Source: Hysterangium stoloniferum
Lineage: Eukaryota; Basidiomycota; Agaricomycetes; Hysterangiales; Hysterangiaceae
Direction: 5' to 3'
NCBI GenBank assembly: GCA_015178975.1
Contig: WHVD01000118.1
Span: forward strand, 1-64,000
DNA length: 64,000 nt
The notes beneath the pieces are model-generated. The model ran no database searches and had not been told where the DNA came from. It worked only from the letters and a program-made list of their open reading frames with translations. Positions 1-64,000 of the stretch are shown here, one piece after another. The stretch's first letter is position 1, and each line of letters begins with the position of its first letter. The position numbers and the translations under genes were made by a program.

Positions 1-1690
1 CGAACCCGGTACCATATACTCCGATCCGCGGTCATTGTCAGTTCCCTCCTTGCTGCCGATATCTCCTGCCAGTTTGTCATGTGTAGCAGGTGCGCGACGC
101 GGCTCGCTCTGTCTTTAAGTGGGTTGTTCATCTATATCGTCGCAAGGTTTCCTTTCTGGAATGGATGCAATCTAACGAGAACGCAATCAGTAAATGACAA
201 CATAGCAGGCAACAAACAAGAGCCATCGCCACTCACGCATATTTGTAACAAAACCGCCTCATGTGCCTCATTAAATGATAAAACCTTTGCCGCGTCGGTG
301 GGAAGCATGTGGGTTATGGCGTGGGTAGTCCAAACGCTCCTAGCCTTTATAGTCACCAAAAATAATTCATAAAATGTTGCTTACCAATGCACCGCAGGTA
401 CGTGTAGAGATCATTTCGGATTCGACAAAAAGCGGAGCTCAGCTCCTCCCACATCATTTGAGTATAACATGCGCTGTATTATTCACTGGAGACTACTAGG
501 CTATCTAGACCCCCAGACAGAGCTCTCAGGTATAACAACCAGCTCAATGTTGTTGTGATCTTGCGGCTTATCTTGTCGTGTCTCAACCAAGTCACGCGCA
601 AAATTTCACAAGGGGAATATATTTTGTATGGCACGTGATCTCTTATCATTAATATGCTTGGTTTATAGAGTTGGGTTCTCTTCGCCAATCATAAGCTTAC
701 AAGTGAACTTCGCGAATCATGTATCCTGCTGATAGTCAAAACTTCGTCGCAAGGAATTATCCGGATTGGTTACATCTGTTGGGTGTTTAGATGCAATAGA
801 TGTGCAAAGAGCCTCATGGCAGATAATTTAGGGAAAATCCGGGGGTAACTCACCACCGGAAACGCCATGCCCAGCGGATGGTAGGAACTGGACTTTGGCA
901 TAGCACGATGCCCCGATGGGCGGGGCGCATCTTTAATTTCGTTGCAACTGCTGGCGGAAGGCTGTACAGTCATGAGATCACTTGGGTGGAATCGGCAAGA
1001 TATGGAGGTGGGGCGTCGATCCCGGCGGGGTGCCCAATGTGGCGTTTTGCTACCTTGCCGAAATTCGGCTGCAAGACAAACGACGCTGAAAGAGACAGTC
1101 TGTTGAGGAAATTGTGGTCGCAGAACGTAGATGAGTGTCGCTTGAAGGCTTACATCCTAATGTCGACTTGTTCCTGGGAAGGTGGCATAGCTCTCTTTTG
1201 CGTTTTCTACGAGTTTGCATGAGTCTTCCTTATGTTTGGGTTAAAAACCAAGTCAGGCTACGCGGGCGCAACCAATCAAAAATCGACGGTTATTCAAATA
1301 GGTGGCATTTTCGCCGGTTTTGGCTTGTACAATGGAAACAATAGATAAGTCGAAGTTTGACGTGAATGGATGCCATCGCTTCGCCCAAACTGGGCGGCTA
1401 GGTCAGACATGGGCTTTTAACATTCCTTGACAAGAAATCCTTATCGATCGCGCGAGATAAGTCACGAGTCAGCATCCATTTTATGAAGATACGTTTGATG
1501 TCGCAAGGGTGCATGAAGAAACCACATTGCTTGCCATTACCCTGACTAGACTATCATTGAGTCGGGTTTCTTCTTATTACAAACTTTGATACAATTAAAC
1601 AGGAAGCACGGAATCTCGCCGGATAAATGCACGCTATAAGTAGCAGTCTGAATGAACCTCAATAGCGAGTATAAATATCACCCACGATTT
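1..1690. other. No recognisable gene
   Basis: Only short open frames (the longest is 114 codons at 878-1,222) occur on either strand, and none resembles a family I know. The stretch has no repeat shared with the rest of the window that I could see. It may be heavily eroded unique DNA next to the peptidase pseudogene. Confidence 0.5.
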
Positions 1691-1699
1691 CCCTCGCGA

Positions 1700-2624
1700 A
1701 AGTCACTGAGGGCGAGGCTGAGTTTTATGTCGTAGCTGCAGGCAAACCTTGCCAAGATGTGGTACAAGATCGTTGGCGATCTGGGGTCCAAACAACGTCC
1801 CTTGGTAACTCTTCACGGTGGTCCAGGCGGCAACCACAAATACCCCCTCGTGTTCACCTTCATCTCAACGCACGGAATATCTGTCATATTTTATGGCTGG
1901 ATCGGAAGTGGGCCTTCCCAGTGAAGAAGGGTGATGGAACCATCTGGACCGAGCAGCTGTTCTGAGATGAGTTAAATAGCCTGGTTCGGCATCTAGATAT
2001 CCACGATGACTTTGATATACTGGGACATTCATAGGGTGGAATGCTGGGAGCCATATAACCGAAGGGGCTAACAAGCTCATCATATCCGACTCTCCGGTGT
2101 TGATGGAATTATTTGTTTAAGCAGCAAATAGGTTAAGAAATGGGCTGCCGAAAATATTTCAGGATAGTTGATGAGGCATGAGGATTCAGGGACTACTGAT
2201 AGCAAGGAGTATGCGGCGGCAATCATAGTATTTATACACTGCATGTGTGCAGGCTTGAAACATGGCCACACTGGGTGCAAATTTCGGGTCGCTGGCGAAA
2301 GATCCCACTGTTATGAAACCACGTACGTTCTGCATACGCAGACATCGGGATTTTAATCGACGATTTATAATAGGAATGGTCCAAACGAATTCCGTGTCAT
2401 CGCAACGTGGAAGACATGGTCCATAATTGATCAACTACATAATATCACCGGTAGCACCCTGGGACTCAGCGGATATTACGATGAATATAGGATAAAACTG
2501 TACAACCATTTCTTAAAGATTTTCCCAAGTCCAAGCGGGTTCAATTCGCTAATTCGAGGCATACACCCCAGGAGGAGGAGACAACCCGTTACTTGGACAT
2601 TGTTGGCAGTTTTCTGGCCTAATG
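1700..2624 (+). pseudogene. Proline iminopeptidase-like (peptidase family S33) pseudogene
   Basis: Family S33 alpha/beta hydrolases release N-terminal proline or hydrolyse small amides. Segments in shifting frames follow the family order. They are WYKIVGDL near 1,757, the oxyanion-loop motif HGGPGG at 1,814-1,831, GDGTIWTEQLF near 1,930-1,963, a nucleophile-elbow region at 2,022-2,048, LIISDSP near 2,070-2,095, HEDSGTTDSKEY near 2,175-2,210, GPNEFRVIATW near 2,375-2,410, WSIIDQLH near 2,416-2,440, and a C-terminal stretch around the presumed catalytic His codon at 2,560-2,562, ending VGSFLA. It is dead: the elbow reads GHS-stop-GG where the family has a Trp-like residue, several other stops are present, and at least two frameshifts occur (near 1,755 and 1,920). 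Length fits a single gene of about 300 codons. No neighbour suggests an operon or cluster. The family call rests on the motif order and is fairly secure. Confidence 0.75.
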
Positions 2625-2839
2625 TCACTGCAAGTTTGAATAAATGTATTGTAAACATCAGAATGAACCCGTAAATGTTAAAAAACCAGCGCGATTGAGG
2701 TCCCACAGCGCTCATTCTATGTCGATAGTCGGCCCCCTTGAGATCTACAGAAGGAATGTCTGATAGCTGGATCTTCCGAGCCCTAAGCTGCGTTTACCAC
2801 AGTGTGCGGCCTCCATACCATCGCCATTCTCGTTTAACT

Positions 2840-3240
2840 CCTTCCATATTGTGACATAATGCGCGGCGCAAGAAATGAACGATCCATCACCTATTGGCTT
2901 CATCGTTTACATTTCACCGCATGTTATTTCCTTTGCGTGGTCACCGCACCATCTACTCGTGTGTCGGGAGGGTCTATTTAATCCCCTATCTCAGCGTTGC
3001 AGGAACATGGTTCCCCTGACACAGGTCTTACACCATCATTTGGACACACGTTCTAATCATTTCTCTTCCATAATACCGACACATCTCAACCAAACCAGGA
3101 TGAGCCCAATAGCGTTGGCCTTTATTCAACTCATTATGCAGCCGGGGTTGGAGATATTATATATATATTATTTGAGCCGACGTAAGAAAGCGCATAGCCA
3201 CTTTGCATTATCCCCGCGATCTCTGCCGTTGTCCTGATAC
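2840..3240 (+). pseudogene. Multicopy family X, fragment of a late exon
   Basis: The plus strand encodes MVPLTQVLHHHLDT followed by NHFSSIIPTHLNQTR, which recurs with a few changes at about 10,100, 21,700, 28,250 and 30,450. Conservation of the same reading frame in all copies argues that this was coding. The function is unknown to me. This copy is a short isolated piece, opposite in orientation to the two long copies. Confidence 0.5.
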
Positions 3241-3636
3241 ATGTGTTAATACATTTCGGGGCAATAGCCGTGCCTAGACTAACGTCCGAATCATGAACGA
3301 CAATTCTTTAGATAAGATATCATTCAAGGTCTGAACGAGGCCTCCCCCGTCACAACTGCGATACATGTCGCGTTCAGGCTCATCTTACCTTCAGCCCAAT
3401 GTTCCATCGACAGGATTCATGATCTTAAACCCGAGGGCCGTCACACCGGTGTGAGCCACTGTGTTGTGAAAATTCCCCAAAATAATTCTCTTCCATTGAA
3501 AAATTGACAATAAAGCTACCAGTTTCTACGTGGAAAATTCTTCGAGCCTCTGATGCAGAATTGTGTGATGGTTGGTTTTGTTACTCTAGGGAGTCTATGT
3601 TACCCTTTCAATTCCCCATCTTTCGGACTGATTCTA

Positions 3637-3654
3637 TCTCTCTCTCTCTCTCTC
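3637..3654. repeat. (TC)n microsatellite
   Basis: Eighteen bases of uninterrupted TC dinucleotide are visible. No gene overlaps it. Confidence 0.9.
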
Positions 3655-5110
3655 TTTTTGTCATAATTTACGTATATAAAAATGTACGCTAAAGGCTCTA
3701 TCACCCAGTTTCACATGGTCAAAACGGGAGGTCCGAGCCGATAGGACCTTCGTGAGGGGGTGGACAGGGAGTAAGGACATGCGTCTGAAGCATGCCATTA
3801 CAGACACCGCTAGCGCTCCCTACGCTCTCACAAAAGCAAATATATATTTCGTTGTCCGTATTGCGAGGTGAGTACATAGTTAATTGCTTAGATTGATGGC
3901 TGATCGTGACGCTGCACATTTTTAGCAGTATAAAAGGAGTCCTTAAATCATGCAAAACATACCCTCCGGATTCCCAACGGTTTCTTAGTCCCGTACGTCA
4001 CATGTGGGTGCGTGTTTCTTTCGCTTATGCTTCTTCCTCGACTGATCTAATCTCCAGCCGCTATCTGTGACTAATATATTACCCCCAGCGTATGAAACCC
4101 CCTATCTGTCCGCATCCTCGTTTCCAAGCGTGGCTATGAAAAGGTTGACAAGCAACGTATCGTATCCCCTTCGATAACGCCAGGATCTAGGCTGATCTCG
4201 GAAAACACCATATCCTCTCCATCGAGGATCTCTACTCATACATGCAGTTGGCCCGGTCTCAAACAGTTATTTTCTTTACCACGTCTTGTTCTGTTAAGTG
4301 TTAACAACACATCCTACCTCTCACTAGACCTAAAACTTCCTCTGGCCCCTTTGAACCATCCCGCTGATGTGGCCATGTAGGCGACTACCCAATGCCAACA
4401 AGCCGGTCAGGCAGATAAACTACTAAATAACCATGATCAACTATTACACATTTTCAATCCCCGATGACCTCCGTCTACCTCTGGGGTTATATGAATCTGT
4501 TTGATCAAGGTTGGGAGTTCGAGGCAATGTACGTTTTTGTGCAAAGTTTTAACAGTGGAGGAGGGATTTAAACAAAGGCTCCAACGATGATTTCTAGATT
4601 TTCACATCAGAAATCTGGAGATCTATGACCATTGTAGATGGTTCAGGTATGTAGATTACCTAGAATCCTCTGTAAAGCAATGCCTTATGGTCAGTCTATG
4701 CCACTGATATGCGCTATGTGGGAATACAATAAACTTGAAGGGAAACAACTTGGATGCGAGCTGCCTTTGATTTACTTACGTGGCAAATCTGTCGCATCAT
4801 TTTGGTTTCCCGGACGAACAGCGAACGATTGAGATGAACTCTGGAACCCCTTCTATTTAGCAGACGATGAATATAGATTTACGAGTCCCAGATACACCCG
4901 ATGGACAACCTGCGTACTAAGTGACGGCCAGCCTACCAATGGAGAGGGGCGTTTGTAGGCAGGGGTAGAGGACTGATCCTATGAAAGCGAAAACAGCATA
5001 GGAAGCATGACGTTATAATGGAAAGCGACCATGGGGAAATCAAAATCAGCTGCAAGTAAATATGAGAGTTCCAGTCGATCACAGCCTACGCACAAGAGCG
5101 TGCACAGGAA
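3655..5110. other. No recognisable gene
   Basis: Open frames are all below 80 codons and none resembles a known family. A stretch around 4,638-4,870 reads as a 64-codon frame, but without a recognisable domain. I cannot support a call here. Confidence 0.4.
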
Positions 5111-5200
5111 TATCCTCGATGACTTTTGTTATTATTCCTTTCTTCTTCGGAAGCCATTTTAAATGTGATGTATTCCTCTTCGATCCTCCTCTTCTTCTCC

Positions 5201-5378
5201 CTTTCATTCTCGGCTATCTACTGGAATAAGTCATCGTTATCCGACTATATCTCACAAAATGTACCTCTTCAAGCTTCTTCTTATGCTTCCTTTCATTCTC
5301 GGTTATCTTCTTGGATAAGTCATCGATTATCCAACAGTGTATTACAATATGTACCTCTTTTTCTCCTCCCTGAGCCTC
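5201..5378. repeat. 89-bp tandem duplication
   Basis: A unit beginning CTTTCATTCTCGG starts at 5,201 and again at 5,290, with about 90 percent agreement by eye (GGCTATCTACTGGA versus GGTTATCTTCTTGGA). On the minus strand it falls in a charged, Lys/Glu-rich frame that may be part of relic gene Y. Confidence 0.7.
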
Positions 5379-5399
5379 CCGGTCTCTTTCCTTCTCTCT

Positions 5400-6900
5400 T
5401 CGGACTTCTTTATTGCTTCCTGGATACATGATGAGATGAGTACTTGATTATTCGAGACCGTTCCCCAATGCTCACCACCACTACATATTTGTGCTCGTTG
5501 TATTTCTGAATTGTTCCCGCCACCCACGCTTTTTCAAATGGTTGTAACATGTCCTCAGGCTTGCGGCCTTGTGTGCCCATGGGGATCGTTTGGCAATAAG
5601 GCAAAATAGTAAGTTAACAAGTACCCAGCTTCCTCTTCGAAGGTTTGACAACAGCTCTGACATGTGTGTGCGATTGAATGGCACGATAAGCACATACGCG
5701 AACCAATAGCATTTGTTAGGTATTATGGTGTAGTCGACGGCTTGAAGCGGACGACTTTGACCTAAGTAACAAGCTTTGATAGAGTGAATGGCTCTCTAAT
5801 ACTCCTCAGATCCAATGATTCGATAATTTCAAACTCCGGCAATGGCTCAAGGAAGGCAGTAGTACTGTCAGAACAAAATTGGAACTCGTCTGAGACGTCC
5901 TGGGAAGACGACAAGATGGAAATGTCGACGGATGTATCGGTCAAAGAACGAGACGGAGACTTTTTGCTCGTTTTCATGGATCCTATGTCGGGGTTGGAAG
6001 CAATTTCCCCAGAAAGTAGCTAAGAGGGAAATTAGGGGTAGGAGGAACAGTGTTAGGAGGGTTCATGATGTTCCTCGTTCTTCTCCTTCTCAAGTCATTC
6101 CACAAGGCCATAGGACCTTCTAGGAGTTTCCTGGGGGCTTTCGGTTTGTTCAACGAAATGGCTTAAAAGAAATTCATGCTTTGGGTAGCACCATCTTGAT
6201 AAACTCGACGCGCTCTACTGTAATCTCGTCAGGTTCTTGTCCATCGCGAGGGAGCTGGAGGCATCTATAATTGGAACCTTAGTCGCCTTCCGAGTATCTG
6301 TGAAGGTGCCACTCTCCCTGTAACACAGGAATTTTCCATTGTCGTTACTCATGATGTAGTGGTGGAGATAAATGGCGAACTGGTAGCTGAAACGAAGTGG
6401 ATACGCTAACATTATCTTAGTGCCTGTTCAGATTGATTTAGTGGATAAATATTCAAACATGAGGTTGGGTTTTACTATGGAAAAAGTCCAAGTTTTCGAC
6501 ATGCGAGGAGGGAAATGCGACGTGGTGCCTCGAGGAGAATGACACATTGGTACCCAAGATAGCCCTTGGGTTTTGGGAAGCAAGGAGTAAAGATGGCCGG
6601 CTACTCTATTTTTGATGGAAACCTTGATAATGTGTTAGGAAAACCAATTGAAAACCGTGTATTTCTGTTAGGAGCCACCTTTTCAGAACCCCATCTGTAG
6701 TATTCACCTTACCAGCGATCTGCCATTCAATGCCTCTGACACCAGTGTCCCTGACAATGGTGTCCCAACAACACATTTGTTGAGTGATTTCTTTTCAGGG
6801 TCACACATGATGGCCTTCCCCTATTCCTTGTATCATTTACTTGTGGTATTCACTTTCTTTTGAATTCCTATTGTTTTGTTAAATCTATATATTCATCCCA
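5400..6900 (-). pseudogene. Relic gene Y, left copy of an inverted pair
   Basis: The minus strand carries several conserved blocks. MLAYPLRFSYQFAIYL through GTFTDTRKATK lies at 6,215-6,412, then a Ser-rich block at 5,762-5,977 (SDEFQFCSDS), then QTIPMGTQGRKPEDMLQPFE near 5,540-5,600. The same blocks in the same order occur on the plus strand at 26.6-28.2 kb. Both copies need the same frame change after MDKNL (near 6,219 here), so that point may be an intron or an ancestral frameshift. I do not recognise the family and infer no function. Stops and shifts indicate decay. Confidence 0.5.
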
Positions 6901-6902
6901 GT

Positions 6903-7337
6903 TGTCACAAATCATTTGTGACAAATCGTGCAAATCTGTGTGAATGAGCGACCAATCGTGACTCATCACGCGTACAGCTCCTGTGACATTGCTTCACCCT
7001 CACACCGTTCTACCTCAGGTATATAAATCATTGATCTTATTAGGATAACTGCAAGCCAGGGAACCACAGTATGAGACTCTCTATCTAGGTACTAAGTAAC
7101 TTAGATAGAGCGGTGTAGAATATAAACCAGTGATATAGCTGGGCTTCCAGTTGAGGTTTCTACCCCTCAATTGGATTAATTATATACTGTACTAAGTGGT
7201 CTGTGCACTAGTCTGTAGGACTATTTGCTCAGGAACTATCTAATAATAACTATCACATGATGTGAACCAGTTGAATCTATACAGACACAAAACGAGATAT
7301 GAGGTCATAGCTAATTGTATATACTCATATTCTAACA
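6903..7337 (+). mobile_element. Possible LTR remnant
   Basis: Homology with the inverted partner of relic gene Y stops near 6,900 and unrelated sequence follows. It starts TGTCACAAAT, has a TATATAA box near 7,019-7,026, a hairpin with 9-bp stems (7,079-7,087 with 7,102-7,110), and ends TTCTAACA at 7,337. TG...CA ends and a TATA box fit a copia-like LTR. I could not find a target duplication, so the boundaries are tentative. Confidence 0.3.
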
Positions 7338-7400
7338 GATATACCATGCTATTTACCGGTCCGTTATACACCCAATATAAGAGACTGAGTTTATTCGTGG

Positions 7401-7730
7401 TCACGGTTCTGCGAGTGTGGCGGGAATAGTGAGAGAAGGTCCATGCTCTTGTAGGATTTCGAACGACAGATTGCGAATGAGTGTAGTCAATGCTTCGGCG
7501 ATTAGGGCACGATCCTTTCCAGTGCTATGCAGTTCGGTCTTCGTCCACGGAGCCCCATTAATTGCCTGGGTAGGTGTGTCACTGAACATCCTTTTTATAA
7601 TCTTCAGCCTTGTCCTGATCCACGCACCGTTTTCAGGAGGACTTGACATGCTACAATCGGTGGCGGAGAAAAGCCAATATCTATTTTGACCATCATGCCT
7701 GATTGTAATTAACCCGTAAGACCTTTTCAC
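7401..7730 (-). CDS. Unrecognised 109-codon open frame
   Basis: An open frame from an ATG on the minus strand runs 109 codons without a stop in otherwise stop-rich DNA. No signal peptide, membrane segment or known motif is visible. It could be a surviving exon of a decayed gene or chance. Confidence 0.2.
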   Translation of the reverse strand: MKRSYGLITIRHDGQNRYWLFSATDCSMSSPPENGAWIRTRLKIIKRMFSDTPTQAINGAPWTKTELHSTGKDRALIAEALTTLIRNLSFEILQEHGPSLTIPATLAEP

Positions 7731-8115
7731 CCAGTGAAATGTGGGGCGAATGAAAAATTTCTGTACGATTCCAATGTGGAAATATGTTGATCAAAACGGT
7801 TGAGTGTGCATGTGGTTTCACATGCAGCTCACAGTATATACGGGGTTGTTGATGGGGATGACTCCTTTTGTGTTTGACAGCGTATTCAATAATGATAATT
7901 CCTCAATGTTTCTTATAACGTATATATTAGCAATTATATAACTGTAATCGACGAGGAATTGTGTCGCTCTCGGTACTGGAGTAAAAAATGTCTAACCAAT
8001 CTTCCAGTTTGAAACTCAGGAATGACAAAAAATTCAAACCGTTGCAAAGCGCTTGTCTAATTTCATAGTAATATACATCCACAGAACATGGGGGGCCAGG
8101 ATAATGAATACTGAG

Positions 8116-8640
8116 TTAGTACGCCGAGATCTCAGCACTCCGGATATCAAGGAGCATATGGACACACGCTTCTGTGACGTCCTTCCAGGGTGCTTTGGAA
8201 GGAACCTTCGCTTCCGCCATCAGGACGACATCGTGTCGATTCTCACACATGATGTGAATACGATCGCCCGCCCAGGTACCACGGTGGATGTCTCCTTGAT
8301 AGGCCATAGACGAAGAGGGATCATGAGACCAGCAAATTCGCGATAATATGGCCTGTGTGACACCCATCTCTTCCAGCCGGCTTCCGCAGTTATGCCCCTT
8401 TCGCGGATATACTCTTTCTTAGACATATTACGAACGACTCGTACCAGAGGCGACCTTTTATCGACAATCTCTTGAAAAATGCGCCAATCATGTGACCCTG
8501 GTACCATTGCCGCTGGAGGAAGTATACCACTGTCTTCGTCCCAGTCTTCAAACTCACGAATCCACGAATACAGACATTATGCTTTAGAAACTTCGGCAAG
8601 CTCTTCCTCAGTAAGCATTCCACGGGGGTAGTCATCATTC
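8116..8640 (-). pseudogene. Unrecognised eroded gene
   Basis: Minus-strand frames read in succession without large gaps. A block rich in Trp and Glu (AMVPGSHDWRIFQEIV, ERGITAEAGWKRWVSH) at about 8,360-8,507 is followed in another frame by YQGDIHRGTWAGDRIHIM near 8,250-8,300. The change of frame near 8,360 implies one shift, and there is an in-frame stop near 8,580. The composition looks like real protein, but I cannot name the family. Confidence 0.35.
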
Positions 8641-9829
8641 AAAACATAATTTCCGACACAAATAATGCGATGGTGAGCCGCAAGAGGAAAGAGGACGGTA
8701 GAATCTTTTTAATAGCATCCCAGATCACCCAGCAGGTTATTGCGAGGGAGACGGCGTCATCGACTTGGAGGGCATTAAAGATGGAGAGATGAATATCATA
8801 TGGGGGCTGTTCAATTTTACTTTGTGGGTATTTGGAACTACATATTCTGTTAGGGATGTGATTATTTTTGAGAGAGTGTAAACATACCTGCCATCCCTAG
8901 GCCGAACGATAGACCAATTCTTTTCGAAATGTTCCATTAAAACATCACACATTACAGGCCAGCATAGTAATACTATGATTTTAGGTTGTTCGTTTCAAAA
9001 GAATTCGCCTAATTTTAACCCGGAACGGTTGAGCGGGATGAGTCGTTGTGCATCTATATCGGCTCTTAAAGGTGACGTTAGCGATGGCAACTAGAGTGAC
9101 AATTATTGAAATTATCTACACACATATGCCAATACTGTCCCGAGAAGAATGTTGTTTCAGAAGAGGCGTCAGGTGACGCAGTTGATAATTTGTTTAAGCG
9201 GGGTTTTAAAAAAGGTTGGACGAAGGCGACGCGTCACACATATCTGGGACCTCTTGTGTGTGGCTGACGTTTGTTGAAAAGTGGGGTTGTTTAAGAACAC
9301 ATCTCCCACCAGTCATGCGGTTCTATTGAGCCGAGCATCTGCGGGGTAATTGAAACTAAAGGAGAGGTAATTATTCAACAGGTAATCAAATTTACTGTAA
9401 TGTACTCATGTCCGGCCGGATGCCGTTTGTGCATGTTCTGCAGGGTATATTCAAATTACGACATCCAGTTGTGTATATTGTACTTTAATCCTCTTAAAAC
9501 CACCGGATTGATCAGGAATAGTTGTTTTTTTTTTACCAATTGGCTCCACTATTTTACCGCCAATCCATGCTGCCCTAGGATATACAAGCACGGGTACGAT
9601 ATTACTCGTGGTGTTTCCAAAAAAAGGTGAGCCCAATTGTTATATTCATTTTGCTTGTGACATGATCAAGCCCCACAACAAGTGATCACTCCACTTCATC
9701 TGATGACTTTAACCTCATGCTTCTGACTTTAACCTCATGCTTCAATCCCCAATCTGTTGTACAAAGGATTGTCCTACCAGTCTCATTGTGCGACACACAA
9801 GGCTAGGTCGGGCTCTCCTGACGTCTGGT

Positions 9830-10250
9830 GATGGAATAATGGAGTTGACTCTGAAGCCGATAGACCTTCAGACCCCGAATCCGCGTGTACCAAAGTGCAC
9901 AAGCTCTACTCCATCGCCATTCTTGTCTCTCTCGTTCAATGAAGCTATGCGCAGCTCGATCAACGAACATTCCATCCGTTCTTGGCTCATGTGCCTTGAT
10001 TTCACCGCGCGTTCCTTCCCCTGCGTTGTCGTCACACCTTCCACTGGTGTATCGATAGCGTGTAATTAGAACTCCATATACTTGTTGGAGAAAATGGTTG
10101 CCATGACAAAGGTCTTGCACCATCAATTGGACACAATTCTTATTCATTTCTCTTGGATAATGCCGACACATTTCACCCAAAGCAGGGGCAGTTCAATACC
10201 GTCGCCCTTTCATCACTCACTTTGGAGCTGTATTTAGCAAATTTACACAG
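9830..10250 (+). pseudogene. Multicopy family X, late-exon copy
   Basis: The plus strand encodes FTARSFPCVVVTPSTGVSIA followed, after one stop, by VAMTKVLHHQLDT. These are the same blocks seen in the long minus-strand copies at 12.4-12.7 kb and 21.6-22.05 kb. It is on the opposite strand from those. No further exons of the family flank it, so it is a fragment. Confidence 0.5.
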
Positions 10251-10998
10251 CTATATAGTTTCAGCCAATGTAAGAGCGCATATAATTCTTTTTTTACTGT
10301 CGCTGCGATGCCCACTGGGTGTTGCCAGTGGCCGATTATCCACTGGGAAATTCGAATCAACTCGCAGTACATCATTAATTCCCTGAATGACAATAATTTA
10401 AAACGAGAACATGAAATATGGATTGAGGCATGAAAATCAGAGCTGCGATGGATGACCATCGGGTGGGAAAGAAGAGGACTGTCATGGCCACCTTTGTGAA
10501 GCCCAAAAGGAACAGTGGAGTGGCCAGTATCAAAGGGGCCGGTAAGAAAGCAGAAAACAGGGACATGTAAGTATTACCAGAATGGTGATTCTCTACGTAC
10601 CAGACGAACTCCGCCTGCGATCACGCTGCGGGTGGGTCACAATCATGGATCTCCTGTTGAATTCTAGGCCCTTGCACTCTCGGACTAACGGCTACTTCGC
10701 ACCGTATCCGGACATACCACCCCATATACGGTTATACCAAGCCGCGCCATCCACTATCTAATATACCACGACTTACTACCATCACTAAGTAATTTAGATA
10801 CTTTACTATTTAGTCTCGAATGTTTCAATACCCATACCTCAGTCGAGTCACTATCTGTGTCGACTGAGGTACGTTACCACAACTATATTTCGTCTTCAGA
10901 CTCTTATCTTGATGTAACATAGCATTATTATTACAGGTATTACAGGTAGTAAATATTAGTCGAGTCACTATCTGTGTCGACTGAGCGTTATTATTACA

Positions 10999-11011
10999 GG
11001 TTATGGGCCCC
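10999..11011 (+). promoter_or_regulatory. Copia primer-binding site (initiator tRNA-Met anticodon arm)
   Basis: GGTTATGGGCCCC abuts the LTR end. The anticodon arm of eukaryotic initiator tRNA-Met reads GGGCCCATAACC in the DNA sense, so 12 bases pair exactly. The same sequence abuts the minus-strand LTR at 19,215. Confidence 0.75.
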
Positions 11012-11107
11012 GACCAAAGCTGTTAAAATCGCAACTGACTGATCAAACCAACTGAACCTGACCCTGACCAACTGAACCTGACCCCGACCCACCTGACTAA
11101 AACAAAC

Positions 11108-11297
11108 ATGGCATCGAACCAACCAGCACTATTCATGTTGCAACCTGAGGATCACCTCGATGGACACAATTGGTTTGCGTGGCACGATACTATCTGGTCT
11201 GCAGCAGGTGCACGAGGCGTCCGAGGGTATATGGATGGGACCATAAAGAAACCTTCCAAACTAGCTCCCAATACTACACCTGTACCAACGACTTATG
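11108..11297 (+). pseudogene. Copia Gag, N-terminal fragment
   Basis: The frame begins MASNQPALFML and has the motif HLDGHNWFAWHDTIW with GVRGYMDGTIKKP after it. This is the N-terminal signature of copia Gag (UBN2-type domain: a Leu/Gly-Asn-Trp pair, then Trp and a Gly-Tyr turn). Gag coats element RNA in cytoplasmic particles. Only about 63 codons remain before the break near 11,297; the open frame continues to 11,335 in family X DNA by chance. Confidence 0.6.
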
Positions 11298-13487
11298 TCG
11301 GGATAGTCAGTCAAATAAATTGTCATGGCGTGTAGTGTGACGCCAGCGACTGAAACATTGAAACACAACACAAAGGAAACTTCTTGTGGCTTGGCTTCTG
11401 CACACCCTGGTCGCCATCGTCCAGGGTAGGCTTCAGCTCTGAGTTGATAAGTAATCCCACCTGATATGACCACAAGCTACCTTTCTCTTATTTGACATGA
11501 AAGCTCACAACATGTGAAGGCGTGTCCGTGTCCTCATCATGGTGTTGTCCATTGTTTTGGGCTGGCTTCCTGTTCTCCGAAGCAAATGACATGAGAAGAA
11601 CGGTGGGACTGCCTTCTTTAATATGTTCTAGTGGTATTGGATTGAAATTTACCGCTAGTATATGTGCTGTGATTTCAGCGAGTAGTCCTTGGAATATATT
11701 CAACACTATTCAACACCAGTCTAGCAAACCTCGCAGCAATCACTACAAGTGACTATCTTCACTTTTACATGGTGTCAAAATATGTAACTTCATATGACTC
11801 TCCAGTCCGCATTCTGTGTGAAATGGCTGTCATTTATAAATAGGATATCAGTCTAGCCATGGGTGGTGCCTGCAAGTGTATTCAACTCATTTATGGTATC
11901 AACACATGCAACATGCAGAGCTTGCGGCAATTGTGAAAGGTGACTGTATACGCTCTTATATTTGTTTGACTTATGGCAGCTTTATTTTCAAATTTTCAAT
12001 GGAAGGGAATTAGTTTAAGGAATTTGTTGATCAAATTGCCTCGCACGGTTTTAAGATCATGGACCTTGTTCATTGAATACTGGCGAAGATATGATGAGCC
12101 TAGACGAGACATGCATCAAAATGGCAGTGGGGAGGACTTTTCAGACATTCATTAATATCTTATTTAAGACATGTCTTGTTCATGATTCAAATGTTAGTCT
12201 AGGCATGGCTGGTGGCACCAAATGTATTCAACACATGGATGGGTACAACTGCAGAGCTCACGGCAATAATACAAAGTGGCTATATGTGTTCTTACATAGG
12301 CCCACCCAAATCATATAGCTTTATAAGATGTGCAACCCTGGGTGCAAAGTGACTTGAATAAAGGGGGACGCTATTCGGCTCCACCTGGTTTGATTGAGAC
12401 GTGTCGGCATTATCGAAGATAGTGCAAAAGGGCAACCATGTTTTCCAACAGTGGTATGGAGTTCGAATTATACCCTACTAACACACAAGTAGAAGGAGTG
12501 GCGACCACGCAAAGGAAAGAACGTGCAGTCAAATCTAAACGCTCAAACCTGAAACTCATGTATTGGTCATTGGTTGAGCCGCCCATTACGTCCACATGTA
12601 GAAGGAGAGAAACGAGAATGGACATGGTATCAAGGCTGCGCACTGTGGTACATGCGGATTCAGGCTCGGATGGTCCAGCTATCATCTTCAGAGTAACTGC
12701 TATGATTACCTCAGCAGAATCCAACAGCAGGTAATTTGGACTCACTTCCATGAAATTCAAACTGGTAGGACAGTTTCATAGGCATATGTAAGACGGTGCT
12801 ACAAGGTAAAATAGTGTGGACGTACCTTACAATGGACCCAATGAACGAAGAAACCACACTCAGCTGATTGATGTGATCGGCAAGAAGCCTGCTGTCGTCG
12901 AAGAAGGTTTGCAAGGAGTAAATATTCCAATACAGTAAACGTGATGCCTCCGAATCAATATGAGGTGTCAATGACGGTATGTGCATGTTGATGTCGTCAA
13001 CTTTAATCTTTAATACAGCTCCAGCAATATCTCGAAACCATGCATCTTGGTGGATGCAACACACGAGAAGCCGGATAGGATATGGATACGAGAAATGTGG
13101 TTGTACATGATTTTGCCTGTTATGGTTATAGTGGACAGGATGAAATGATGTCAGTCGTGATGCATGGTTGTAACCAGAATTCAATGTAACCTCTGATCAC
13201 CGTGAGCTCCTCTACAGATAGTTGATGCATGTGGCAGATTGCTTCTTTGATATACACAACACCCAAAATGGGAAAAGGATGATCAAATACTGTTAGATAC
13301 TAGGTGATGTCTATGATAAATGTTGATGCAACCTCATCAAAGTTGGTGTGCAGCGGTGACTTGACTAAAACGTTGTAAAGTGATGACATAATTGCAGTTG
13401 ACGTATTGCTATTTGACCAATAAACACTGGGATACCATCTAAAGGCTGAAGTGAAAGATAGCATGAGTTGGGAAGTATGGCCTTTGC

Positions 13488-13792
13488 TGTTAGAGTATGA
13501 TATTACAGCTCTTACATAGTCTATGATGTTCCCTATATTTTTCTGATATTTGTAGTATTTTTCCCAGCACTGTAGGTGTAGTATTGAGTGAGTTACCTAG
13601 TAAGGTAACTGATCTGTAGGTGCTTAGGTAAGCACCCTGTAGCATACTCCACTTTGGGTGTGGGAAAGTCTCCTTAGTGTTTACTTTCCTCACACTCACA
13701 GGTATGTAGTTATTTCACAGTTGAATACATTTAGTGTTTACTTTCCTCACACTCACAGGGTGTTTGTCAAGAGTTATTCAACTGTTTCAACA
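13488..13792 (+). mobile_element. Solo LTR (copia type), TSD TTTGC
   Basis: Starts TGTTAGAGTATG and ends GTTTCAACA, with TTTGC on both sides (13,483-13,487 and 13,793-13,797). It lies in family X copy A. A 28-bp segment beginning TTAGTGTTTACTTTCC is duplicated inside it; the related LTR at 19,215-19,462 lacks that duplication. Confidence 0.85.
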
Positions 13793-14301
13793 TTTGCTAC
13801 TCTGCTGCGTGTGAAATGAAGAGACCTGGAAATCATCTAAAACCCTCCTCGCTCTTCTCTGAATTTGAGGCGGGTATGTAGGTCTACGATTCAGACACAA
13901 GTATTTCAAGTGTATCCAATGATTGACGCTGATCCCTACCTCATTAAATCAACAGTCTCTTGAATCAGCATTCCCAATATTCGCAGGGTGAGATGCTTGT
14001 GTAGAATCTTGTTCAAGGCACCGTCGTCTTGAGACAATTGACTCATTATTTGCCCATATATTGTCAGCTTTACCATCAGTCAAGCTTTCTTTGCACTGTG
14101 GAGGAGTTTCATCCCAACCCTTTCCAAACCGACTCCACAGTAATACCTGGGGCCAATTTCAATACTTGAAGATGTCACAAGACTCCGTGAGATTATTCCC
14201 CAGTCATCGTCATGACTGCAATACGGGCTTAGGTTGGATGTTGTATTGGTGGATATCTTAACAACATTAGGTGGGTCATGGTAGCCTGTTTCTCCTTGAC
14301 A

Positions 14302-14358
14302 CTAAAATGCCCAGCATGTTACACAGATAACATGGAAATAGCATTATACTTTACTCAC
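14302..14358 (-). other. Family X intron 1 (copy A)
   Basis: A 57-bp intron with GTGAGT donor and TTTTAG acceptor. Copy B has an intron of identical length at 23,641-23,697 with GTGAGT and TTTCAG. The coding frame is continuous across both (DEW joined to CQGETGYHD). Confidence 0.65.
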
Positions 14359-14643
14359 CCACTCGTCAACCCAAATCTTTATATGGTTTGCAGACAGCTG
14401 TATGTGCTGCTCGTCATCGGGGGCCCGATAACATAAATCATGGCCGGGTTCATTACAACTCCATCGTTCTTGAAGCTTCTCCCTGAATATCTCTCTCATC
14501 CCCTTCTGAACGATCTGGTCCCGTTGCTCTGATCTCAACGCCTCTGGGGAAACTAAGGGTGGTAGTTCCTCAACGCCTTCAATGTAGTACTCAGCCGTTG
14601 CCAAATCATGATTCCCCAGAGTCATCTCGGTGACAGTAGACAT
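14359..14643 (-). pseudogene. Family X copy A, exon 1
   Basis: Ninety-five codons from ATG at 14,643. Visible features are an acidic stretch EGVEELPPLVSPEALRSEQ and a Cys/His block SCNEPGHDLCYRAP that could bind a metal (C-x4-H-x2-C). It ends ...IWVDEW directly before the donor GTGAGTAA (14,351-14,358). Copy B has the same ATG, the same Cys/His block and the same donor. Confidence 0.55.
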
Positions 14644-15539
14644 TCGTGGGTAGCAGTCGTACTTACACTCGAAAGGGGTGCTGAGCTTTTATGGTGCAGT
14701 CAGTCGAAGAGTTAATTCCACCAAGGTACATCCTTGTGGCAGCCCTTACACAGGATTCGCAGCCTGTCACCCCTGCCTTTGTAAATACCATCCCCTCACC
14801 CTCCATAAAGGCTCCAGTGCACTAAGTTACCTTACTACTTTCTTACACCTTCTGCTGAAGGCTCACATAGCATTTAATAATAGTTTAGTCAATTGTTACC
14901 CCATAGTACAATATTTCTGGCATTATTGAGCGTCAGAGTTGCAATGCTGACATTCCAGATGTGGCATTGCCAAGGATAATCTAAATGCACTCCAGAGCGA
15001 TGCTTACTGGGTGCTGCATTCAAGTTGGCGCTGTCAACCTCAGACTTTATCCGGGGAGATTGCGCACTTCCTGTTTAAATCTATCAAAACTTTCAATGAG
15101 AAGACACCCGGGTCAATGATAATCTAGTCAGGTGAATGGTCACATGAAACGGGTTGAATTTTGTAGAATGTCTGAAGAAGACAAAGAGTAAGGTAAGACC
15201 AGAGTTCTCAGGGTAGATTTTATTGAGGTATGTAAGGCTCGAACTTGGAGTATCTCCGATTGTGGTGTGCCCATCAGAATTTGTATTAATAAACTGCACA
15301 CATAACTCCATGTCAGGTAATACTTGCTTACACCTAGCTGTATTATTATCTGTCTTGCCGAGCGGAATGTTTCTCCCCAGGCTCATACTCTTGATGCATG
15401 GACATGGCTCTTCAGCACGATGATGACAATGTAGATCCATGATTGCGACCCACTCAGCTTGGCGTATCACAGGCAGAGTTCATCTGGTATGTCCAGATTT
15501 ACCAAGTTGGGAATGCTTATATGTCCCCTTTTTCTAGTT

Positions 15540-16700
15540 TCTCCCCTCCCCCTTTGGGACTGGCCATGGCCAGTCCCTCTTCTGTCCCACACGATGGGCG
15601 TTCATCCCAGCTTTGAGTTTGATGCCCCAATCCATCCTTTATTTTCTCGTTTTGAATGATTGTCATTCAGGGAATTAATCCGGTACTGTGAGTTGATACA
15701 AATTTCTAACGTGATCATCGGCTATTGTCATCGCAAAGTGGGCAGAAGATACGATGCTTGCCGGGGTCAAGCATCGTAATGTAATGACTCCAGGGATAGT
15801 CTTCAGTGTAGCAAGAAAATAGAATCCCACTTGCATCACTCTCGACGATGATAAAACTTTGGTATGCTAGTACCAGTCCGAAAAGGACAGGAAGACAGGA
15901 ATTCCCTTCAAAGGCAGTGGCAAATAGTCTTGGATTGATAAAGAATTCCTAACGAAGTCATCACAGTTCAGTTCAAAAATGGTCCAGGAATAATTATTGC
16001 CTGTGAGATATATATAGAGTCCTACAATATATTTAATTATCAGTCACAAAACACGAGCCCTACAAATTTAAAGGTATCATCAACCCCGCTTTCGTCACGG
16101 ACTCCGCACAGAGCTGCATTAAGAATAAGAAGTGATTGTATGCGCTCTGACATTGCTTCACACGATAATCTTGAATACAGCTCCAGTAACGTGTCGCAAC
16201 CATATATCTTAGTGGATGCAACCCCTGAATAGCTAATAGGATCTTGGTTACCTCAATGTCGTTACTGGCTATTCTGGTGACAATGGTTTCGTCAGCAGGA
16301 TGAGGTGTGAAGGTGCGATGCACTGTTATAACAAGAATGCAAGTACCTTATGATCGCAGTGACTTCTTTTATACACTGCTGACGAAGGTGATAGATGGTT
16401 TCCATGAAATACGCAAGCCCACCAATAAGTAAAGTATCTTGACGATCAAATGTTGATACATTTCGGGGGATTTGTATGATAAATGGTGATACAACATCAT
16501 CAAAGTTGGTGTTAAGTGGTGGTTTGGTGACAGTATTATAAAATAATGATCTCATTGCAGTTGACGTATTACTTCTATCTGTCCGATCAACACCGGGGCA
16601 CTATATGAAGGTAAAACCCAAACATGTCAAGAGCTTGGCAATGTGATCTCTCCACTGTATATAGAGTGAAGATGTAATCCTGTCATCAATTGGGATCACT
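15540..16700 (-). pseudogene. Multicopy family X, partial copy
   Basis: Minus-strand frames encode PPLNTNFDDVVSPFIIQI (16,292-16,555), then a Trp/Tyr-rich block ending in an AESVTKAG segment (16,060-16,323). The first matches LVKSPLHTNLDEVASTFII in copy B. The 15,560-15,960 part matches 25,060-25,570. It represents central exons only, with stops. Confidence 0.5.
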
Positions 16701-17092
16701 GGCAGTCACACAAGTTGATAGGACGATGGTGTATTGTCCAGAGAACAAGATACGGTAAGATCTACAGTGACTCAAAAAACCCTTCCATTGTTTGGTACTT
16801 CAGCTGTATATCCTTGATAACTCAGAGGAGAAAATTGCAAAAATATCAAAAATATTTGTGAATATGCTCTGTGATATCTAGATTGTTGAAATACAATGTC
16901 ATTATATAAGCGCCAAATATGGAAATATCACAAATATATATATACAGGAGACTCATTGGAAGGGTTTTTTGGCTGACAACTCTGACCCACAAAACTACTA
17001 ATATTCAGTATGTAGTATGGCTGTCCTTTGCCTTCAACATACCTGCAACCCTTCTAGGCATACTCTCAATCAAATTCTGACACACCTCTACA

Positions 17093-17461
17093 TCAATCTT
17101 GTTCCACTCCTCCTCCACCCTCTCCCACAACTCCAGTCTCCCTCAGCCTCCTCTCTTTATGATCCCACAAGTATTCAATGGGGTTGAGGTCTGGAAAATG
17201 TGCTGGCCATGGGAGGACATTAAAATCATTATCTTGAAACAAAGTCTGGGCCTTCTTGCAGGTGTGTTCAGGGTCATGATCTTGCTGAAAGATGACATTA
17301 CCCACATATTTTCCATAATAGCTGAGGCTGGCTTGAAGATTCTCCTCCATAATCTTGAGATAAAGGTACCCATCCATCCTCTCATCTATCTTGAAAGAAT
17401 ACCCAGGTCCTTCCCACAGCATGTAGCCCCATAATATCACAAATCCATCTCCAAACCTCAC
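17093..17461 (-). pseudogene. Tc1 transposase, C-terminal catalytic half
   Basis: The frame encodes GDGFVILWGYMLWEGPGYSF, then VIFQQDHDPEHTCKKAQ and PDLNPIEYLWDH. The spacing from the Asp of QQD to the Glu of NPIE is 34 residues, the DD34E signature of Tc1 transposases, which cut and rejoin DNA at TA. The first catalytic Asp would lie just upstream but is missing, replaced by the internal repeat copy. The extreme C-terminus is out of frame after RRLRETG. Confidence 0.8.
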
Positions 17462-17467
17462 AAAAAG

Positions 17468-17655
17468 TCCCTTCCAATGAGGCTCCTACATATAAATATT
17501 TGTAGTATTTCCATATTTGGAGCTTATGCAATTGCACTGTATTTACATAATATAGATATGATAGAGCATATTCACAAATATCTTTGATATTTTTGCATTT
17601 TTATTCTCTGAGTTATCAGGGATGTAAATCTGAAGTACCAAACATTGGAAGGGTT
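17468..17655 (+). repeat. Internal third copy of the Tc1 terminal repeat
   Basis: It reads like the right-hand repeat: CCCTTCCAATGAGGCTCC, then TTTGTAGTATTTCCATATTT, then CTGAAGTACCAAACATTGGA. It lies between the two transposase halves, exactly where the first catalytic region should be. Confidence 0.75.
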
Positions 17656-18035
17656 ATTGTGGCACCCCCAACCATATTGAGACTATTGCACACAGTTTGG
17701 GTACAGATGGACTGGTTGGTGACATTCTTAAGAGCTTTGGCCACATCAAAAGCAGTGTCAGCCTTCCCAGAGCTGATGAGATGCTGTGCATAGTGAATAT
17801 TAGTAAGGGAAAGCTTGGAGGGGTGACCACCAATAGACTTGAAGAGATGACAACAATGCTTTGAGTAAAGTCTAAAGACTGTGCCAATGCCATAACCAGT
17901 AGGAGCTGCAATGTGGCTAGCTGTATGGCCAGCATCAGCAGTGAGAGGATATGATTCTGGCTGGCAAGAGACAAAGTGCACATTTTGGGAATTGGGACAT
18001 TGCTAGTTGCTAAAGGCCATGTATTTATACTCCAG
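17656..18035 (-). pseudogene. Tc1 transposase, N-terminal DNA-binding half
   Basis: The frame encodes GYGIGTVFRLYSKHCC, GGHPSKLSLTNIHYAQHLIS and NQSICTQTVCNSLNMVG. This is the paired helix-turn-helix of Tc1 transposases, which binds the terminal repeats. It is separated from the catalytic half by the internal repeat copy at about 17,468-17,655. Confidence 0.7.
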
Positions 18036-18354
18036 CACAATGTGGTCATGTGACATCATGTGATTTTGTTGATAGGACCCAGTTGGAGGTGAACAATCAA
18101 CAAGGTCACATGACTATAAGCATTTATAGTCATCAAGGCTGCCAGCCAAAAAACCCTTCCAATGAGTCTCCTGTATATATATATTTGTAGTATTTCCATA
18201 TTTGGAGCTTATGTAATGAAATTGTATTTCCACAATCTATATATGATAGAGCATGCTCACAAATATTTTTAATATTTCTGCATTTTTATCCTCTGAGTTA
18301 TCAAGGATATACATCTGAAGTACCAACATTGGAAGGGTTTTTTGAGTCACTGTA

Positions 18355-19040
18355 AGGTCCTGAAAACTTCCTGGCTACTTATACGGTGCAACACGGTGAT
18401 TATGTAATCACGTGTTGATTGAAACGAGAATGTAAAACTAAAGGGTCCGTGTGTAAGACTAGGGGCACCAGGATTACAGAAGACCACCAGAACAGGTATA
18501 AAATAATCGACGCTCCCTCCGGAATTTTGTGGTTCTACGAAGATGTGAGTATTCCGAGTGTATTCAATGATTGACATTGAGATATCCCTACCTCATCAAC
18601 TCAATCCTCTGTTGAATTAGTCTGTCAAGTCTTGCCAGAGTTTAATTCTGGGTCATGAACCTGTCAAGCCAACATGCTGTGACCCCATTCCCCAATCTGC
18701 GGCATGACTGAGATACGGGTCATAATTCCATCACAAGAAATCTCATTTAAACAATTTTTTATTGTCTGAATGAGGACTGTATTCCTCGTGTGCCCTTCTC
18801 ATATCAAGGGGGCTTGCATCTTCTAAAGGTCTGAGCAAAACAAGAAAGATCACTAGAGTTGACAAGTCTGCTGCAAAATCCAAGAGGTATTCAGAACAAT
18901 TTTTCACGAGGTGGCTGACCGTCGAAGGTGAATATATTTTATTGTCTGTCTTGTTCAGTGAGGAGGTGGTTGCTGCGATGCCCCAGGTTCACACTATTCA
19001 TCCATTGTTCTGGCCATTCGATGTGACGATTGCAATGTAG
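18355..19040 (-). pseudogene. Family X-related fragment, first of a direct pair
   Basis: 18,481-19,040 is repeated at about 19,739-20,300 (shared blocks include CGACGCTCCCTCC and GTGGCTGACCGTCGAAGGTG). The minus strand has MSIIEYTRNTHIFVE in both. No function is recognised. Confidence 0.5.
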
Positions 19041-19162
19041 ATAAAGACAAGTCTGACATACGGAGTCCAGCGGGAATTCCAGTAAACTGATAATGGGTGC
19101 GTATAGGGTGCAGGTGCATATAAGTTAGTGCCCGGAGTCTGGCAGGATTTCTGGTCGTAACA
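19041..19162 (-). mobile_element. Gypsy LTR fragment (5' end of LTR)
   Basis: Read on the minus strand it begins TGTTACGACCAGAAATCC at 19,162 and continues ACTCCGGGCACTAACTTATA, like the LTR starts at 35,968, 52,162 and 62,678. Only about 122 bp remain. The other end coincides with loss of homology between the direct fragments at 18.5-19.0 kb and 19.7-20.3 kb. Confidence 0.75.
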
Positions 19163-19214
19163 ATTGTGCAGATGATAACTGGATGTACTGGTTTAAAAGC
19201 CGGGGCCCATAACC

Positions 19215-19462
19215 TGTTGAAACAGTTGAATAACTCTTGACAAACACCCTGTGAGTGTGAGGAAAGTAAACACTAAGGAGACTTTCCCACACCCACAGCA
19301 GAGTATGTTACAGGGTGCTTACCTAAGCACCTACAGATCAGTTACCTTACTAGGTAACTCACTCAATACTGCACCTACAGTGCTGGGGAAAATACTACAA
19401 ATATGAGAAAAATATAGGGAATATCATAGACTATGTGAGAGCTGTAATATCATACTCTAACA
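19215..19462 (-). mobile_element. Copia LTR with primer-binding site (minus strand)
   Basis: It matches the solo LTR at 13,488-13,792 in reverse orientation (TGTTAGAGTATGAT... ending CTGTTTCAACA on the minus strand). Directly after its end on the minus strand comes GGTTATGGGCCCCG (19,201-19,214), the same tRNA-Met-type site as at 10,999. So this was a 5' LTR. Little of the interior remains before the gypsy fragment. Confidence 0.8.
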
Positions 19463-20300
19463 GGTTTCCATGAAATATGCAAGCCCGCCAATGAGTAAAG
19501 TATCTTGATGATCAACTGTTGATACATTTTGGGGGATTTGTATGATAAATGTCGATACAACATCATCAAAGTTCGTGATTAGTGGCGGTTTAATGACAGT
19601 ATTATAAAATAATGACCTTATTGCAGTTGATGTATTACATCTATCTATCTGATCGACACCAGGGCACTATATGAAGGTAAAACCCACAGATGTTAGGAGC
19701 TTGGCAATGTGATCTCTCCGCTGTATATAGAGTGTAGACCACCAGAAAAGGCATAAAATACTCGACGCTCCCTCCAGAATTTCGTTGTTCTACGAAGACA
19801 TGAGTATTTCGAGTGTATTCAATGACTGACAAGGAGATATCCCTACCTCATTAACTCAATACTCTGTTGAATTAGTCTGCCTAATCTTGCCAGAGTTTGA
19901 TTCTAGGTCAGGAACCTGGCAAGCCAACATGTTGTGAGTCCATTCCCCAATATATGTCATGATTGAGATACAGGCCATAACTCCACCACAAGAAATCTCA
20001 TTTAAACAATTTTTTTTTTTCTGAATGAGGACTGTATTCCTTGTGTGCCCTTCTCATATCAAGGGGCTTGCATGTTCTGGAAGGTCTGAGAAAAAAAAGA
20101 AAGATCACTAGAGTTGACAAGTCTGCTGCAAAATCCAAGAGGTGTTCAGAACAATTTTTCACGAGGTGGCTGACCGTCGAAGGTGAATATATTTTATTGT
20201 CTGTCTTCCTCAGTGAGGTGGTTGCTGCGATGCCTCAGGTTCACACTACTCATCCATTGCTCTGGCCGTGTTCGATGTGACGATCGCAATGTAGATAAAG
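19463..20300 (-). pseudogene. Family X-related fragment, second of a direct pair
   Basis: 19,463-19,735 matches 16,400-16,690 and 19,739-20,300 matches 18,481-19,040, so the order of pieces is that of the region to the left without the Tc1 insertion. Stops are frequent. Function unknown. Confidence 0.45.
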
Positions 20301-22720
20301 GATGGGTTTAGTACTGTGAGTCCTTGAAAATTTCAAAGCTGACAGCTGGCGGTGTCTCCTTGGCGAGCATCATTATGGCGACGAAACGACTAGAATTGTT
20401 TTGACGAAACGGTCTGGAAGCCACCATAATTATGTTCCGGAAAACGAAGGCGTAATTCGAATTCGTCAACACACCATTTAAAGCTGTGACGACTAGCATA
20501 AGAAGGAACAGGGGACGACAACTAACATTCAAGAGGCCCACGGATCTAGTCCAATAGTTCGTTAATATTATATTGAATCAAATGAAGTTTTCGTTACTAC
20601 TCGCAATGAAATAATTCAAACATGACAATTGGTGGAATGAACTCCAGTCAACTGACATGAAAGCAGCAGGGGAACTGTCGGGATAGGGAGTAAAATAAAT
20701 TGTCATGGCGTGTAGTTTGACGCTAACGACTGAAACATTGAAGCAGACCATAAACCAGAAAATCTCGGGCTCCACGCGGCGGATCGTGGGTATTCTTCAG
20801 CTCGCAGTTGATGTGGGATTCCGCCTGACATGACCACGAGCTACCTTTCTCTTATACAAGGTGAAAGCTCACGACATGTGAAGAAATGTCGGTGTCTTGA
20901 TCATGGTGTTGTCTATTGGTTTGGCCCCGGCTTCCTGTTCTCCCAAACAAAGGAGACGAGAACAATGGTGGGACCACCTGCTTTGAGACGCCGTAGTGGT
21001 ATTCGATCGACGTTGTTACTGCTAGTATATGCGATGTGATTTCAAAGAGTAATCATTGGAGTATATTCAACACCAGTGTAGAGAACCTCGCAGCGACTAT
21101 TTCAAGTGACGATCTTCGATTCTAAATTGTATCAAATTATGTAGCTTCATACTACTCTCAAGTTCGCGTCCTGTTTGAAATGATTGCCATTGATAAATAG
21201 GATATCAGTCTAGCCGCTGGTGGTGGCCGCGAGTATATTCAATGCATGTATGGCATCAACAGGTGCAACATGCAGAGTGCGCGGCGGCGGCGGCGAAAAG
21301 TAACTGTATGCGCTCTTATATCTGCTCGGCCTATGGCAGCTTTATTGTCAAGTTTTCAATGGAAGAGAATTAGTTTAAGGAATTTGCCCAGCACATTGAC
21401 TCGTACAGTGTGGAGGCCCTTGGTGGGAAGATCATGGATCTGGTCGATTGAACATTACCCTGAAGGTATAATGAACATGAACGAGACATGCATCGAATTG
21501 GGGGTGGGGGAGACCTTTTTCAGACCTCCAGTAATATCTTACTTTAAAATGCGGATGTTAGTTTAATCACGGCAGTGCAAATGTATTCAACACATTTATG
21601 TGGACAACTGAGGTGCTCGCGGCCATAATGAAAAGTGACTACATAGTGTTTACATAGGTTCAAACCATATAGATTTATAACATCTGCAACTCCGGCTGCA
21701 ATCCTGGTTTGGTTGAGATGTGTCGGAATCATCGAAGAGAAATAATTAGAAAGTGTTTCCAATCGATGGTGTAAGACCTTTGTCAGGGCAACCATGTCCC
21801 TTCAACCCCGATTAGGGGGGTCTAATTAGACCCTATCGACACACGAGTGGAAGGGGTGGCGACCACGCAAAGGAGAGAATGTGCAGTCAAATTTAAATCC
21901 TCAAACAGCTCCCTGATGAATTGGTCATGGGTCGAGCCGCGCGTGGCGTCACAATGGGGAAGGAGTGGAACAAAAATGGCGATGGTATTGACGCTGCGCA
22001 CTGTGGTACACGCAGATTCGGGCTCGGAAGATCCAGCTATCAGTTTCAGAGTCAATGTGATTATGCGCGTACAACACGCAAGGATAGCCCAATTAGGACT
22101 CGTGTGGGTCAGAATGAGACTGGTAGGACAGTTTCATGGGCGGATCTAAGACGGTGCTATGAGGTAAAATATTGTGACCGTACCTTGCGATGGGCCCAAT
22201 GAGCGAAGAAACCACATTCAGCTGGTTGATGTGATCGGTGAGAAGCGTGCTGTCGTTGAAGAAGGTTTGTAAGGAGTCAATACTCCAATACAGTGAGTTG
22301 GACGTGTGCACATCAAGATGAAGTGTCAATGACGCTATATGCATGTTTATGTTGTCCAATAAAACCCTCAATACAGCTCCAGCGATATCTCGAAACCATG
22401 CATCTTGGTGCATGCAACACACGAGAAGCTCTATAGGATATACACAAAAGTCAAGTCGTTGTGTCTGATATTCTCTGTTATGGTTTTGGTGGGAAGGATG
22501 AAACGGTGTGATGGCACGACGCACGGTTGTAACCAGAATTCAATGTAACCTCTGATCGCCGTGAGCTCCTCTACAGATAGTGGACGCATGGGGCAGATCG
22601 CTTTCACGATATCAGCAAGGCCGAAAAGGGGTAAGGACCCATCAAATTCTGATGAATAACGGGCGATGTGTATGATAAATGTTGATGCAACCTCATCCAA
22701 GTTGGTGTGCAGTGGTGACT

Positions 22721-23015
22721 TGTAACGAAATACGCTCAGTCGATACTATGGTGTACTTCGACTATATTTGTTACCTGTAACGAAATACGCTACAGCACAT
22801 TATGTAAGCTAGACGTGAGGAGAAAGAAAGAGACAAGCAAACATACCTCAGTCGATACTATGGTGTACTTCGACTGAGGTATGAGGTTACGAACACTGTA
22901 CTTAAATATACTATTGGTGCATACGTGTCTAAGGTACCGTATGCCATGTAGGCTTGACATAGACTTGAGCGCTACGTATTTGACATAGACTTAGGCGCTT
23001 GAGCCTATTTCAACA
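22721..23015 (+). mobile_element. Solo LTR (copia type), TSD TGACT
   Basis: Starts TGTAACGAAATACG and ends TATTTCAACA, with TGACT on both sides (22,716-22,720; 23,016-23,020). The uninterrupted site is visible in copy A near 13,355 (GGTGACTTGACTAAAACG), which proves the insertion. It holds a hairpin with 13-bp stems (22,843-22,855 with 22,870-22,882) sharing TACCTCAGTCGA with the LTR at 10.8 kb. Confidence 0.9.
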
Positions 23016-23281
23016 TGACTTGACTAAAACGTTGTAAAGTGATGACGTAATCGCCGGTGTCTCTATCTAACCAATGGACCCCGGGGCAGGAAGAGAAGGC
23101 CCAAGCCAAAAATGTCGTAAGCTGGGTAGTGAGACCTTTACCGCTGAGCCACATGTGACGTGAAAATATCGGGAAACTCTCTAAAACCTCCGTCGCTCTT
23201 TTCCGAATTTGAGGCGGGTATATAGGTCTACGAGTCAGATATGAGTATTTCCAGTGTATTCAATGATTGAGGTATCCCTAC

Positions 23282-23640
23282 CTCGCTAAATCAGCACTGT
23301 CTTGAACTAGTCTTCCCAGTTTTGGCAGCGTAAAATGCTTGTGTAGAAACTTGCCAAAGGCACCATTGTCTTGTAACAAACGGGTGATTTCCCGGTATGT
23401 TGTCAGCTTTGCGATCAACGAAGCTGTCCTAGCACTGTGAAGGACTTTCATCCCAACCCTTTCCAAACCGACTCCACAGTAATACCCCGGGCCAATTTCA
23501 ATACTTGACATTGTCCCCTGACTTCGCGATATCATTCCCCAGTGATCGGCATGACTGCAATAGGGACTGAGGTTGGATGTCGTGTTGGTGGATATCTTAA
23601 CAACGTTCGGTGGGTCATGGTAGCCCGTTTCTCCTTGACA
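23282..23640 (-). pseudogene. Family X copy B, exon 2
   Basis: A continuous frame of about 119 codons from CQGETGYHDPPN to LVQDSADLAR. Visible blocks are NLSPYCSHADHWGMISRS and IEIGPGYYCGVGLERVGM. Intron 1 precedes it and a GTAGGG donor follows. Copy A has the same frame with one stop. Confidence 0.6.
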
Positions 23641-23697
23641 CTGAAATGCGCAGCATGTGACACATATCACATGGAGATAGCATTATACTTTACTCAC

Positions 23698-23976
23698 CCA
23701 CTCGTCAACCCAAATCTCTATATGGTTTGCAGACAGCTGTATGTGTTGCCTACCATCCGGGGCCCGATAACATAAATCATGGCCGGGTTCGTTACAACCC
23801 CATCGTTCTCGAAGCTTCATCCTGAACATCTCTCTCATCCCACCGTTCTCGTCCCGTTGCTCTGAACTTAATACACCGGGGGAAACTAAGGGTGGGAGTT
23901 CCTCAATGTCTTCAAGGTCGATCCCAGCCGTTGCCGAATCTTGATTCCTCGGAGTCGTCTCGTTGAAAGTAGACAT
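23698..23976 (-). pseudogene. Family X copy B, exon 1
   Basis: Ninety-three codons from ATG at 23,976 (MSTFNETTPRNQD). It keeps the acidic block DIEELPPLVSPG, the Cys/His block GCNEPGHDLCYRAP and ends IWVDEW at a GTGAGT donor, as in copy A. Most differences between A and B leave the frame intact. Confidence 0.6.
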
Positions 23977-24569
23977 TGGTGGGGAGCAGTCTGACTTACA
24001 CTAGAAGGGGGCGCCTCGCCTTTATGCCCCATCGGTCGGAGAGTTAATTCCACCAAGGTACAGCCTTATGGCCGTGCTTACACAGGATTCACAGCATGTC
24101 ATCCCTGCCATCGGAAGCAAAATCCCTTCACCTTCCTTAACCTATATAGATTCCAGTGGACGTAGTGACTTTACTAATTTCTTATGCCTGCTGCTGAAGG
24201 CTCACACAGTATCTAATAATATTTTAGACAATTGTGACCCCATAATATAGTATTTAAGGGTGTTATTGAGCGTCAGGGTTGAAAGTAAAACAGCTTTTCT
24301 CTTATTCGAGAAGTGGCATTACCTTCAATTATATAAATGCAGTCCAGAGCTATGCTAATCCGCTGCTGCTTACAAGTTGTCGTTGTTAAACTGAAACCTT
24401 TTCTTGTGAAAGGGCGGGCTGCCTGTCACAACCTTCAACGAGGAAAAACCCAAGGCAAGTGATGGTCTAGTCGGGTTTATGGCAAGCAACGTCGTTTCAT
24501 CATTCACCCTTGACATATCAATCGGCTTGAATTTTGTGCAACGTCTGCGCAAAACAAATAGTGACACAA

Positions 24570-24783
24570 GACCAAATTTCTCATCGTAGATTTTCTTGAG
24601 GTACATAAGGGCCCAACTTGGAATTATTTTGATCCTGGCGTGTCCATCCGAATTTGTATTGACGAATTGTATATATGACCAAATTTCTCATCGTAGATTT
24701 TCTTGAGGTACATCAGGGCCCAACTTGGAATTATTTTGATCCTGGCGTGTCCATCAGAATTTGTATTGACAAATTGTACATAT
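24570..24783. repeat. 107-bp tandem duplication in family X
   Basis: The segment starting GACCAAATTTCTCATCGTAG occurs at 24,570 and again at 24,677 with few differences. The coding block YLKKIYDEKF is therefore partly doubled. Copy A has a single version. Confidence 0.8.
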
Positions 24784-25019
24784 AATCGCGTGTCAAGTCA
24801 TACTTACTCACAACAGGCTCTATTATTCCCTGTACGACTGAATGGAATTGATTCTTTGATACTACGATGATCACGTAGGCCAATGGTTGTGACCCACCTG
24901 TAGCTTGAACTATTGCAGGTGGAGTTCTTCTAATATCTAAAGATTCACTATGCACGTGTCCCTTTCTGCAATCGTACCTGCCCCTTCGTTGCTGCCCACT
25001 CCACTTTGAGCTCCACAAA

Positions 25020-26330
25020 GGTGGCCGTCACAGTCCCTCTTCTCTCCCACATGATGATCATTCATCCCAGGTCTCAGTTTGTGACCCCAATCCATCCTTC
25101 ATTTTCTCGTGTTTCATGATTGTTTGTCAGGGAAATAATGATCTCTGTGGGTCCATATGAACTTCTTAGCCTCCACTGTGCCCACAAAGGTGGCCATGAC
25201 AGGCCTCTTCTGTCCCACACGATGGGCATTCATCCCAGCTCTGAGTTTGAAGCCCCAATCCATCCTTCATTTTCTTGTTTTGAATGATTGTCATTCAGGG
25301 AATTAATGAGGTACTGTGAGTTGATATGAATCTCCAAGTTGATCATTGGCTATTGTCATCACAATGTGGGCAGAAGATACGATGCTTGCCGGGGTAATAG
25401 ATCATAATGTAATGACTCCGGGGATAGTCTTCAGTGCAGCAGGAAAAACATAGAATACCATTCAGATCACTCCCGACGACAATAAAACCTCTGTATCCTA
25501 GTATCAGACCAAAAGGGACAAGAATTTCCTTCAAAGACAGTGGCAAAGGCCGCACCTGGTCTTGGACTGGTTCAAGAATTCCGAACGAAGTCGTCACAGT
25601 TTGGTTCAGAAATGGTGCAGGAATAATTATTGCCTATGCGATATATATATATAGTCCTACAATACATTTGATTATTAGTCACGAAGCCTACAAATTCAAA
25701 GGTATCATCGACCCAGTTTTCGTCACGGACGCAGCACAGAGCTGCACTAAGAATAAGAAGTTATTGTATGTGCTCTGAAATTGCTTCACACGATAATCTT
25801 CAATACAGCTCCAGCAACCTGTCAAAACCATATATCTTGGTGGATGCAACCCACGAATAGCTGAATAGGATCTTGCTAAAACATCGTTACTGTTCGACTA
25901 TTCTCATCACAAAGTGGGCAGAAGATATGATGCTTGCCGGGGTAATAATGCATCATAATGTAATGACTCCAGGGAAAGTGTTCAGTGCAGGAGAAAAAAT
26001 AGAAAACCACTTGCATCACTCTTGACGACAATAAAACTTCGGTATGCTAGTACCACTTCAAAAAGGGTAGGAATTCCCTTCAAAGACAGTGGCAAAGGCC
26101 GTACGTGGTCTTGGACTGGTTCAAGAATTCCTAATGAAGTCAACCCGATTTGGTCAAGAATGGTCCGGGAATAACCATTGTTTGTGAGATATATATATCT
26201 AGTGCTGCAATATATTGAATTATTAGTGGAAAAACACGAGCCCTACACATTGAAAGGTATCATCGATCCAGTTTTCGTCATGGACTCCGCACAGAGCTGC
26301 ATTAAGAATAAAAAGTGATTGTATGCGCTC
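25020..26330 (-). pseudogene. Multicopy family X, two partial copies
   Basis: 25,343-25,597 (minus) encodes ILVPFGLILGYRGFIVVGSD, then a Cys-rich stretch with CFSC and CPHCDD that could form a zinc site. 25,860-26,330 repeats much of 25,360-25,850 and of 15,700-16,150. The fragments are close relatives of one another and carry stops. Confidence 0.45.
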
Positions 26331-26590
26331 TGAAATTTTGAAGGTGGATTAAATCTCAGGCTGGCCAAAGGACTAAGTACTTGTGTTAAGCTTGTTTGAA
26401 GACTAGAACAGGGTGACCAAAGTCAGTATTCAAACTGAGGAATAGTAGAGTCCAAGTAAAGGAATTTACAATCCCTAGCCCCACAGAATGGTACAGGACA
26501 TGATGGAGTTTCAAAGTGGAATTACAAGCATAGTTGGAAGAGTTAAATGTGGCAAACAGGTAACAGATCAAAATGATGAATATGCAGATT
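26330..26590. other. Spacer between family X fragment and relic gene Y
   Basis: No open frame of interest and no match elsewhere in the window that I could see. Confidence 0.4.
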
Positions 26591-28190
26591 TAACAAAACA
26601 ATAGGAATTCAAAAGAAAGTGAATACCACAAGTAAATGATACAAGGAATATGGGAAAGCCATCATGTGTGACCCTAAAAAGAAATCACTCAACAAATGTG
26701 TTGTTGGGAAACCATTGTCAGGGACACTGGTGTCAGAGGCACTGAATGGCAGATTGCTGGTAAGGTGAATACTACAGTTGGGGTTCTGAAAAGGTGGATC
26801 CTAACAGAAATACATAGTTTTCAATTGGTTTCCCTAACACATTATCAAGGTTTTCATCAAAAATAGAGTAGCCGGGCGTCTTTACTACTTGCTTCCCAAA
26901 ACCCAAGGGCTATCTTGGGTACAAATGTATCATTCTCCTCGAGGCACCACGTCGCATTTCCCTCCTTGCATGTTGAAAACTTCGATTTTGTCCATAGTAA
27001 AACCTAACCTCATGTTTGAATATTTATCCACTATTTAACACTAAACAGGCACTAAGATAATGTTAGCGTATCCCCTTCATTTCAGCTACCAGTTCGCCAT
27101 TTATCTACAGCACTACATCATGAGTAACGAGAATGAAAAATTCCCGTTTTACTGGGACAGTGGCACCTTCACTGATACTCGGAAGGCGACTAAGATTCCA
27201 ATTATAGATGCCTCCAGCTCCCTCACGATGGACAAGAACCTGACAAGATTACAGTAGAGCGCGTCGAGTTTAACAAGATGCCTATCCAAAGCATGAGTTT
27301 ATTTTATGCCACCTCGTTGAACAAACCGAAAGCCCTCAGGAAACTCCTAGAAGGTCCTATGGCCTTGTGGAATGACTTGAGAAGGAGAGAACGAGTAATA
27401 TCATGCGTCTAACCCTTCCAATACTGTTCCTCCTACCTCTAATTTCCCTCTTAGTTACTTTCTGGGGAAATCGCTTCCAACCCCGACATAGGATCCATGA
27501 AATTGAGCAGAAAGTCTCCGCCTCGTTCTTTGACCGATATATCAGTCGACGTTTCCATCTTGTTGTCTTCCCAGGACGTCTCAGACGAGCTCCAATTTTA
27601 TTCTGACGGTACTACTTCCTTCCTTGAGCCATAGCCGGAGTTTGACATGCTCGAATCATTAGATCTGAGGAGTATTAGAGAGCCATTCACTCTATCAAAG
27701 CTCATTACATCAGTAAAATGGTATTTGTCCCGGACGGCTCCCGGAGGAAATCCTCCCATTCTAGGAAGCTCCTGGACGTTGTGGAGTGTGTGGAGCATCC
27801 CAGAATAGGGGTACCTCTTCCCAGCGTTTAATACCATTTTACTGATGTACTTTGGTCAAAGTCGTCCGCCTTCAAGCCGTCGATTACACCGTAATACCGA
27901 ACCAATGGTATTGGTTCGCCGCATGTGTTTATCATGCTATTCAATCGCACACACATGTCAGAGCTGTTGTAAAGAGGAAGTTGGGTACTTGCCAACTTAC
28001 CTTTTGCCTGATTGCCAAACGATCCCCATGGGCAGACAAGGCCGCAAGCCTAAGGAAGTATTACAACCATTTGAAAAAGCACAGGTGGCGGGAAATGCAA
28101 GAATTCGGAAATATAAGGAGGACAAAAATGCAAAGTGGCTATGCGCGTGCTCACGTCGGCTCAAATCATATAGATGTAATATCTCCAACC
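26590..28190 (+). pseudogene. Relic gene Y, right copy of an inverted pair
   Basis: It matches 5.4-6.9 kb in reverse. On the plus strand it has MLAYPLHFSYQFAIYL and GTFTDTRKATKIPIIDASSS (27,060-27,257), then after a frame change DKITVERVEFNKM (27,240-27,280) and FYATSLNKPKALRKLLEGP (27,303-27,360), then VRLQAVDYTVIPNQWYWFA and QTIPMGRQGRKPKEVLQPFE (27,852-28,080). A separate block about 27,712-27,845 (IPNNGR-like decay, both flanks ending AAAATGG) looks like a small insertion. Function not recognised. Confidence 0.5.
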
Positions 28191-30930
28191 CCGGCTGCAT
28201 AATGAGTTGAATAAAGGCCAACACTATTGGGCTCCTCCTGGTTTGGTTGAGATGTGTCGGTATTATGGAAGAGAAATGATTAGAACGTGTGTCCAAATGA
28301 TGGTGTAAGATCTATGTCATGACAGGTATTCCGTGCGTTGAGACGAAGGTGGTGAACACGAGGGGGTATTTGTGGTTGCCACCTGGACCACCGTGAAGAG
28401 TTACCAAGGGACGTTGTTTGGACCCCAGATCGCAAACGATCTTGTACCATATCTCTCTCATTCCCGTCTTAATGATCTCGTCCCGTTCCTATGAACTCAA
28501 TACACCTGGGGAAAATATGGGTGGTAGCTCCTCAACGCCTTCAAGGTAGCTCTGAATCGTTGCCTCATCGTTATTCCCCAGAGTTGGCTCATTGAAAGAA
28601 GACATTTGTGCGGGGCAGTCGTACTTACACTAGAAGGGGGTGCGGGGCTTTTATGGTGCAGTCAGTCGGAGTGTTCTACAGACTTGTGGCTGTTCTTACA
28701 CAGTATTCACAGCATGTCATCCCTGCCTTTGTAAACAAAAGCGCCTCACCTTCCTTGAACTATTTGGGCTGCAGTGGATTTTGTTACCTTACTGCTTTCT
28801 TGTGCCTTCCGCTGACGGCTCACAGCATCTAATATTATTTCTGAAAATGGTCACCCCATAATATAGTATTTAGGGGGTTATTGAGGGTCAGAGTGGAAAG
28901 CAAAATGACTTGTCTGGTTTTGGAGACGTGGCATTGCCGTGAATTATATAAATGCAGTCCGAGCTATGCTTACCCCCTCCCCTGCTGCTTTGAAGTTGGT
29001 GTTGTCAACCTCAAACCGTTTCTGGCGGGAGTGCACGCTGCCTGTTTAATTTTATCAACACTTTCAATAAGGAGAAGCCCAGGGCAAATGTTAGTCTGGT
29101 CGGGTTAATGGTGAGCGACGTTATTTCTTCCTTCACTCTTGCCACATCAATCGGCTCGAATTTTGTGGAGTGTCTGAAGAAGACAGAGAGGAAGACCAGA
29201 GCTCTTAAGGTAAATTTCATTGGGCTACATAATTTGATCATTTTTCAGTTGGAGAATTAATAAGCTACTCTGAGTCCATACCAACTTTTCAGCTGATCAT
29301 GGGTTTCCTGCGTAGATAGGTTCCCTGGCCTGGCACCCCTCTTCTCCGACTTTCTCTATATTCATTGGTATATCAAAATTGCGCGGAATGTAAGGCGCTT
29401 GCCAAGGTAATGTATCATAATGTAATGATTGTGGGGATAATCTTCAATGCTGTAGGAGGGCAATAAGAATATTATTTCCATTTTCTTTTGAATAACTAAT
29501 GGACAAGGATCTTTATTCAGAATGCGATTGGTGGCAATCTAGACAATATAACTTTGGTATGATGCAAAAGGACCGGAATCCCTTTCAAAGACAATGGCAA
29601 CAGTGGCCCAGTATCAGGCTGGTTCAAAAACGGTCCAGGAACATTTGTTGCCTGTGTGATGTATTTGTAGTCTCACCAGCGTCCATCAGGGACTCAGAAC
29701 GGAGTTGTAATAAGAATGACAAGTTATTGTATGCGCTCTGAGATTCCCTCAAACTACGCAGGTTAACGCAATGGTTAATCTTCCTTTAAAGCGAACTATA
29801 AAGGCAATGAGATCCTCCTCTTAGTTTGTTCCAAGTATGCCGGCGATATCTCATTGAAAATCGTTTCTAAATATTGAGCAGGACGTTCACCAGATCAAAC
29901 CGCATTTTTCCAACTCTGATATGGAGTTCGAAGGAGATGCTACGCATATATCATTGAAATGTGTGGCCACCACCAAGAGGAAAGAGAGGACGGGGAAAAC
30001 TAAATGTTCAAGACACTTAATGGTGACCCGGTTGTTGATGCACTGTGCATTGTGTCTTGACGTCTGGTTGTGTAAGGAGACAAGCAAGAATTGGGACGGT
30101 ATTGAGATCGTGAGCTGCGTTGCACCCGAATTCCGGGTCAGAAGCTCCAGATATTATTGGCTTCAGCACAATGGCAATTAATCTTTCCCCATCCGACAAC
30201 TGCGGCCAATATGGACTCATGAGTCAGAACTAGGTTGATGTGGTGATTTCATATGCGAATTTAAGACAATGCTGGACCACAGAAAATAGAGAATGTAGTG
30301 TAAAAAAAGGAATCCATGAGTGAAGAAAAACATTCAGTGGTTAATCAGCAGCGCATTGTTGTTGAGAAGTGAGCGAAATAAAAGTGATGCTATTGAGCTC
30401 CTCATAGGTTGGTTGAGATGTCTCGGCATTATCCAAGAGGAACGAATAAGAAATGTGTCCGATTGATTGTGAAAGACCTTTGTCAGGCTAACCATTTTAC
30501 CCCAACACTGATGTGGGGATCTAATTAGGACCCTACCGACACACGAGTGCAAGGTGTGGCGACCACGCAAAAGAAGGATCGCGCGGTGAAATATAAACGC
30601 TCAAGCTGGTAACTCGTGGATTGGTGATTGGTCGAGCCGAGCATTGTGTCACAATGCGAAAGGAGAGAAACGGGAATGGAGATGGTATCAAGGCTGCGCA
30701 ATGTGGTACATACGGACTCGGAAGATCCAGCTATCAGCTTCAGAGTCAAATCGATTATTCCTTCGCCATTCGCCAGGAGATCCCAATGTGGAATGGTGTG
30801 CGTCAGAATCAGACTGGTTGGAATGTTTCATAGGCGGATATAAGACGGTGCTGTAAGGTAAAATATTGAGAGCGTAGAGAAGGTTCAGAGCAGTGTTGCA
30901 CACGTCATAGTTGCATATGAGAATCACGTG
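28190..30930 (-). pseudogene. Multicopy family X, rearranged fragments
   Basis: Minus-strand blocks match the long copies: DTRSNHFSSIIPTHLNQTR (about 28,200-28,320), a decayed exon 1 (28,440-28,605), the upstream-member block VFLSVFFRHSTKFEPIDVAR (29,011-29,241), and the SESVCTTLRSLDT block (30,525-30,749). A further degenerate late-exon copy lies at 29,900-30,220. Pieces are in the usual order but with gaps and stops. Confidence 0.45.
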
Positions 30931-32124
30931 TTTTTCAGTCTTACCAACGCGTTACCCGGCATTGTCATCTGGTTTTTTTTTCCTTTCTATTGTTTTGATT
31001 TGACATAAATACTCAGGTTTCTTGATCTAATACTTAAATCTATTCTCTCTTCGCGTCGACTAAGGTACGTTTTCTTCATGCTTAGTATTTGCCGATAGCA
31101 CATTAACACTTTGGTAGACATTATATCTGTTATACAGGTCTGGGATATCTGTTGGGGCATTGCATCTTCTTCCACTCGTTAATCTCTTTCTACAATTATT
31201 ATCACTAAACGTTCGGAACCTGGCTGAGCTACTAAGGAATAGAAAACGATGAAAAGGTTATCCCAACAGACCTTCACATTATTTCGTCTCTTTTTCGTAT
31301 TTGTATTTCCTTCGTGGTGAATGTCAACAGCATTTAACTTTTTACTATTCCAATTTACTTTGCCCATCGTCAAAATTTGGAGTGTCACAACAGACCCGGG
31401 TCGTCATATTTATCCCTTTGTCTCGATACCATTCGTAAATTAGAAACGAATATTCCTTGTACTGTGATCAATAATATGCGTGAAATGGATTATAGCCTTG
31501 AATTGATTGGACTAAGAATGATGCACCCCCGGGTACGAAGGAGACTGGCGACCATGGCGCCTATCCTACCATGAGGCCCGCCTGTGCTTCATCGACTGTT
31601 TTAATTGCCGTGATTATCTCAGGTGGTGGGCACAATATGTGGGATGCGGAGTCTGAAGGATGTAAATCTATTTCTTCTTTCTTCACCGGAGTTATACGTA
31701 AACACCCTCCTTCATGGATCTTGGCCGCACCGATGACAACAGTTAGCGCATTGGGGAATGGTAAAAAGCACGAAATCCATATCTGGAACTAATCTGTGGA
31801 AAATCGGACCAAGGATTCTGGTGCTTAAAGTGTAAGCCATTTTTGTCAATGAACCACAAACTGCAGCCGAAGTTGGGATGAATTATTCCTTCAACGCTGC
31901 CTCCTTACACTTCTGTGTATGGAACCCCTGAGGTCCTTGTCCGTTGATGTTGTTGGTACCACCATGAGGATCCTCAGTGTACGAGGGCGCATGGTGTGAC
32001 GTACAATTTATTGTCTCGCCACGATATTAAGGGTCCGAATACTCATGTGTGATGCCGGTCCGTGTCGTGGATTGATGAGAAAAAAGGAGGGCTGTGTACA
32101 TAGGATTCTCTAAGCATCAACAAT
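30930..32124. other. No recognisable gene
   Basis: Open frames stay below 75 codons. GTCGACTAAGGTACG near 31,056 resembles half of the copia LTR hairpin, so an LTR scrap may be present. Nothing else can be supported. Confidence 0.4.
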
Positions 32125-32129
32125 ATCCT

Positions 32130-32312
32130 TGTAAGCCTGGTGGCTTACGACATACTGATTATGGTATCACAGACGCGCATAGTAGTTTTTCATATCGTTT
32201 TACTTACCGTCATCATCGTGTACCGTACTCGCCGTTCTCGAGGAATACAGTTTGGTCCTATCAACGTCTGTACCGATGCCAATGTAAGGCTGCATTAGAC
32301 AGCAGCCTTTCA
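32130..32312 (+). repeat. 5' LTR of the TRIM-like element
   Basis: 183 bp, TGTAAGCC to CTTTCA. No conventional tRNA primer site follows; the next bases are CTTTTTTTTTTGATATCG. Confidence 0.9.
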
Positions 32313-33731
32313 CTTTTTTTTTTGATATCGACTTTGCCTTTTCCGACAACGCAAACACGTCACCTTCGACTCGTTTGCATCCACTCATTTTTCATTCGAC
32401 ATCCTCATTCGACTCTCCCAATCGAAAATTATCGTACTGCTCTCACCCTCGCTCAACATAAAATTCGAGTCATCACATCTGTGAACCATTATCTTTAACG
32501 TCGCTGTCTTGTTCAGCACCCGCCGTTGAAACTTGGCCCAGAATCGTACCTTCAATTTCATGTTGCACTTGCATTGCATTCATCACCGTCATTGTGACTT
32601 TGCCCATGCTGCTGTTCACCCTTGTTCGACCTTCAATTCATCACACTTACAACCTGCGGTCGCCGTCTTATTTAGCGCCTACTGTTGAAACTTGTCCCAG
32701 AATCGTAGCTCCAACTCCGTGTTGCACTTCCACCTTCGCCGTCGTTGTCTCATCGCCATTTTGACACCGCCTCGCAATCGTAACTTCAACATCGTGCCGC
32801 ACTCGCAGTTGCACCTGCACTTGCACTCGCATCCGCACTCGTTTTCAGCATCGCACTCGTAACTGCCGGTCATACGTTATCGTCGAACCAATTGAACCGA
32901 CCCATACTTGGCCCACACCCGTGCTGTTTTGCAACGTCCGTTATGATTGTCACCGTTACCATCACTACCGTCGCCACCGTTCAGCGTTGACCACAAGTCG
33001 TAACTCCAGTACACATTATTCCATTGTCGAAATTCACCCTATCCTACACATTGCTGTACCGTTCATCATCGTCTCATTCACAACACTTGGATATTGACTT
33101 GTTCCGGAACCCACTCATTCAGTTCCTTTCCGTCAATTAGATCTCAGTGCAGTTTGAGTTTGACTCTGGCCTCTACCATTCTATTCCAGCATCACAATAG
33201 AAGCCGCAGCAATTTCCTGGATCTTTACAATCTTCATTTTCACCGTCGTATCTATTTCGTCTACCGTAGTGTTTGTCAATCCGCAACTCATCCGCCGTTA
33301 GGGATCGACATGTCTGCCGACTTGGTTGTTGGGGATACTGTCCATTTTGATCGGGGAGGGGTGTAAGCCTGGATCCGCCCTGCACTCCGGACCATTCGTT
33401 TGGTTTCGCAAATCCGCTATTTCTCACTCTTTGCGAACCGTGCCTTATCCAGGTTTTCAGGTTCCGAATAGAGAGGAGTGTAAGTCTGGACGAATATCAA
33501 CAGTCTTGTTTTGGGTTTTCTTATATGTTTATTTTCGGGACCCTTTCACAACCGTACCCCCTCACAGTACTGCATTGTCCATTATCAGTGTCCATCATTG
33601 TCCATCATTCCCCCATATTGCACAGTTCACCGTCTCATTTTGCAATTTTTTGTTCTCCCGTTGAAAACGCCATTCCAATATTTTTTTTTACATCATTATT
33701 TGGCATGGTAATTTTTCAAAGTGGGGAGGGG

Positions 33732-33914
33732 TGTAAGCCTGGTGGCTTACGACATACTGATTATGTTATCACAGACGCGCATAGTAGTTTTTCATATCGT
33801 TTTACTTACTGTCATCATCGTGTACCGTACTCGCCGTTCTCGAGGAATACAGTTTGGTCCTATCAACGTCTGGACCGATGCCAATGTAAGGCTGCATTAG
33901 ACAGCAGCCTTTCA
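33732..33914 (+). repeat. 3' LTR of the TRIM-like element
   Basis: 183 bp, three differences from the 5' LTR (GG to GT near position 35, C to T in CTTACCGTC, T to G in GTCTGTACC). Preceded by the polypurine tract. Confidence 0.9.
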
Positions 33915-33919
33915 ATCCT

Positions 33920-34395
33920 TAAAATATAAACTCCTTCAATTTTGTATAGTCCAGTGGGATTCTGTATCCCTTTATCTTTCCTATAACTTGTCAGAGGATG
34001 ATCCAATTAAAAATCCACAAAACTCTTGGATGTGGTTGCAGGATTTAACATCACATAGAACATGTGTGTAATCAATCAATTTCAAATCCAATTCACATCC
34101 CTGAATTTGGTGAAATTACAAAATGATATAGAATCTGTTAATGGTCCACAATTGAGTTAAACTCTCCTTTGTTCCAACTGCTTGGTAAATAAAAACTCCC
34201 TCTGTTCTCCACATAATCAAAAGAGGCTAAATCACACTGGCTCCTCACAATTTCAATGAAGAATTGAAAGCACAACTGGAAAATGGAAAATGGATACTCT
34301 TCAGATGTGTGGGGTATTAAAAAAAGTTCAATCACATTGAAGAAAATTCAAGTGTAATATTACAAGTGGTAACAATTTCTGACTCTTTAATTATT
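33920..34395. other. AT-rich spacer without genes
   Basis: Low-GC sequence between the TRIM-like element and gypsy A. No LTR of gypsy A is found here, so A lacks its 5' end. Confidence 0.5.
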
Positions 34396-34757
34396 GAGCT
34401 TAAATTTCTGAGGAAGAGCCACTTTGGCTCAAAGATTGGGATGCTTTTGTTGAGGAGCTTAAAACCAACTTTGGAACTTTGGCCCATATGACCCAACTGG
34501 AGAAGCTGAGAACAGTCTCACAAATCTTTGTATGAAGGACATGCAGCACATCATGGACTACATCATCCAATTCAATAATCTTGCAGCTTGTTGTCAGTGG
34601 GGCGATCCCGCTCTCCGCCACCAATTCTATGCCGGTCTGCCATCCCGCCTTAAAGACAAAGTCTCAAAAGGAGAAGATGGCAAGCCAAAAACCCTGTCCC
34701 ATATGTGCCTCAAAGCTCAGACTAACAAGTCCGTGAAGTCTTCCGAAGACTCTGAAA
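34396..34757 (+). pseudogene. Gypsy A Gag fragment
   Basis: In one frame PLWLKDWDAFVEELKTNFGT; after a shift near 34,530, MQHIMDYIIQFNNLAACCQW then LRHQFYAGLPSRLKDKV. This is the Retrotrans_gag core of Tf1/Tf2-type elements, which forms the particle. It ends near 34,757, where coding jumps to reverse transcriptase. Confidence 0.75.
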
Positions 34758-35473
34758 AAACGGTCTTTTCACCAATGGTAAAAAATGCTACTTTGACATG
34801 GATTCTATTGAATACTTAGGTTTCATTATTGAACCCGAGGGTATCTGCATGGACGAAACCAAGGTTCAAGTTGTCTGTGATTGGCCTGAACCACGGAAAG
34901 TCAAAGACATTCAGTCATTTTTAGGTTTCGCAAACTTTTACCGTCATTTCATTCGGAATTACTTGGATATTACAATACCGCTTACTCATCTTACCCATAA
35001 AACTCAACCATGGATCTTTGACAACAAATGCCGCTCTGCTTTCCAGACTTTGAAAAATGCTTTCACTTCCACCCTGATTCTTTCTCATTGGAAACCTGAC
35101 ATTCTGATTATTGTGGAAACTGATGCTTCCAATTATGTAATTGCCACAATTCTTTCCATTCAAGATTCCAACGGTGAAATTCATCTGGTCACATTCCTTT
35201 CTCGGACACAACTCAACTATGGTGTTCATGATAAGGAAATTTTGGCAATTTTTGAAGCTTTCAAACATTGGTGTCATTACCTCGAAGGTTCTGCAACTCC
35301 CATTGATGTTGTTACCAATCATAAAAATCTCGAATATTTTTCTACCACTAAACTTTTGACCCACCAGCAAGCCCGCTGGTCCGAATTCCTTTCCACTTTC
35401 AACATGATTATCCATTTTTGACCCAGACGTCTTGGTGGAAAACCAGATGCCATGACTCGATGATGGGTGTCTA
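34757..35473 (+). pseudogene. Gypsy A reverse transcriptase end and RNase H
   Basis: Starts mid-domain at GLFTNGKKCYFDMD, continues IEYLGFIIEPEGI, VKDIQSFLGFANFYRHFI (thumb), then the RNase H core: ETDASNYVIATILS, HLVTFLSRTQLNYGVHDKE and VVTNHKNLEYF. The catalytic YLDD part is deleted. The frame is open to 35,421. Gypsy B keeps the missing palm domain. Confidence 0.85.
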
Positions 35474-37055
35474 TGTTACGACTGTGTCGCAGCCATTTGG
35501 CCCCGAGGTTAGTGCCACCTATTGACGATTCAAGTTATTGCTCAAGTCACCACATCGGAAACCATCGCCCCCGATGCTGATGTATGCTTTCGTGATGATC
35601 AAACTCCGTTTACGCCCACGTCAAAATATACTTGTACTATCTGGTTAAACTTTTGATATGTCCCTTTTATTATCATGATCCATTCTATCCTATGTTTCAC
35701 ATATGTCTATATACTTGTAACCCTCAAACTATTTCCTTTTCCCATAATTCCACTCTTGGTTATCTCTTCGGCCTCCAAACTAATCATAAACCTCCCGTTC
35801 CTAGTCAAGCTTATTTGTCAATACCTTCCCGCTCTTCTCCTAGTTAGTATTTTCTAGACGCCTGATACTTGTATATGAACCCGCTGTAGTTGTAGTTATT
35901 AGGCAATCAGAATATCGACTCAGAATACCCTCTTACTCCTCTAGCAGTCTTGTACTAAGAATCCCCTTGTTACGACCGGACAAATCCCGCCGGACTCCGG
36001 GCACTAACCCGTACGCCCCCACGCGCTACAAGCACCAATCGTCTGTTTATAGGATTTCCCGCCCCGACTCCGTTACGTCAAGACTCATTACGTTCGACCT
36101 CATTAAGACACATATCAGTCACCGGACTTCCCCCGGACCCCGTCTCTGTCTATGTCCGTCTTTGTCCCACGCATCAGTCACCGGAACCCACTCAGAATCC
36201 CGTCACCACTCTAATCGAGCCCCATTCCCGTTTTAGTCAAATGACCTGTCACGATTTAGGACTCCGCTCCCGCTCCGTTTCCTGTTATGGGTTATGCTTT
36301 GTCACGATTCGGACTCCGCTCCGTTCCGTCCCGTTCCTAACACCAATTTGGTGTTTACTATTCCCATTTTATGTTTTGCTCGTTTCGTCTCATTATTACT
36401 GGATTCGGTATGTCATGCATTCCACGGTCTATATACACTGGCAGATGTTGTACATACAATCCAGTCAGAAAATTAGCTTAGATTCCCCCCAGTAATCTAA
36501 TACATTTTCCTCTCTAAACCCTACTCTTATGAGACCGCTCGCACTAGTCGGAGCCCACGGGCTCCGGCACATCTATCTCTCTCGACTATCTCGATTCACG
36601 ACTCTCGACTATCTCAATTCACGACTCTCGACCCACGACCTACGACTCACGACCCACGAACCCCCGCCCAGACTCCCCGGGATTCCCGTCCGCCTGTCTG
36701 AAATTGGACAACACGATCTAGCGAGGGCGCAGCCTATAAGCTGAAGCCAAGTCCTACCGGATATTCCGCGGGTTTCTCCGGAAACCCGCCCTGTGTGTGT
36801 ATCCTAACACCCCTCATCCACCTTCACGTGCACTCGTCCACTCTCATTCACCAACCCTTGGCCCGACACTCGACTTAACCTTTGGTCCCGAACAGTAACT
36901 CGCTGAAAGGAACTCATTAGGATTAGTCTTCGCCTGCCCGAAATTTAAGGATGCTCAATGGACATTTGTGAGGGCACAGCACATAAGCTGAAGCCAAGTC
37001 CTTCCGATCGGTCCCTGTTGGCCAACTGACATCAGTCAGTTTTCAGTTCTTAACA
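35474..37055 (+). mobile_element. Solo LTR in gypsy A, TSD GTCTA, with a second LTR nested inside
   Basis: Starts TGTTACGACTGTGTCG and ends CAGTTCTTAACA; GTCTA flanks it (35,469-35,473; 37,056-37,060). Without the nested LTR and its duplication it is 735 bp. Gypsy B has the uninterrupted host site (GGGACATCTATCCTAAAGAG near 56,211). The 19-nt island is at 36,983-37,001, 54 bp from its end. Confidence 0.9.
35968..36809 (+). mobile_element. Solo gypsy LTR nested in another LTR, TSD CCCCT
   Basis: 842 bp, TGTTACGACCGG to ATCCTAACA, flanked by CCCCT (35,963-35,967; 36,810-36,814). TATATA at 36,430-36,435; presumed transcription start AGTCAGAAAAT at 36,463-36,473; island at 36,736-36,754. It keeps more CpG sites than the related LTRs at 52,162, 56,675 and 62,678, which suggests it is younger. 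Confidence 0.9.
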
Positions 37056-37448
37056 GTCTATCCTAAAGAGGTGAAAAGTAACTATGCTGTTGTTAATCCA
37101 CATAACTTGAAACTGGTTTTTACAACACAGCAACTTTCTGCATCTATTCGAGTGACTTCTCTCTACTATCCAATTATGCGTAGCATTATGATTATGGACA
37201 TTGAGCAATTACATCAAGATATCCTTTCCACACTCACTTCCAACCTGGCTTTCAAGCCACACCTAGATGTTCCCAATAATCTCGACCAACCTCGATGGTC
37301 ACAAGACTCTCAAGGTTTTATCCATCTCGATGGACGTATCTACATTCCAGATTCCAATAATCTCTGACTCTGCGTACTTCAGTACAAACACTCTAGACAT
37401 TATGGCATTAACAATACTCTTGGTCTAATCTCTAGAGAATATACTTGG
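37056..37448 (+). pseudogene. Gypsy A linker between RNase H and integrase
   Basis: The frame reads AVVNPHNLKLVFTTQQLSAS and DGRIYIPDSNN followed after a stop by LQYKHSRHYG and REYTW, the His-containing start of the integrase zinc-binding region. It matches 56,200-56,670 of gypsy B. Confidence 0.75.
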
Positions 37449-38674
37449 TGTCATGAATCAATTATTCTTCAATAAAGTCAAATAATATTCTACTAATCGA
37501 ACTCAAAAGCCTCATTCGACGAAGTATATATTCGTCCTGTCGATGAAGTAAGAGTGTTAGGATACATACAGGGCAGGTCTCTGGAGAAACCCGCAGGATA
37601 TCCGGGAGGACTTGGCTTCAGCTTATAGGCTGCACCCTCGCTAGATTGTGTTGTCCAATTTCGAACAGGTGGACGGGAATCCCAGGGAGTCCGGGCATTG
37701 TAGGTTGTAGGTCGGAGGTTGTGAGTCATGAGTCAAGATGGTTGAGAGAGATAGATGTGCCGGAGCCCGTGGGCTCTGACTGGTGAAAGTGATGTGAATC
37801 AAGCAAGGATTTAGAGCGGAAAATGTTATTAGATTACTGGGGGGAACCTAAGCTAATTTTCTGACTGGATTGTATGTACAACATCTGCCAGTTTATATAG
37901 ACCATGGAGTGAATGACATACCAAATCGAAACTAACAAAACATAAAATGGGAATAATAAACACCAAGTTTGGTGTTAGGAACGGAATGGAATGGAGCGGA
38001 GTCCGAATTGTGACAAAGCATAACCCATAATGGGAAACAGAGCGGGAGCAGAGTCCTAAATCGTGACAGGTCATTTCACTAAAACAGGAATGGGGCTCAA
38101 TTAGAGTGGTGACGGGATTCTGAGCAGGGTCCAGTGACTGATGTGTGGGACGAAGACAGACATAGACAGAGATGGAGTCCGGGGGAAGTCTGGTGGCTGA
38201 TATGTGTCATAATGAGGTCAAACATAATGAGTCTTGACGTACGGAGTCCAGGTGGGAAATCCTATAAACAGACAATTGGTGCTTGTAGTGCGTGGGGGTG
38301 TACGGGTTAGTGCCTGGAGTCCGGCAGGATTGTCTGGTCATAACAAAGAGGCTAATACCAGTCGCAAGGACTCACGGAAGTATTTGTTGAAGAAGTTACG
38401 ACAAGATAGATTACTAATATCACTAATATACAGATATTTCGACTGACTTCCCTTGCTCCTTTCACAGCCCTTTTATGCTTTTTGTCATATCGTTATGACT
38501 ATGTTATGAACTAATAATGAAATCATTCATGACGTTGAAATGAGACATGTCGAAAGAGATTCAATGGTGTCGAATAATGTTCAGTTTTGTCAAGTTGAAT
38601 TCGATAGGTCAAAGAGTTGTCGAAAGTTACCTTTGAATGTTTGTGACAATATGTGACATGTGACAGTTGTGACA
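37449..38674 (+). mobile_element. Solo LTR in gypsy A integrase, TSD CTTGG, with a second LTR nested inside
   Basis: Starts TGTCATGAATC and ends CAGTTGTGACA; CTTGG flanks it (37,444-37,448; 38,675-38,679). Net length is 430 bp after removing the nested LTR. It splits the integrase words YTW and PNLRDF. Confidence 0.85.
37555..38345 (-). mobile_element. Solo gypsy LTR (minus strand), TSD AAGAG
   Basis: 791 bp, the same family as 35,968 but reversed: on the minus strand TGTTATGACCAGAC to ATCCTAACA. AAGAG flanks it (37,550-37,554; 38,346-38,350). The island lies at 37,608-37,626, 53 bp from its end. Confidence 0.9.
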
Positions 38675-38679
38675 CTTGG

Positions 38680-40008
38680 CCCAACCTCCGAGATTTCATA
38701 ACCCAGTTCTGTAAGTCATGCACCACTTGCTTACACTCTGAAACCCAGAGACATAAGCCATACGGTCTTCTCAAGCAACTTCTGATACTGGAAAAACCCT
38801 GGAACTCAATTTCCATGGATTTTATCGAACAACTTCCAACTTCCGAAGGCTTTACATCCATTCTAGTTGTTGTGGATTGATTCTCGAAACAAGGTATTTT
38901 CATACCCACTCATGATACAATCACATCCTTACAGTTAGTGGAACTTTTCGTTATTCACGTATTTTCCAAACATGGTGTTCCATCTTACATAACTTCTGAT
39001 TGAGGCTCTAAGTTCATCTCCCATTTCTTCCAGGCCCTCAGAAAAGCCCTCGACATGAAACTACACTTCACCTCAGGATATCACCCCGAAGGTGATGGAC
39101 AAATGGAACACATTAGTCAAACATTGGAACAATATCTCCACATCTATTGCAACTATCAACAGGACAACTGGAAATCCCTTCTTCTGATCATGGAATTTGC
39201 CTACAATAACTCTCTGAACGCAACTACCAGCATCTCTCCCTTTTTTGCCAAAAAAGGCTATAATCCGAATCTCACATTACATTCCAAATGAGATTTGGCT
39301 TCTAGTTGTGCTCAAGAATTTATTCCCAACCTCGACAAGTTACATTAAGAACTTCGGAAAGCTATTTCTTCTGCCCAGGAATATTATCAATGTTCCACAG
39401 ACAAAAACAGGATCCCACCTCCTAATTTTAAAATTGATGATCAGGTTTTCGTAAAAGCTCAATTCTTCCATACCACTCGACCTTCTAAAAAACTTGCTGA
39501 GAAATTCTTAGGCCCTTTTGAAATTATAGCACAAGCCAGTTTACTTTCATGGACTCTCCAACTTCCCGATAGTATGTGAGCAGTCCACCCTGCCTTCCAC
39601 GTTTCCATGTTAGAACCTTGTGTTCCTAACAATATCCCAGAACATATTCAACCTCCACCCCCTCTAGTCATCATTGACAGAGAACCCAAATTTGAAGTTT
39701 CTGAGACCTTGGATTCAAAAATCGACAATTGCCAATGTATTTGTAAATTGCTCTATTTAGTCAAATGGGCAGATTATGAAGGTACCGACAAGGAAACTTC
39801 ATGGATATTGGCCACTGAACTTGGACATGCTATGGAAATTGTTACCAACTTCCACACAACTTATCTGAGCAAACCTGGACCTTATCATCACTCTGACCTT
39901 TTTCCATTTTCTTTCTGTTCAGTTTCTGTTACTTCCAATACTTCCATTATCACACTCATTTTGAAATCATACAAAAAAAAATATTTCCAACTACTTCAAA
40001 GTCTCTGA
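38680..40008 (+). pseudogene. Gypsy A integrase and chromodomain
   Basis: Integrase joins element DNA to the genome; the chromodomain targets heterochromatin in chromoviruses. Visible in order: zinc finger end CKSCTTCLHSETQRHKP, core SISMDFIEQLP, VVD-stop-FSKQGIF, VPSYITSD-stop-GSKF, HPEGDGQMEHISQTLEQYLH, then FVKAQFFHTTRPSKKLAEKF, the H-bonding module HPAFHVSMLEP, and a chromodomain LLYLVKWADYEGTDKETSWI (about 39,754-39,812). At least two stops are CGA to TGA; another, at MQ/RAVHPAF, fits the same change. Confidence 0.85.
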
Positions 40009-41100
40009 AACCCCAAATCCTCCTTCCACCTCTACTCCCATATCATCTGCAACCTCCACACTTTCCACCATATCCTGTGCTTCATCATCCTCACTTTCTG
40101 GCCCCTTTCCTGTCTCCCACCTTTTCTCAACATATACCACCAATGGATCATTTGGCTGTTCCCTTGCCTTATTGGAAAACCTTTCAGAAACTGCGATAAT
40201 GCTGATGCTAACCATTACCTTCTCCAGAAATTCGTTTTCCCTCTGGAAGTTCTGGGTTAACGAACAGAAACCTTTTTCCTGGATATCATTATGGTTCTCC
40301 AGTGCATCCCACATTTCCATAAGTTCCGTCCCAATAAAAACTAACACATTGACAGTGTCCTTGAGGAGCTTGATGCCAGTACTATCCATATTTGGCACTT
40401 CAGTTTCCACAATCCTGGCCATTCCCGAATTTTCCACATGGTCAGTTTTCTGAGCCTTCTCACCTTTTGGAACCCTCTCCATGGCAAGAGTGCATGGAAG
40501 TTTGAGAACCATGCAGGGATAGCAAGTTCTGCCCTATTTTACCTTCTGTTTCCAACACGTCATATTCTGAATTGAATATCGATAACATGGACTGTCGTGG
40601 ATGACTTCCATCCATTCCAGAGCTTTGACCTTTTGTTTCTGTTTTGGAAGTTAATCAACTTCCGACCTTTTACAAATGTCACTTACTTTGGGACTCGAAG
40701 GCCCAGCCTCTCCCTCTACCTCCACCTCCACAGCTTTTCGCTGTATCCAATAGTTATTGGATGAAAATACAGAAACTTATGGTTTAAACTTACCTTTCCC
40801 TCCCTTATCTCCCTTCTCTTTTCCGCCACCTCAGACTCCTGCTGCTTTCTTTCCCCCTCTTCCTTCTCCCTCTGAACCTCCACCATCTTCCGCATCCACA
40901 CCTCCATTTCCACCTTCACCTGCTCCAACTCCCACTTTTCCACCTCTTCAGCCTCCTTCAACTCCTGCATCAATGTCTTTTCCTCCTCCTCTTGTCATCA
41001 CTTCATTTCCTCCATCCTCTGTCTTGTTTGTTGAAGTTCTTCAACCTTCGACATTCTTTGAAGTACGGTAATTTCGGTGTCTGAATCTTCCCGGGTAGTG
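39991..41100 (-). pseudogene. Antisense open region downstream of gypsy A integrase
   Basis: Opposite the retrotransposon's own genes, a 173-codon frame (39,991-40,512) has an acidic tail (GPESEDDEAQDMVE) and the segment at 40,716-40,973 is a Glu/Lys-rich likely coiled coil (EEVEKWELEQVKVEMEVWM). Gypsy B carries an equivalent antisense region at 61,380-62,510. I do not know its function; extra antisense frames have been reported for other LTR retrotransposons. Confidence 0.45.
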
Positions 41101-41304
41101 ATGAACAGTGGCCAATGAATTGACATGCAAGTTGTGGATAAAGAAACAAAATCGTTAAGTCAAATATTTCGAGGTTTTTAGACCAGCAGCCGAAACTCTC
41201 ACCTCCAGAATTGTGTAAATTTCACGACACATAATAATCAGCTGTTGCTTCAATCACTCAGTACCTAATCGCCTCTATGGGACTTCGGCCTAACAGGGGG
41301 GTAC

Positions 41305-41869
41305 TGTTCTGACCTGTTCCCAGATGTTTCAATATCTGACTCCCAACTTCCGACCTCCGACTTCTGACCTCTGACTATGGAACATCATAGTTATGGTATT
41401 TTCCACATTCTTCCCTTGTTCCGCATTTGGTAATTTGTCTGTTGACAAGTATTCACTCATTTGTTTATTATATTCCCGTTTCGGAATATTGTCTCCCCAA
41501 TTTGTCTTGTTGTATTCCTGTTTCAGAATACTTCCATTTCCATCTTATTGTGGTCTTAGTTTGTAGTACAATAATGAGAAAACTTAAATTAGTTTCCGCA
41601 AATTTGTACTTTACTTTAGATCTGATATTGACTTAGTTTCTTATTCCCTCTTCCGTCTTTCTGTACACTCAATATTTGGAACTCTTCGGATCTCTGAATA
41701 TCCATATCTTCCATCGCAAGTCTCACCTTTGAAATTAAGGACTTTTGAGCTTTTGCGTAGAGGCACAGCACATAAGCTGAAGCCAATGTCCTGACCCTAT
41801 CCAATAGTTCCCGACTTTCCAGTGACTTTCCAATAGTTCCAGAATAAGTTCCCAACATGGCACTTAACA
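41305..41869 (+). repeat. 3' LTR of gypsy A
   Basis: 565 bp, TGTTCTGACCTG to GGCACTTAACA, preceded by the purine tract ACAGGGGGGTAC. A variant of the island (ATAAGCTGAAGCCAA) is at 41,772. Sequence after the start differs from the 35,968 family. Confidence 0.75.
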
Positions 41870-42590
41870 AGCATTGACTTTGACTGTGGAGGTTCTGGAT
41901 CCTTCTTACTGCCTTCTCCAAGCATGTGATTCATCAATCTCTCTAAAGTGATTGCTAACAACTCTGAGGCAGGGTCCAAAAGTGGTGGTTGATCATTAGA
42001 CGGGGGATTTTCAACATTTTTGCCCTTGTTGGGGGCCATGGACTTGTCCTCGTTCTCCAATTCATCTGGGTTTTCCAGGACTTCTTTGATACGAGCTTCT
42101 TCTGTGGCATCCAGCTGGTTTGTGAGTGTCTGGCTGGTATACAAAGTAAATGGGGAATGAAGAGTGAACAGTCCAGGTAATTATTCCTGTACGTGTGCTT
42201 TTTTTCTTGGTGCCATATTGAACAATCTGCAAGTCTTAGTCAGAAAATACTGTTAAGTTGCATGCACGGAGCTTATTGGAGGGTTTCTGGAGAAACCTGC
42301 AGGAAAGCCAGTAGGACTTCACTTCAGCTTATAGGCTGTGTTTTCACGAGATCATCTTGTCCAATTTCAAATGGGTGGACAGGAATCCTAGGGAGTCCAG
42401 GTGGGATTCGTGGGTTGAGAGGTCAGGGAGTCGAGATGAATAGGTCAGAGGTCAAGTGATTGATGGGTCAGATCCCATGGGCTCTGACAAGTAAGAGCAT
42501 GTGTTTCAAAGAGGAGATTAGAGGAGAAAATGTACTTGAGATTACTGGGGGGAATCTAAGCTGATTTTGTGACTGGATTGTATGTACAAG
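41870..42590 (-). mobile_element. Gypsy 5' end on the minus strand: partial LTR, primer site and gag start
   Basis: On the minus strand a partial LTR (about 42,590 to 42,251, ending TTAACA) is followed by GT and then ATTTTCTGACT (42,238-42,248), complementary to the presumed transcript start in the LTRs. A Gag N-terminus follows: MAPRKKAH near 42,215, then TSQTLTNQLDATEEARIKEV, and KGKNVENPPSNDQPPLLDP to LERLMNHMLGEGSKK (to 41,870). It is broken on both sides, by the gypsy A LTR and by gypsy B. Confidence 0.7.
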
Positions 42591-42599
42591 TAGGACATA

Positions 42600-43779
42600 T
42601 GTAACTGGCTTACCCACTACAATCCATTGATTGACTGGGTAGCTAACAGTATAACTTTCTGGACACCCGTAGCTTTTAAGGAAACTGTACCCAACATGGC
42701 CTCCATGGAACCCATGGCCTTCCTGGCACCTGCAGTCTTGAGGACTCCTGTGATCCCTACAGCACCCATGGCTTCCCTGGAACCATGGCACCTCCATCTA
42801 TTTCTCTTATTAATGCTGCAGTATTTATTACGGCTACAAAAATGGATGGGTGCCAGGTGTTCACTATCAATTTAAAAATTGATGAAGCAACTGGTCGTTT
42901 TTCAACTCCAGTATCTGCCTCTGAGCAAACTGCTGATCTAGAAGGTGTCCTGGAGAAATATCATGACTTCGTGGATGTGTTTAGTCAGCGAAAAGCTGAC
43001 CAGCTTCCGCCCCACAGAGAATATGACTTGAAAATCAACCTCAAAGAAGGTGCCCAGCCACCTCTTGGATATATTTACCAGCTTTTGTCCATGGAACGTT
43101 CTGCAATCCACGATCATTTGTCCATAGGCTTTATCAGACCCTCTAAATCTCCTTTTGGAGCACCTGGTTCTGTTTGTCAAGAAAAAGGATGGATCTCTTA
43201 GACTATGTGTTGATTTCAGAGGACTCAATGCTGTCACAAAAAAAAGGATAAGTATCCACTTCCACTTATATCTGACCTCCTCAATGCTCCACAGAATGCC
43301 TGGATTTACACCAAAATAGACCTTAAATGTGCCTATCATTTGGTCTGTATCTCCATGGGAGACAAATGGAAAACCACTTTCAGAACCCATTATGGAGCCT
43401 TTGAGTGGTTGGTGACGCCCTTTGGACTCACCAATGCTCCGTCTGTTTTTCAGCATTTTATCAACAACATTTTCTCCAACATGCTCAATGTATGCATCAT
43501 TGTTTACTTGGATGACATTCTTATCTACTCTGAGGACCCCGCAGAACATGACAAGCAAGTCCATGAAGTTCTCTGGAGGCTCAGACAACATGGTTTATTT
43601 GCAAATGGTAAAAAATGTAATTTTGACATGGACTTCGTGGAATACCTGGGCTTCATAATGGGACTTGATGGACTCCACATGGATGAAACTAAAGTACAAG
43701 TCATCAAAGATTGGCCAGAACCCCAAAAAGTCAAAGATATACAATCTTTCCTTGGCTTTGCCAATTTTTACCAATGGTT
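42600..43779 (+). pseudogene. Gypsy B protease end and reverse transcriptase
   Basis: Protease-linker VANSITFWTPVAF, then PISASEQ-like linker, EKYHDFVDVFSQRKADQLPP, a shifted segment near 43,200, then [33 protein letters not shown], the polymerase active site VYLDDILIYS (about 43,501-43,530), GLFANGKKCNFDMDFVEYLG and VKDIQSFLGFANFYQWF. The two catalytic Asp are present. One stop plus shift near 43,200 kills it, besides the Tc1 insertion at 43,780. Confidence 0.9.
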
Positions 43780-44099
43780 TACAGTAGGCAACAAAACCCT
43801 TACAATGTTGTGTACTTTTTGAAAGAAATGACTATTCCTCCTGAAATAAATTCTGTAAAATGCTGAAAATATTATGTAATATACTTCACCATCATACCTT
43901 CCATAATTGCACAGCCACAAGGCACCACATCCTTATTCGGTAAGTCCATATCACACACAAACCAATAGCTCATTGTATGGGTTTTGTTGCACACATTTTT
44001 AAAGTTCAACAAAGTCATGTGACCACTCTTCCTCAATGTATATAAGATGAAAGCAACCAGTTGGAATCCCACAATCACCTTACTCACAATGAAAAAAGC

Positions 44100-44962
44100 T
44101 CTCCTCCAGCCAAATCCAACATGTTCTTACTCTACTTGACTCTGGCATTTCTGGAGCTCAAATATGTTACCAAACTCATCTCAGCAGTGCCACCATCAGT
44201 CGTATTCACTCTGAGCTCCCCAAATGCTCTGGTGGCCATCCTACAAAGCTTACCACAGCCAATACTGCCTATACTAGAAGAATAATTTGCATGGGGAAGG
44301 TTGATAATGCCACACAGGCAACCAAGAGACTTATAGACATCATCAACACTCCTATTACTTCACAAACAGTGCATCGCCACCTCAAAACCATAGGCATGAG
44401 CTGTGGTAAAGAGAAAAAGGCGACTTCTCAAACCTCATCATCGGAAATCTCGATTGGAGTTTGCAGAAAGGCATTTGGAATGGACCCTGGAGGACTGGAA
44501 GAGGGTCATATGGTCTGATGAGACTAATATTAATAGGCTGGGATCAGATAGAAGGAAATATGTGTGGAAAAATGTGGGTGAGGGGTTAAATGATAGGTTA
44601 GTAGAGGGAACAGTCAAGTTTGGAGGAGGAAACCTGATGATGTGGGGATGCATGGGCTGGGATGGGGTTGGGTTTGCAACCAAAATTGATGGGAGGATGG
44701 ATGCTGAGCTTTATGTGGAGATCCTGGATGATGGACTCCAGCAAACCCTCAAATATTACAACAAAACAATGGCTGACATTGTGTTTCAACAAGACAATGA
44801 CCCGAAACACACCAGCAAAAAGGCCCAGAAATGGTTCACTGACAATGATGTTACAGTCCTCAAGTGGCCTGCACAATCTCCTGATATGAATCCTATTGAA
44901 CATCTGTGGAATCATGTCAAAAAGAAGCTGGGGGAGTATGAACAGCCTGCAAATAGTGATCA
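44100..44962 (+). pseudogene. Tc1 transposase, main part
   Basis: Helix-turn-helix part: SGAQICYQTHLSSATISRI and GGHPTKLTTANTAYTRRI (44,150-44,290), ITSQTVHRHLKTIGM. After a frameshift near 44,400: KPHHRKSRLEFAERHLEWTL, WSDETNINRLGSD (first Asp), GGGNLMMWGCMGW, VFQQDNDPKHTSKKAQ (second Asp), SPDMNPIEHLWNHVKKKL (Glu). Second Asp to Glu spacing is 34 residues (DD34E). All three catalytic residues are intact. The frame is cut at NSD by the palindrome and resumes at 51,375. Confidence 0.9.
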
Positions 44963-45034
44963 CACTGGAGGCACCCCAAGATTTTTGGAGTTGGAAAACC
45001 TTCAGAAAATCTTGTTATTTGGCCAAATTTTCTA

Positions 45035-45738
45035 AGTGTTTTGTGAATTGAAAAACTCTTTGAAAATTCTGAGTTTTAGTAGGTTTTTCTGAGGCCAAAA
45101 ATTGGATCTGAAAATTCTAAAAATTTGCATCAGGAAATTATGAGGAAATATTGTTGGAAATAGCCTATTCTTTATGGATTTTCTGAATAAGAAAACTCTT
45201 AGAAAACCCTGTATTTTGTTAGGATTTTTCCACCTAACAAAATCCTATGAAAACTGTAATAATGTGCCTAGAGAAATCAATTTGAAAACCACATATTTCT
45301 ACTTAATTTTGCCCCTGAGGGAATTCAGTGAAAACTATGGTTTTCTGCCTGAAAAAATCTTAAGCCAAGACAAAGTTTTTTTAATGTTTTGTCAAGGGGA
45401 AAACCATGATGAAATTTACAATTTAATTATACATAAAATCATTGAATAATTATATATTTCAACAAAATTTTCCTTGGTCATAAACACTATGGAAATTCAA
45501 AAAATCTGTTTGTGAAATCATGAAGAAATTGATGATTTTCCATGAGTTTCTTAGAGGTTTTTCAAGGTGAGAAACCCTGAACCGATGTTTTGCAATTCAG
45601 CATGATTCGCAAATATTCGAAAGGATACAGTGCGATTCAGTGTGATTCACAAATGTTTGAAAAGATACAGTGTGATTCATTACAATTGGCAAGTGTTTGG
45701 GAATATTCAATGCGATTTGCAAGTTTTCAGGAGGCTAG
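45035..45738. other. AT-rich non-coding segment of the palindrome, left
   Basis: No gene. It contains repeated words such as GAAAACTCTTAGAAAA and GTGCGATTCAGTGTGATTC-like units at 45,595-45,720. The mirror lies at 50,600-51,300. Confidence 0.6.
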
Positions 45739-46090
45739 AATGCGACTCTTTTAGACTTTTGCAACTATTCTAGACTGTTTGTGATTGTTTGCGACTCTTT
45801 GCGACTCTTTTGGACTTTTTGCGACTCTTTTGGACTTTTTGCGACTCTTTTGGACTCTTTGTGACTCATGTAGACTCTTTGCAACTTTTTGTGACTCGTT
45901 TAGATTCTTTGCGACTCTTTTAGATTCTTTGCAACTCTTTTAGATTCTTTGCGACTTTTTTAGACTCTTTGCGACTTACTCTTTGTGACTCTTTGAAAAG
46001 TTGCAAAGTCACACAAAGTCACAAAGTGTCGCACAAAGTCGCAAAGTATCGCAAAAAGTCACGTTGCAAAAAGTCGCAAAAGTGTCACAA
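45739..46090. repeat. Subterminal motif array, left
   Basis: Degenerate direct repeats of TTTGCGACTCTTTTGGACT and TTTGCGACTCTTTTAGATTC, then the opposite orientation near 46,000-46,080. Subterminal arrays of this kind bind CACTA transposases in plants. The mirror array is at 49,917-50,595. Confidence 0.8.
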
Positions 46091-46272
46091 ATCATAGCAG
46101 TGTCTTCACACAATAATAATCTATGTAAAAAGCCTCCAAAATTTCTATTATCCTCTTTTCTCTATGACCACAAACAATGATACACTATACACACAGCACA
46201 TGGACAAAGGGAGGAAAAAAACGCATCACTATCAATTATATAGATAATGTATGTTAAGAAGAAGCCACAGCA

Positions 46273-46470
46273 AACCTGATATACAGTAGGAGGTATCGCA
46301 TGTGAATTTGAAGCTGGGGGATGATGGCGTGGAACAAGAAAATGGGGCTTGGCGCAGGCAGTATCCAAGATGGCGGCAGCGGCAGGGGGCAGGCTGGGGT
46401 GATGGTGGGTAGGTACAGGTAGTTGAGTGTCGATGCCAGTATCATCAAGTGCAGGATATAAATGAGACAT
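46273..46470 (-). pseudogene. Second captured coding segment, left copy
   Basis: Mirror of 49,541-49,738. The frame ends PASNSHAIPPTVYQ before GTTTGC. Differences from the right copy are mostly single substitutions, several of them changing an amino acid. Confidence 0.4.
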
Positions 46471-46722
46471 TGGGTATATTAAGTAGAATATACTTTTTAC
46501 TTGTATAAATCTTGAAAGCTGGCGCAGTGCTGGCTGGGGCGGGGTGACAAGGCGGGGAGAGGTGCTGTGGACGTGATGGTGTGATATAATATGCTGAGCA
46601 AGAAAAAGGGAATCCAACTCCAAGTCTAGCTGGAGAGGATAGCAATAGAAGTGGGGGGGGGATAACCAAAGGGAGCCGGCCAGAGGAGACGATGGCGAAA
46701 CGTGATCACTCATCCATCCTAT

Positions 46723-47764
46723 TCATATCTCCGTTTTCATCGTCCGCATACTGCTCCACAGACTGCCATGCTGCACATTTGCGGGGGACAGCGCAAGCGT
46801 GGTCCCCAGGCCCGACGGGTGCTGGTACGACTGGCGCGTCGTCGACGTGTGCGGGTGATGCGAGCCAGTATACGACGTGTGGTGCCAGTCGCACGCCTCC
46901 CCGCGAGAAATGGCCCGGCCCCCACCTCTGCGCCCGATCCGCCCCCCGCCGTACCGCTCGAGCTGGTCGTGGTGGTGCTCGGCGAGCCCCCAGGGCCCTG
47001 CGGGAAAAACGGCGCCGTCAGCGTCCCAAGCCCCAGCGTGCCGCCCCCACCCCCTCCGCCGCTACCGCCCCTACTCGCGTTCCCCGCACCACTGCCGCTC
47101 CCGCTGAGGCTGCCGTATCTGCTCCCGCCGTTCCCCGCGGCGCCGCTACCAAGCCCAGGCGGGAAGCCCCCAAAGTCCGCGCTCGAGCCGGTCTCGTCGG
47201 ACCAGTTCTGCGCGTGGTACGGGGGTGCGCGCCGCCGTGCGCGATCGGGTGCAGCGGCGCGAGGTGCAGCGTGTCGTAGGGCCCGTTCCCGTGTCCGTGT
47301 CCATCGCCGCCGCCGCCGTGCGGCCCGTGCCCGTGCCCATGTCCCTGTCCATGGTCGTGCGGCCCATACCCGTATCCTTGCGGCCCGTGGGGCCGGTGGC
47401 CGCCGTGCGTGTGCCCTAGCTTGGGGAAGGCGGGGTGCCATGTCGCGGCCGGGGGGAAGCGGTCGTCGGGGTCCGCGTGGACGGCGGGTCCGTTCAGCGC
47501 GAGCACGGCATCGGCGTAGTGGCTGCTGCTGGAGTAGTAGGCCGTGGCGAGCCCGTAGGGGAGGCGGTAGGGTGCGCCGTCGACGGGGGAGACGCTGCCG
47601 TACTCATCGGCGGGGAAGTCGTGCGGCGAGATGGAGGTGTTGTAGGGCGAGGCATCGGTGCGGCGCTTCTTGCAGCTGTTGTTGGAGCGGGGGCGGTAGA
47701 TGTATCGGGGTACTTGGAGTTGAAGTTTTCCTTCAACTTTTTTGGCTTGGTCGAGCTGCTTGCG
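46723..47764 (-). pseudogene. Captured HMG-box gene fragment, left copy
   Basis: On the minus strand, from the axis outward, a Lys-rich helix KPKKLKENFNSKYPD is followed, after a one-base frame change, by YIYRPRSNNSCKKRR. Together they are the end of a MATA/SOX-type HMG box, a DNA-bending domain of transcription factors. Next come SPHDFPADEYGSVSPVDG, a His/Gly-rich stretch, then in other frames NWSDETGSSADFGGFPPGLG, a Gly/Ser-rich stretch and ALSPANVQHGSLWSSM to a stop at 46,723-46,725. The segment is far more GC-rich than its surroundings. The first two-thirds of the HMG box and the gene's 5' end are missing here. At least three frame changes are shared with the right copy. Confidence 0.75.
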
Positions 47765-48246
47765 ACACTGCACAAAGTCGCAAAGTGTCACACAAAGTCG
47801 CAGAGTGTCACAAAAAGTCGCAAAGTGTCACACAAAGTCTCAAAGTGTCACAAAAAGTCGCACAAAGTCGCAAAGTGTCACACAAAGTCGCAAAGTGTCA
47901 CAAAAAGTCGCAAAGTCCCACAAAGTCACAAAATGTCACAAACAGTCTCAAACGCAAAAAGTCGCAAAGTGTCACAAAAAGTCGCATCCCACAAAGTCAC
48001 AAAATGTCACACCGACTTTTTGTGACACTTTGCGACTTTGTGTGACACTTTGCGTTTGAGACTGTTTGTGACATTTTGTGACTTTGTGGGACTTTGTGAC
48101 TTTTTGTGACACTTTGCGACTTTGTGTGACACTTTGCGACTTTGTGCGACTTTTTGTGACACTTTGAGACTTTGTGTGACACTTTGCGACTTTTTGTGAC
48201 ACTCTGCGACTTTGTGTGACACTTTGCGACTTTGTGCAGTGTCGCA
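47757..48246. repeat. Central motif array at the palindrome axis
   Basis: Units of CACAAAGTCGCAAAGTGT and CACAAAAAGTCGCAAAGTGT run to the centre and back in reverse. The core AAAGTCGCAAAG is shared with the subterminal arrays, so the captured gene is bracketed by the same motif on both sides. Confidence 0.85.
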
Positions 48247-49288
48247 AGCAGCTCGACCAAGCCAAAAAAGTTGAAGGAAAACTTCAACTCCAAGTACCCC
48301 GATACATCTACCGCCCCCGCTCCAACAACAGCTGCAAGAAGCGCCGCACCGATGCCTCGCCCTACAACACCTCCATCTCGCCGCACGACTTCCCCGCCGA
48401 TGAGTACGGCAGCGTCTCCCCCGTCGACGGCGCACCCTACCGCCTCCCCTACGGGCTCGCCACGGCCTACTACTCCAGCAGCAGCCACTACGCCGATGCC
48501 GTGCTCGCGCTGAACGGACCCGCCATCCACGCGGACCCCGACGACCACTTGCCCCCCGCCGCGACATGGCACCCCGCCTTCCCCAAGCTGGGGCACACGC
48601 ACGGCGGCCACCGGCCCCACTGGCCGCAAGGACACGGGTCTGGGCCGCACGACCATGGACAGGGACATGGGCACGGGCACGGGCCGCACGGCGGCGGCGG
48701 CGATGGACACGGACACGGGAACGGGCCCTAGGACACGCTGCACCCCGCGCCGCTGCACCCGATCGCGCACGGCGGCGCGCACCCCCGTACCACGCGCAGA
48801 ACTGGTCCGACGAGACCGGCTCGAGCGCGGACTTTGGGGGCTTCCCGCCTGGGCTTGGTAGCGGCGCCGCGGGAACGGCGGGAGCAGATACGGCAGCCTC
48901 AGCGGGAGCGGCAGTGGTGCGGGGAACGCGAGTAGGGGCGGCAGCGGCAGCGGCGGAGGGGGTGGGGGCGGCACGCTGGGGCTTGGGACGCTGACGGCGC
49001 CGTTTTTCCCGCAGGGCCCTGGGGGCTCGCCGAGCACCACCACGACCAGCTCGAGCGGTGCGGCGGGGGGCGGATCGGGCGCGGAGGTGGGGCCGGGCCA
49101 TTTCTCGCGGGGAGGCGTGCGACTCGCACCACACATCGTATACTGGCTCGCATCACCCGCACACGTCGACGACGCGCCAGTCGTACCAGCACCCGTCGGG
49201 CCTGGGGACCACGCTTGCGCTGTCCCCCGCAAATGTGCAGCATGGCAGTCTGTGGAGCAGTATGCGGACGATGAAAACGGAGATATGA
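48247..49288 (+). pseudogene. Captured HMG-box gene fragment, right copy
   Basis: Inverted partner of 46,723-47,764 with the same frame changes (near 48,290, 48,785 and 49,095) and the same stop (49,286-49,288). It also has its own nonsense change at 48,729. The C-terminal part reads SYTGSHHPHTSTTRQSYQHP then LALSPANVQHGSLWSSMRTM. Transcribed through the axis, the two copies would form a long hairpin RNA matching the parent gene. Confidence 0.75.
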
Positions 49289-49540
49289 ATAGGATGGATG
49301 AGTGATCACGTTTCGCCATCGTCTCCTCTGGCCGGCTCCCTTTGGTTATCCCCCCCCCACTTCTATTGCTATCTTCTCCAGCTAGACTTGGAGTTGGATT
49401 CCCTTTTTCTTGCTCAGCATATTATATCACACCATCATGCCCACAGCACCTCTCCCCGCCTTGTCACCCCGCCCCAGCCAGCACTGCGCCAGCTTTCAAG
49501 ATTTATACAAGTAAAAAGTATATTCTACTTAATATACCCA

Positions 49541-49738
49541 ATGTCTCGTTTATATCCTGTGCCTGATGATACTGGTATCGATACTCAACTACCTGTACCT
49601 ACCCACCATCACCCCAGCCTGCCCCCTGCCGCTGCCGCCATCTTGGATACTGCCTGCCCCAAGCCCCATTTTCTTGTTCCATGCCATCATCCCCCAGCTT
49701 CAAATTCACATGTGATGTGTACCTCCTACTGTATATCA
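49541..49738 (+). pseudogene. Second captured coding segment, right copy
   Basis: An ATG at 49,541 starts MSRLYPVPDDTGIDTQLPVP, then THHHPSLPPAAAAILDTACP, and the frame stays open to a CAG-GTTTGC boundary near 49,738. The left arm has MSHLYPALDDTGIDTQLPVP in the mirror position (46,273-46,470). Preserved frame in both suggests it was coding. It could be exon 1 of the HMG gene in permuted order, or a neighbouring gene. Confidence 0.4.
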
Positions 49739-49916
49739 GGTTTGCTGTGGCTTCTTTTTAACATAGATTATCTATATAATTGACAGTGATGTGTTTTTTT
49801 CCTCCCTTTGTCCATGTGCTGTGTGTGTAGTGTATCATTGTTTGTGGTCATAGAGAAAAGAGGATAATAGAAATTTTGGAGGCTTTTTACATAGATTATT
49901 ATTGTGTGAAGACACT

Positions 49917-50595
49917 GTGCTATGATTTGTGACACTTTTGCGACTTTTTGCAACACGACTTTTTGCGATACTTTGCGACTTTGTGCGACACTTTGTGACT
50001 TTATGCGACTTTGTGACTTTGTGACACTTTGCGACTTTGTGCGACTTTGCAACTTTTCAAAGAGTCACAAAGAGTAAGTCGCAAAGAGTCCAAAAAAGTC
50101 GCAAAGAATCTAAAAGAGTCGCAAAGAATCTAAAAGAGTCGCAAAGAATCTAAAAGAGTCGCAAAGAATCTAAAAGAGTCGCAAAGAATCTAAAAGAGTC
50201 GCAAAGAATCTAAAAGAGTCGCAAAGAATCTAAAAGAGTCGCAAAGAATCTAAAAGAGTCGCAAAGAATCTAAAAGAGTCGCAAAGAATCTAAAAGAGTC
50301 GCAAAGAATCTAAAAGAGTCGCAAAGAATCTAAAAGAGTCGCAAAGAATCTAAAAGAGTCAAAAAGAGTCTATAACAGTCGTAACAAGTCTATAAGAGTC
50401 ACAAAGAGTCTAAAAGAGTCACAAAGAGTCTAAAAGAGTCACAAAGAGTCCAAAAGAGTCACAAAAAAGTCACAAAAAGTCCAAAAGAGTCGCAAAAAGT
50501 CCAAAAGAGTCACAAACAGTCTATCAGAGTCGCAAACAGTCGCAAATAATCACAAAGAGTCTAGAATAGTCGCAAAAAGTCTAAAAGAGTCGCAC
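49917..50595. repeat. Subterminal motif array, right
   Basis: Mirror of the left array but about 320 bp longer. It contains the perfect 20-bp tandem block at 50,101-50,360 plus degenerate GTCACAAAGAGTCTAAAAGA units on both sides. Confidence 0.85.
50101..50360 (+). repeat. 20-bp tandem repeat, 13 perfect units
   Basis: GCAAAGAATCTAAAAGAGTC is repeated 13 times without a mismatch. The left arm has only about three imperfect units at the mirror position (near 45,905-45,965), so this expansion is recent. Confidence 0.95.
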
Positions 50596-51374
50596 TCTAG
50601 CCTCCTGAAAACTTGCAAATCACATTGAATATTCCCAAACACTTGCCAATTATAATGAATCACACTGTATCTTTTCAAATATTTGCGAATCGCACTGAAT
50701 CACACTGTATCCTTTCGAATATTTGCGAATCATGCTGAATTGCAAAACATCGGTTCAGGGTTTCTCACCTTAAAAAACCTCTAAGAAACTCATGGAAAAT
50801 CATCAATTTCTTCATGATTTCACAAACAGATTTTTTGAATTTCCATAGTGTTTATGACCAAGGAAAATTTTGTTGAAATATATGATTATTCAATGATTTT
50901 ATGTATAATTAAATTGTAAATTTCATCATGGTTTTCCCATTGACAAAACATTAAAAAAACTTTGTCTTGGCTCAAGATTTTTTCAGGCAGAAAACCATAG
51001 TTTTCACTGAATTCCCTCAGGGGCAAAATTAAGTAGAAATATGTGGTTTTCAATTGATTTCTCTAGGTACATTATTACAGTTTTCATAGGATTTTGTTAG
51101 GTGGAAAAATCCTAACAAAATACAGGGTTTTCTAAGAGTTTTCTTATTCAGAAAATCCATAAAGAATAGGCTATTTCCAACATTATTTCCTCATAATTTC
51201 CTGATGCAAATTTTTAGAATTTTCAGATCCAATTTTTGGCCTCAGAAAAACCTACTAAAACTCAGAATTTTCAAAGAGTTTTTCAATTCACAAAACACTT
51301 AGAAATTTTGGCCAAATAACAAGATTTTCTGAAGGTTTTCCAACTCCAAAAATCTTGGGATGCCTCCAGTGTCA

Positions 51375-51492
51375 TGAACTGTGGGAGAGGGTGGTGTGGG
51401 AAGAGATTCCAAAGGAGAAGTATCAGAAGCTTATTGAGAGTATGCATAGAAGACTTGCAGCAGTGATTAGAGCAAAGGGGGGCCATACTAAA
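51375..51492 (+). pseudogene. Tc1 transposase, C-terminus beyond the palindrome
   Basis: The frame continues with ELWERVVWEEIPKEKYQKLI, then ESMHRRLAAVIRAKGGHTKC, the usual end of Tc1 transposases (SM-RR, GGHTKY-like). With one TCA copy removed it joins 44,962 in frame. Confidence 0.9.
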
Positions 51493-51739
51493 TGCCAATT
51501 TCTTGTAATAATAGTCTCAAAATAGTGTGCAACAAAACCCTTACAATCAGCTATTGGTTTGTGTGTGATGTGGACTTACCAAATAAGGACATGGTGCCTT
51601 GTGGCTATGCATTTCTGGAAGCTATGATGTTGAAGTATATTACATAATATTTTCAGTAATTTACAGAATTTATTTCTGGAGGAATAGCCATGTCTTTCAA
51701 AAAGTGCAAAACATTGTAAGGATTTTGTTGCCTACTGTA

Positions 51740-51956
51740 TCTGTGGATATTCTGACATCATGGTTCCCCTTACCTGTCTTACGCATAAGGATATTCTGTT
51801 GAATTTTAATGATAAGTGTCAAAAAGCTTTCAATCTTTTAAAAAATTCTTTTTCATCAGCTTCTACATATTCTGTCACATTGGAAACTGGACTTCCCACT
51901 CATTGTCAAAACGGATGCCTCAGACTATACACTTGGAGCCATTTTGTCTATCCAGG
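51740..51956 (+). pseudogene. Gypsy B reverse transcriptase end, start of RNase H
   Basis: The frame continues from 43,779 after removal of the Tc1 element: CGYSDIMVPLTCLTHKD, then NDKCQKAFNLLKNSF. After a shift, VKTDASDYTLGAILSIQ carries the RNase H catalytic Asp (TDAS). It stops at the solo LTR insertion at 51,957. Confidence 0.85.
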
Positions 51957-52161
51957 TGTGAAGAGTGGTGGAAGTTCTAACCGTTCTATATACGAAGAAT
52001 ATTGACTGTTTAGGTATGACATGACGATGTTTGACTCTCTAAGTCTAATACAGACTAAACGCATATTCACTATCTAGTTCAATACAGTTGAGAGGATTAG
52101 CTGTCTTAAGTAGAATAGATACATAGCTAAGACAAATGAAAGAGAATCGACTTTGCGATAC

Positions 52162-52975
52162 TGTTATGACCAGAAATCCCGCCAGACTCCGGGCACCAAC
52201 TTATATGTACCCACACCCTGTATGCACCCATTATCAGTTCACCGGAATTCCCACTGGACTCTGTACATCAGACTTGTCTATGTTCGTATTTGTTACGTTG
52301 TGTTTCAGTCACCGGAATACTCACCAGACTCTGTCTCTGTCTAATTCTGACATCGTCCTGCGTGTCAGTCACCAGACCCCACGCAGAATACCTGTCTTCC
52401 CTCTAACCAAGCCCAGTTCCCATTTTAGTCAAATGACCTGTCACGATTCGGACTCCGCTCCCGCTCCATTTCCCGTTATGGTTTATGATTTGTCACTATT
52501 TGGACTCCACTCTGTTCTGTCCCATTCCTACCACCAATTTGGTGTTTACTATGCCCGTTTTATGTTTTGCTCATTTCATTTCATTATTACTGGATTCAGT
52601 ATGACATTTACTCCACGGTCTATTTAAACTGGCAGATGTTGTACATACAATCCAGTCAGAAAATCGGCTTAGATTCCCCCCAGTAATCTAATACATTTTC
52701 TGCTCTAAAACCCTACTTGATTCACACCACTCGCACTAGTCAGAGCCCACAGGCTCTGGTGCATCTATCTCTCTCACCAATCTCGACTCACGACCCACAA
52801 CCTCCAACTTACGACTCATGACCCACGACCCCCACCCGGACTCCCCGGGATTCCCATCTGCCTGTCTGAAATTGGATGGCACAATCTAGCAAGGGTGCAG
52901 CCTATAAGCTGAAGCCAAGTCCTACCGGATATTCCGTGGGTTTCACCAGAGACCCGCCCTGTACATATCCTAACA
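52162..52975 (+). mobile_element. Solo gypsy LTR, near-TSD GATAC/CATAC
   Basis: 814 bp, TGTTATGACCAG to ATATCCTAACA, the 35,968 family. GATAC precedes and CATAC follows, one mismatch. AGTCAGAAAAT and the island (52,904-52,922) are conserved although many CpG sites have decayed. Confidence 0.85.
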
Positions 52976-53188
52976 CATACGATTCTGAGCGATTGCTCAA
53001 GTGTTTTAAGGAAATAACGAGGGAGTCGAATAACCAGAATAGCATGGATATAGTCTGCATGGATCAAGATAATGGTTCAAGTTTCGACTAGTGTAGTTCG
53101 AAACTGTGATGGCACTGGTAGTGAAGGCCTATCTGTGACGGTCGAGATGATAGCCCAATCACAACTTGCAGGACACTAAGTGGGTGTC

Positions 53189-55662
53189 TGTCAGGAACCA
53201 GAAAACCCGCCGGCCTCCGGGACCCCGGGACCTGTCCTACATGCTCCCGACCCTCTATATTGTATAGTAACAACTGGAGTTCATGCCAGAGCCTGCATGT
53301 CAACTTGTTTATGCCTGACTCTCTGTACACACCCCACCTGTCTGCACCTAACCCTCTATGTCTCATACACCAGTCCTTGGACTCCACTGGACTCCGGACT
53401 CCACCCTATATACACCTGACACTGTGTCTTATGTACCAGTCACTGGACTCCAACCAGACTCCTGGAACCCCTCTAACAGAGCATAGAACCCCACTCCTGT
53501 TATGATCTGTCTCTACATCTCACACACCAGTCATCGGAAAACCCACCGGACTCCACCGGACCTCCTGCACATCAAACCTGTCTATACCCGACACTATCTT
53601 GTGCACCAAGTCACTGGACTCTGACCGGACTTCCGGAACCCCTCTAACTGAGCCCCGTTCCAGTTATGGTTAAATGCCCTGTCATGTTTTGGACCACTCC
53701 CGTTCTGTTCCGTCCCTAATTCCCAGTTTAGTATTTACTTGTTTCATACTATGTTTAATAGTTCTGCCTCTCTTAATAGCAGATTTGGTATTATTACATT
53801 TCACAGTCTATATAAGTCTGCTATATTCATGTACTTAGAATCCAGTTTCAATCTCGAACAAGTTTTCCCTCGAACAGGTTACACCCCTGACCCAGTCTCT
53901 GCTCCAGTCCCTACTCCTCTTGTCTGTCTGCACGCTCGATTCCTGGAACTCCCACGGGAACTCCAGAATCTATATCTCCTTGTATGCATTCTGTCAGCTT
54001 GAAATATGGACACCCGAATGAGTGTACAAGGGTGCTGTAAGTTCATTACTAGGAAAAGACCTAATAACCTGCATGCAACGGTCAAGTCTTTATGACGGTC
54101 ACTGACACAGTCGTTCTTGAAACCAGTCTATAACCAAACACACTCGGAGCGAGAGGCTAGAGATCGGACCTTGGATGACGTAAATGAAGATGAATACAAA
54201 AGGCTGATGTAAGCCCAATGTCGAGGAGTATAGAACTTCAACAATAAGAGACACCACAGTATCCCTTACTGGCCGTAGGAGTGAGACTGAGAGTAAGACT
54301 TAAGAGATTGTCCTTAAGAATGAGCTTCGAAATGAGATACAACAAAATTGCTTGTTCAATAGTGGGCAAAGGAGAGGCCCTTATATACATGAGAGAGCAC
54401 AGGTCAAATCAAACATCTACAAACAACGACACAATAACGATGCGATATGGTGTGAGTCATCTCTGAGTCATCACAATAGGAGTGTTAGTAAAGCTGTGAA
54501 CAATAATAGGGGGAGGCTGTGCTGAACAATAAGAGAATGACAAACAAAAGATGACATCAGACATGTGATACAGATAAACGGGGAACACAATAGAACAATA
54601 GGGGAAGTGAGTCAGACAATAGGGATGATGGAGTAATAGAAGTGATGGCTGATGAAACATCGATGATATGAGTCAGAAACACAAGAATCCCATGATAATG
54701 TGTCACCCACAAATGCTATGCTTGATTTCAAAATTTTGACAATATTACCAATTGATGAACCGAGATTGGACGTATTGTGTTCCTAGTTTTGCAGTATAAG
54801 GAGGGGACACAATCAATCACCATTTTAGAACCAGGTGGTGAGTAGGCTCCACAACCATGCAAGGAACACGAATCGATGACGACCTCGACGAGGTTCTACT
54901 TGACTTCCCTCTGGAACCGGGGTCCTGAATAACTTGGGTCCTCTGTGATCTCCTATTGGAGTGAACATTGCCATGTAATAGATTCCCGATGACGGTGGGG
55001 AACAGTCCTGCTGGAACACTCGATCGAATTGATAGTGGAGGATTTCAGAGGAGCCATCATAGTGTTCTATATGAATGAAGACAAGATCGTCTGGAGCATA
55101 TGGGAGTCGAATACCTTGTCGACGGAGGAAATGAGGGTATTTCTTGGAGGAGCATGAGTGGGCTGGTAGGGGCTTGGAAATGATGTCTGAGGATGAAGAG
55201 AAGTGAGATGTTATTGGCTGGAGTTCTATTTGGGAGTGAAGAGTCAGTTTTGAGTAGGAACTGAGGGTTACTTTGGAGGATGATGCAGCATTGAACATGA
55301 TGGAGTTTTGGTTGTCTGTTTGATGAAACTGATTTGGCTGTGTAGAAGTTGTCTTGAGTGCCAAAGTATATATAAGAATTCGTGCTGTGACGTGACTTGA
55401 AACTATAGCCATATTAGTCTCTTTCCGATTGAACTCTCTACAGCGCAGCCTATAAGCTGAAGCCAAGTCCAGCTCAGCCCATACCATACCTTTCTGGTAA
55501 TTATTCTGATACCACCTTCCCTTGTCCTAATATCCCTGGAACTTTCCCTGGACTTATTGCCCGGGGACTCCATGGGACATTCCCTGGAAGAAAGTGTGTG
55601 TTCAGAATAATTACTGGAAACCTCCGTGGGACTATCAGTGGAGCTTTGTTCGGAACTTAACA
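53189..55662 (+). mobile_element. LTR element or solo LTR with unknown insert, TSD GTGTC
   Basis: Starts TGTCAGGAACCAG and ends CGGAACTTAACA; GTGTC flanks it (53,184-53,188; 55,663-55,667). The first 0.8 kb has a TATATAA box near 53,810. The last 0.2 kb has the island at 55,452-55,470. Between about 54,000 and 55,430 lies sequence of unknown origin, so a further insertion is likely. Confidence 0.75.
54000..55430 (-). other. Unidentified insert with a minus-strand open frame
   Basis: The minus strand has an open frame of up to 220 codons (54,825-55,487) with a natural ATG near 55,299 (MFNAASSSKVTLSSY). It includes KKYPHFLRRQGIRLPYAPDD and DGSSEILHYQFDRVFQQD. The last part of that open frame toward 55,487 is LTR sequence read backwards. 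I do not recognise it. The rest (54,000-54,800) has no gene. Confidence 0.35.
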
Positions 55663-55892
55663 GTGTCTGGGCAAGTTATGGGGTAAAAAGTGTCTGAGTT
55701 CTAACTATAGGTGCTAGAATACATTGGTCTGGCACATATGCACCCACAATAGTCTATGTACTGAATGCATAGGTCATCAAACTAAATATATGCATATAAT
55801 AAAATAGAGAGAGAAATAGAAATAATAATAGAAATATAGTGTGGGCTTGTCCAGACTATATTTCAGAGTATATTTCATGGTACCTCTCACAC

Positions 55893-56674
55893 CAGGACTC
55901 CGACAGAGAAGTCCACCCCATGGCTTTTCTGTCCCGGACTTTCACTGGAGCAGAGCTCAATTATGATGTTCATGATAAGGAACTCCTGGCAATTTTTTCA
56001 GCTTTCAAAATGTGGCGACACTATTTGGAAGGCTCAGGAATTCCTGATTGATGTTGTAACAGATCACAAACACCTGGAATACTTTTCTACTATGAAACGT
56101 TTGACCCACTGGCAAGCCCACTGGTCTGAATACCTATCCACTTTCAATATGATCATCTGCTTTCAACCTGGCCATCTTGGCAGCAAACCCTACACTTTAA
56201 CTAGATGATGGGACATCTATCCTAAAGAGGGGAGCAACGACTATACCATGGTAAACCCACACAACCTGAAACCTATTTTCACAAATCAGCAACTTACCGC
56301 ATCAGTCTGTGCAACTTTCCTCATCCATCCCATTGTCCATGGAATTATCATTATGAATATTGAAAAGTTACATCAAGATATTCTATCGGCAATTCCACTA
56401 GACCTGATAACTACTGCACACCTTGACAATCCTGTGGACCCCGGTCAACCCCAGTAGTCTCTCGACCAGCATGGTTTCATTAGACTTGATAATCACATCT
56501 ATGTACCAGACTCCGATAGCCTCCACCTCAGGATCCTTCAGTACAAACATGACCATCCACTCTCGGGACATTTCAGGTTCAACATGACTCTATCATTAAT
56601 AAGAAGAGAGTACACTTGGCCTGGACTCCAAGGATTTGTTAAGCACTATTGTAAATCTTACATTACTTGTCCAC
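55893..56674 (+). pseudogene. Gypsy B RNase H end and linker to integrase
   Basis: HPMAFLSRTFTGAELNYDVH and DKELLAIFSAFKMWRHYLEG, then after a shift VVTDHKHLEYFSTMKRLTHW (RNase H), then TMVNPHNLKPIFTNQQLTAS, IEKLHQDILS, and HHPLSGHF-like zinc region ending REYTWPGLQGFVKHYCKSYI. It stops at the LTR at 56,675. Confidence 0.85.
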
Positions 56675-57345
56675 TGTTACAACCAGAATTCCCACCAGAC
56701 TCCGGGCACTAACTTATATGCACCCGTGCCCTATACGCACCAATTGTCAGTTTACCAGAATTCCCGCTGGACTCCATATGTCAGACTTGTCCACGTTTGA
56801 CTTTGTTACATCATGTATCAGCCACTGGACTCCATCCCTCTTTATGTCTGACCTCATCCCATGCATCAGTCACTGGACCCTACTTGGAGAACCCGTCATC
56901 CCTCTAACTGAGCTCCGTTCCTATTTTAGTCAATGACCTGTCACAATTTGGACTCCGCTCCCACTCCATTTCCCATTATGGTTATGATTTGTCACAATTC
57001 AGACTCCAATCCATTCTGTCCCATTCCTAACACTAAATTTGGTGTTTACTTATCCTATTTTATCTTTTGCTAGTTTCATTTCATTATTACTGGATTTGGT
57101 ATGTTATTCATTCCACAGTCTATATAGTCTGGCAGATGTTGTACATACAATCCAGTCAGAAAATCAGCTTAGATTCTCCCTAGCAATCTAGTACATTTTC
57201 CACTCTAAACTCCTCTCAGAATTACACTGCTCTCACTAGCCAGAGCCCACAGGCTCTGATGCATCTATCTCTTAACCTCCAACTTATTTATCTCAACTCC
57301 CCAACCTCTCGACCCATGACCTCTGACCTATGACCCCTTCCGCCA
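56675..57345 (+). mobile_element. 3'-truncated gypsy LTR in gypsy B integrase
   Basis: Starts TGTTACAACCAG as in the 35,968 family and has TATATA (57,121) and AGTCAGAAAAT (57,154-57,164). It breaks off near 57,345 without the island or TAACA end. About 45 integrase codons are missing at the junction, so a deletion removed the LTR end and flanking host sequence together. Confidence 0.8.
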
Positions 57346-58299
57346 TTCTAGTCATTGTTGACAGATTCTCAAAACAAGGTATATTCATTCCTACATATGA
57401 TACAATTATGTCCGTGCAGTTAGCAGAACTTTTTATCATCCACGTATTTTCCAAGCATGGAGTTCCATCCCACGTAACTTCTGATTGAGGATCAGAGTTG
57501 GTGTCTCACTTCTTTAGATCCCTTGGGAAATCCTTGGACATGAAATTACACTTCACATCCAGACATCACCCAGAAGGCAATGGACAAACTGAACGCATCA
57601 ATCAGACATTGGAACAATTCCTCCATGTATATTGCAACTATCAACAGGACAATTGGAAACCCCTGTTACCACTTGCAGAATTTGCTTACAACAATGCACC
57701 TTTGGCCACTACTGGCATTTCCCTGTTCTTTGCAAATAAAGGATATAATCCAAATATTACAGTACATCCAGAATGAAACCTCACCTCTGCCCATGCTCAA
57801 GAGTTCACCACAGACCTCCATGAGCTCCATGAGGAACTCCAGGCTGCAATAAAGTCCACCCAAGAGCAATATCAGCATTCAGTGGCCAAACACCAGATTC
57901 TGCCACCTAACTTCAAAATTGGAGATCGTATTTTTGTCAAAGCTCAATTCTTCCAGACTACCCATCCATCAAAAAAGCATGCTGAAAAATATTTAGGTCC
58001 ATTTGAAATAATAGCACAAGTAGGTTCAGTTTCTTGGACCCTACAGCTATGCATGCGGTACACCCAGTATTTCATGTTTCTATGTTAGAACCTTGTACTG
58101 CTAACACTATCCCAGATTGCATGCAATCTCCACCCCCTCCAGTCATTATTGATGGAGAACCCAAGTTTGAAATCTCACAAATTTTATATTCAAAAATTGA
58201 CAAACATCGACACACTTGTACACTGCTTTACTTGGTCAAGTGGGTGGGTTATGAGGGCACTGATGAAGAGACTTCATGTATTTTGGCCATGGAACTTGG
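57346..58299 (+). pseudogene. Gypsy B integrase core and chromodomain start
   Basis: ILVIVDRFSKQGIFIPTYDT, VPSHVTSD-stop-GSEL, HPEGNGQTERINQTLEQFLH, YCNYQQDNWKPLLPLAEFAY (DDE core), FVKAQFFQTTHPSKKHAEKY, VHPVFHVSMLEPCTANTIPD, then chromodomain LLYLVKWVGYEGTDEETSCI up to MELG, where the pogo element is inserted. The stop is TGA where CGA (Arg) is usual. Confidence 0.85.
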
Positions 58300-58301
58300 T
58301 A

Positions 58302-61099
58302 CAGTGTTCTGGCGGTCCTTTTCACACCCTTTTATGATTCGCGACTCATACCTTCCACAATCAATTTTTAGTACATCTGAGTAATACATCTTGTTCTATG
58401 GGGTCCTATAAGTGTATTTACATACACTGGTAAAGATAAATGAAGAGGAACCACTTCATCGACATTGAATTCTGTCGACAATGCATTTGTCACAAAATTC
58501 ACTTCATTCACAGCATGTGACATGTGTGACACACTGTGTTTATCGATGGTTATCTCTACGAGCCATCGTCATCTACATCGTCCTGCCCCTCATTGTTGTC
58601 CTCCGGCTCCGTCAATTTAGGCTTAGTGGGACGTTTTGGCTTCTTTGGTAAGTCCTTCACCTTTACCCCAGCTGCTCCTCTCCTTCTCTGCTTCCTCCTG
58701 TGCTTTCGTGTCCTCAAGCTCCCACTTCTGCTTGATGAGCTCAACATCAGTCAGATGCCTGCCCTTTCCTCCTGGAAACAAGATTGTACGGTCTGACTTC
58801 TTTCCCTTCTCCTTTTCATGCAAAGTATGATTCATTCTCTCCATTCCTATATTCTGGATGACAAGTTGAGCATTCTGCCCTTCCATAATCATTTCCTGTG
58901 CCTCGAGCCGCTGCTGAGCTAAAAGCAAATTTCTTTCTAGGGCTTTGCATTGTGACTCGAGGGCGCTACATGTGAACTCCAAAAGCGGTGCATGTTTGTC
59001 AAGAAGTGACCAGTCGGGAGTCACTATTTTGCCAGAGACACGTTCTAGGACAGGTGGGTGGATGGCTCGTTTCATCTCAAGGTGTGTTACATGTGCTTTT
59101 ATGACTAGGAATGATCCTGATGAAGTGTTTGCAAGGCCAACCCCAAGCAGCCACATCCACTTACATGGTGTTGCCAGGTCAGGATTTGATGCAGGATCAC
59201 GGCATTTGGACGGTGTAAGGAGTGGGGGATTTGTATCAACAGCCATTGGGATTGGATTAGAGAGGGAACCGGGGAAATTTGAAGGTCCAGCTGTGGGGGG
59301 TGAGTCTGGTTGGGTCCCCTGTGTCGTGAAGCTGTAATCACGGAAGGTGACCATCACAGCATGTGTGGGGCTGGTTTGTGGTTGCGGGAATGAAGCCTGT
59401 GTGGAGGTATTCTCACTCGGCTTCATCTGAGTGGGTTGGATGACATTCAGATTGAATGGTTGGAGTCCTGTGGCCTTGAATGCTGCCGTGATAGTCTCAG
59501 GGGTAAATGCTTTGAGGAATGCTTCTCTGAAGACTTGGCAGAAGTCTTCCTTACCAACACCTCGTTGGTGAAAGGTCTTGAACTCATCAATTTGATTTTT
59601 CCAGGCCGCCTTCATTTTCGTGAAGCATACAACGTCAAGCCCCTGCAAAGCATGTGTACAGTGAGGTGGGTATCCGAGCACCTCAATGTTGTTTGCCATA
59701 CAATACTCCAGGAGGTCAGCCGTGTAATGCGAGCTATGGCCTTCCATTAAAAGACACATGTTTTGCCAGCAGCTTTCTCGCGTGTCTGGGGATCGAAATC
59801 CTTTGTGATCCACTCATATGCTAAACTTCCATCAGTCCACCCATTCTCGGACACGCAGAGCCTGTGGAAGGTTAGTGTTCACTACAATTAGCATGTTTGA
59901 AGGTACTCACGAAGCTCCAGACACGTTATTCTCCCCCCACTTCTCCAAGAAATTATGCCCTTTGAAGATGATGGTCAGCTTGAGGGCAGTTACATTCTTG
60001 TGATTAGCACTCCCAACCTTTTGCTGGGTTTTTGTATCCCGCCATCCAACTACACACTGAGTGCCTTGGTTTGACGGTGGGAAGCCGCTCTCATCCATTC
60101 CATAGATATTTTCCTTCTTGACACCCCTCTTCACAATCAGCTCTTCAACCAATTTAAATCACTCTTTGACTGATTCTTCATTCAGTGAATGTGCCCTCTC
60201 TGTAGCCAAGGGCTTCGACCAATGAGTCTGAAGCTCATCATGATATCTGTCCAGAGACCTGCCAACCCAAGACTCTCCAACAGGTTCTCCTGGTTCAACC
60301 CACCCTGCTATGATTGTGTTTGCATGAAGTGTGATGTTGTGTGGAGTAAGAGGGATGCTGCGATCAGCAGATGCAATGATACAATCAACAAGAACGTGCT
60401 CTTCTGGATAGGATAATTTGCACTTTGACGCGTTAAATGCACTCATTGTCATTTTCCCATTTGCTAGATTACCCAGGGTCCTGTAGCAGATGTCATGTGT
60501 TGCAGCAATGGGTTGAAGACTGTGTCGCTGTTTTACAGGTTTTTCCTGCTCACGCCTGTACTCGTCAAGGGCTTCCTGATATTTCAAATTTTCAGCTCTA
60601 CGACATGCCTGACATTTTACCTGTTCGGAAAGTGCGCGCCCAACCATTTTGACCAGTCAAAAGAGGCAAGAGGGGCCCAAGAAGCAGGAAGACTGATTGC
60701 CAGTGTGGCAGGATGCTGTGTACTGTCACACTCTGTTGGCATCAATTATCTTCTGATTTTTTCCTCCCTCAGTTTTTGCCTGATTCCCTTCATTTCTTCA
60801 CTAGATTCTGCTATATATATGTACACATTCAGGCCAATTTTTAACAAAATGAGTTGTATGCAGGAATGTGTCCGATTAAGGGAGATAAAAAGGATGAACT
60901 TTTCAAATTCTGCTTTTTTGCTAGATATGACACTCCCATGCTTCACCCACTCTCCCGAAAATTATCAGAATTATTTTCAAGATTGATATCATGTCTATAT
61001 GTGTGACTACAAAGTGATTAAGTGTTTGGATGAGGATTGAAGGAGTAAAGGCCAGGTGTGAAAAGGACCAGGGATGTGAAAAGGACTGCCAAATCACTG
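58302..61099 (-). mobile_element. Pogo/Fot1-like DNA transposon, 2,798 bp, TA duplication
   Basis: TA flanks it (58,300-58,301; 61,100-61,101). Terminal repeats start CAGTGTTCTGGCGGTCC (left) and CAGTGATTTGGCAGTCC (right, read inward), followed by TTTTCACA in both. The minus strand carries a pogo-type transposase gene with one intron. Its removal rejoins the chromodomain as MELGNATEIVTDFHTAYL. Confidence 0.9.
58560..60647 (-). pseudogene. Pogo-like transposase (DDE_1, CENP-B-type DNA-binding domain)
   Basis: From ATG at 60,647: helix-turn-helix and CENP-B-like region (THDICYRTLGNLANGKM, LSYPEEHVLVDCIIASADRS), a TGA stop in place of a probable Trp near 60,160, then NIYGMDESGF with the first catalytic Asp. 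An intron follows near 59,872-59,921 (GTGAGT donor, CCACAG acceptor), then LCVSENGWTDGSLAYEWITK, a one-base shift near 59,760, then LLMEGHSSHYTADLLEYC, GYPPHCTHALQGLDVVCF and a long charged C-terminus (to about 58,623). In the second catalytic motif the Asp of the usual DGHSSH is Glu here. The enzyme would bind the ends and cut at TA, but this copy is inactive. Confidence 0.85.
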
Positions 61100-61101
61100 T
61101 A

Positions 61102-61160
61102 ATGCCACAGAAATTGTTACTGACTTTCACACAGCTTACCTGCTCAAGCCTGGACCACTA
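61102..61160 (+). pseudogene. Gypsy B chromodomain end
   Basis: NATEIVTDFHTAYLLKPGP completes the chromodomain interrupted at 58,300. It matches HAMEIVTNFHTTYLSKPGP in gypsy A. Confidence 0.85.
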
Positions 61161-61379
61161 TCTTCTCTCTGACTGCACTCCATGGACCCCATGTTATGTT
61201 TGGACTCATTCTCTAATTTTTCCCTGTTACCCTATGTCTCTCTTTGTTTTTACAGGTTTCTGACATGTTTTTTCAAGTCCTAAGTGGATTCTCCGTGGAC
61301 TTTGATTTTTATGTTTTTCACACTTTACTTTTATTTTCAAAATTATTATCAAGTTTTATTACTTTTCTTCATCTACATA

Positions 61380-62510
61380 TATGGGGCTATGTTTTTTTCC
61401 CTGCCTCAGCCATCTCCTCAGGGAGCTCTGCTATCTCCACGCAAACCCCATCCTCATCTGAACCAGCATCCTCGGAACTCCTGATCTGTGTCTCTTCATA
61501 GACATAGCTGCTGTACTCTGCCAGGAACTTCCAAAATTCCTCACAGAGCCCACAGAGTTCCCTAGCCACCACCACTTGCACCTTGTTGCTCTTCCGAAGT
61601 AATTCATTTTGGGCCTCTATGCCTTCAGTGATCCACCCAGGACCTCATCCAACCCTGTTATCCCATCTGACCCACTCATTTCCCATGCCACAGACCCTGT
61701 GGGCTGCTCATGAACAAGCGAGCACCTCACTTTGAGGTGTGCACACTGGAAACAGCCCAGTCCCCACCCAGACTTCTGATGGCAATCAGTGTTCCAGTCA
61801 TTACAACTGGAACACTGCGGGTTGTTCCTCACTGGTAGACAGGGTTGTTCCTCACTGGTAGACAGGGTTGTTCCTCACTGGTAGACAGGGTTGTTCCTCA
61901 CTGGTAGACAGGGTTGTTCCTCACTGGTAGACAGGGTTGTTCCTCACTGGTAGACAGGGTTGTTCCTCACTGGTAGACAGGGTTGTTCCTCACTGGCACC
62001 ACTTTCCTTGACTTCTGTTGATGTGGTTAGTTTCCCTGATTACCCATGGACCCAAGACTTACCTTCTGGGGGCTCTCCAGCTCCCCCTAAGACTCTGACT
62101 TGACCTCTGCCACCTTGCACTGAAAGTGCCAAGTCAGTTAAGTGATATGGTGATTCAATGTGACTTACCTTTCCCACGGCAACTGCAGCCCTATCTGCAG
62201 CTGCCCTGGCTTTCTCCATGGCAACTCACACAGCCTCCTCCTCATCCCATTTCCTCTGCATCTCAGCCACTTCCTCCGTGGCCAGTGCCACCTGGTACTC
62301 CCTGTCCAACTGCTCCTCAGCCTCCTTGGCCCCCCTCTCTGCCTCCTCTCATTGTCAACATTGTTCCTCCTACTGTGCCAAGATTTGGGCAGTGGTGAGA
62401 GGTGCCCAATATGAAGTGCCCATGGAGGGCCTGGCAGTCGGCATGGGCTTGCATAGCATTGGTTTTGGACCCATTGATGATGGGGGTAATAAAGAAGAAG
62501 AAATTTCATT
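61380..62510 (-). pseudogene. Antisense open region downstream of gypsy B chromodomain
   Basis: On the minus strand a Cys-rich segment at 61,617-61,832 has CSSCNDWNTDCH, then GCFQCAHLKVRC, resembling a small zinc finger with Lys-Val-Arg as in fungal regulators. An acidic segment (LCGLCEEFWKFLAEYSSYVY, SSEDAGSDEDGV) follows at 61,387-61,581. The upstream part (62,165-62,509) is Arg/Trp-rich in the frame I see and may be shifted. It corresponds in position to 39,991-41,100 in gypsy A. Function unknown. Confidence 0.45.
61820..61997 (+). repeat. 23-bp tandem repeat, about 7.7 units
   Basis: GGTTGTTCCTCACTGGTAGACAG repeats perfectly, the last unit diverging at CACTGGCACC. 23 bp is not a multiple of three, so the array shifts the antisense frame with each unit. 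Confidence 0.95.
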
Positions 62511-62677
62511 TTTTCAATGTTTTATATAGGCTCATCACATTTGAACCTTACCTTCCAGATCACTTGAATTTATGACACAAAGGTGTAACTGACATGACCT
62601 TTGACACATGCATGTAGCCAACAAAACCTTATCAAGTCCTAGAGCCTCTTTGGGACTTCGGTATAAAGGGAGGGTAC

Positions 62678-63506
62678 TGTTACAACCAGAATTCCCACCG
62701 GACTCTGGGCACTAACATATATCCACCTGCACCCTATATGCACCAATTATCAGTTTACCAGAATTCCCACCGGACTCCATACATAAGACCTGTCCACGTT
62801 TGACCTCTGTTACTTCATGTATCAGTCACCAGAATACCTGCCAGACTCTGTCCCTGTCTATCTCTGACCCTGTCCCACACATCAGTCACTGGACCCTGCT
62901 CGGAAAACCCATCACCCCTCTCTAACTGAGCCCCATTCTCATTATAGTCAAATGACCTGTCACGATTTGGACTCCACTCCTGCCCCATTCCCATTATGGT
63001 TTTATGACCTGTCATGATTCAGACTCTGCTCCATTCCATCCCGTTCCTAATACCAAGTTTGGTGTTTATTTATCTCATTTTATGTTTGCTAGTTTAGTTT
63101 TCATTATTACTGGATTTGGTATGTTATTCATTCCACAGTCTATATAGTCTGGCAGATCTTGTACATACAATCCAGTCAGAAAATCAGCTTAGATTCTTCC
63201 CAGTAATCTTAGTATATTTTCCACTCTAAATTCCTCTTTGAAACACACCGCTATTACTCTCAGAGCCCATGGGCTCCAACCCATCTATCACTTGATCCCC
63301 AACTTATCTATCTCAACTCCCTGACCTCTCAACTCCCCAACCCCTCAACCCATGAACCCCACCCGGACTCCCTGGGATTCCTGTCTGCCCATTTGAAATT
63401 GGACAAGATGATCTTGTGAGGGCACAGCCTACATATAAGCTGAAGCCAAGTCCTACTGGCTTTCCCACAGGTTTCTCCAGAAACCCTCTGTGTATGCACC
63501 TTAACA
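62678..63506 (+). repeat. 3' LTR of gypsy B
   Basis: 829 bp, TGTTACAACCAG to CACCTTAACA, preceded by AAAGGGAGGGTAC (polypurine tract). TATATA at 63,141-63,146, AGTCAGAAAAT at 63,174-63,184 (33 nt downstream), island at 63,435-63,453. It is strongly CpG-depleted relative to 35,968. Confidence 0.85.
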
Positions 63507-64000
63507 GTTTCCCATCATGCTCTCATCACCTTCCTCTTTGTGACCTTATCCTTTCTCTGCCTGCACATGTAGCACTATCCACACTTCATCTCTGCCTTCA
63601 TCTCTATACATCTCTTCCTTCACCTTCACATCATTGTCTCTGCCTTGACACTTTGTGTGAAGGATAGGTCGCATAGGAGGTGTGACTAAAGACTCTAAGC
63701 CTTACCCTTTAGCCGCTTTATATTTCCTTTATTTCTTTTATGTTTTATATTCCTTCTTTATCACTCATAAATACAGGCCGTATTCCCTTTTTATTAGTTT
63801 GAGAGTCCATATATGCTTGTGGGCACTCTAGCCCACAAGAAGTATGCGCATGTCACGGTAGTAGTCACACAAGGGAATTTTAGACATTTTTCAACCCTGA
63901 CAACCATCACCTGCACACACAAGTACTGGTTCAGGGTCTTGTCTAAAACAAACCTTCACTCTATCTCTCTTCATAGATCAGCAGTAACTACACTTCGCAC
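63507..64000. other. Downstream flank without recognisable gene
   Basis: A pyrimidine-rich stretch, then a perfect hairpin CTTGTGGGC / GCCCACAAG with a 6-nt loop (63,816-63,839). No open frame worth calling. It may be the start of another LTR. Confidence 0.4.

Follow-up and report, generated by a model that had tools for sequence, protein, structure and literature searches.

Results

A near-perfect palindrome inserted in a Tc1 transposase gene

Long palindromes are generally regarded as unstable, and short terminal inverted repeats are usual, if not strictly defining, for CACTA/EnSpm transposons. The window studied here, a stretch of 64,000 nucleotides, had nevertheless been annotated initially as containing a 6.4 kb near-perfect palindrome that behaves as a single CACTA-like transposon. 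This raises the question of whether such a structure is real, how it was formed, and whether it moves as one unit.

The element is 6,409 bp long (44963-51371), with CACTGGAGGCACCCC and CACTGGAGGCATCCC as end sequences (Table 1). Alignment against its own reverse complement, both halves included, produced 5,918 matching and 139 mismatching positions besides 704 gap columns. This corresponds to 97.7% identity when gaps are disregarded, and confirms that the palindrome is real. Of the ∼350 gap columns in each half, 317 fall in the arrays 45741-46091 and 49926-50594, which are unequal in length between the two arms. Rfam gave no match in the window at gathering thresholds.

Table 1. Features of the palindromic element and of its insertion site (window coordinates).
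Feature	Position	Strand	Remarks
Interrupted Tc1 transposase frame, 5′ part	44400..44962	+	Pfam DDE_3, E 1.9e-15 on frame 44400-45032
Target site duplication (TSD), left copy	44960..44962	.	TCA
Left terminal region	44963..45737	+	∼775 bp, tip CACTGGAGGCA
Left subterminal 20-bp tandem array	45741..45976	+	∼12 copies
Left inner array	46005..46091	+	GTCGCACAAAGTCACAAAGT type
HMG-box gene capture, left arm	46093..47768	-	3′ part from exon 2 on, and downstream sequence
Left central array	47771..47986	+	
34-nt loop	47987..48020	.	Palindrome centre, without the spacer found in some sister copies
Right central array	48021..48237	-	Inverted copy of left central array
HMG-box gene capture, right arm	48239..49924	+	3′ part
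Right inner array	49926..50056	-	
Right subterminal 20-bp tandem array	50077..50594	-	∼26 copies
Right terminal region	50598..51371	-	Inverted tip at its end
TSD, right copy	51372..51374	.	TCA
Tc1 transposase frame, 3′ part	51375..51506	+	End approximate

To define the empty site, the two flanks of the element were joined with a single TCA, and this 180 bp query yielded 375 candidates in the genome. All of the 40 that were scored matched the query over its whole length, at 94–95%. Four of them (L058-L061) were fetched and aligned, and each contains an uninterrupted TTCATGAACTG with one TCA; the window differs from them there by one base, adjoining the TCA. The matches were 186 bp long in 40 out of 40 cases, 6 bp longer than the query. 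This does not contradict a 3-bp duplication, as the four alignments place the 6-bp gap 18 bp downstream of the TCA, as a change of its own. The TCA duplication, and the insertion into a Tc1 transposase gene deduced from it initially, are thus both borne out, with the TSD present at the two ends and Tc1 copies carrying the single-TCA empty site.

A family of elements with the same tips

A 26-nt tip pattern, allowing up to 3 mismatches, was searched in the 111-Mb genome. It was found 255 times in the forward and 254 times in the reverse orientation (509 in all), and the reversed pattern used as a control gave 0 and 0. A perfect 3-bp TSD flanked 29 of the 34 elements examined: 22 of 22 containing arrays only, and 7 of 12 bearing a capture (the five others being L013, L014, L036, L041_42 and L043_44). 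The window element is thus one member of a large family. Inverted terminal matches extend over 0.5 to 3.1 kb in most copies, and the array motifs are also present in the capture-bearing sister copies. Among these 12 copies, eight contain two inverted captures and four a single one (L013, L035, L036 and L040; 4.3–4.8 kb for L013, L035 and L040).

The core of the element is host DNA

The GC-rich core of the window element is host DNA, which the initial annotation had missed. The captures of both arms derive from an HMG-box transcription-factor gene, located at G000:C34, which encodes an HMG box and has homologues in fungi. Compared to this locus (L054), the right arm is 91.9% identical over 335 bp and 84.5% over 1,251 bp; exact 21-mers shared with it number 207 for the right arm and 217 for the left. 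The capture begins at an intron of the C34 gene, no more than ∼20 nt from its 3′ end, and extends beyond the open frame. Capture 3′ junctions numbered 46 in all. In a tree of the captures, the base was poorly supported. Since it holds a host gene fragment with an identifiable source and no transposase of its own (12 frames scanned against Pfam, 0 families; frames were listed from 120 aa upwards), the window element is of the Pack type, with the capture present in both arms.

Superfamily and search for a transposase

Three traits point to the CACTA/EnSpm (CMC) superfamily, as the initial annotation had proposed: CACTG tips at both ends, corresponding to the 5′-CAC..GTG-3′ termini, the 3-bp TSD (29 of 34 elements, and the empty site), and 20-bp subterminal arrays that adjoin the terminal region of the window element on each side, as in fungal CACTA elements. 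The inverted terminal matches of most copies are far from short. On the basis of its ends, we consider the window element as a putative non-autonomous CACTA-like element.

No transposase associated with CACTG tips was seen in the 34 elements, in which most frames were inspected visually and some scanned with Pfam. In the 22 array-only elements, the frames of at least 90 aa (6 frames) contained nothing transposase-like by eye. The interior of L038_39 has long frames, three of which gave no Pfam family, and two others only RVT_3 and zinc-finger matches below the curated cut-offs; a DIRS-type insertion, suggested by eye at this place, was consequently left unconfirmed, and a transposase may still lie among these frames. 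Genome-wide, transposase matches were found for Plavaka (68), KDZ (71) and Transposase_21 (PF02992, 12). Three loci were read, two Plavaka (L055, L056) and one Transposase_21 (L057), and no match to the tips was found within the stretches read (7.2, 7.2 and 5.5 kb). By eye, none of these three transposase types lay within 15 kb of an exact tip among the first 100 of the 509 tips.

Comparison of the two arms within copies

We then compared the arms inside single copies. In L038_39, no substitution was found in 2,998 compared positions per arm, from the tip inwards. In L041_42, all of the 51 capture differences are confined to the first 844 of 1,670 positions. The 1,092 paired positions of the C246 copy contain no mismatch, and are followed by a 188-nt loop inside the spacer. 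Symmetry does not reach both tips in this copy: one array is a unit longer than the other, and the stretch read did not reveal the outermost part of the right terminal region. Such difference-free arms and patchy identity suggest that the arms were recopied onto each other within single elements, a point also missed by the initial annotation. In the window copy, each of the two terminal regions has a nearer relative elsewhere (0.018 within the copy, against 0.011 between left and L043_44_R, and 0.014 between right and L013_R), so the histories of its two arms are partly separate.

A central spacer of ∼450 bp is common to the palindromes L010, L037, L038_39 and L041_42, three of which have perfect TSDs. 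It is missing from 8 of the 12 capture-bearing copies, the window copy included; among them are 4 of the 8 two-capture copies. The shared spacer points to one founder that spread, a deduction that rests on four copies because of this distribution. Together with the separate TSDs, it also argues for the initial claim that the palindrome moved as one unit.

Discussion

Origin of the palindrome

We favour, as the likely course of events, the following scheme. The family, in an Agaricomycete fungus, would be non-autonomous and move by cut-and-paste, a transposase acting in trans on the CACTG tips and subterminal arrays. An ancestor whose subterminal arrays were inverted would have captured a single piece, ∼1.7 kb, of the HMG-box gene whose source is found at C34. 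The arm would then have been duplicated in inverted orientation, probably through strand switching between inverted arrays, leaving the capture in both arms; internal tips being absent from the window element, the duplicated unit would be an arm rather than the whole element. The palindrome would next have spread as a unit, making 3-bp duplications, and its arms would have been recopied onto each other inside single copies. This recopying could erase the spacer and leave a near-perfect palindrome such as the window copy. Three arrangements look like stages of this process: a spacer that is asymmetric, one that is folded into the 188-nt loop, and the 34-nt loop.

That a smaller element had dimerised head to head, as the initial annotation suggested, is only partly borne out. 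Copies with a single capture, which could be the ancestral state, do exist, but L013, the cleanest of them, may just as well have arisen from a palindrome by deletion, as judged by eye. A dimer of the whole element, or two monomers made adjacent through chance or recombination, should moreover leave tips in the middle. With up to 3 mismatches in 15, none was found in the window element, L010, L037 or L041_42, and the search in L038_39 gave one unconvincing 3-mismatch match. The whole-element dimer was rejected for want of internal tips; more broadly, such side-by-side readings, although the 4.3–4.8 kb copies speak for them, are very unlikely and already largely refuted, given also the one TSD around the whole window element and the spacer common to four sister palindromes. 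Long-read libraries are known to yield artefactual inverted duplications, and inverted chimeric reads might produce such a palindrome in an assembly. Yet the arms of the window element are ∼2% divergent, with a difference of more than 300 bp in array length, a TSD is found at both ends, and the same architecture recurs at other loci. An assembly artefact is unlikely on these grounds, to the point that we give it hardly any credit. A different view is that each palindrome was built separately in place from a single-capture element, and never transposed. The terminal regions of L010, L013, L035, L037 and L038_39, which within each copy are mutually nearest relatives, and the C246 arms, which look recently recopied, would agree with it. 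It is nonetheless improbable, as four palindromes at different loci have the same spacer between their central arrays, and the own TSD of three of them fits one moving founder.

The family might also not be CACTA at all, and belong to another superfamily with 3-bp TSDs or to an undescribed group sharing CACTG tips. No EnSpm transposase was linked to the tips among the loci examined. The terminal repeats also greatly exceed in length those of CNIRT6 (24 bp), the ∼7.5 kb CACTA element of Cryptococcus neoformans, which has its own transposase (PMC12810828). We hold this alternative unlikely, since CACTG tips and variable 3-bp TSDs are those given for CNIRT6 in the same text, also in a fungal host. 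The termini reported for Plavaka A and B, TGT..ACA or CATCA..TGATG (PMC12730594), differ from the CACTG tips, and the TSDs reported for KDZ in fungi (8 bp, or 4–8 bp) differ from the 3 bp found here; both identities were rejected.

Relation to known elements and possible consequences

Large palindromes are also found on sex chromosomes, where arm-to-arm gene conversion keeps the arms alike; those are fixed in the chromosome, whereas the present family is mobile and dispersed. Gene-capturing elements of the Pack-TIR kind include Pack-CACTA. The likeness to CNIRT6 (PMC12810828) ends with the 0.5–3.1 kb inverted terminal matches, the host gene capture, and the transposase, encoded by CNIRT6 and not found in the elements examined here. 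Pack-TIRs, including Ssk-FB4 of Drosophila, also mobilise host gene fragments, and template switching in repetitive terminal repeats has been proposed as their origin (PMC8277862); the window element differs by its fungal host and by holding the fragment in both inverted arms. Long terminal inverted repeats are shared with long-TIR Mutator-like elements and Pack-MULEs, which have TSDs of 9–11 bp (PMC3310237) instead of 3 bp, and the CACTG tips set the window family apart. In titles and abstract openings of the open-licence literature, no palindromic gene-capturing CACTA element is named in fungi. Gene capture by DNA transposons is extended here to CACTA-like elements of a fungus, in a form affecting both inverted arms.

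Palindromes of several kilobases occur here in a high-copy mobile family despite their supposed instability, so that how eukaryotic palindromes originate and are maintained can be tested within one genome. More speculatively, and with a rather low chance of being right, the palindrome may be a self-renewing transposon, in which arm copying after the capture rebuilds symmetry, and a hairpin source usable by RNA interference against the parent gene. If so, arm copying would keep the ends of the element matched, and the captured transcription-factor fragment would be a long natural source of hairpins for the host. A capture in both inverted arms is a form suited to hairpin RNA production, both arms share the above-mentioned exact 21-mers with the source locus, and Piwi-domain matches are present in the genome.

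Structure of the palindrome and its empty site

The palindrome is real. Aligned with itself, the 6,409-bp element gave 5,918 matches, 139 mismatches and 704 gap columns (both halves counted), and the arms are 97.7% identical at ungapped positions. They are imperfect mirrors, with ~12 versus ~26 copies in the subterminal 20-bp arrays. At the centre lies the longest inverted repeat without gaps, with 853 nt per arm at 98% around a 34-nt loop. A search allowing 3 mismatches in 15 found no internal tip, which rules out for this element the dimer of whole elements raised in the initial annotation.

The element breaks the frame of a Tc1 transposase (Pfam DDE_3, E 1.9e-15) and has TCA on both flanks. 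A 180-base empty-site query (flanks plus one TCA) was searched in the genome (111.1 Mb, 554 contigs), and matched over its full length at all 40 places scored, from 375 candidates. All four Tc1 copies fetched had an uninterrupted site with a single TCA, meaning that the insertion duplicated three bases; as far as the copies examined show, it removed none. A 6-bp difference in the Tc1 copies, 18 bp downstream, is unrelated to the insertion.

Location of the features
Feature	Position	Details
Window palindrome (WIN)	window 44963-51371	two captures
GC-rich interval of the element	window 47001-49000	G+C 0.64; most kilobases outside the element 0.39-0.49
Transposase remnants	window 17096-17485 and 58626-59813, minus strand	DDE_3 (Tc1 type) and DDE_1
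Retroelement frames	window 34756-35418 and 43214-43819, plus strand	RNase H domains and reverse transcriptase RVT_1
Other two-capture copies		L010, L014 (second copy 266 bp), L027 (partial), L037, L038_39, L041_42, L043_44 (second copy 459 bp)
Single-capture copies		L013, L035, L036, L040
Second fragment (~390 bp) joined to the capture	L037 element 5381-5770; L035 element 2961-3349	18 genome places, 86-100%
Retroelement insertions in capture-bearing copies	L043:6114-7508; L042:3-2699	RVT_1 + RNase H; RVT_1
Long frames at palindrome centre	L038+L039 element ~4221-8772
Frame shift in source gene relative to captured copies	L054 ~1859-1890	contig C34
Short inverted-repeat sequence	C246, outside position 149749	CTACCTTTTGAACAAGTTAT...; end of right terminal region (L064)
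Transposase_21 (tnp2) frame	L057 (G000:C339:9200-14700)	468 aa, E 5.1e-20

Capture of an HMG-box gene

An HMG-box gene supplied the GC-rich core, which corresponds to its 3′ part. The genome holds nine HMG-box matches, and among the nine loci cut out, only the one on contig C34 (L050) matched the core. In the alignment with this source gene (stretch L054), the capture begins no more than ~20 nt from the 3′ end of an intron that lies in the HMG box and is evidenced by a Ramaria homologue, and it extends beyond the open frame into downstream sequence, presumably the 3′UTR. The match is 91.9% identical over 335 bp and 84.5% over 1,251 bp. The stop codon is placed inexactly because the assembled frame shifts relative to the captured copies; either a frameshift in the gene or an error in its assembled sequence may underlie this. 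The best homologue of the protein is from Ramaria rubella (72% identity across 54% of the query), and the homologues named in the match list are Agaricomycetes; on the evidence of this single protein, the host would be an Agaricomycete too. Small deletions are common to both window arms, which fits one old capture.

The family across the genome

A 26-nt tip pattern, with as many as 3 mismatches allowed, matched 255 times forward and 254 times reverse genome-wide, against 0 for the control. From the exact matches (first 100 of 509) and a best-40 list, a choice biased towards well-preserved tips, we drew 33 further elements with paired tips, 34 with the window element; two tip pairs more than 30 kb apart (C20, C172) were excluded. 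Lengths range from 2.3 to 16 kb, and inverted terminal matches from ~0.5 kb (L036) to 3.1 kb (L038_39). Perfect 3-bp duplications border 29 of the 34, i.e. 22/22 array-only elements (tips and arrays, no capture) and 7/12 capture-bearing ones. G+C of the array-only elements is 0.28-0.32. Two of them, L028 and L029, align end to end with their own reverse complement at 85-86%, so mirror-symmetric arrays occur outside the capture type as well. The 20-bp unit of L028, the one array-only element compared, is by eye similar to that of the window.

The captured block was matched by all 12 capture-bearing elements, at 9.4-14.4% distance from the source, except for the short right copy of L014 (6.6% over 259 sites). 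Eight of the 12, window included, carry two inverted captures, and four carry one. A further two-capture copy, on C246, was recognised from the positions of its junctions and from three stretches (L062-L064). Capture 3′ junctions number 46 genome-wide (20 forward, 26 reverse; control 0). In L013, the cleanest single-capture copy, the capture abuts the inner array of the opposite arm at a GCGACAC match (by eye); L013 could be an ancestral form or could have arisen by deletion. A Pfam search of the L038_39 central frames gave no family in three frames, and in two others only matches below the cut-off.

Probable movement as a unit and identity of the arms

A ~450-bp spacer separates the central arrays in L010, L037, L038_39 and L041_42, and is absent from the other eight capture-bearing elements (window, L014, L027, L043_44 and the four single-capture copies). 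Three of its carriers have perfect duplications of their own (L010 AAA, L037 TGT, L038_39 TAT); L041_42 has no perfect one. A shared spacer with separate duplications is best explained by one founding palindrome that later transposed. Genome-wide, 40 out of 320 candidates were scored (85 rows), and nine places among them match the spacer over at least 258 bp at no less than 95%; numerous shorter matches, with identity down to 78%, mean that part of it is also another dispersed repeat.

We sought the nearest relatives of the terminal 760 bp of each element, a comparison distorted for L043_44 (interrupted terminal region) and L036 (truncated one), and in which the left end of L025 is rearranged. 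Both ends were mutually nearest in five of the 12 capture-bearing elements (L010, L013, L035, L037, L038_39; L014 a tie) and in two of the 22 array-only ones (L018, L030; L034 a tie). At least one end lay closer to another element's end in the window element and in the 19 remaining array-only copies. From the tip inward, the L038_39 arms run for 2,998 positions without a substitution, with a single 1-bp gap, and diverge abruptly beyond. Terminal regions differ at 0/749 positions in L037 and 1/749 in L010, with many differences further inward in both. In L041_42, all 51 capture differences lie within the first 844 of 1,670 positions. The C246 copy, read in three pieces, has no mismatch over 1,092 paired positions beside the centre, followed by a 188-nt loop that falls within the spacer; the outer arm adds ~265 positions without mismatch, and the terminal regions differ at 1/554. 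Its two spacer matches overlap, covering the same spacer end in opposite orientation. Copying of one arm onto the other, or fold-back, would leave this pattern. The short inverted-repeat sequence at the end of L064 is perhaps a small inserted element.

We infer that arm identity was caused by gene conversion or fold-back synthesis, and that the double capture originated by strand switching between inverted arrays. For the latter, the closest precedent found is the Pack-TIR template-switching models (PMC8277862).

Placement among transposons and possible effect on the source gene

The fungal CACTA element CNIRT6, whose terminal repeats are 24 bp long, has CACTG tips and variable 3-bp duplications (PMC12810828), as does the window family. 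PMC12730594 gives fungal EnSpm families CAC..GTG ends and 3-bp duplications, and sets PlavakaA/B apart from these. Acquired sequence within extended terminal repeats is described for plant Mutator-like elements (PMC3310237). From its tips and duplications, the window family is a likely CACTA member, though unproven because no transposase with these tips was found among the frames examined; a CACTA-type transposase would mobilise it in trans. The family tips were not found at the 5.5-kb Transposase_21 locus.

If transcribed right through, the window element could give an RNA that folds back as a hairpin, each strand of which includes ~1.7 kb of capture. The right arm has 207 exact 21-mers in common with the source locus, the left arm 217, and the genome contains 19 Piwi-domain matches.
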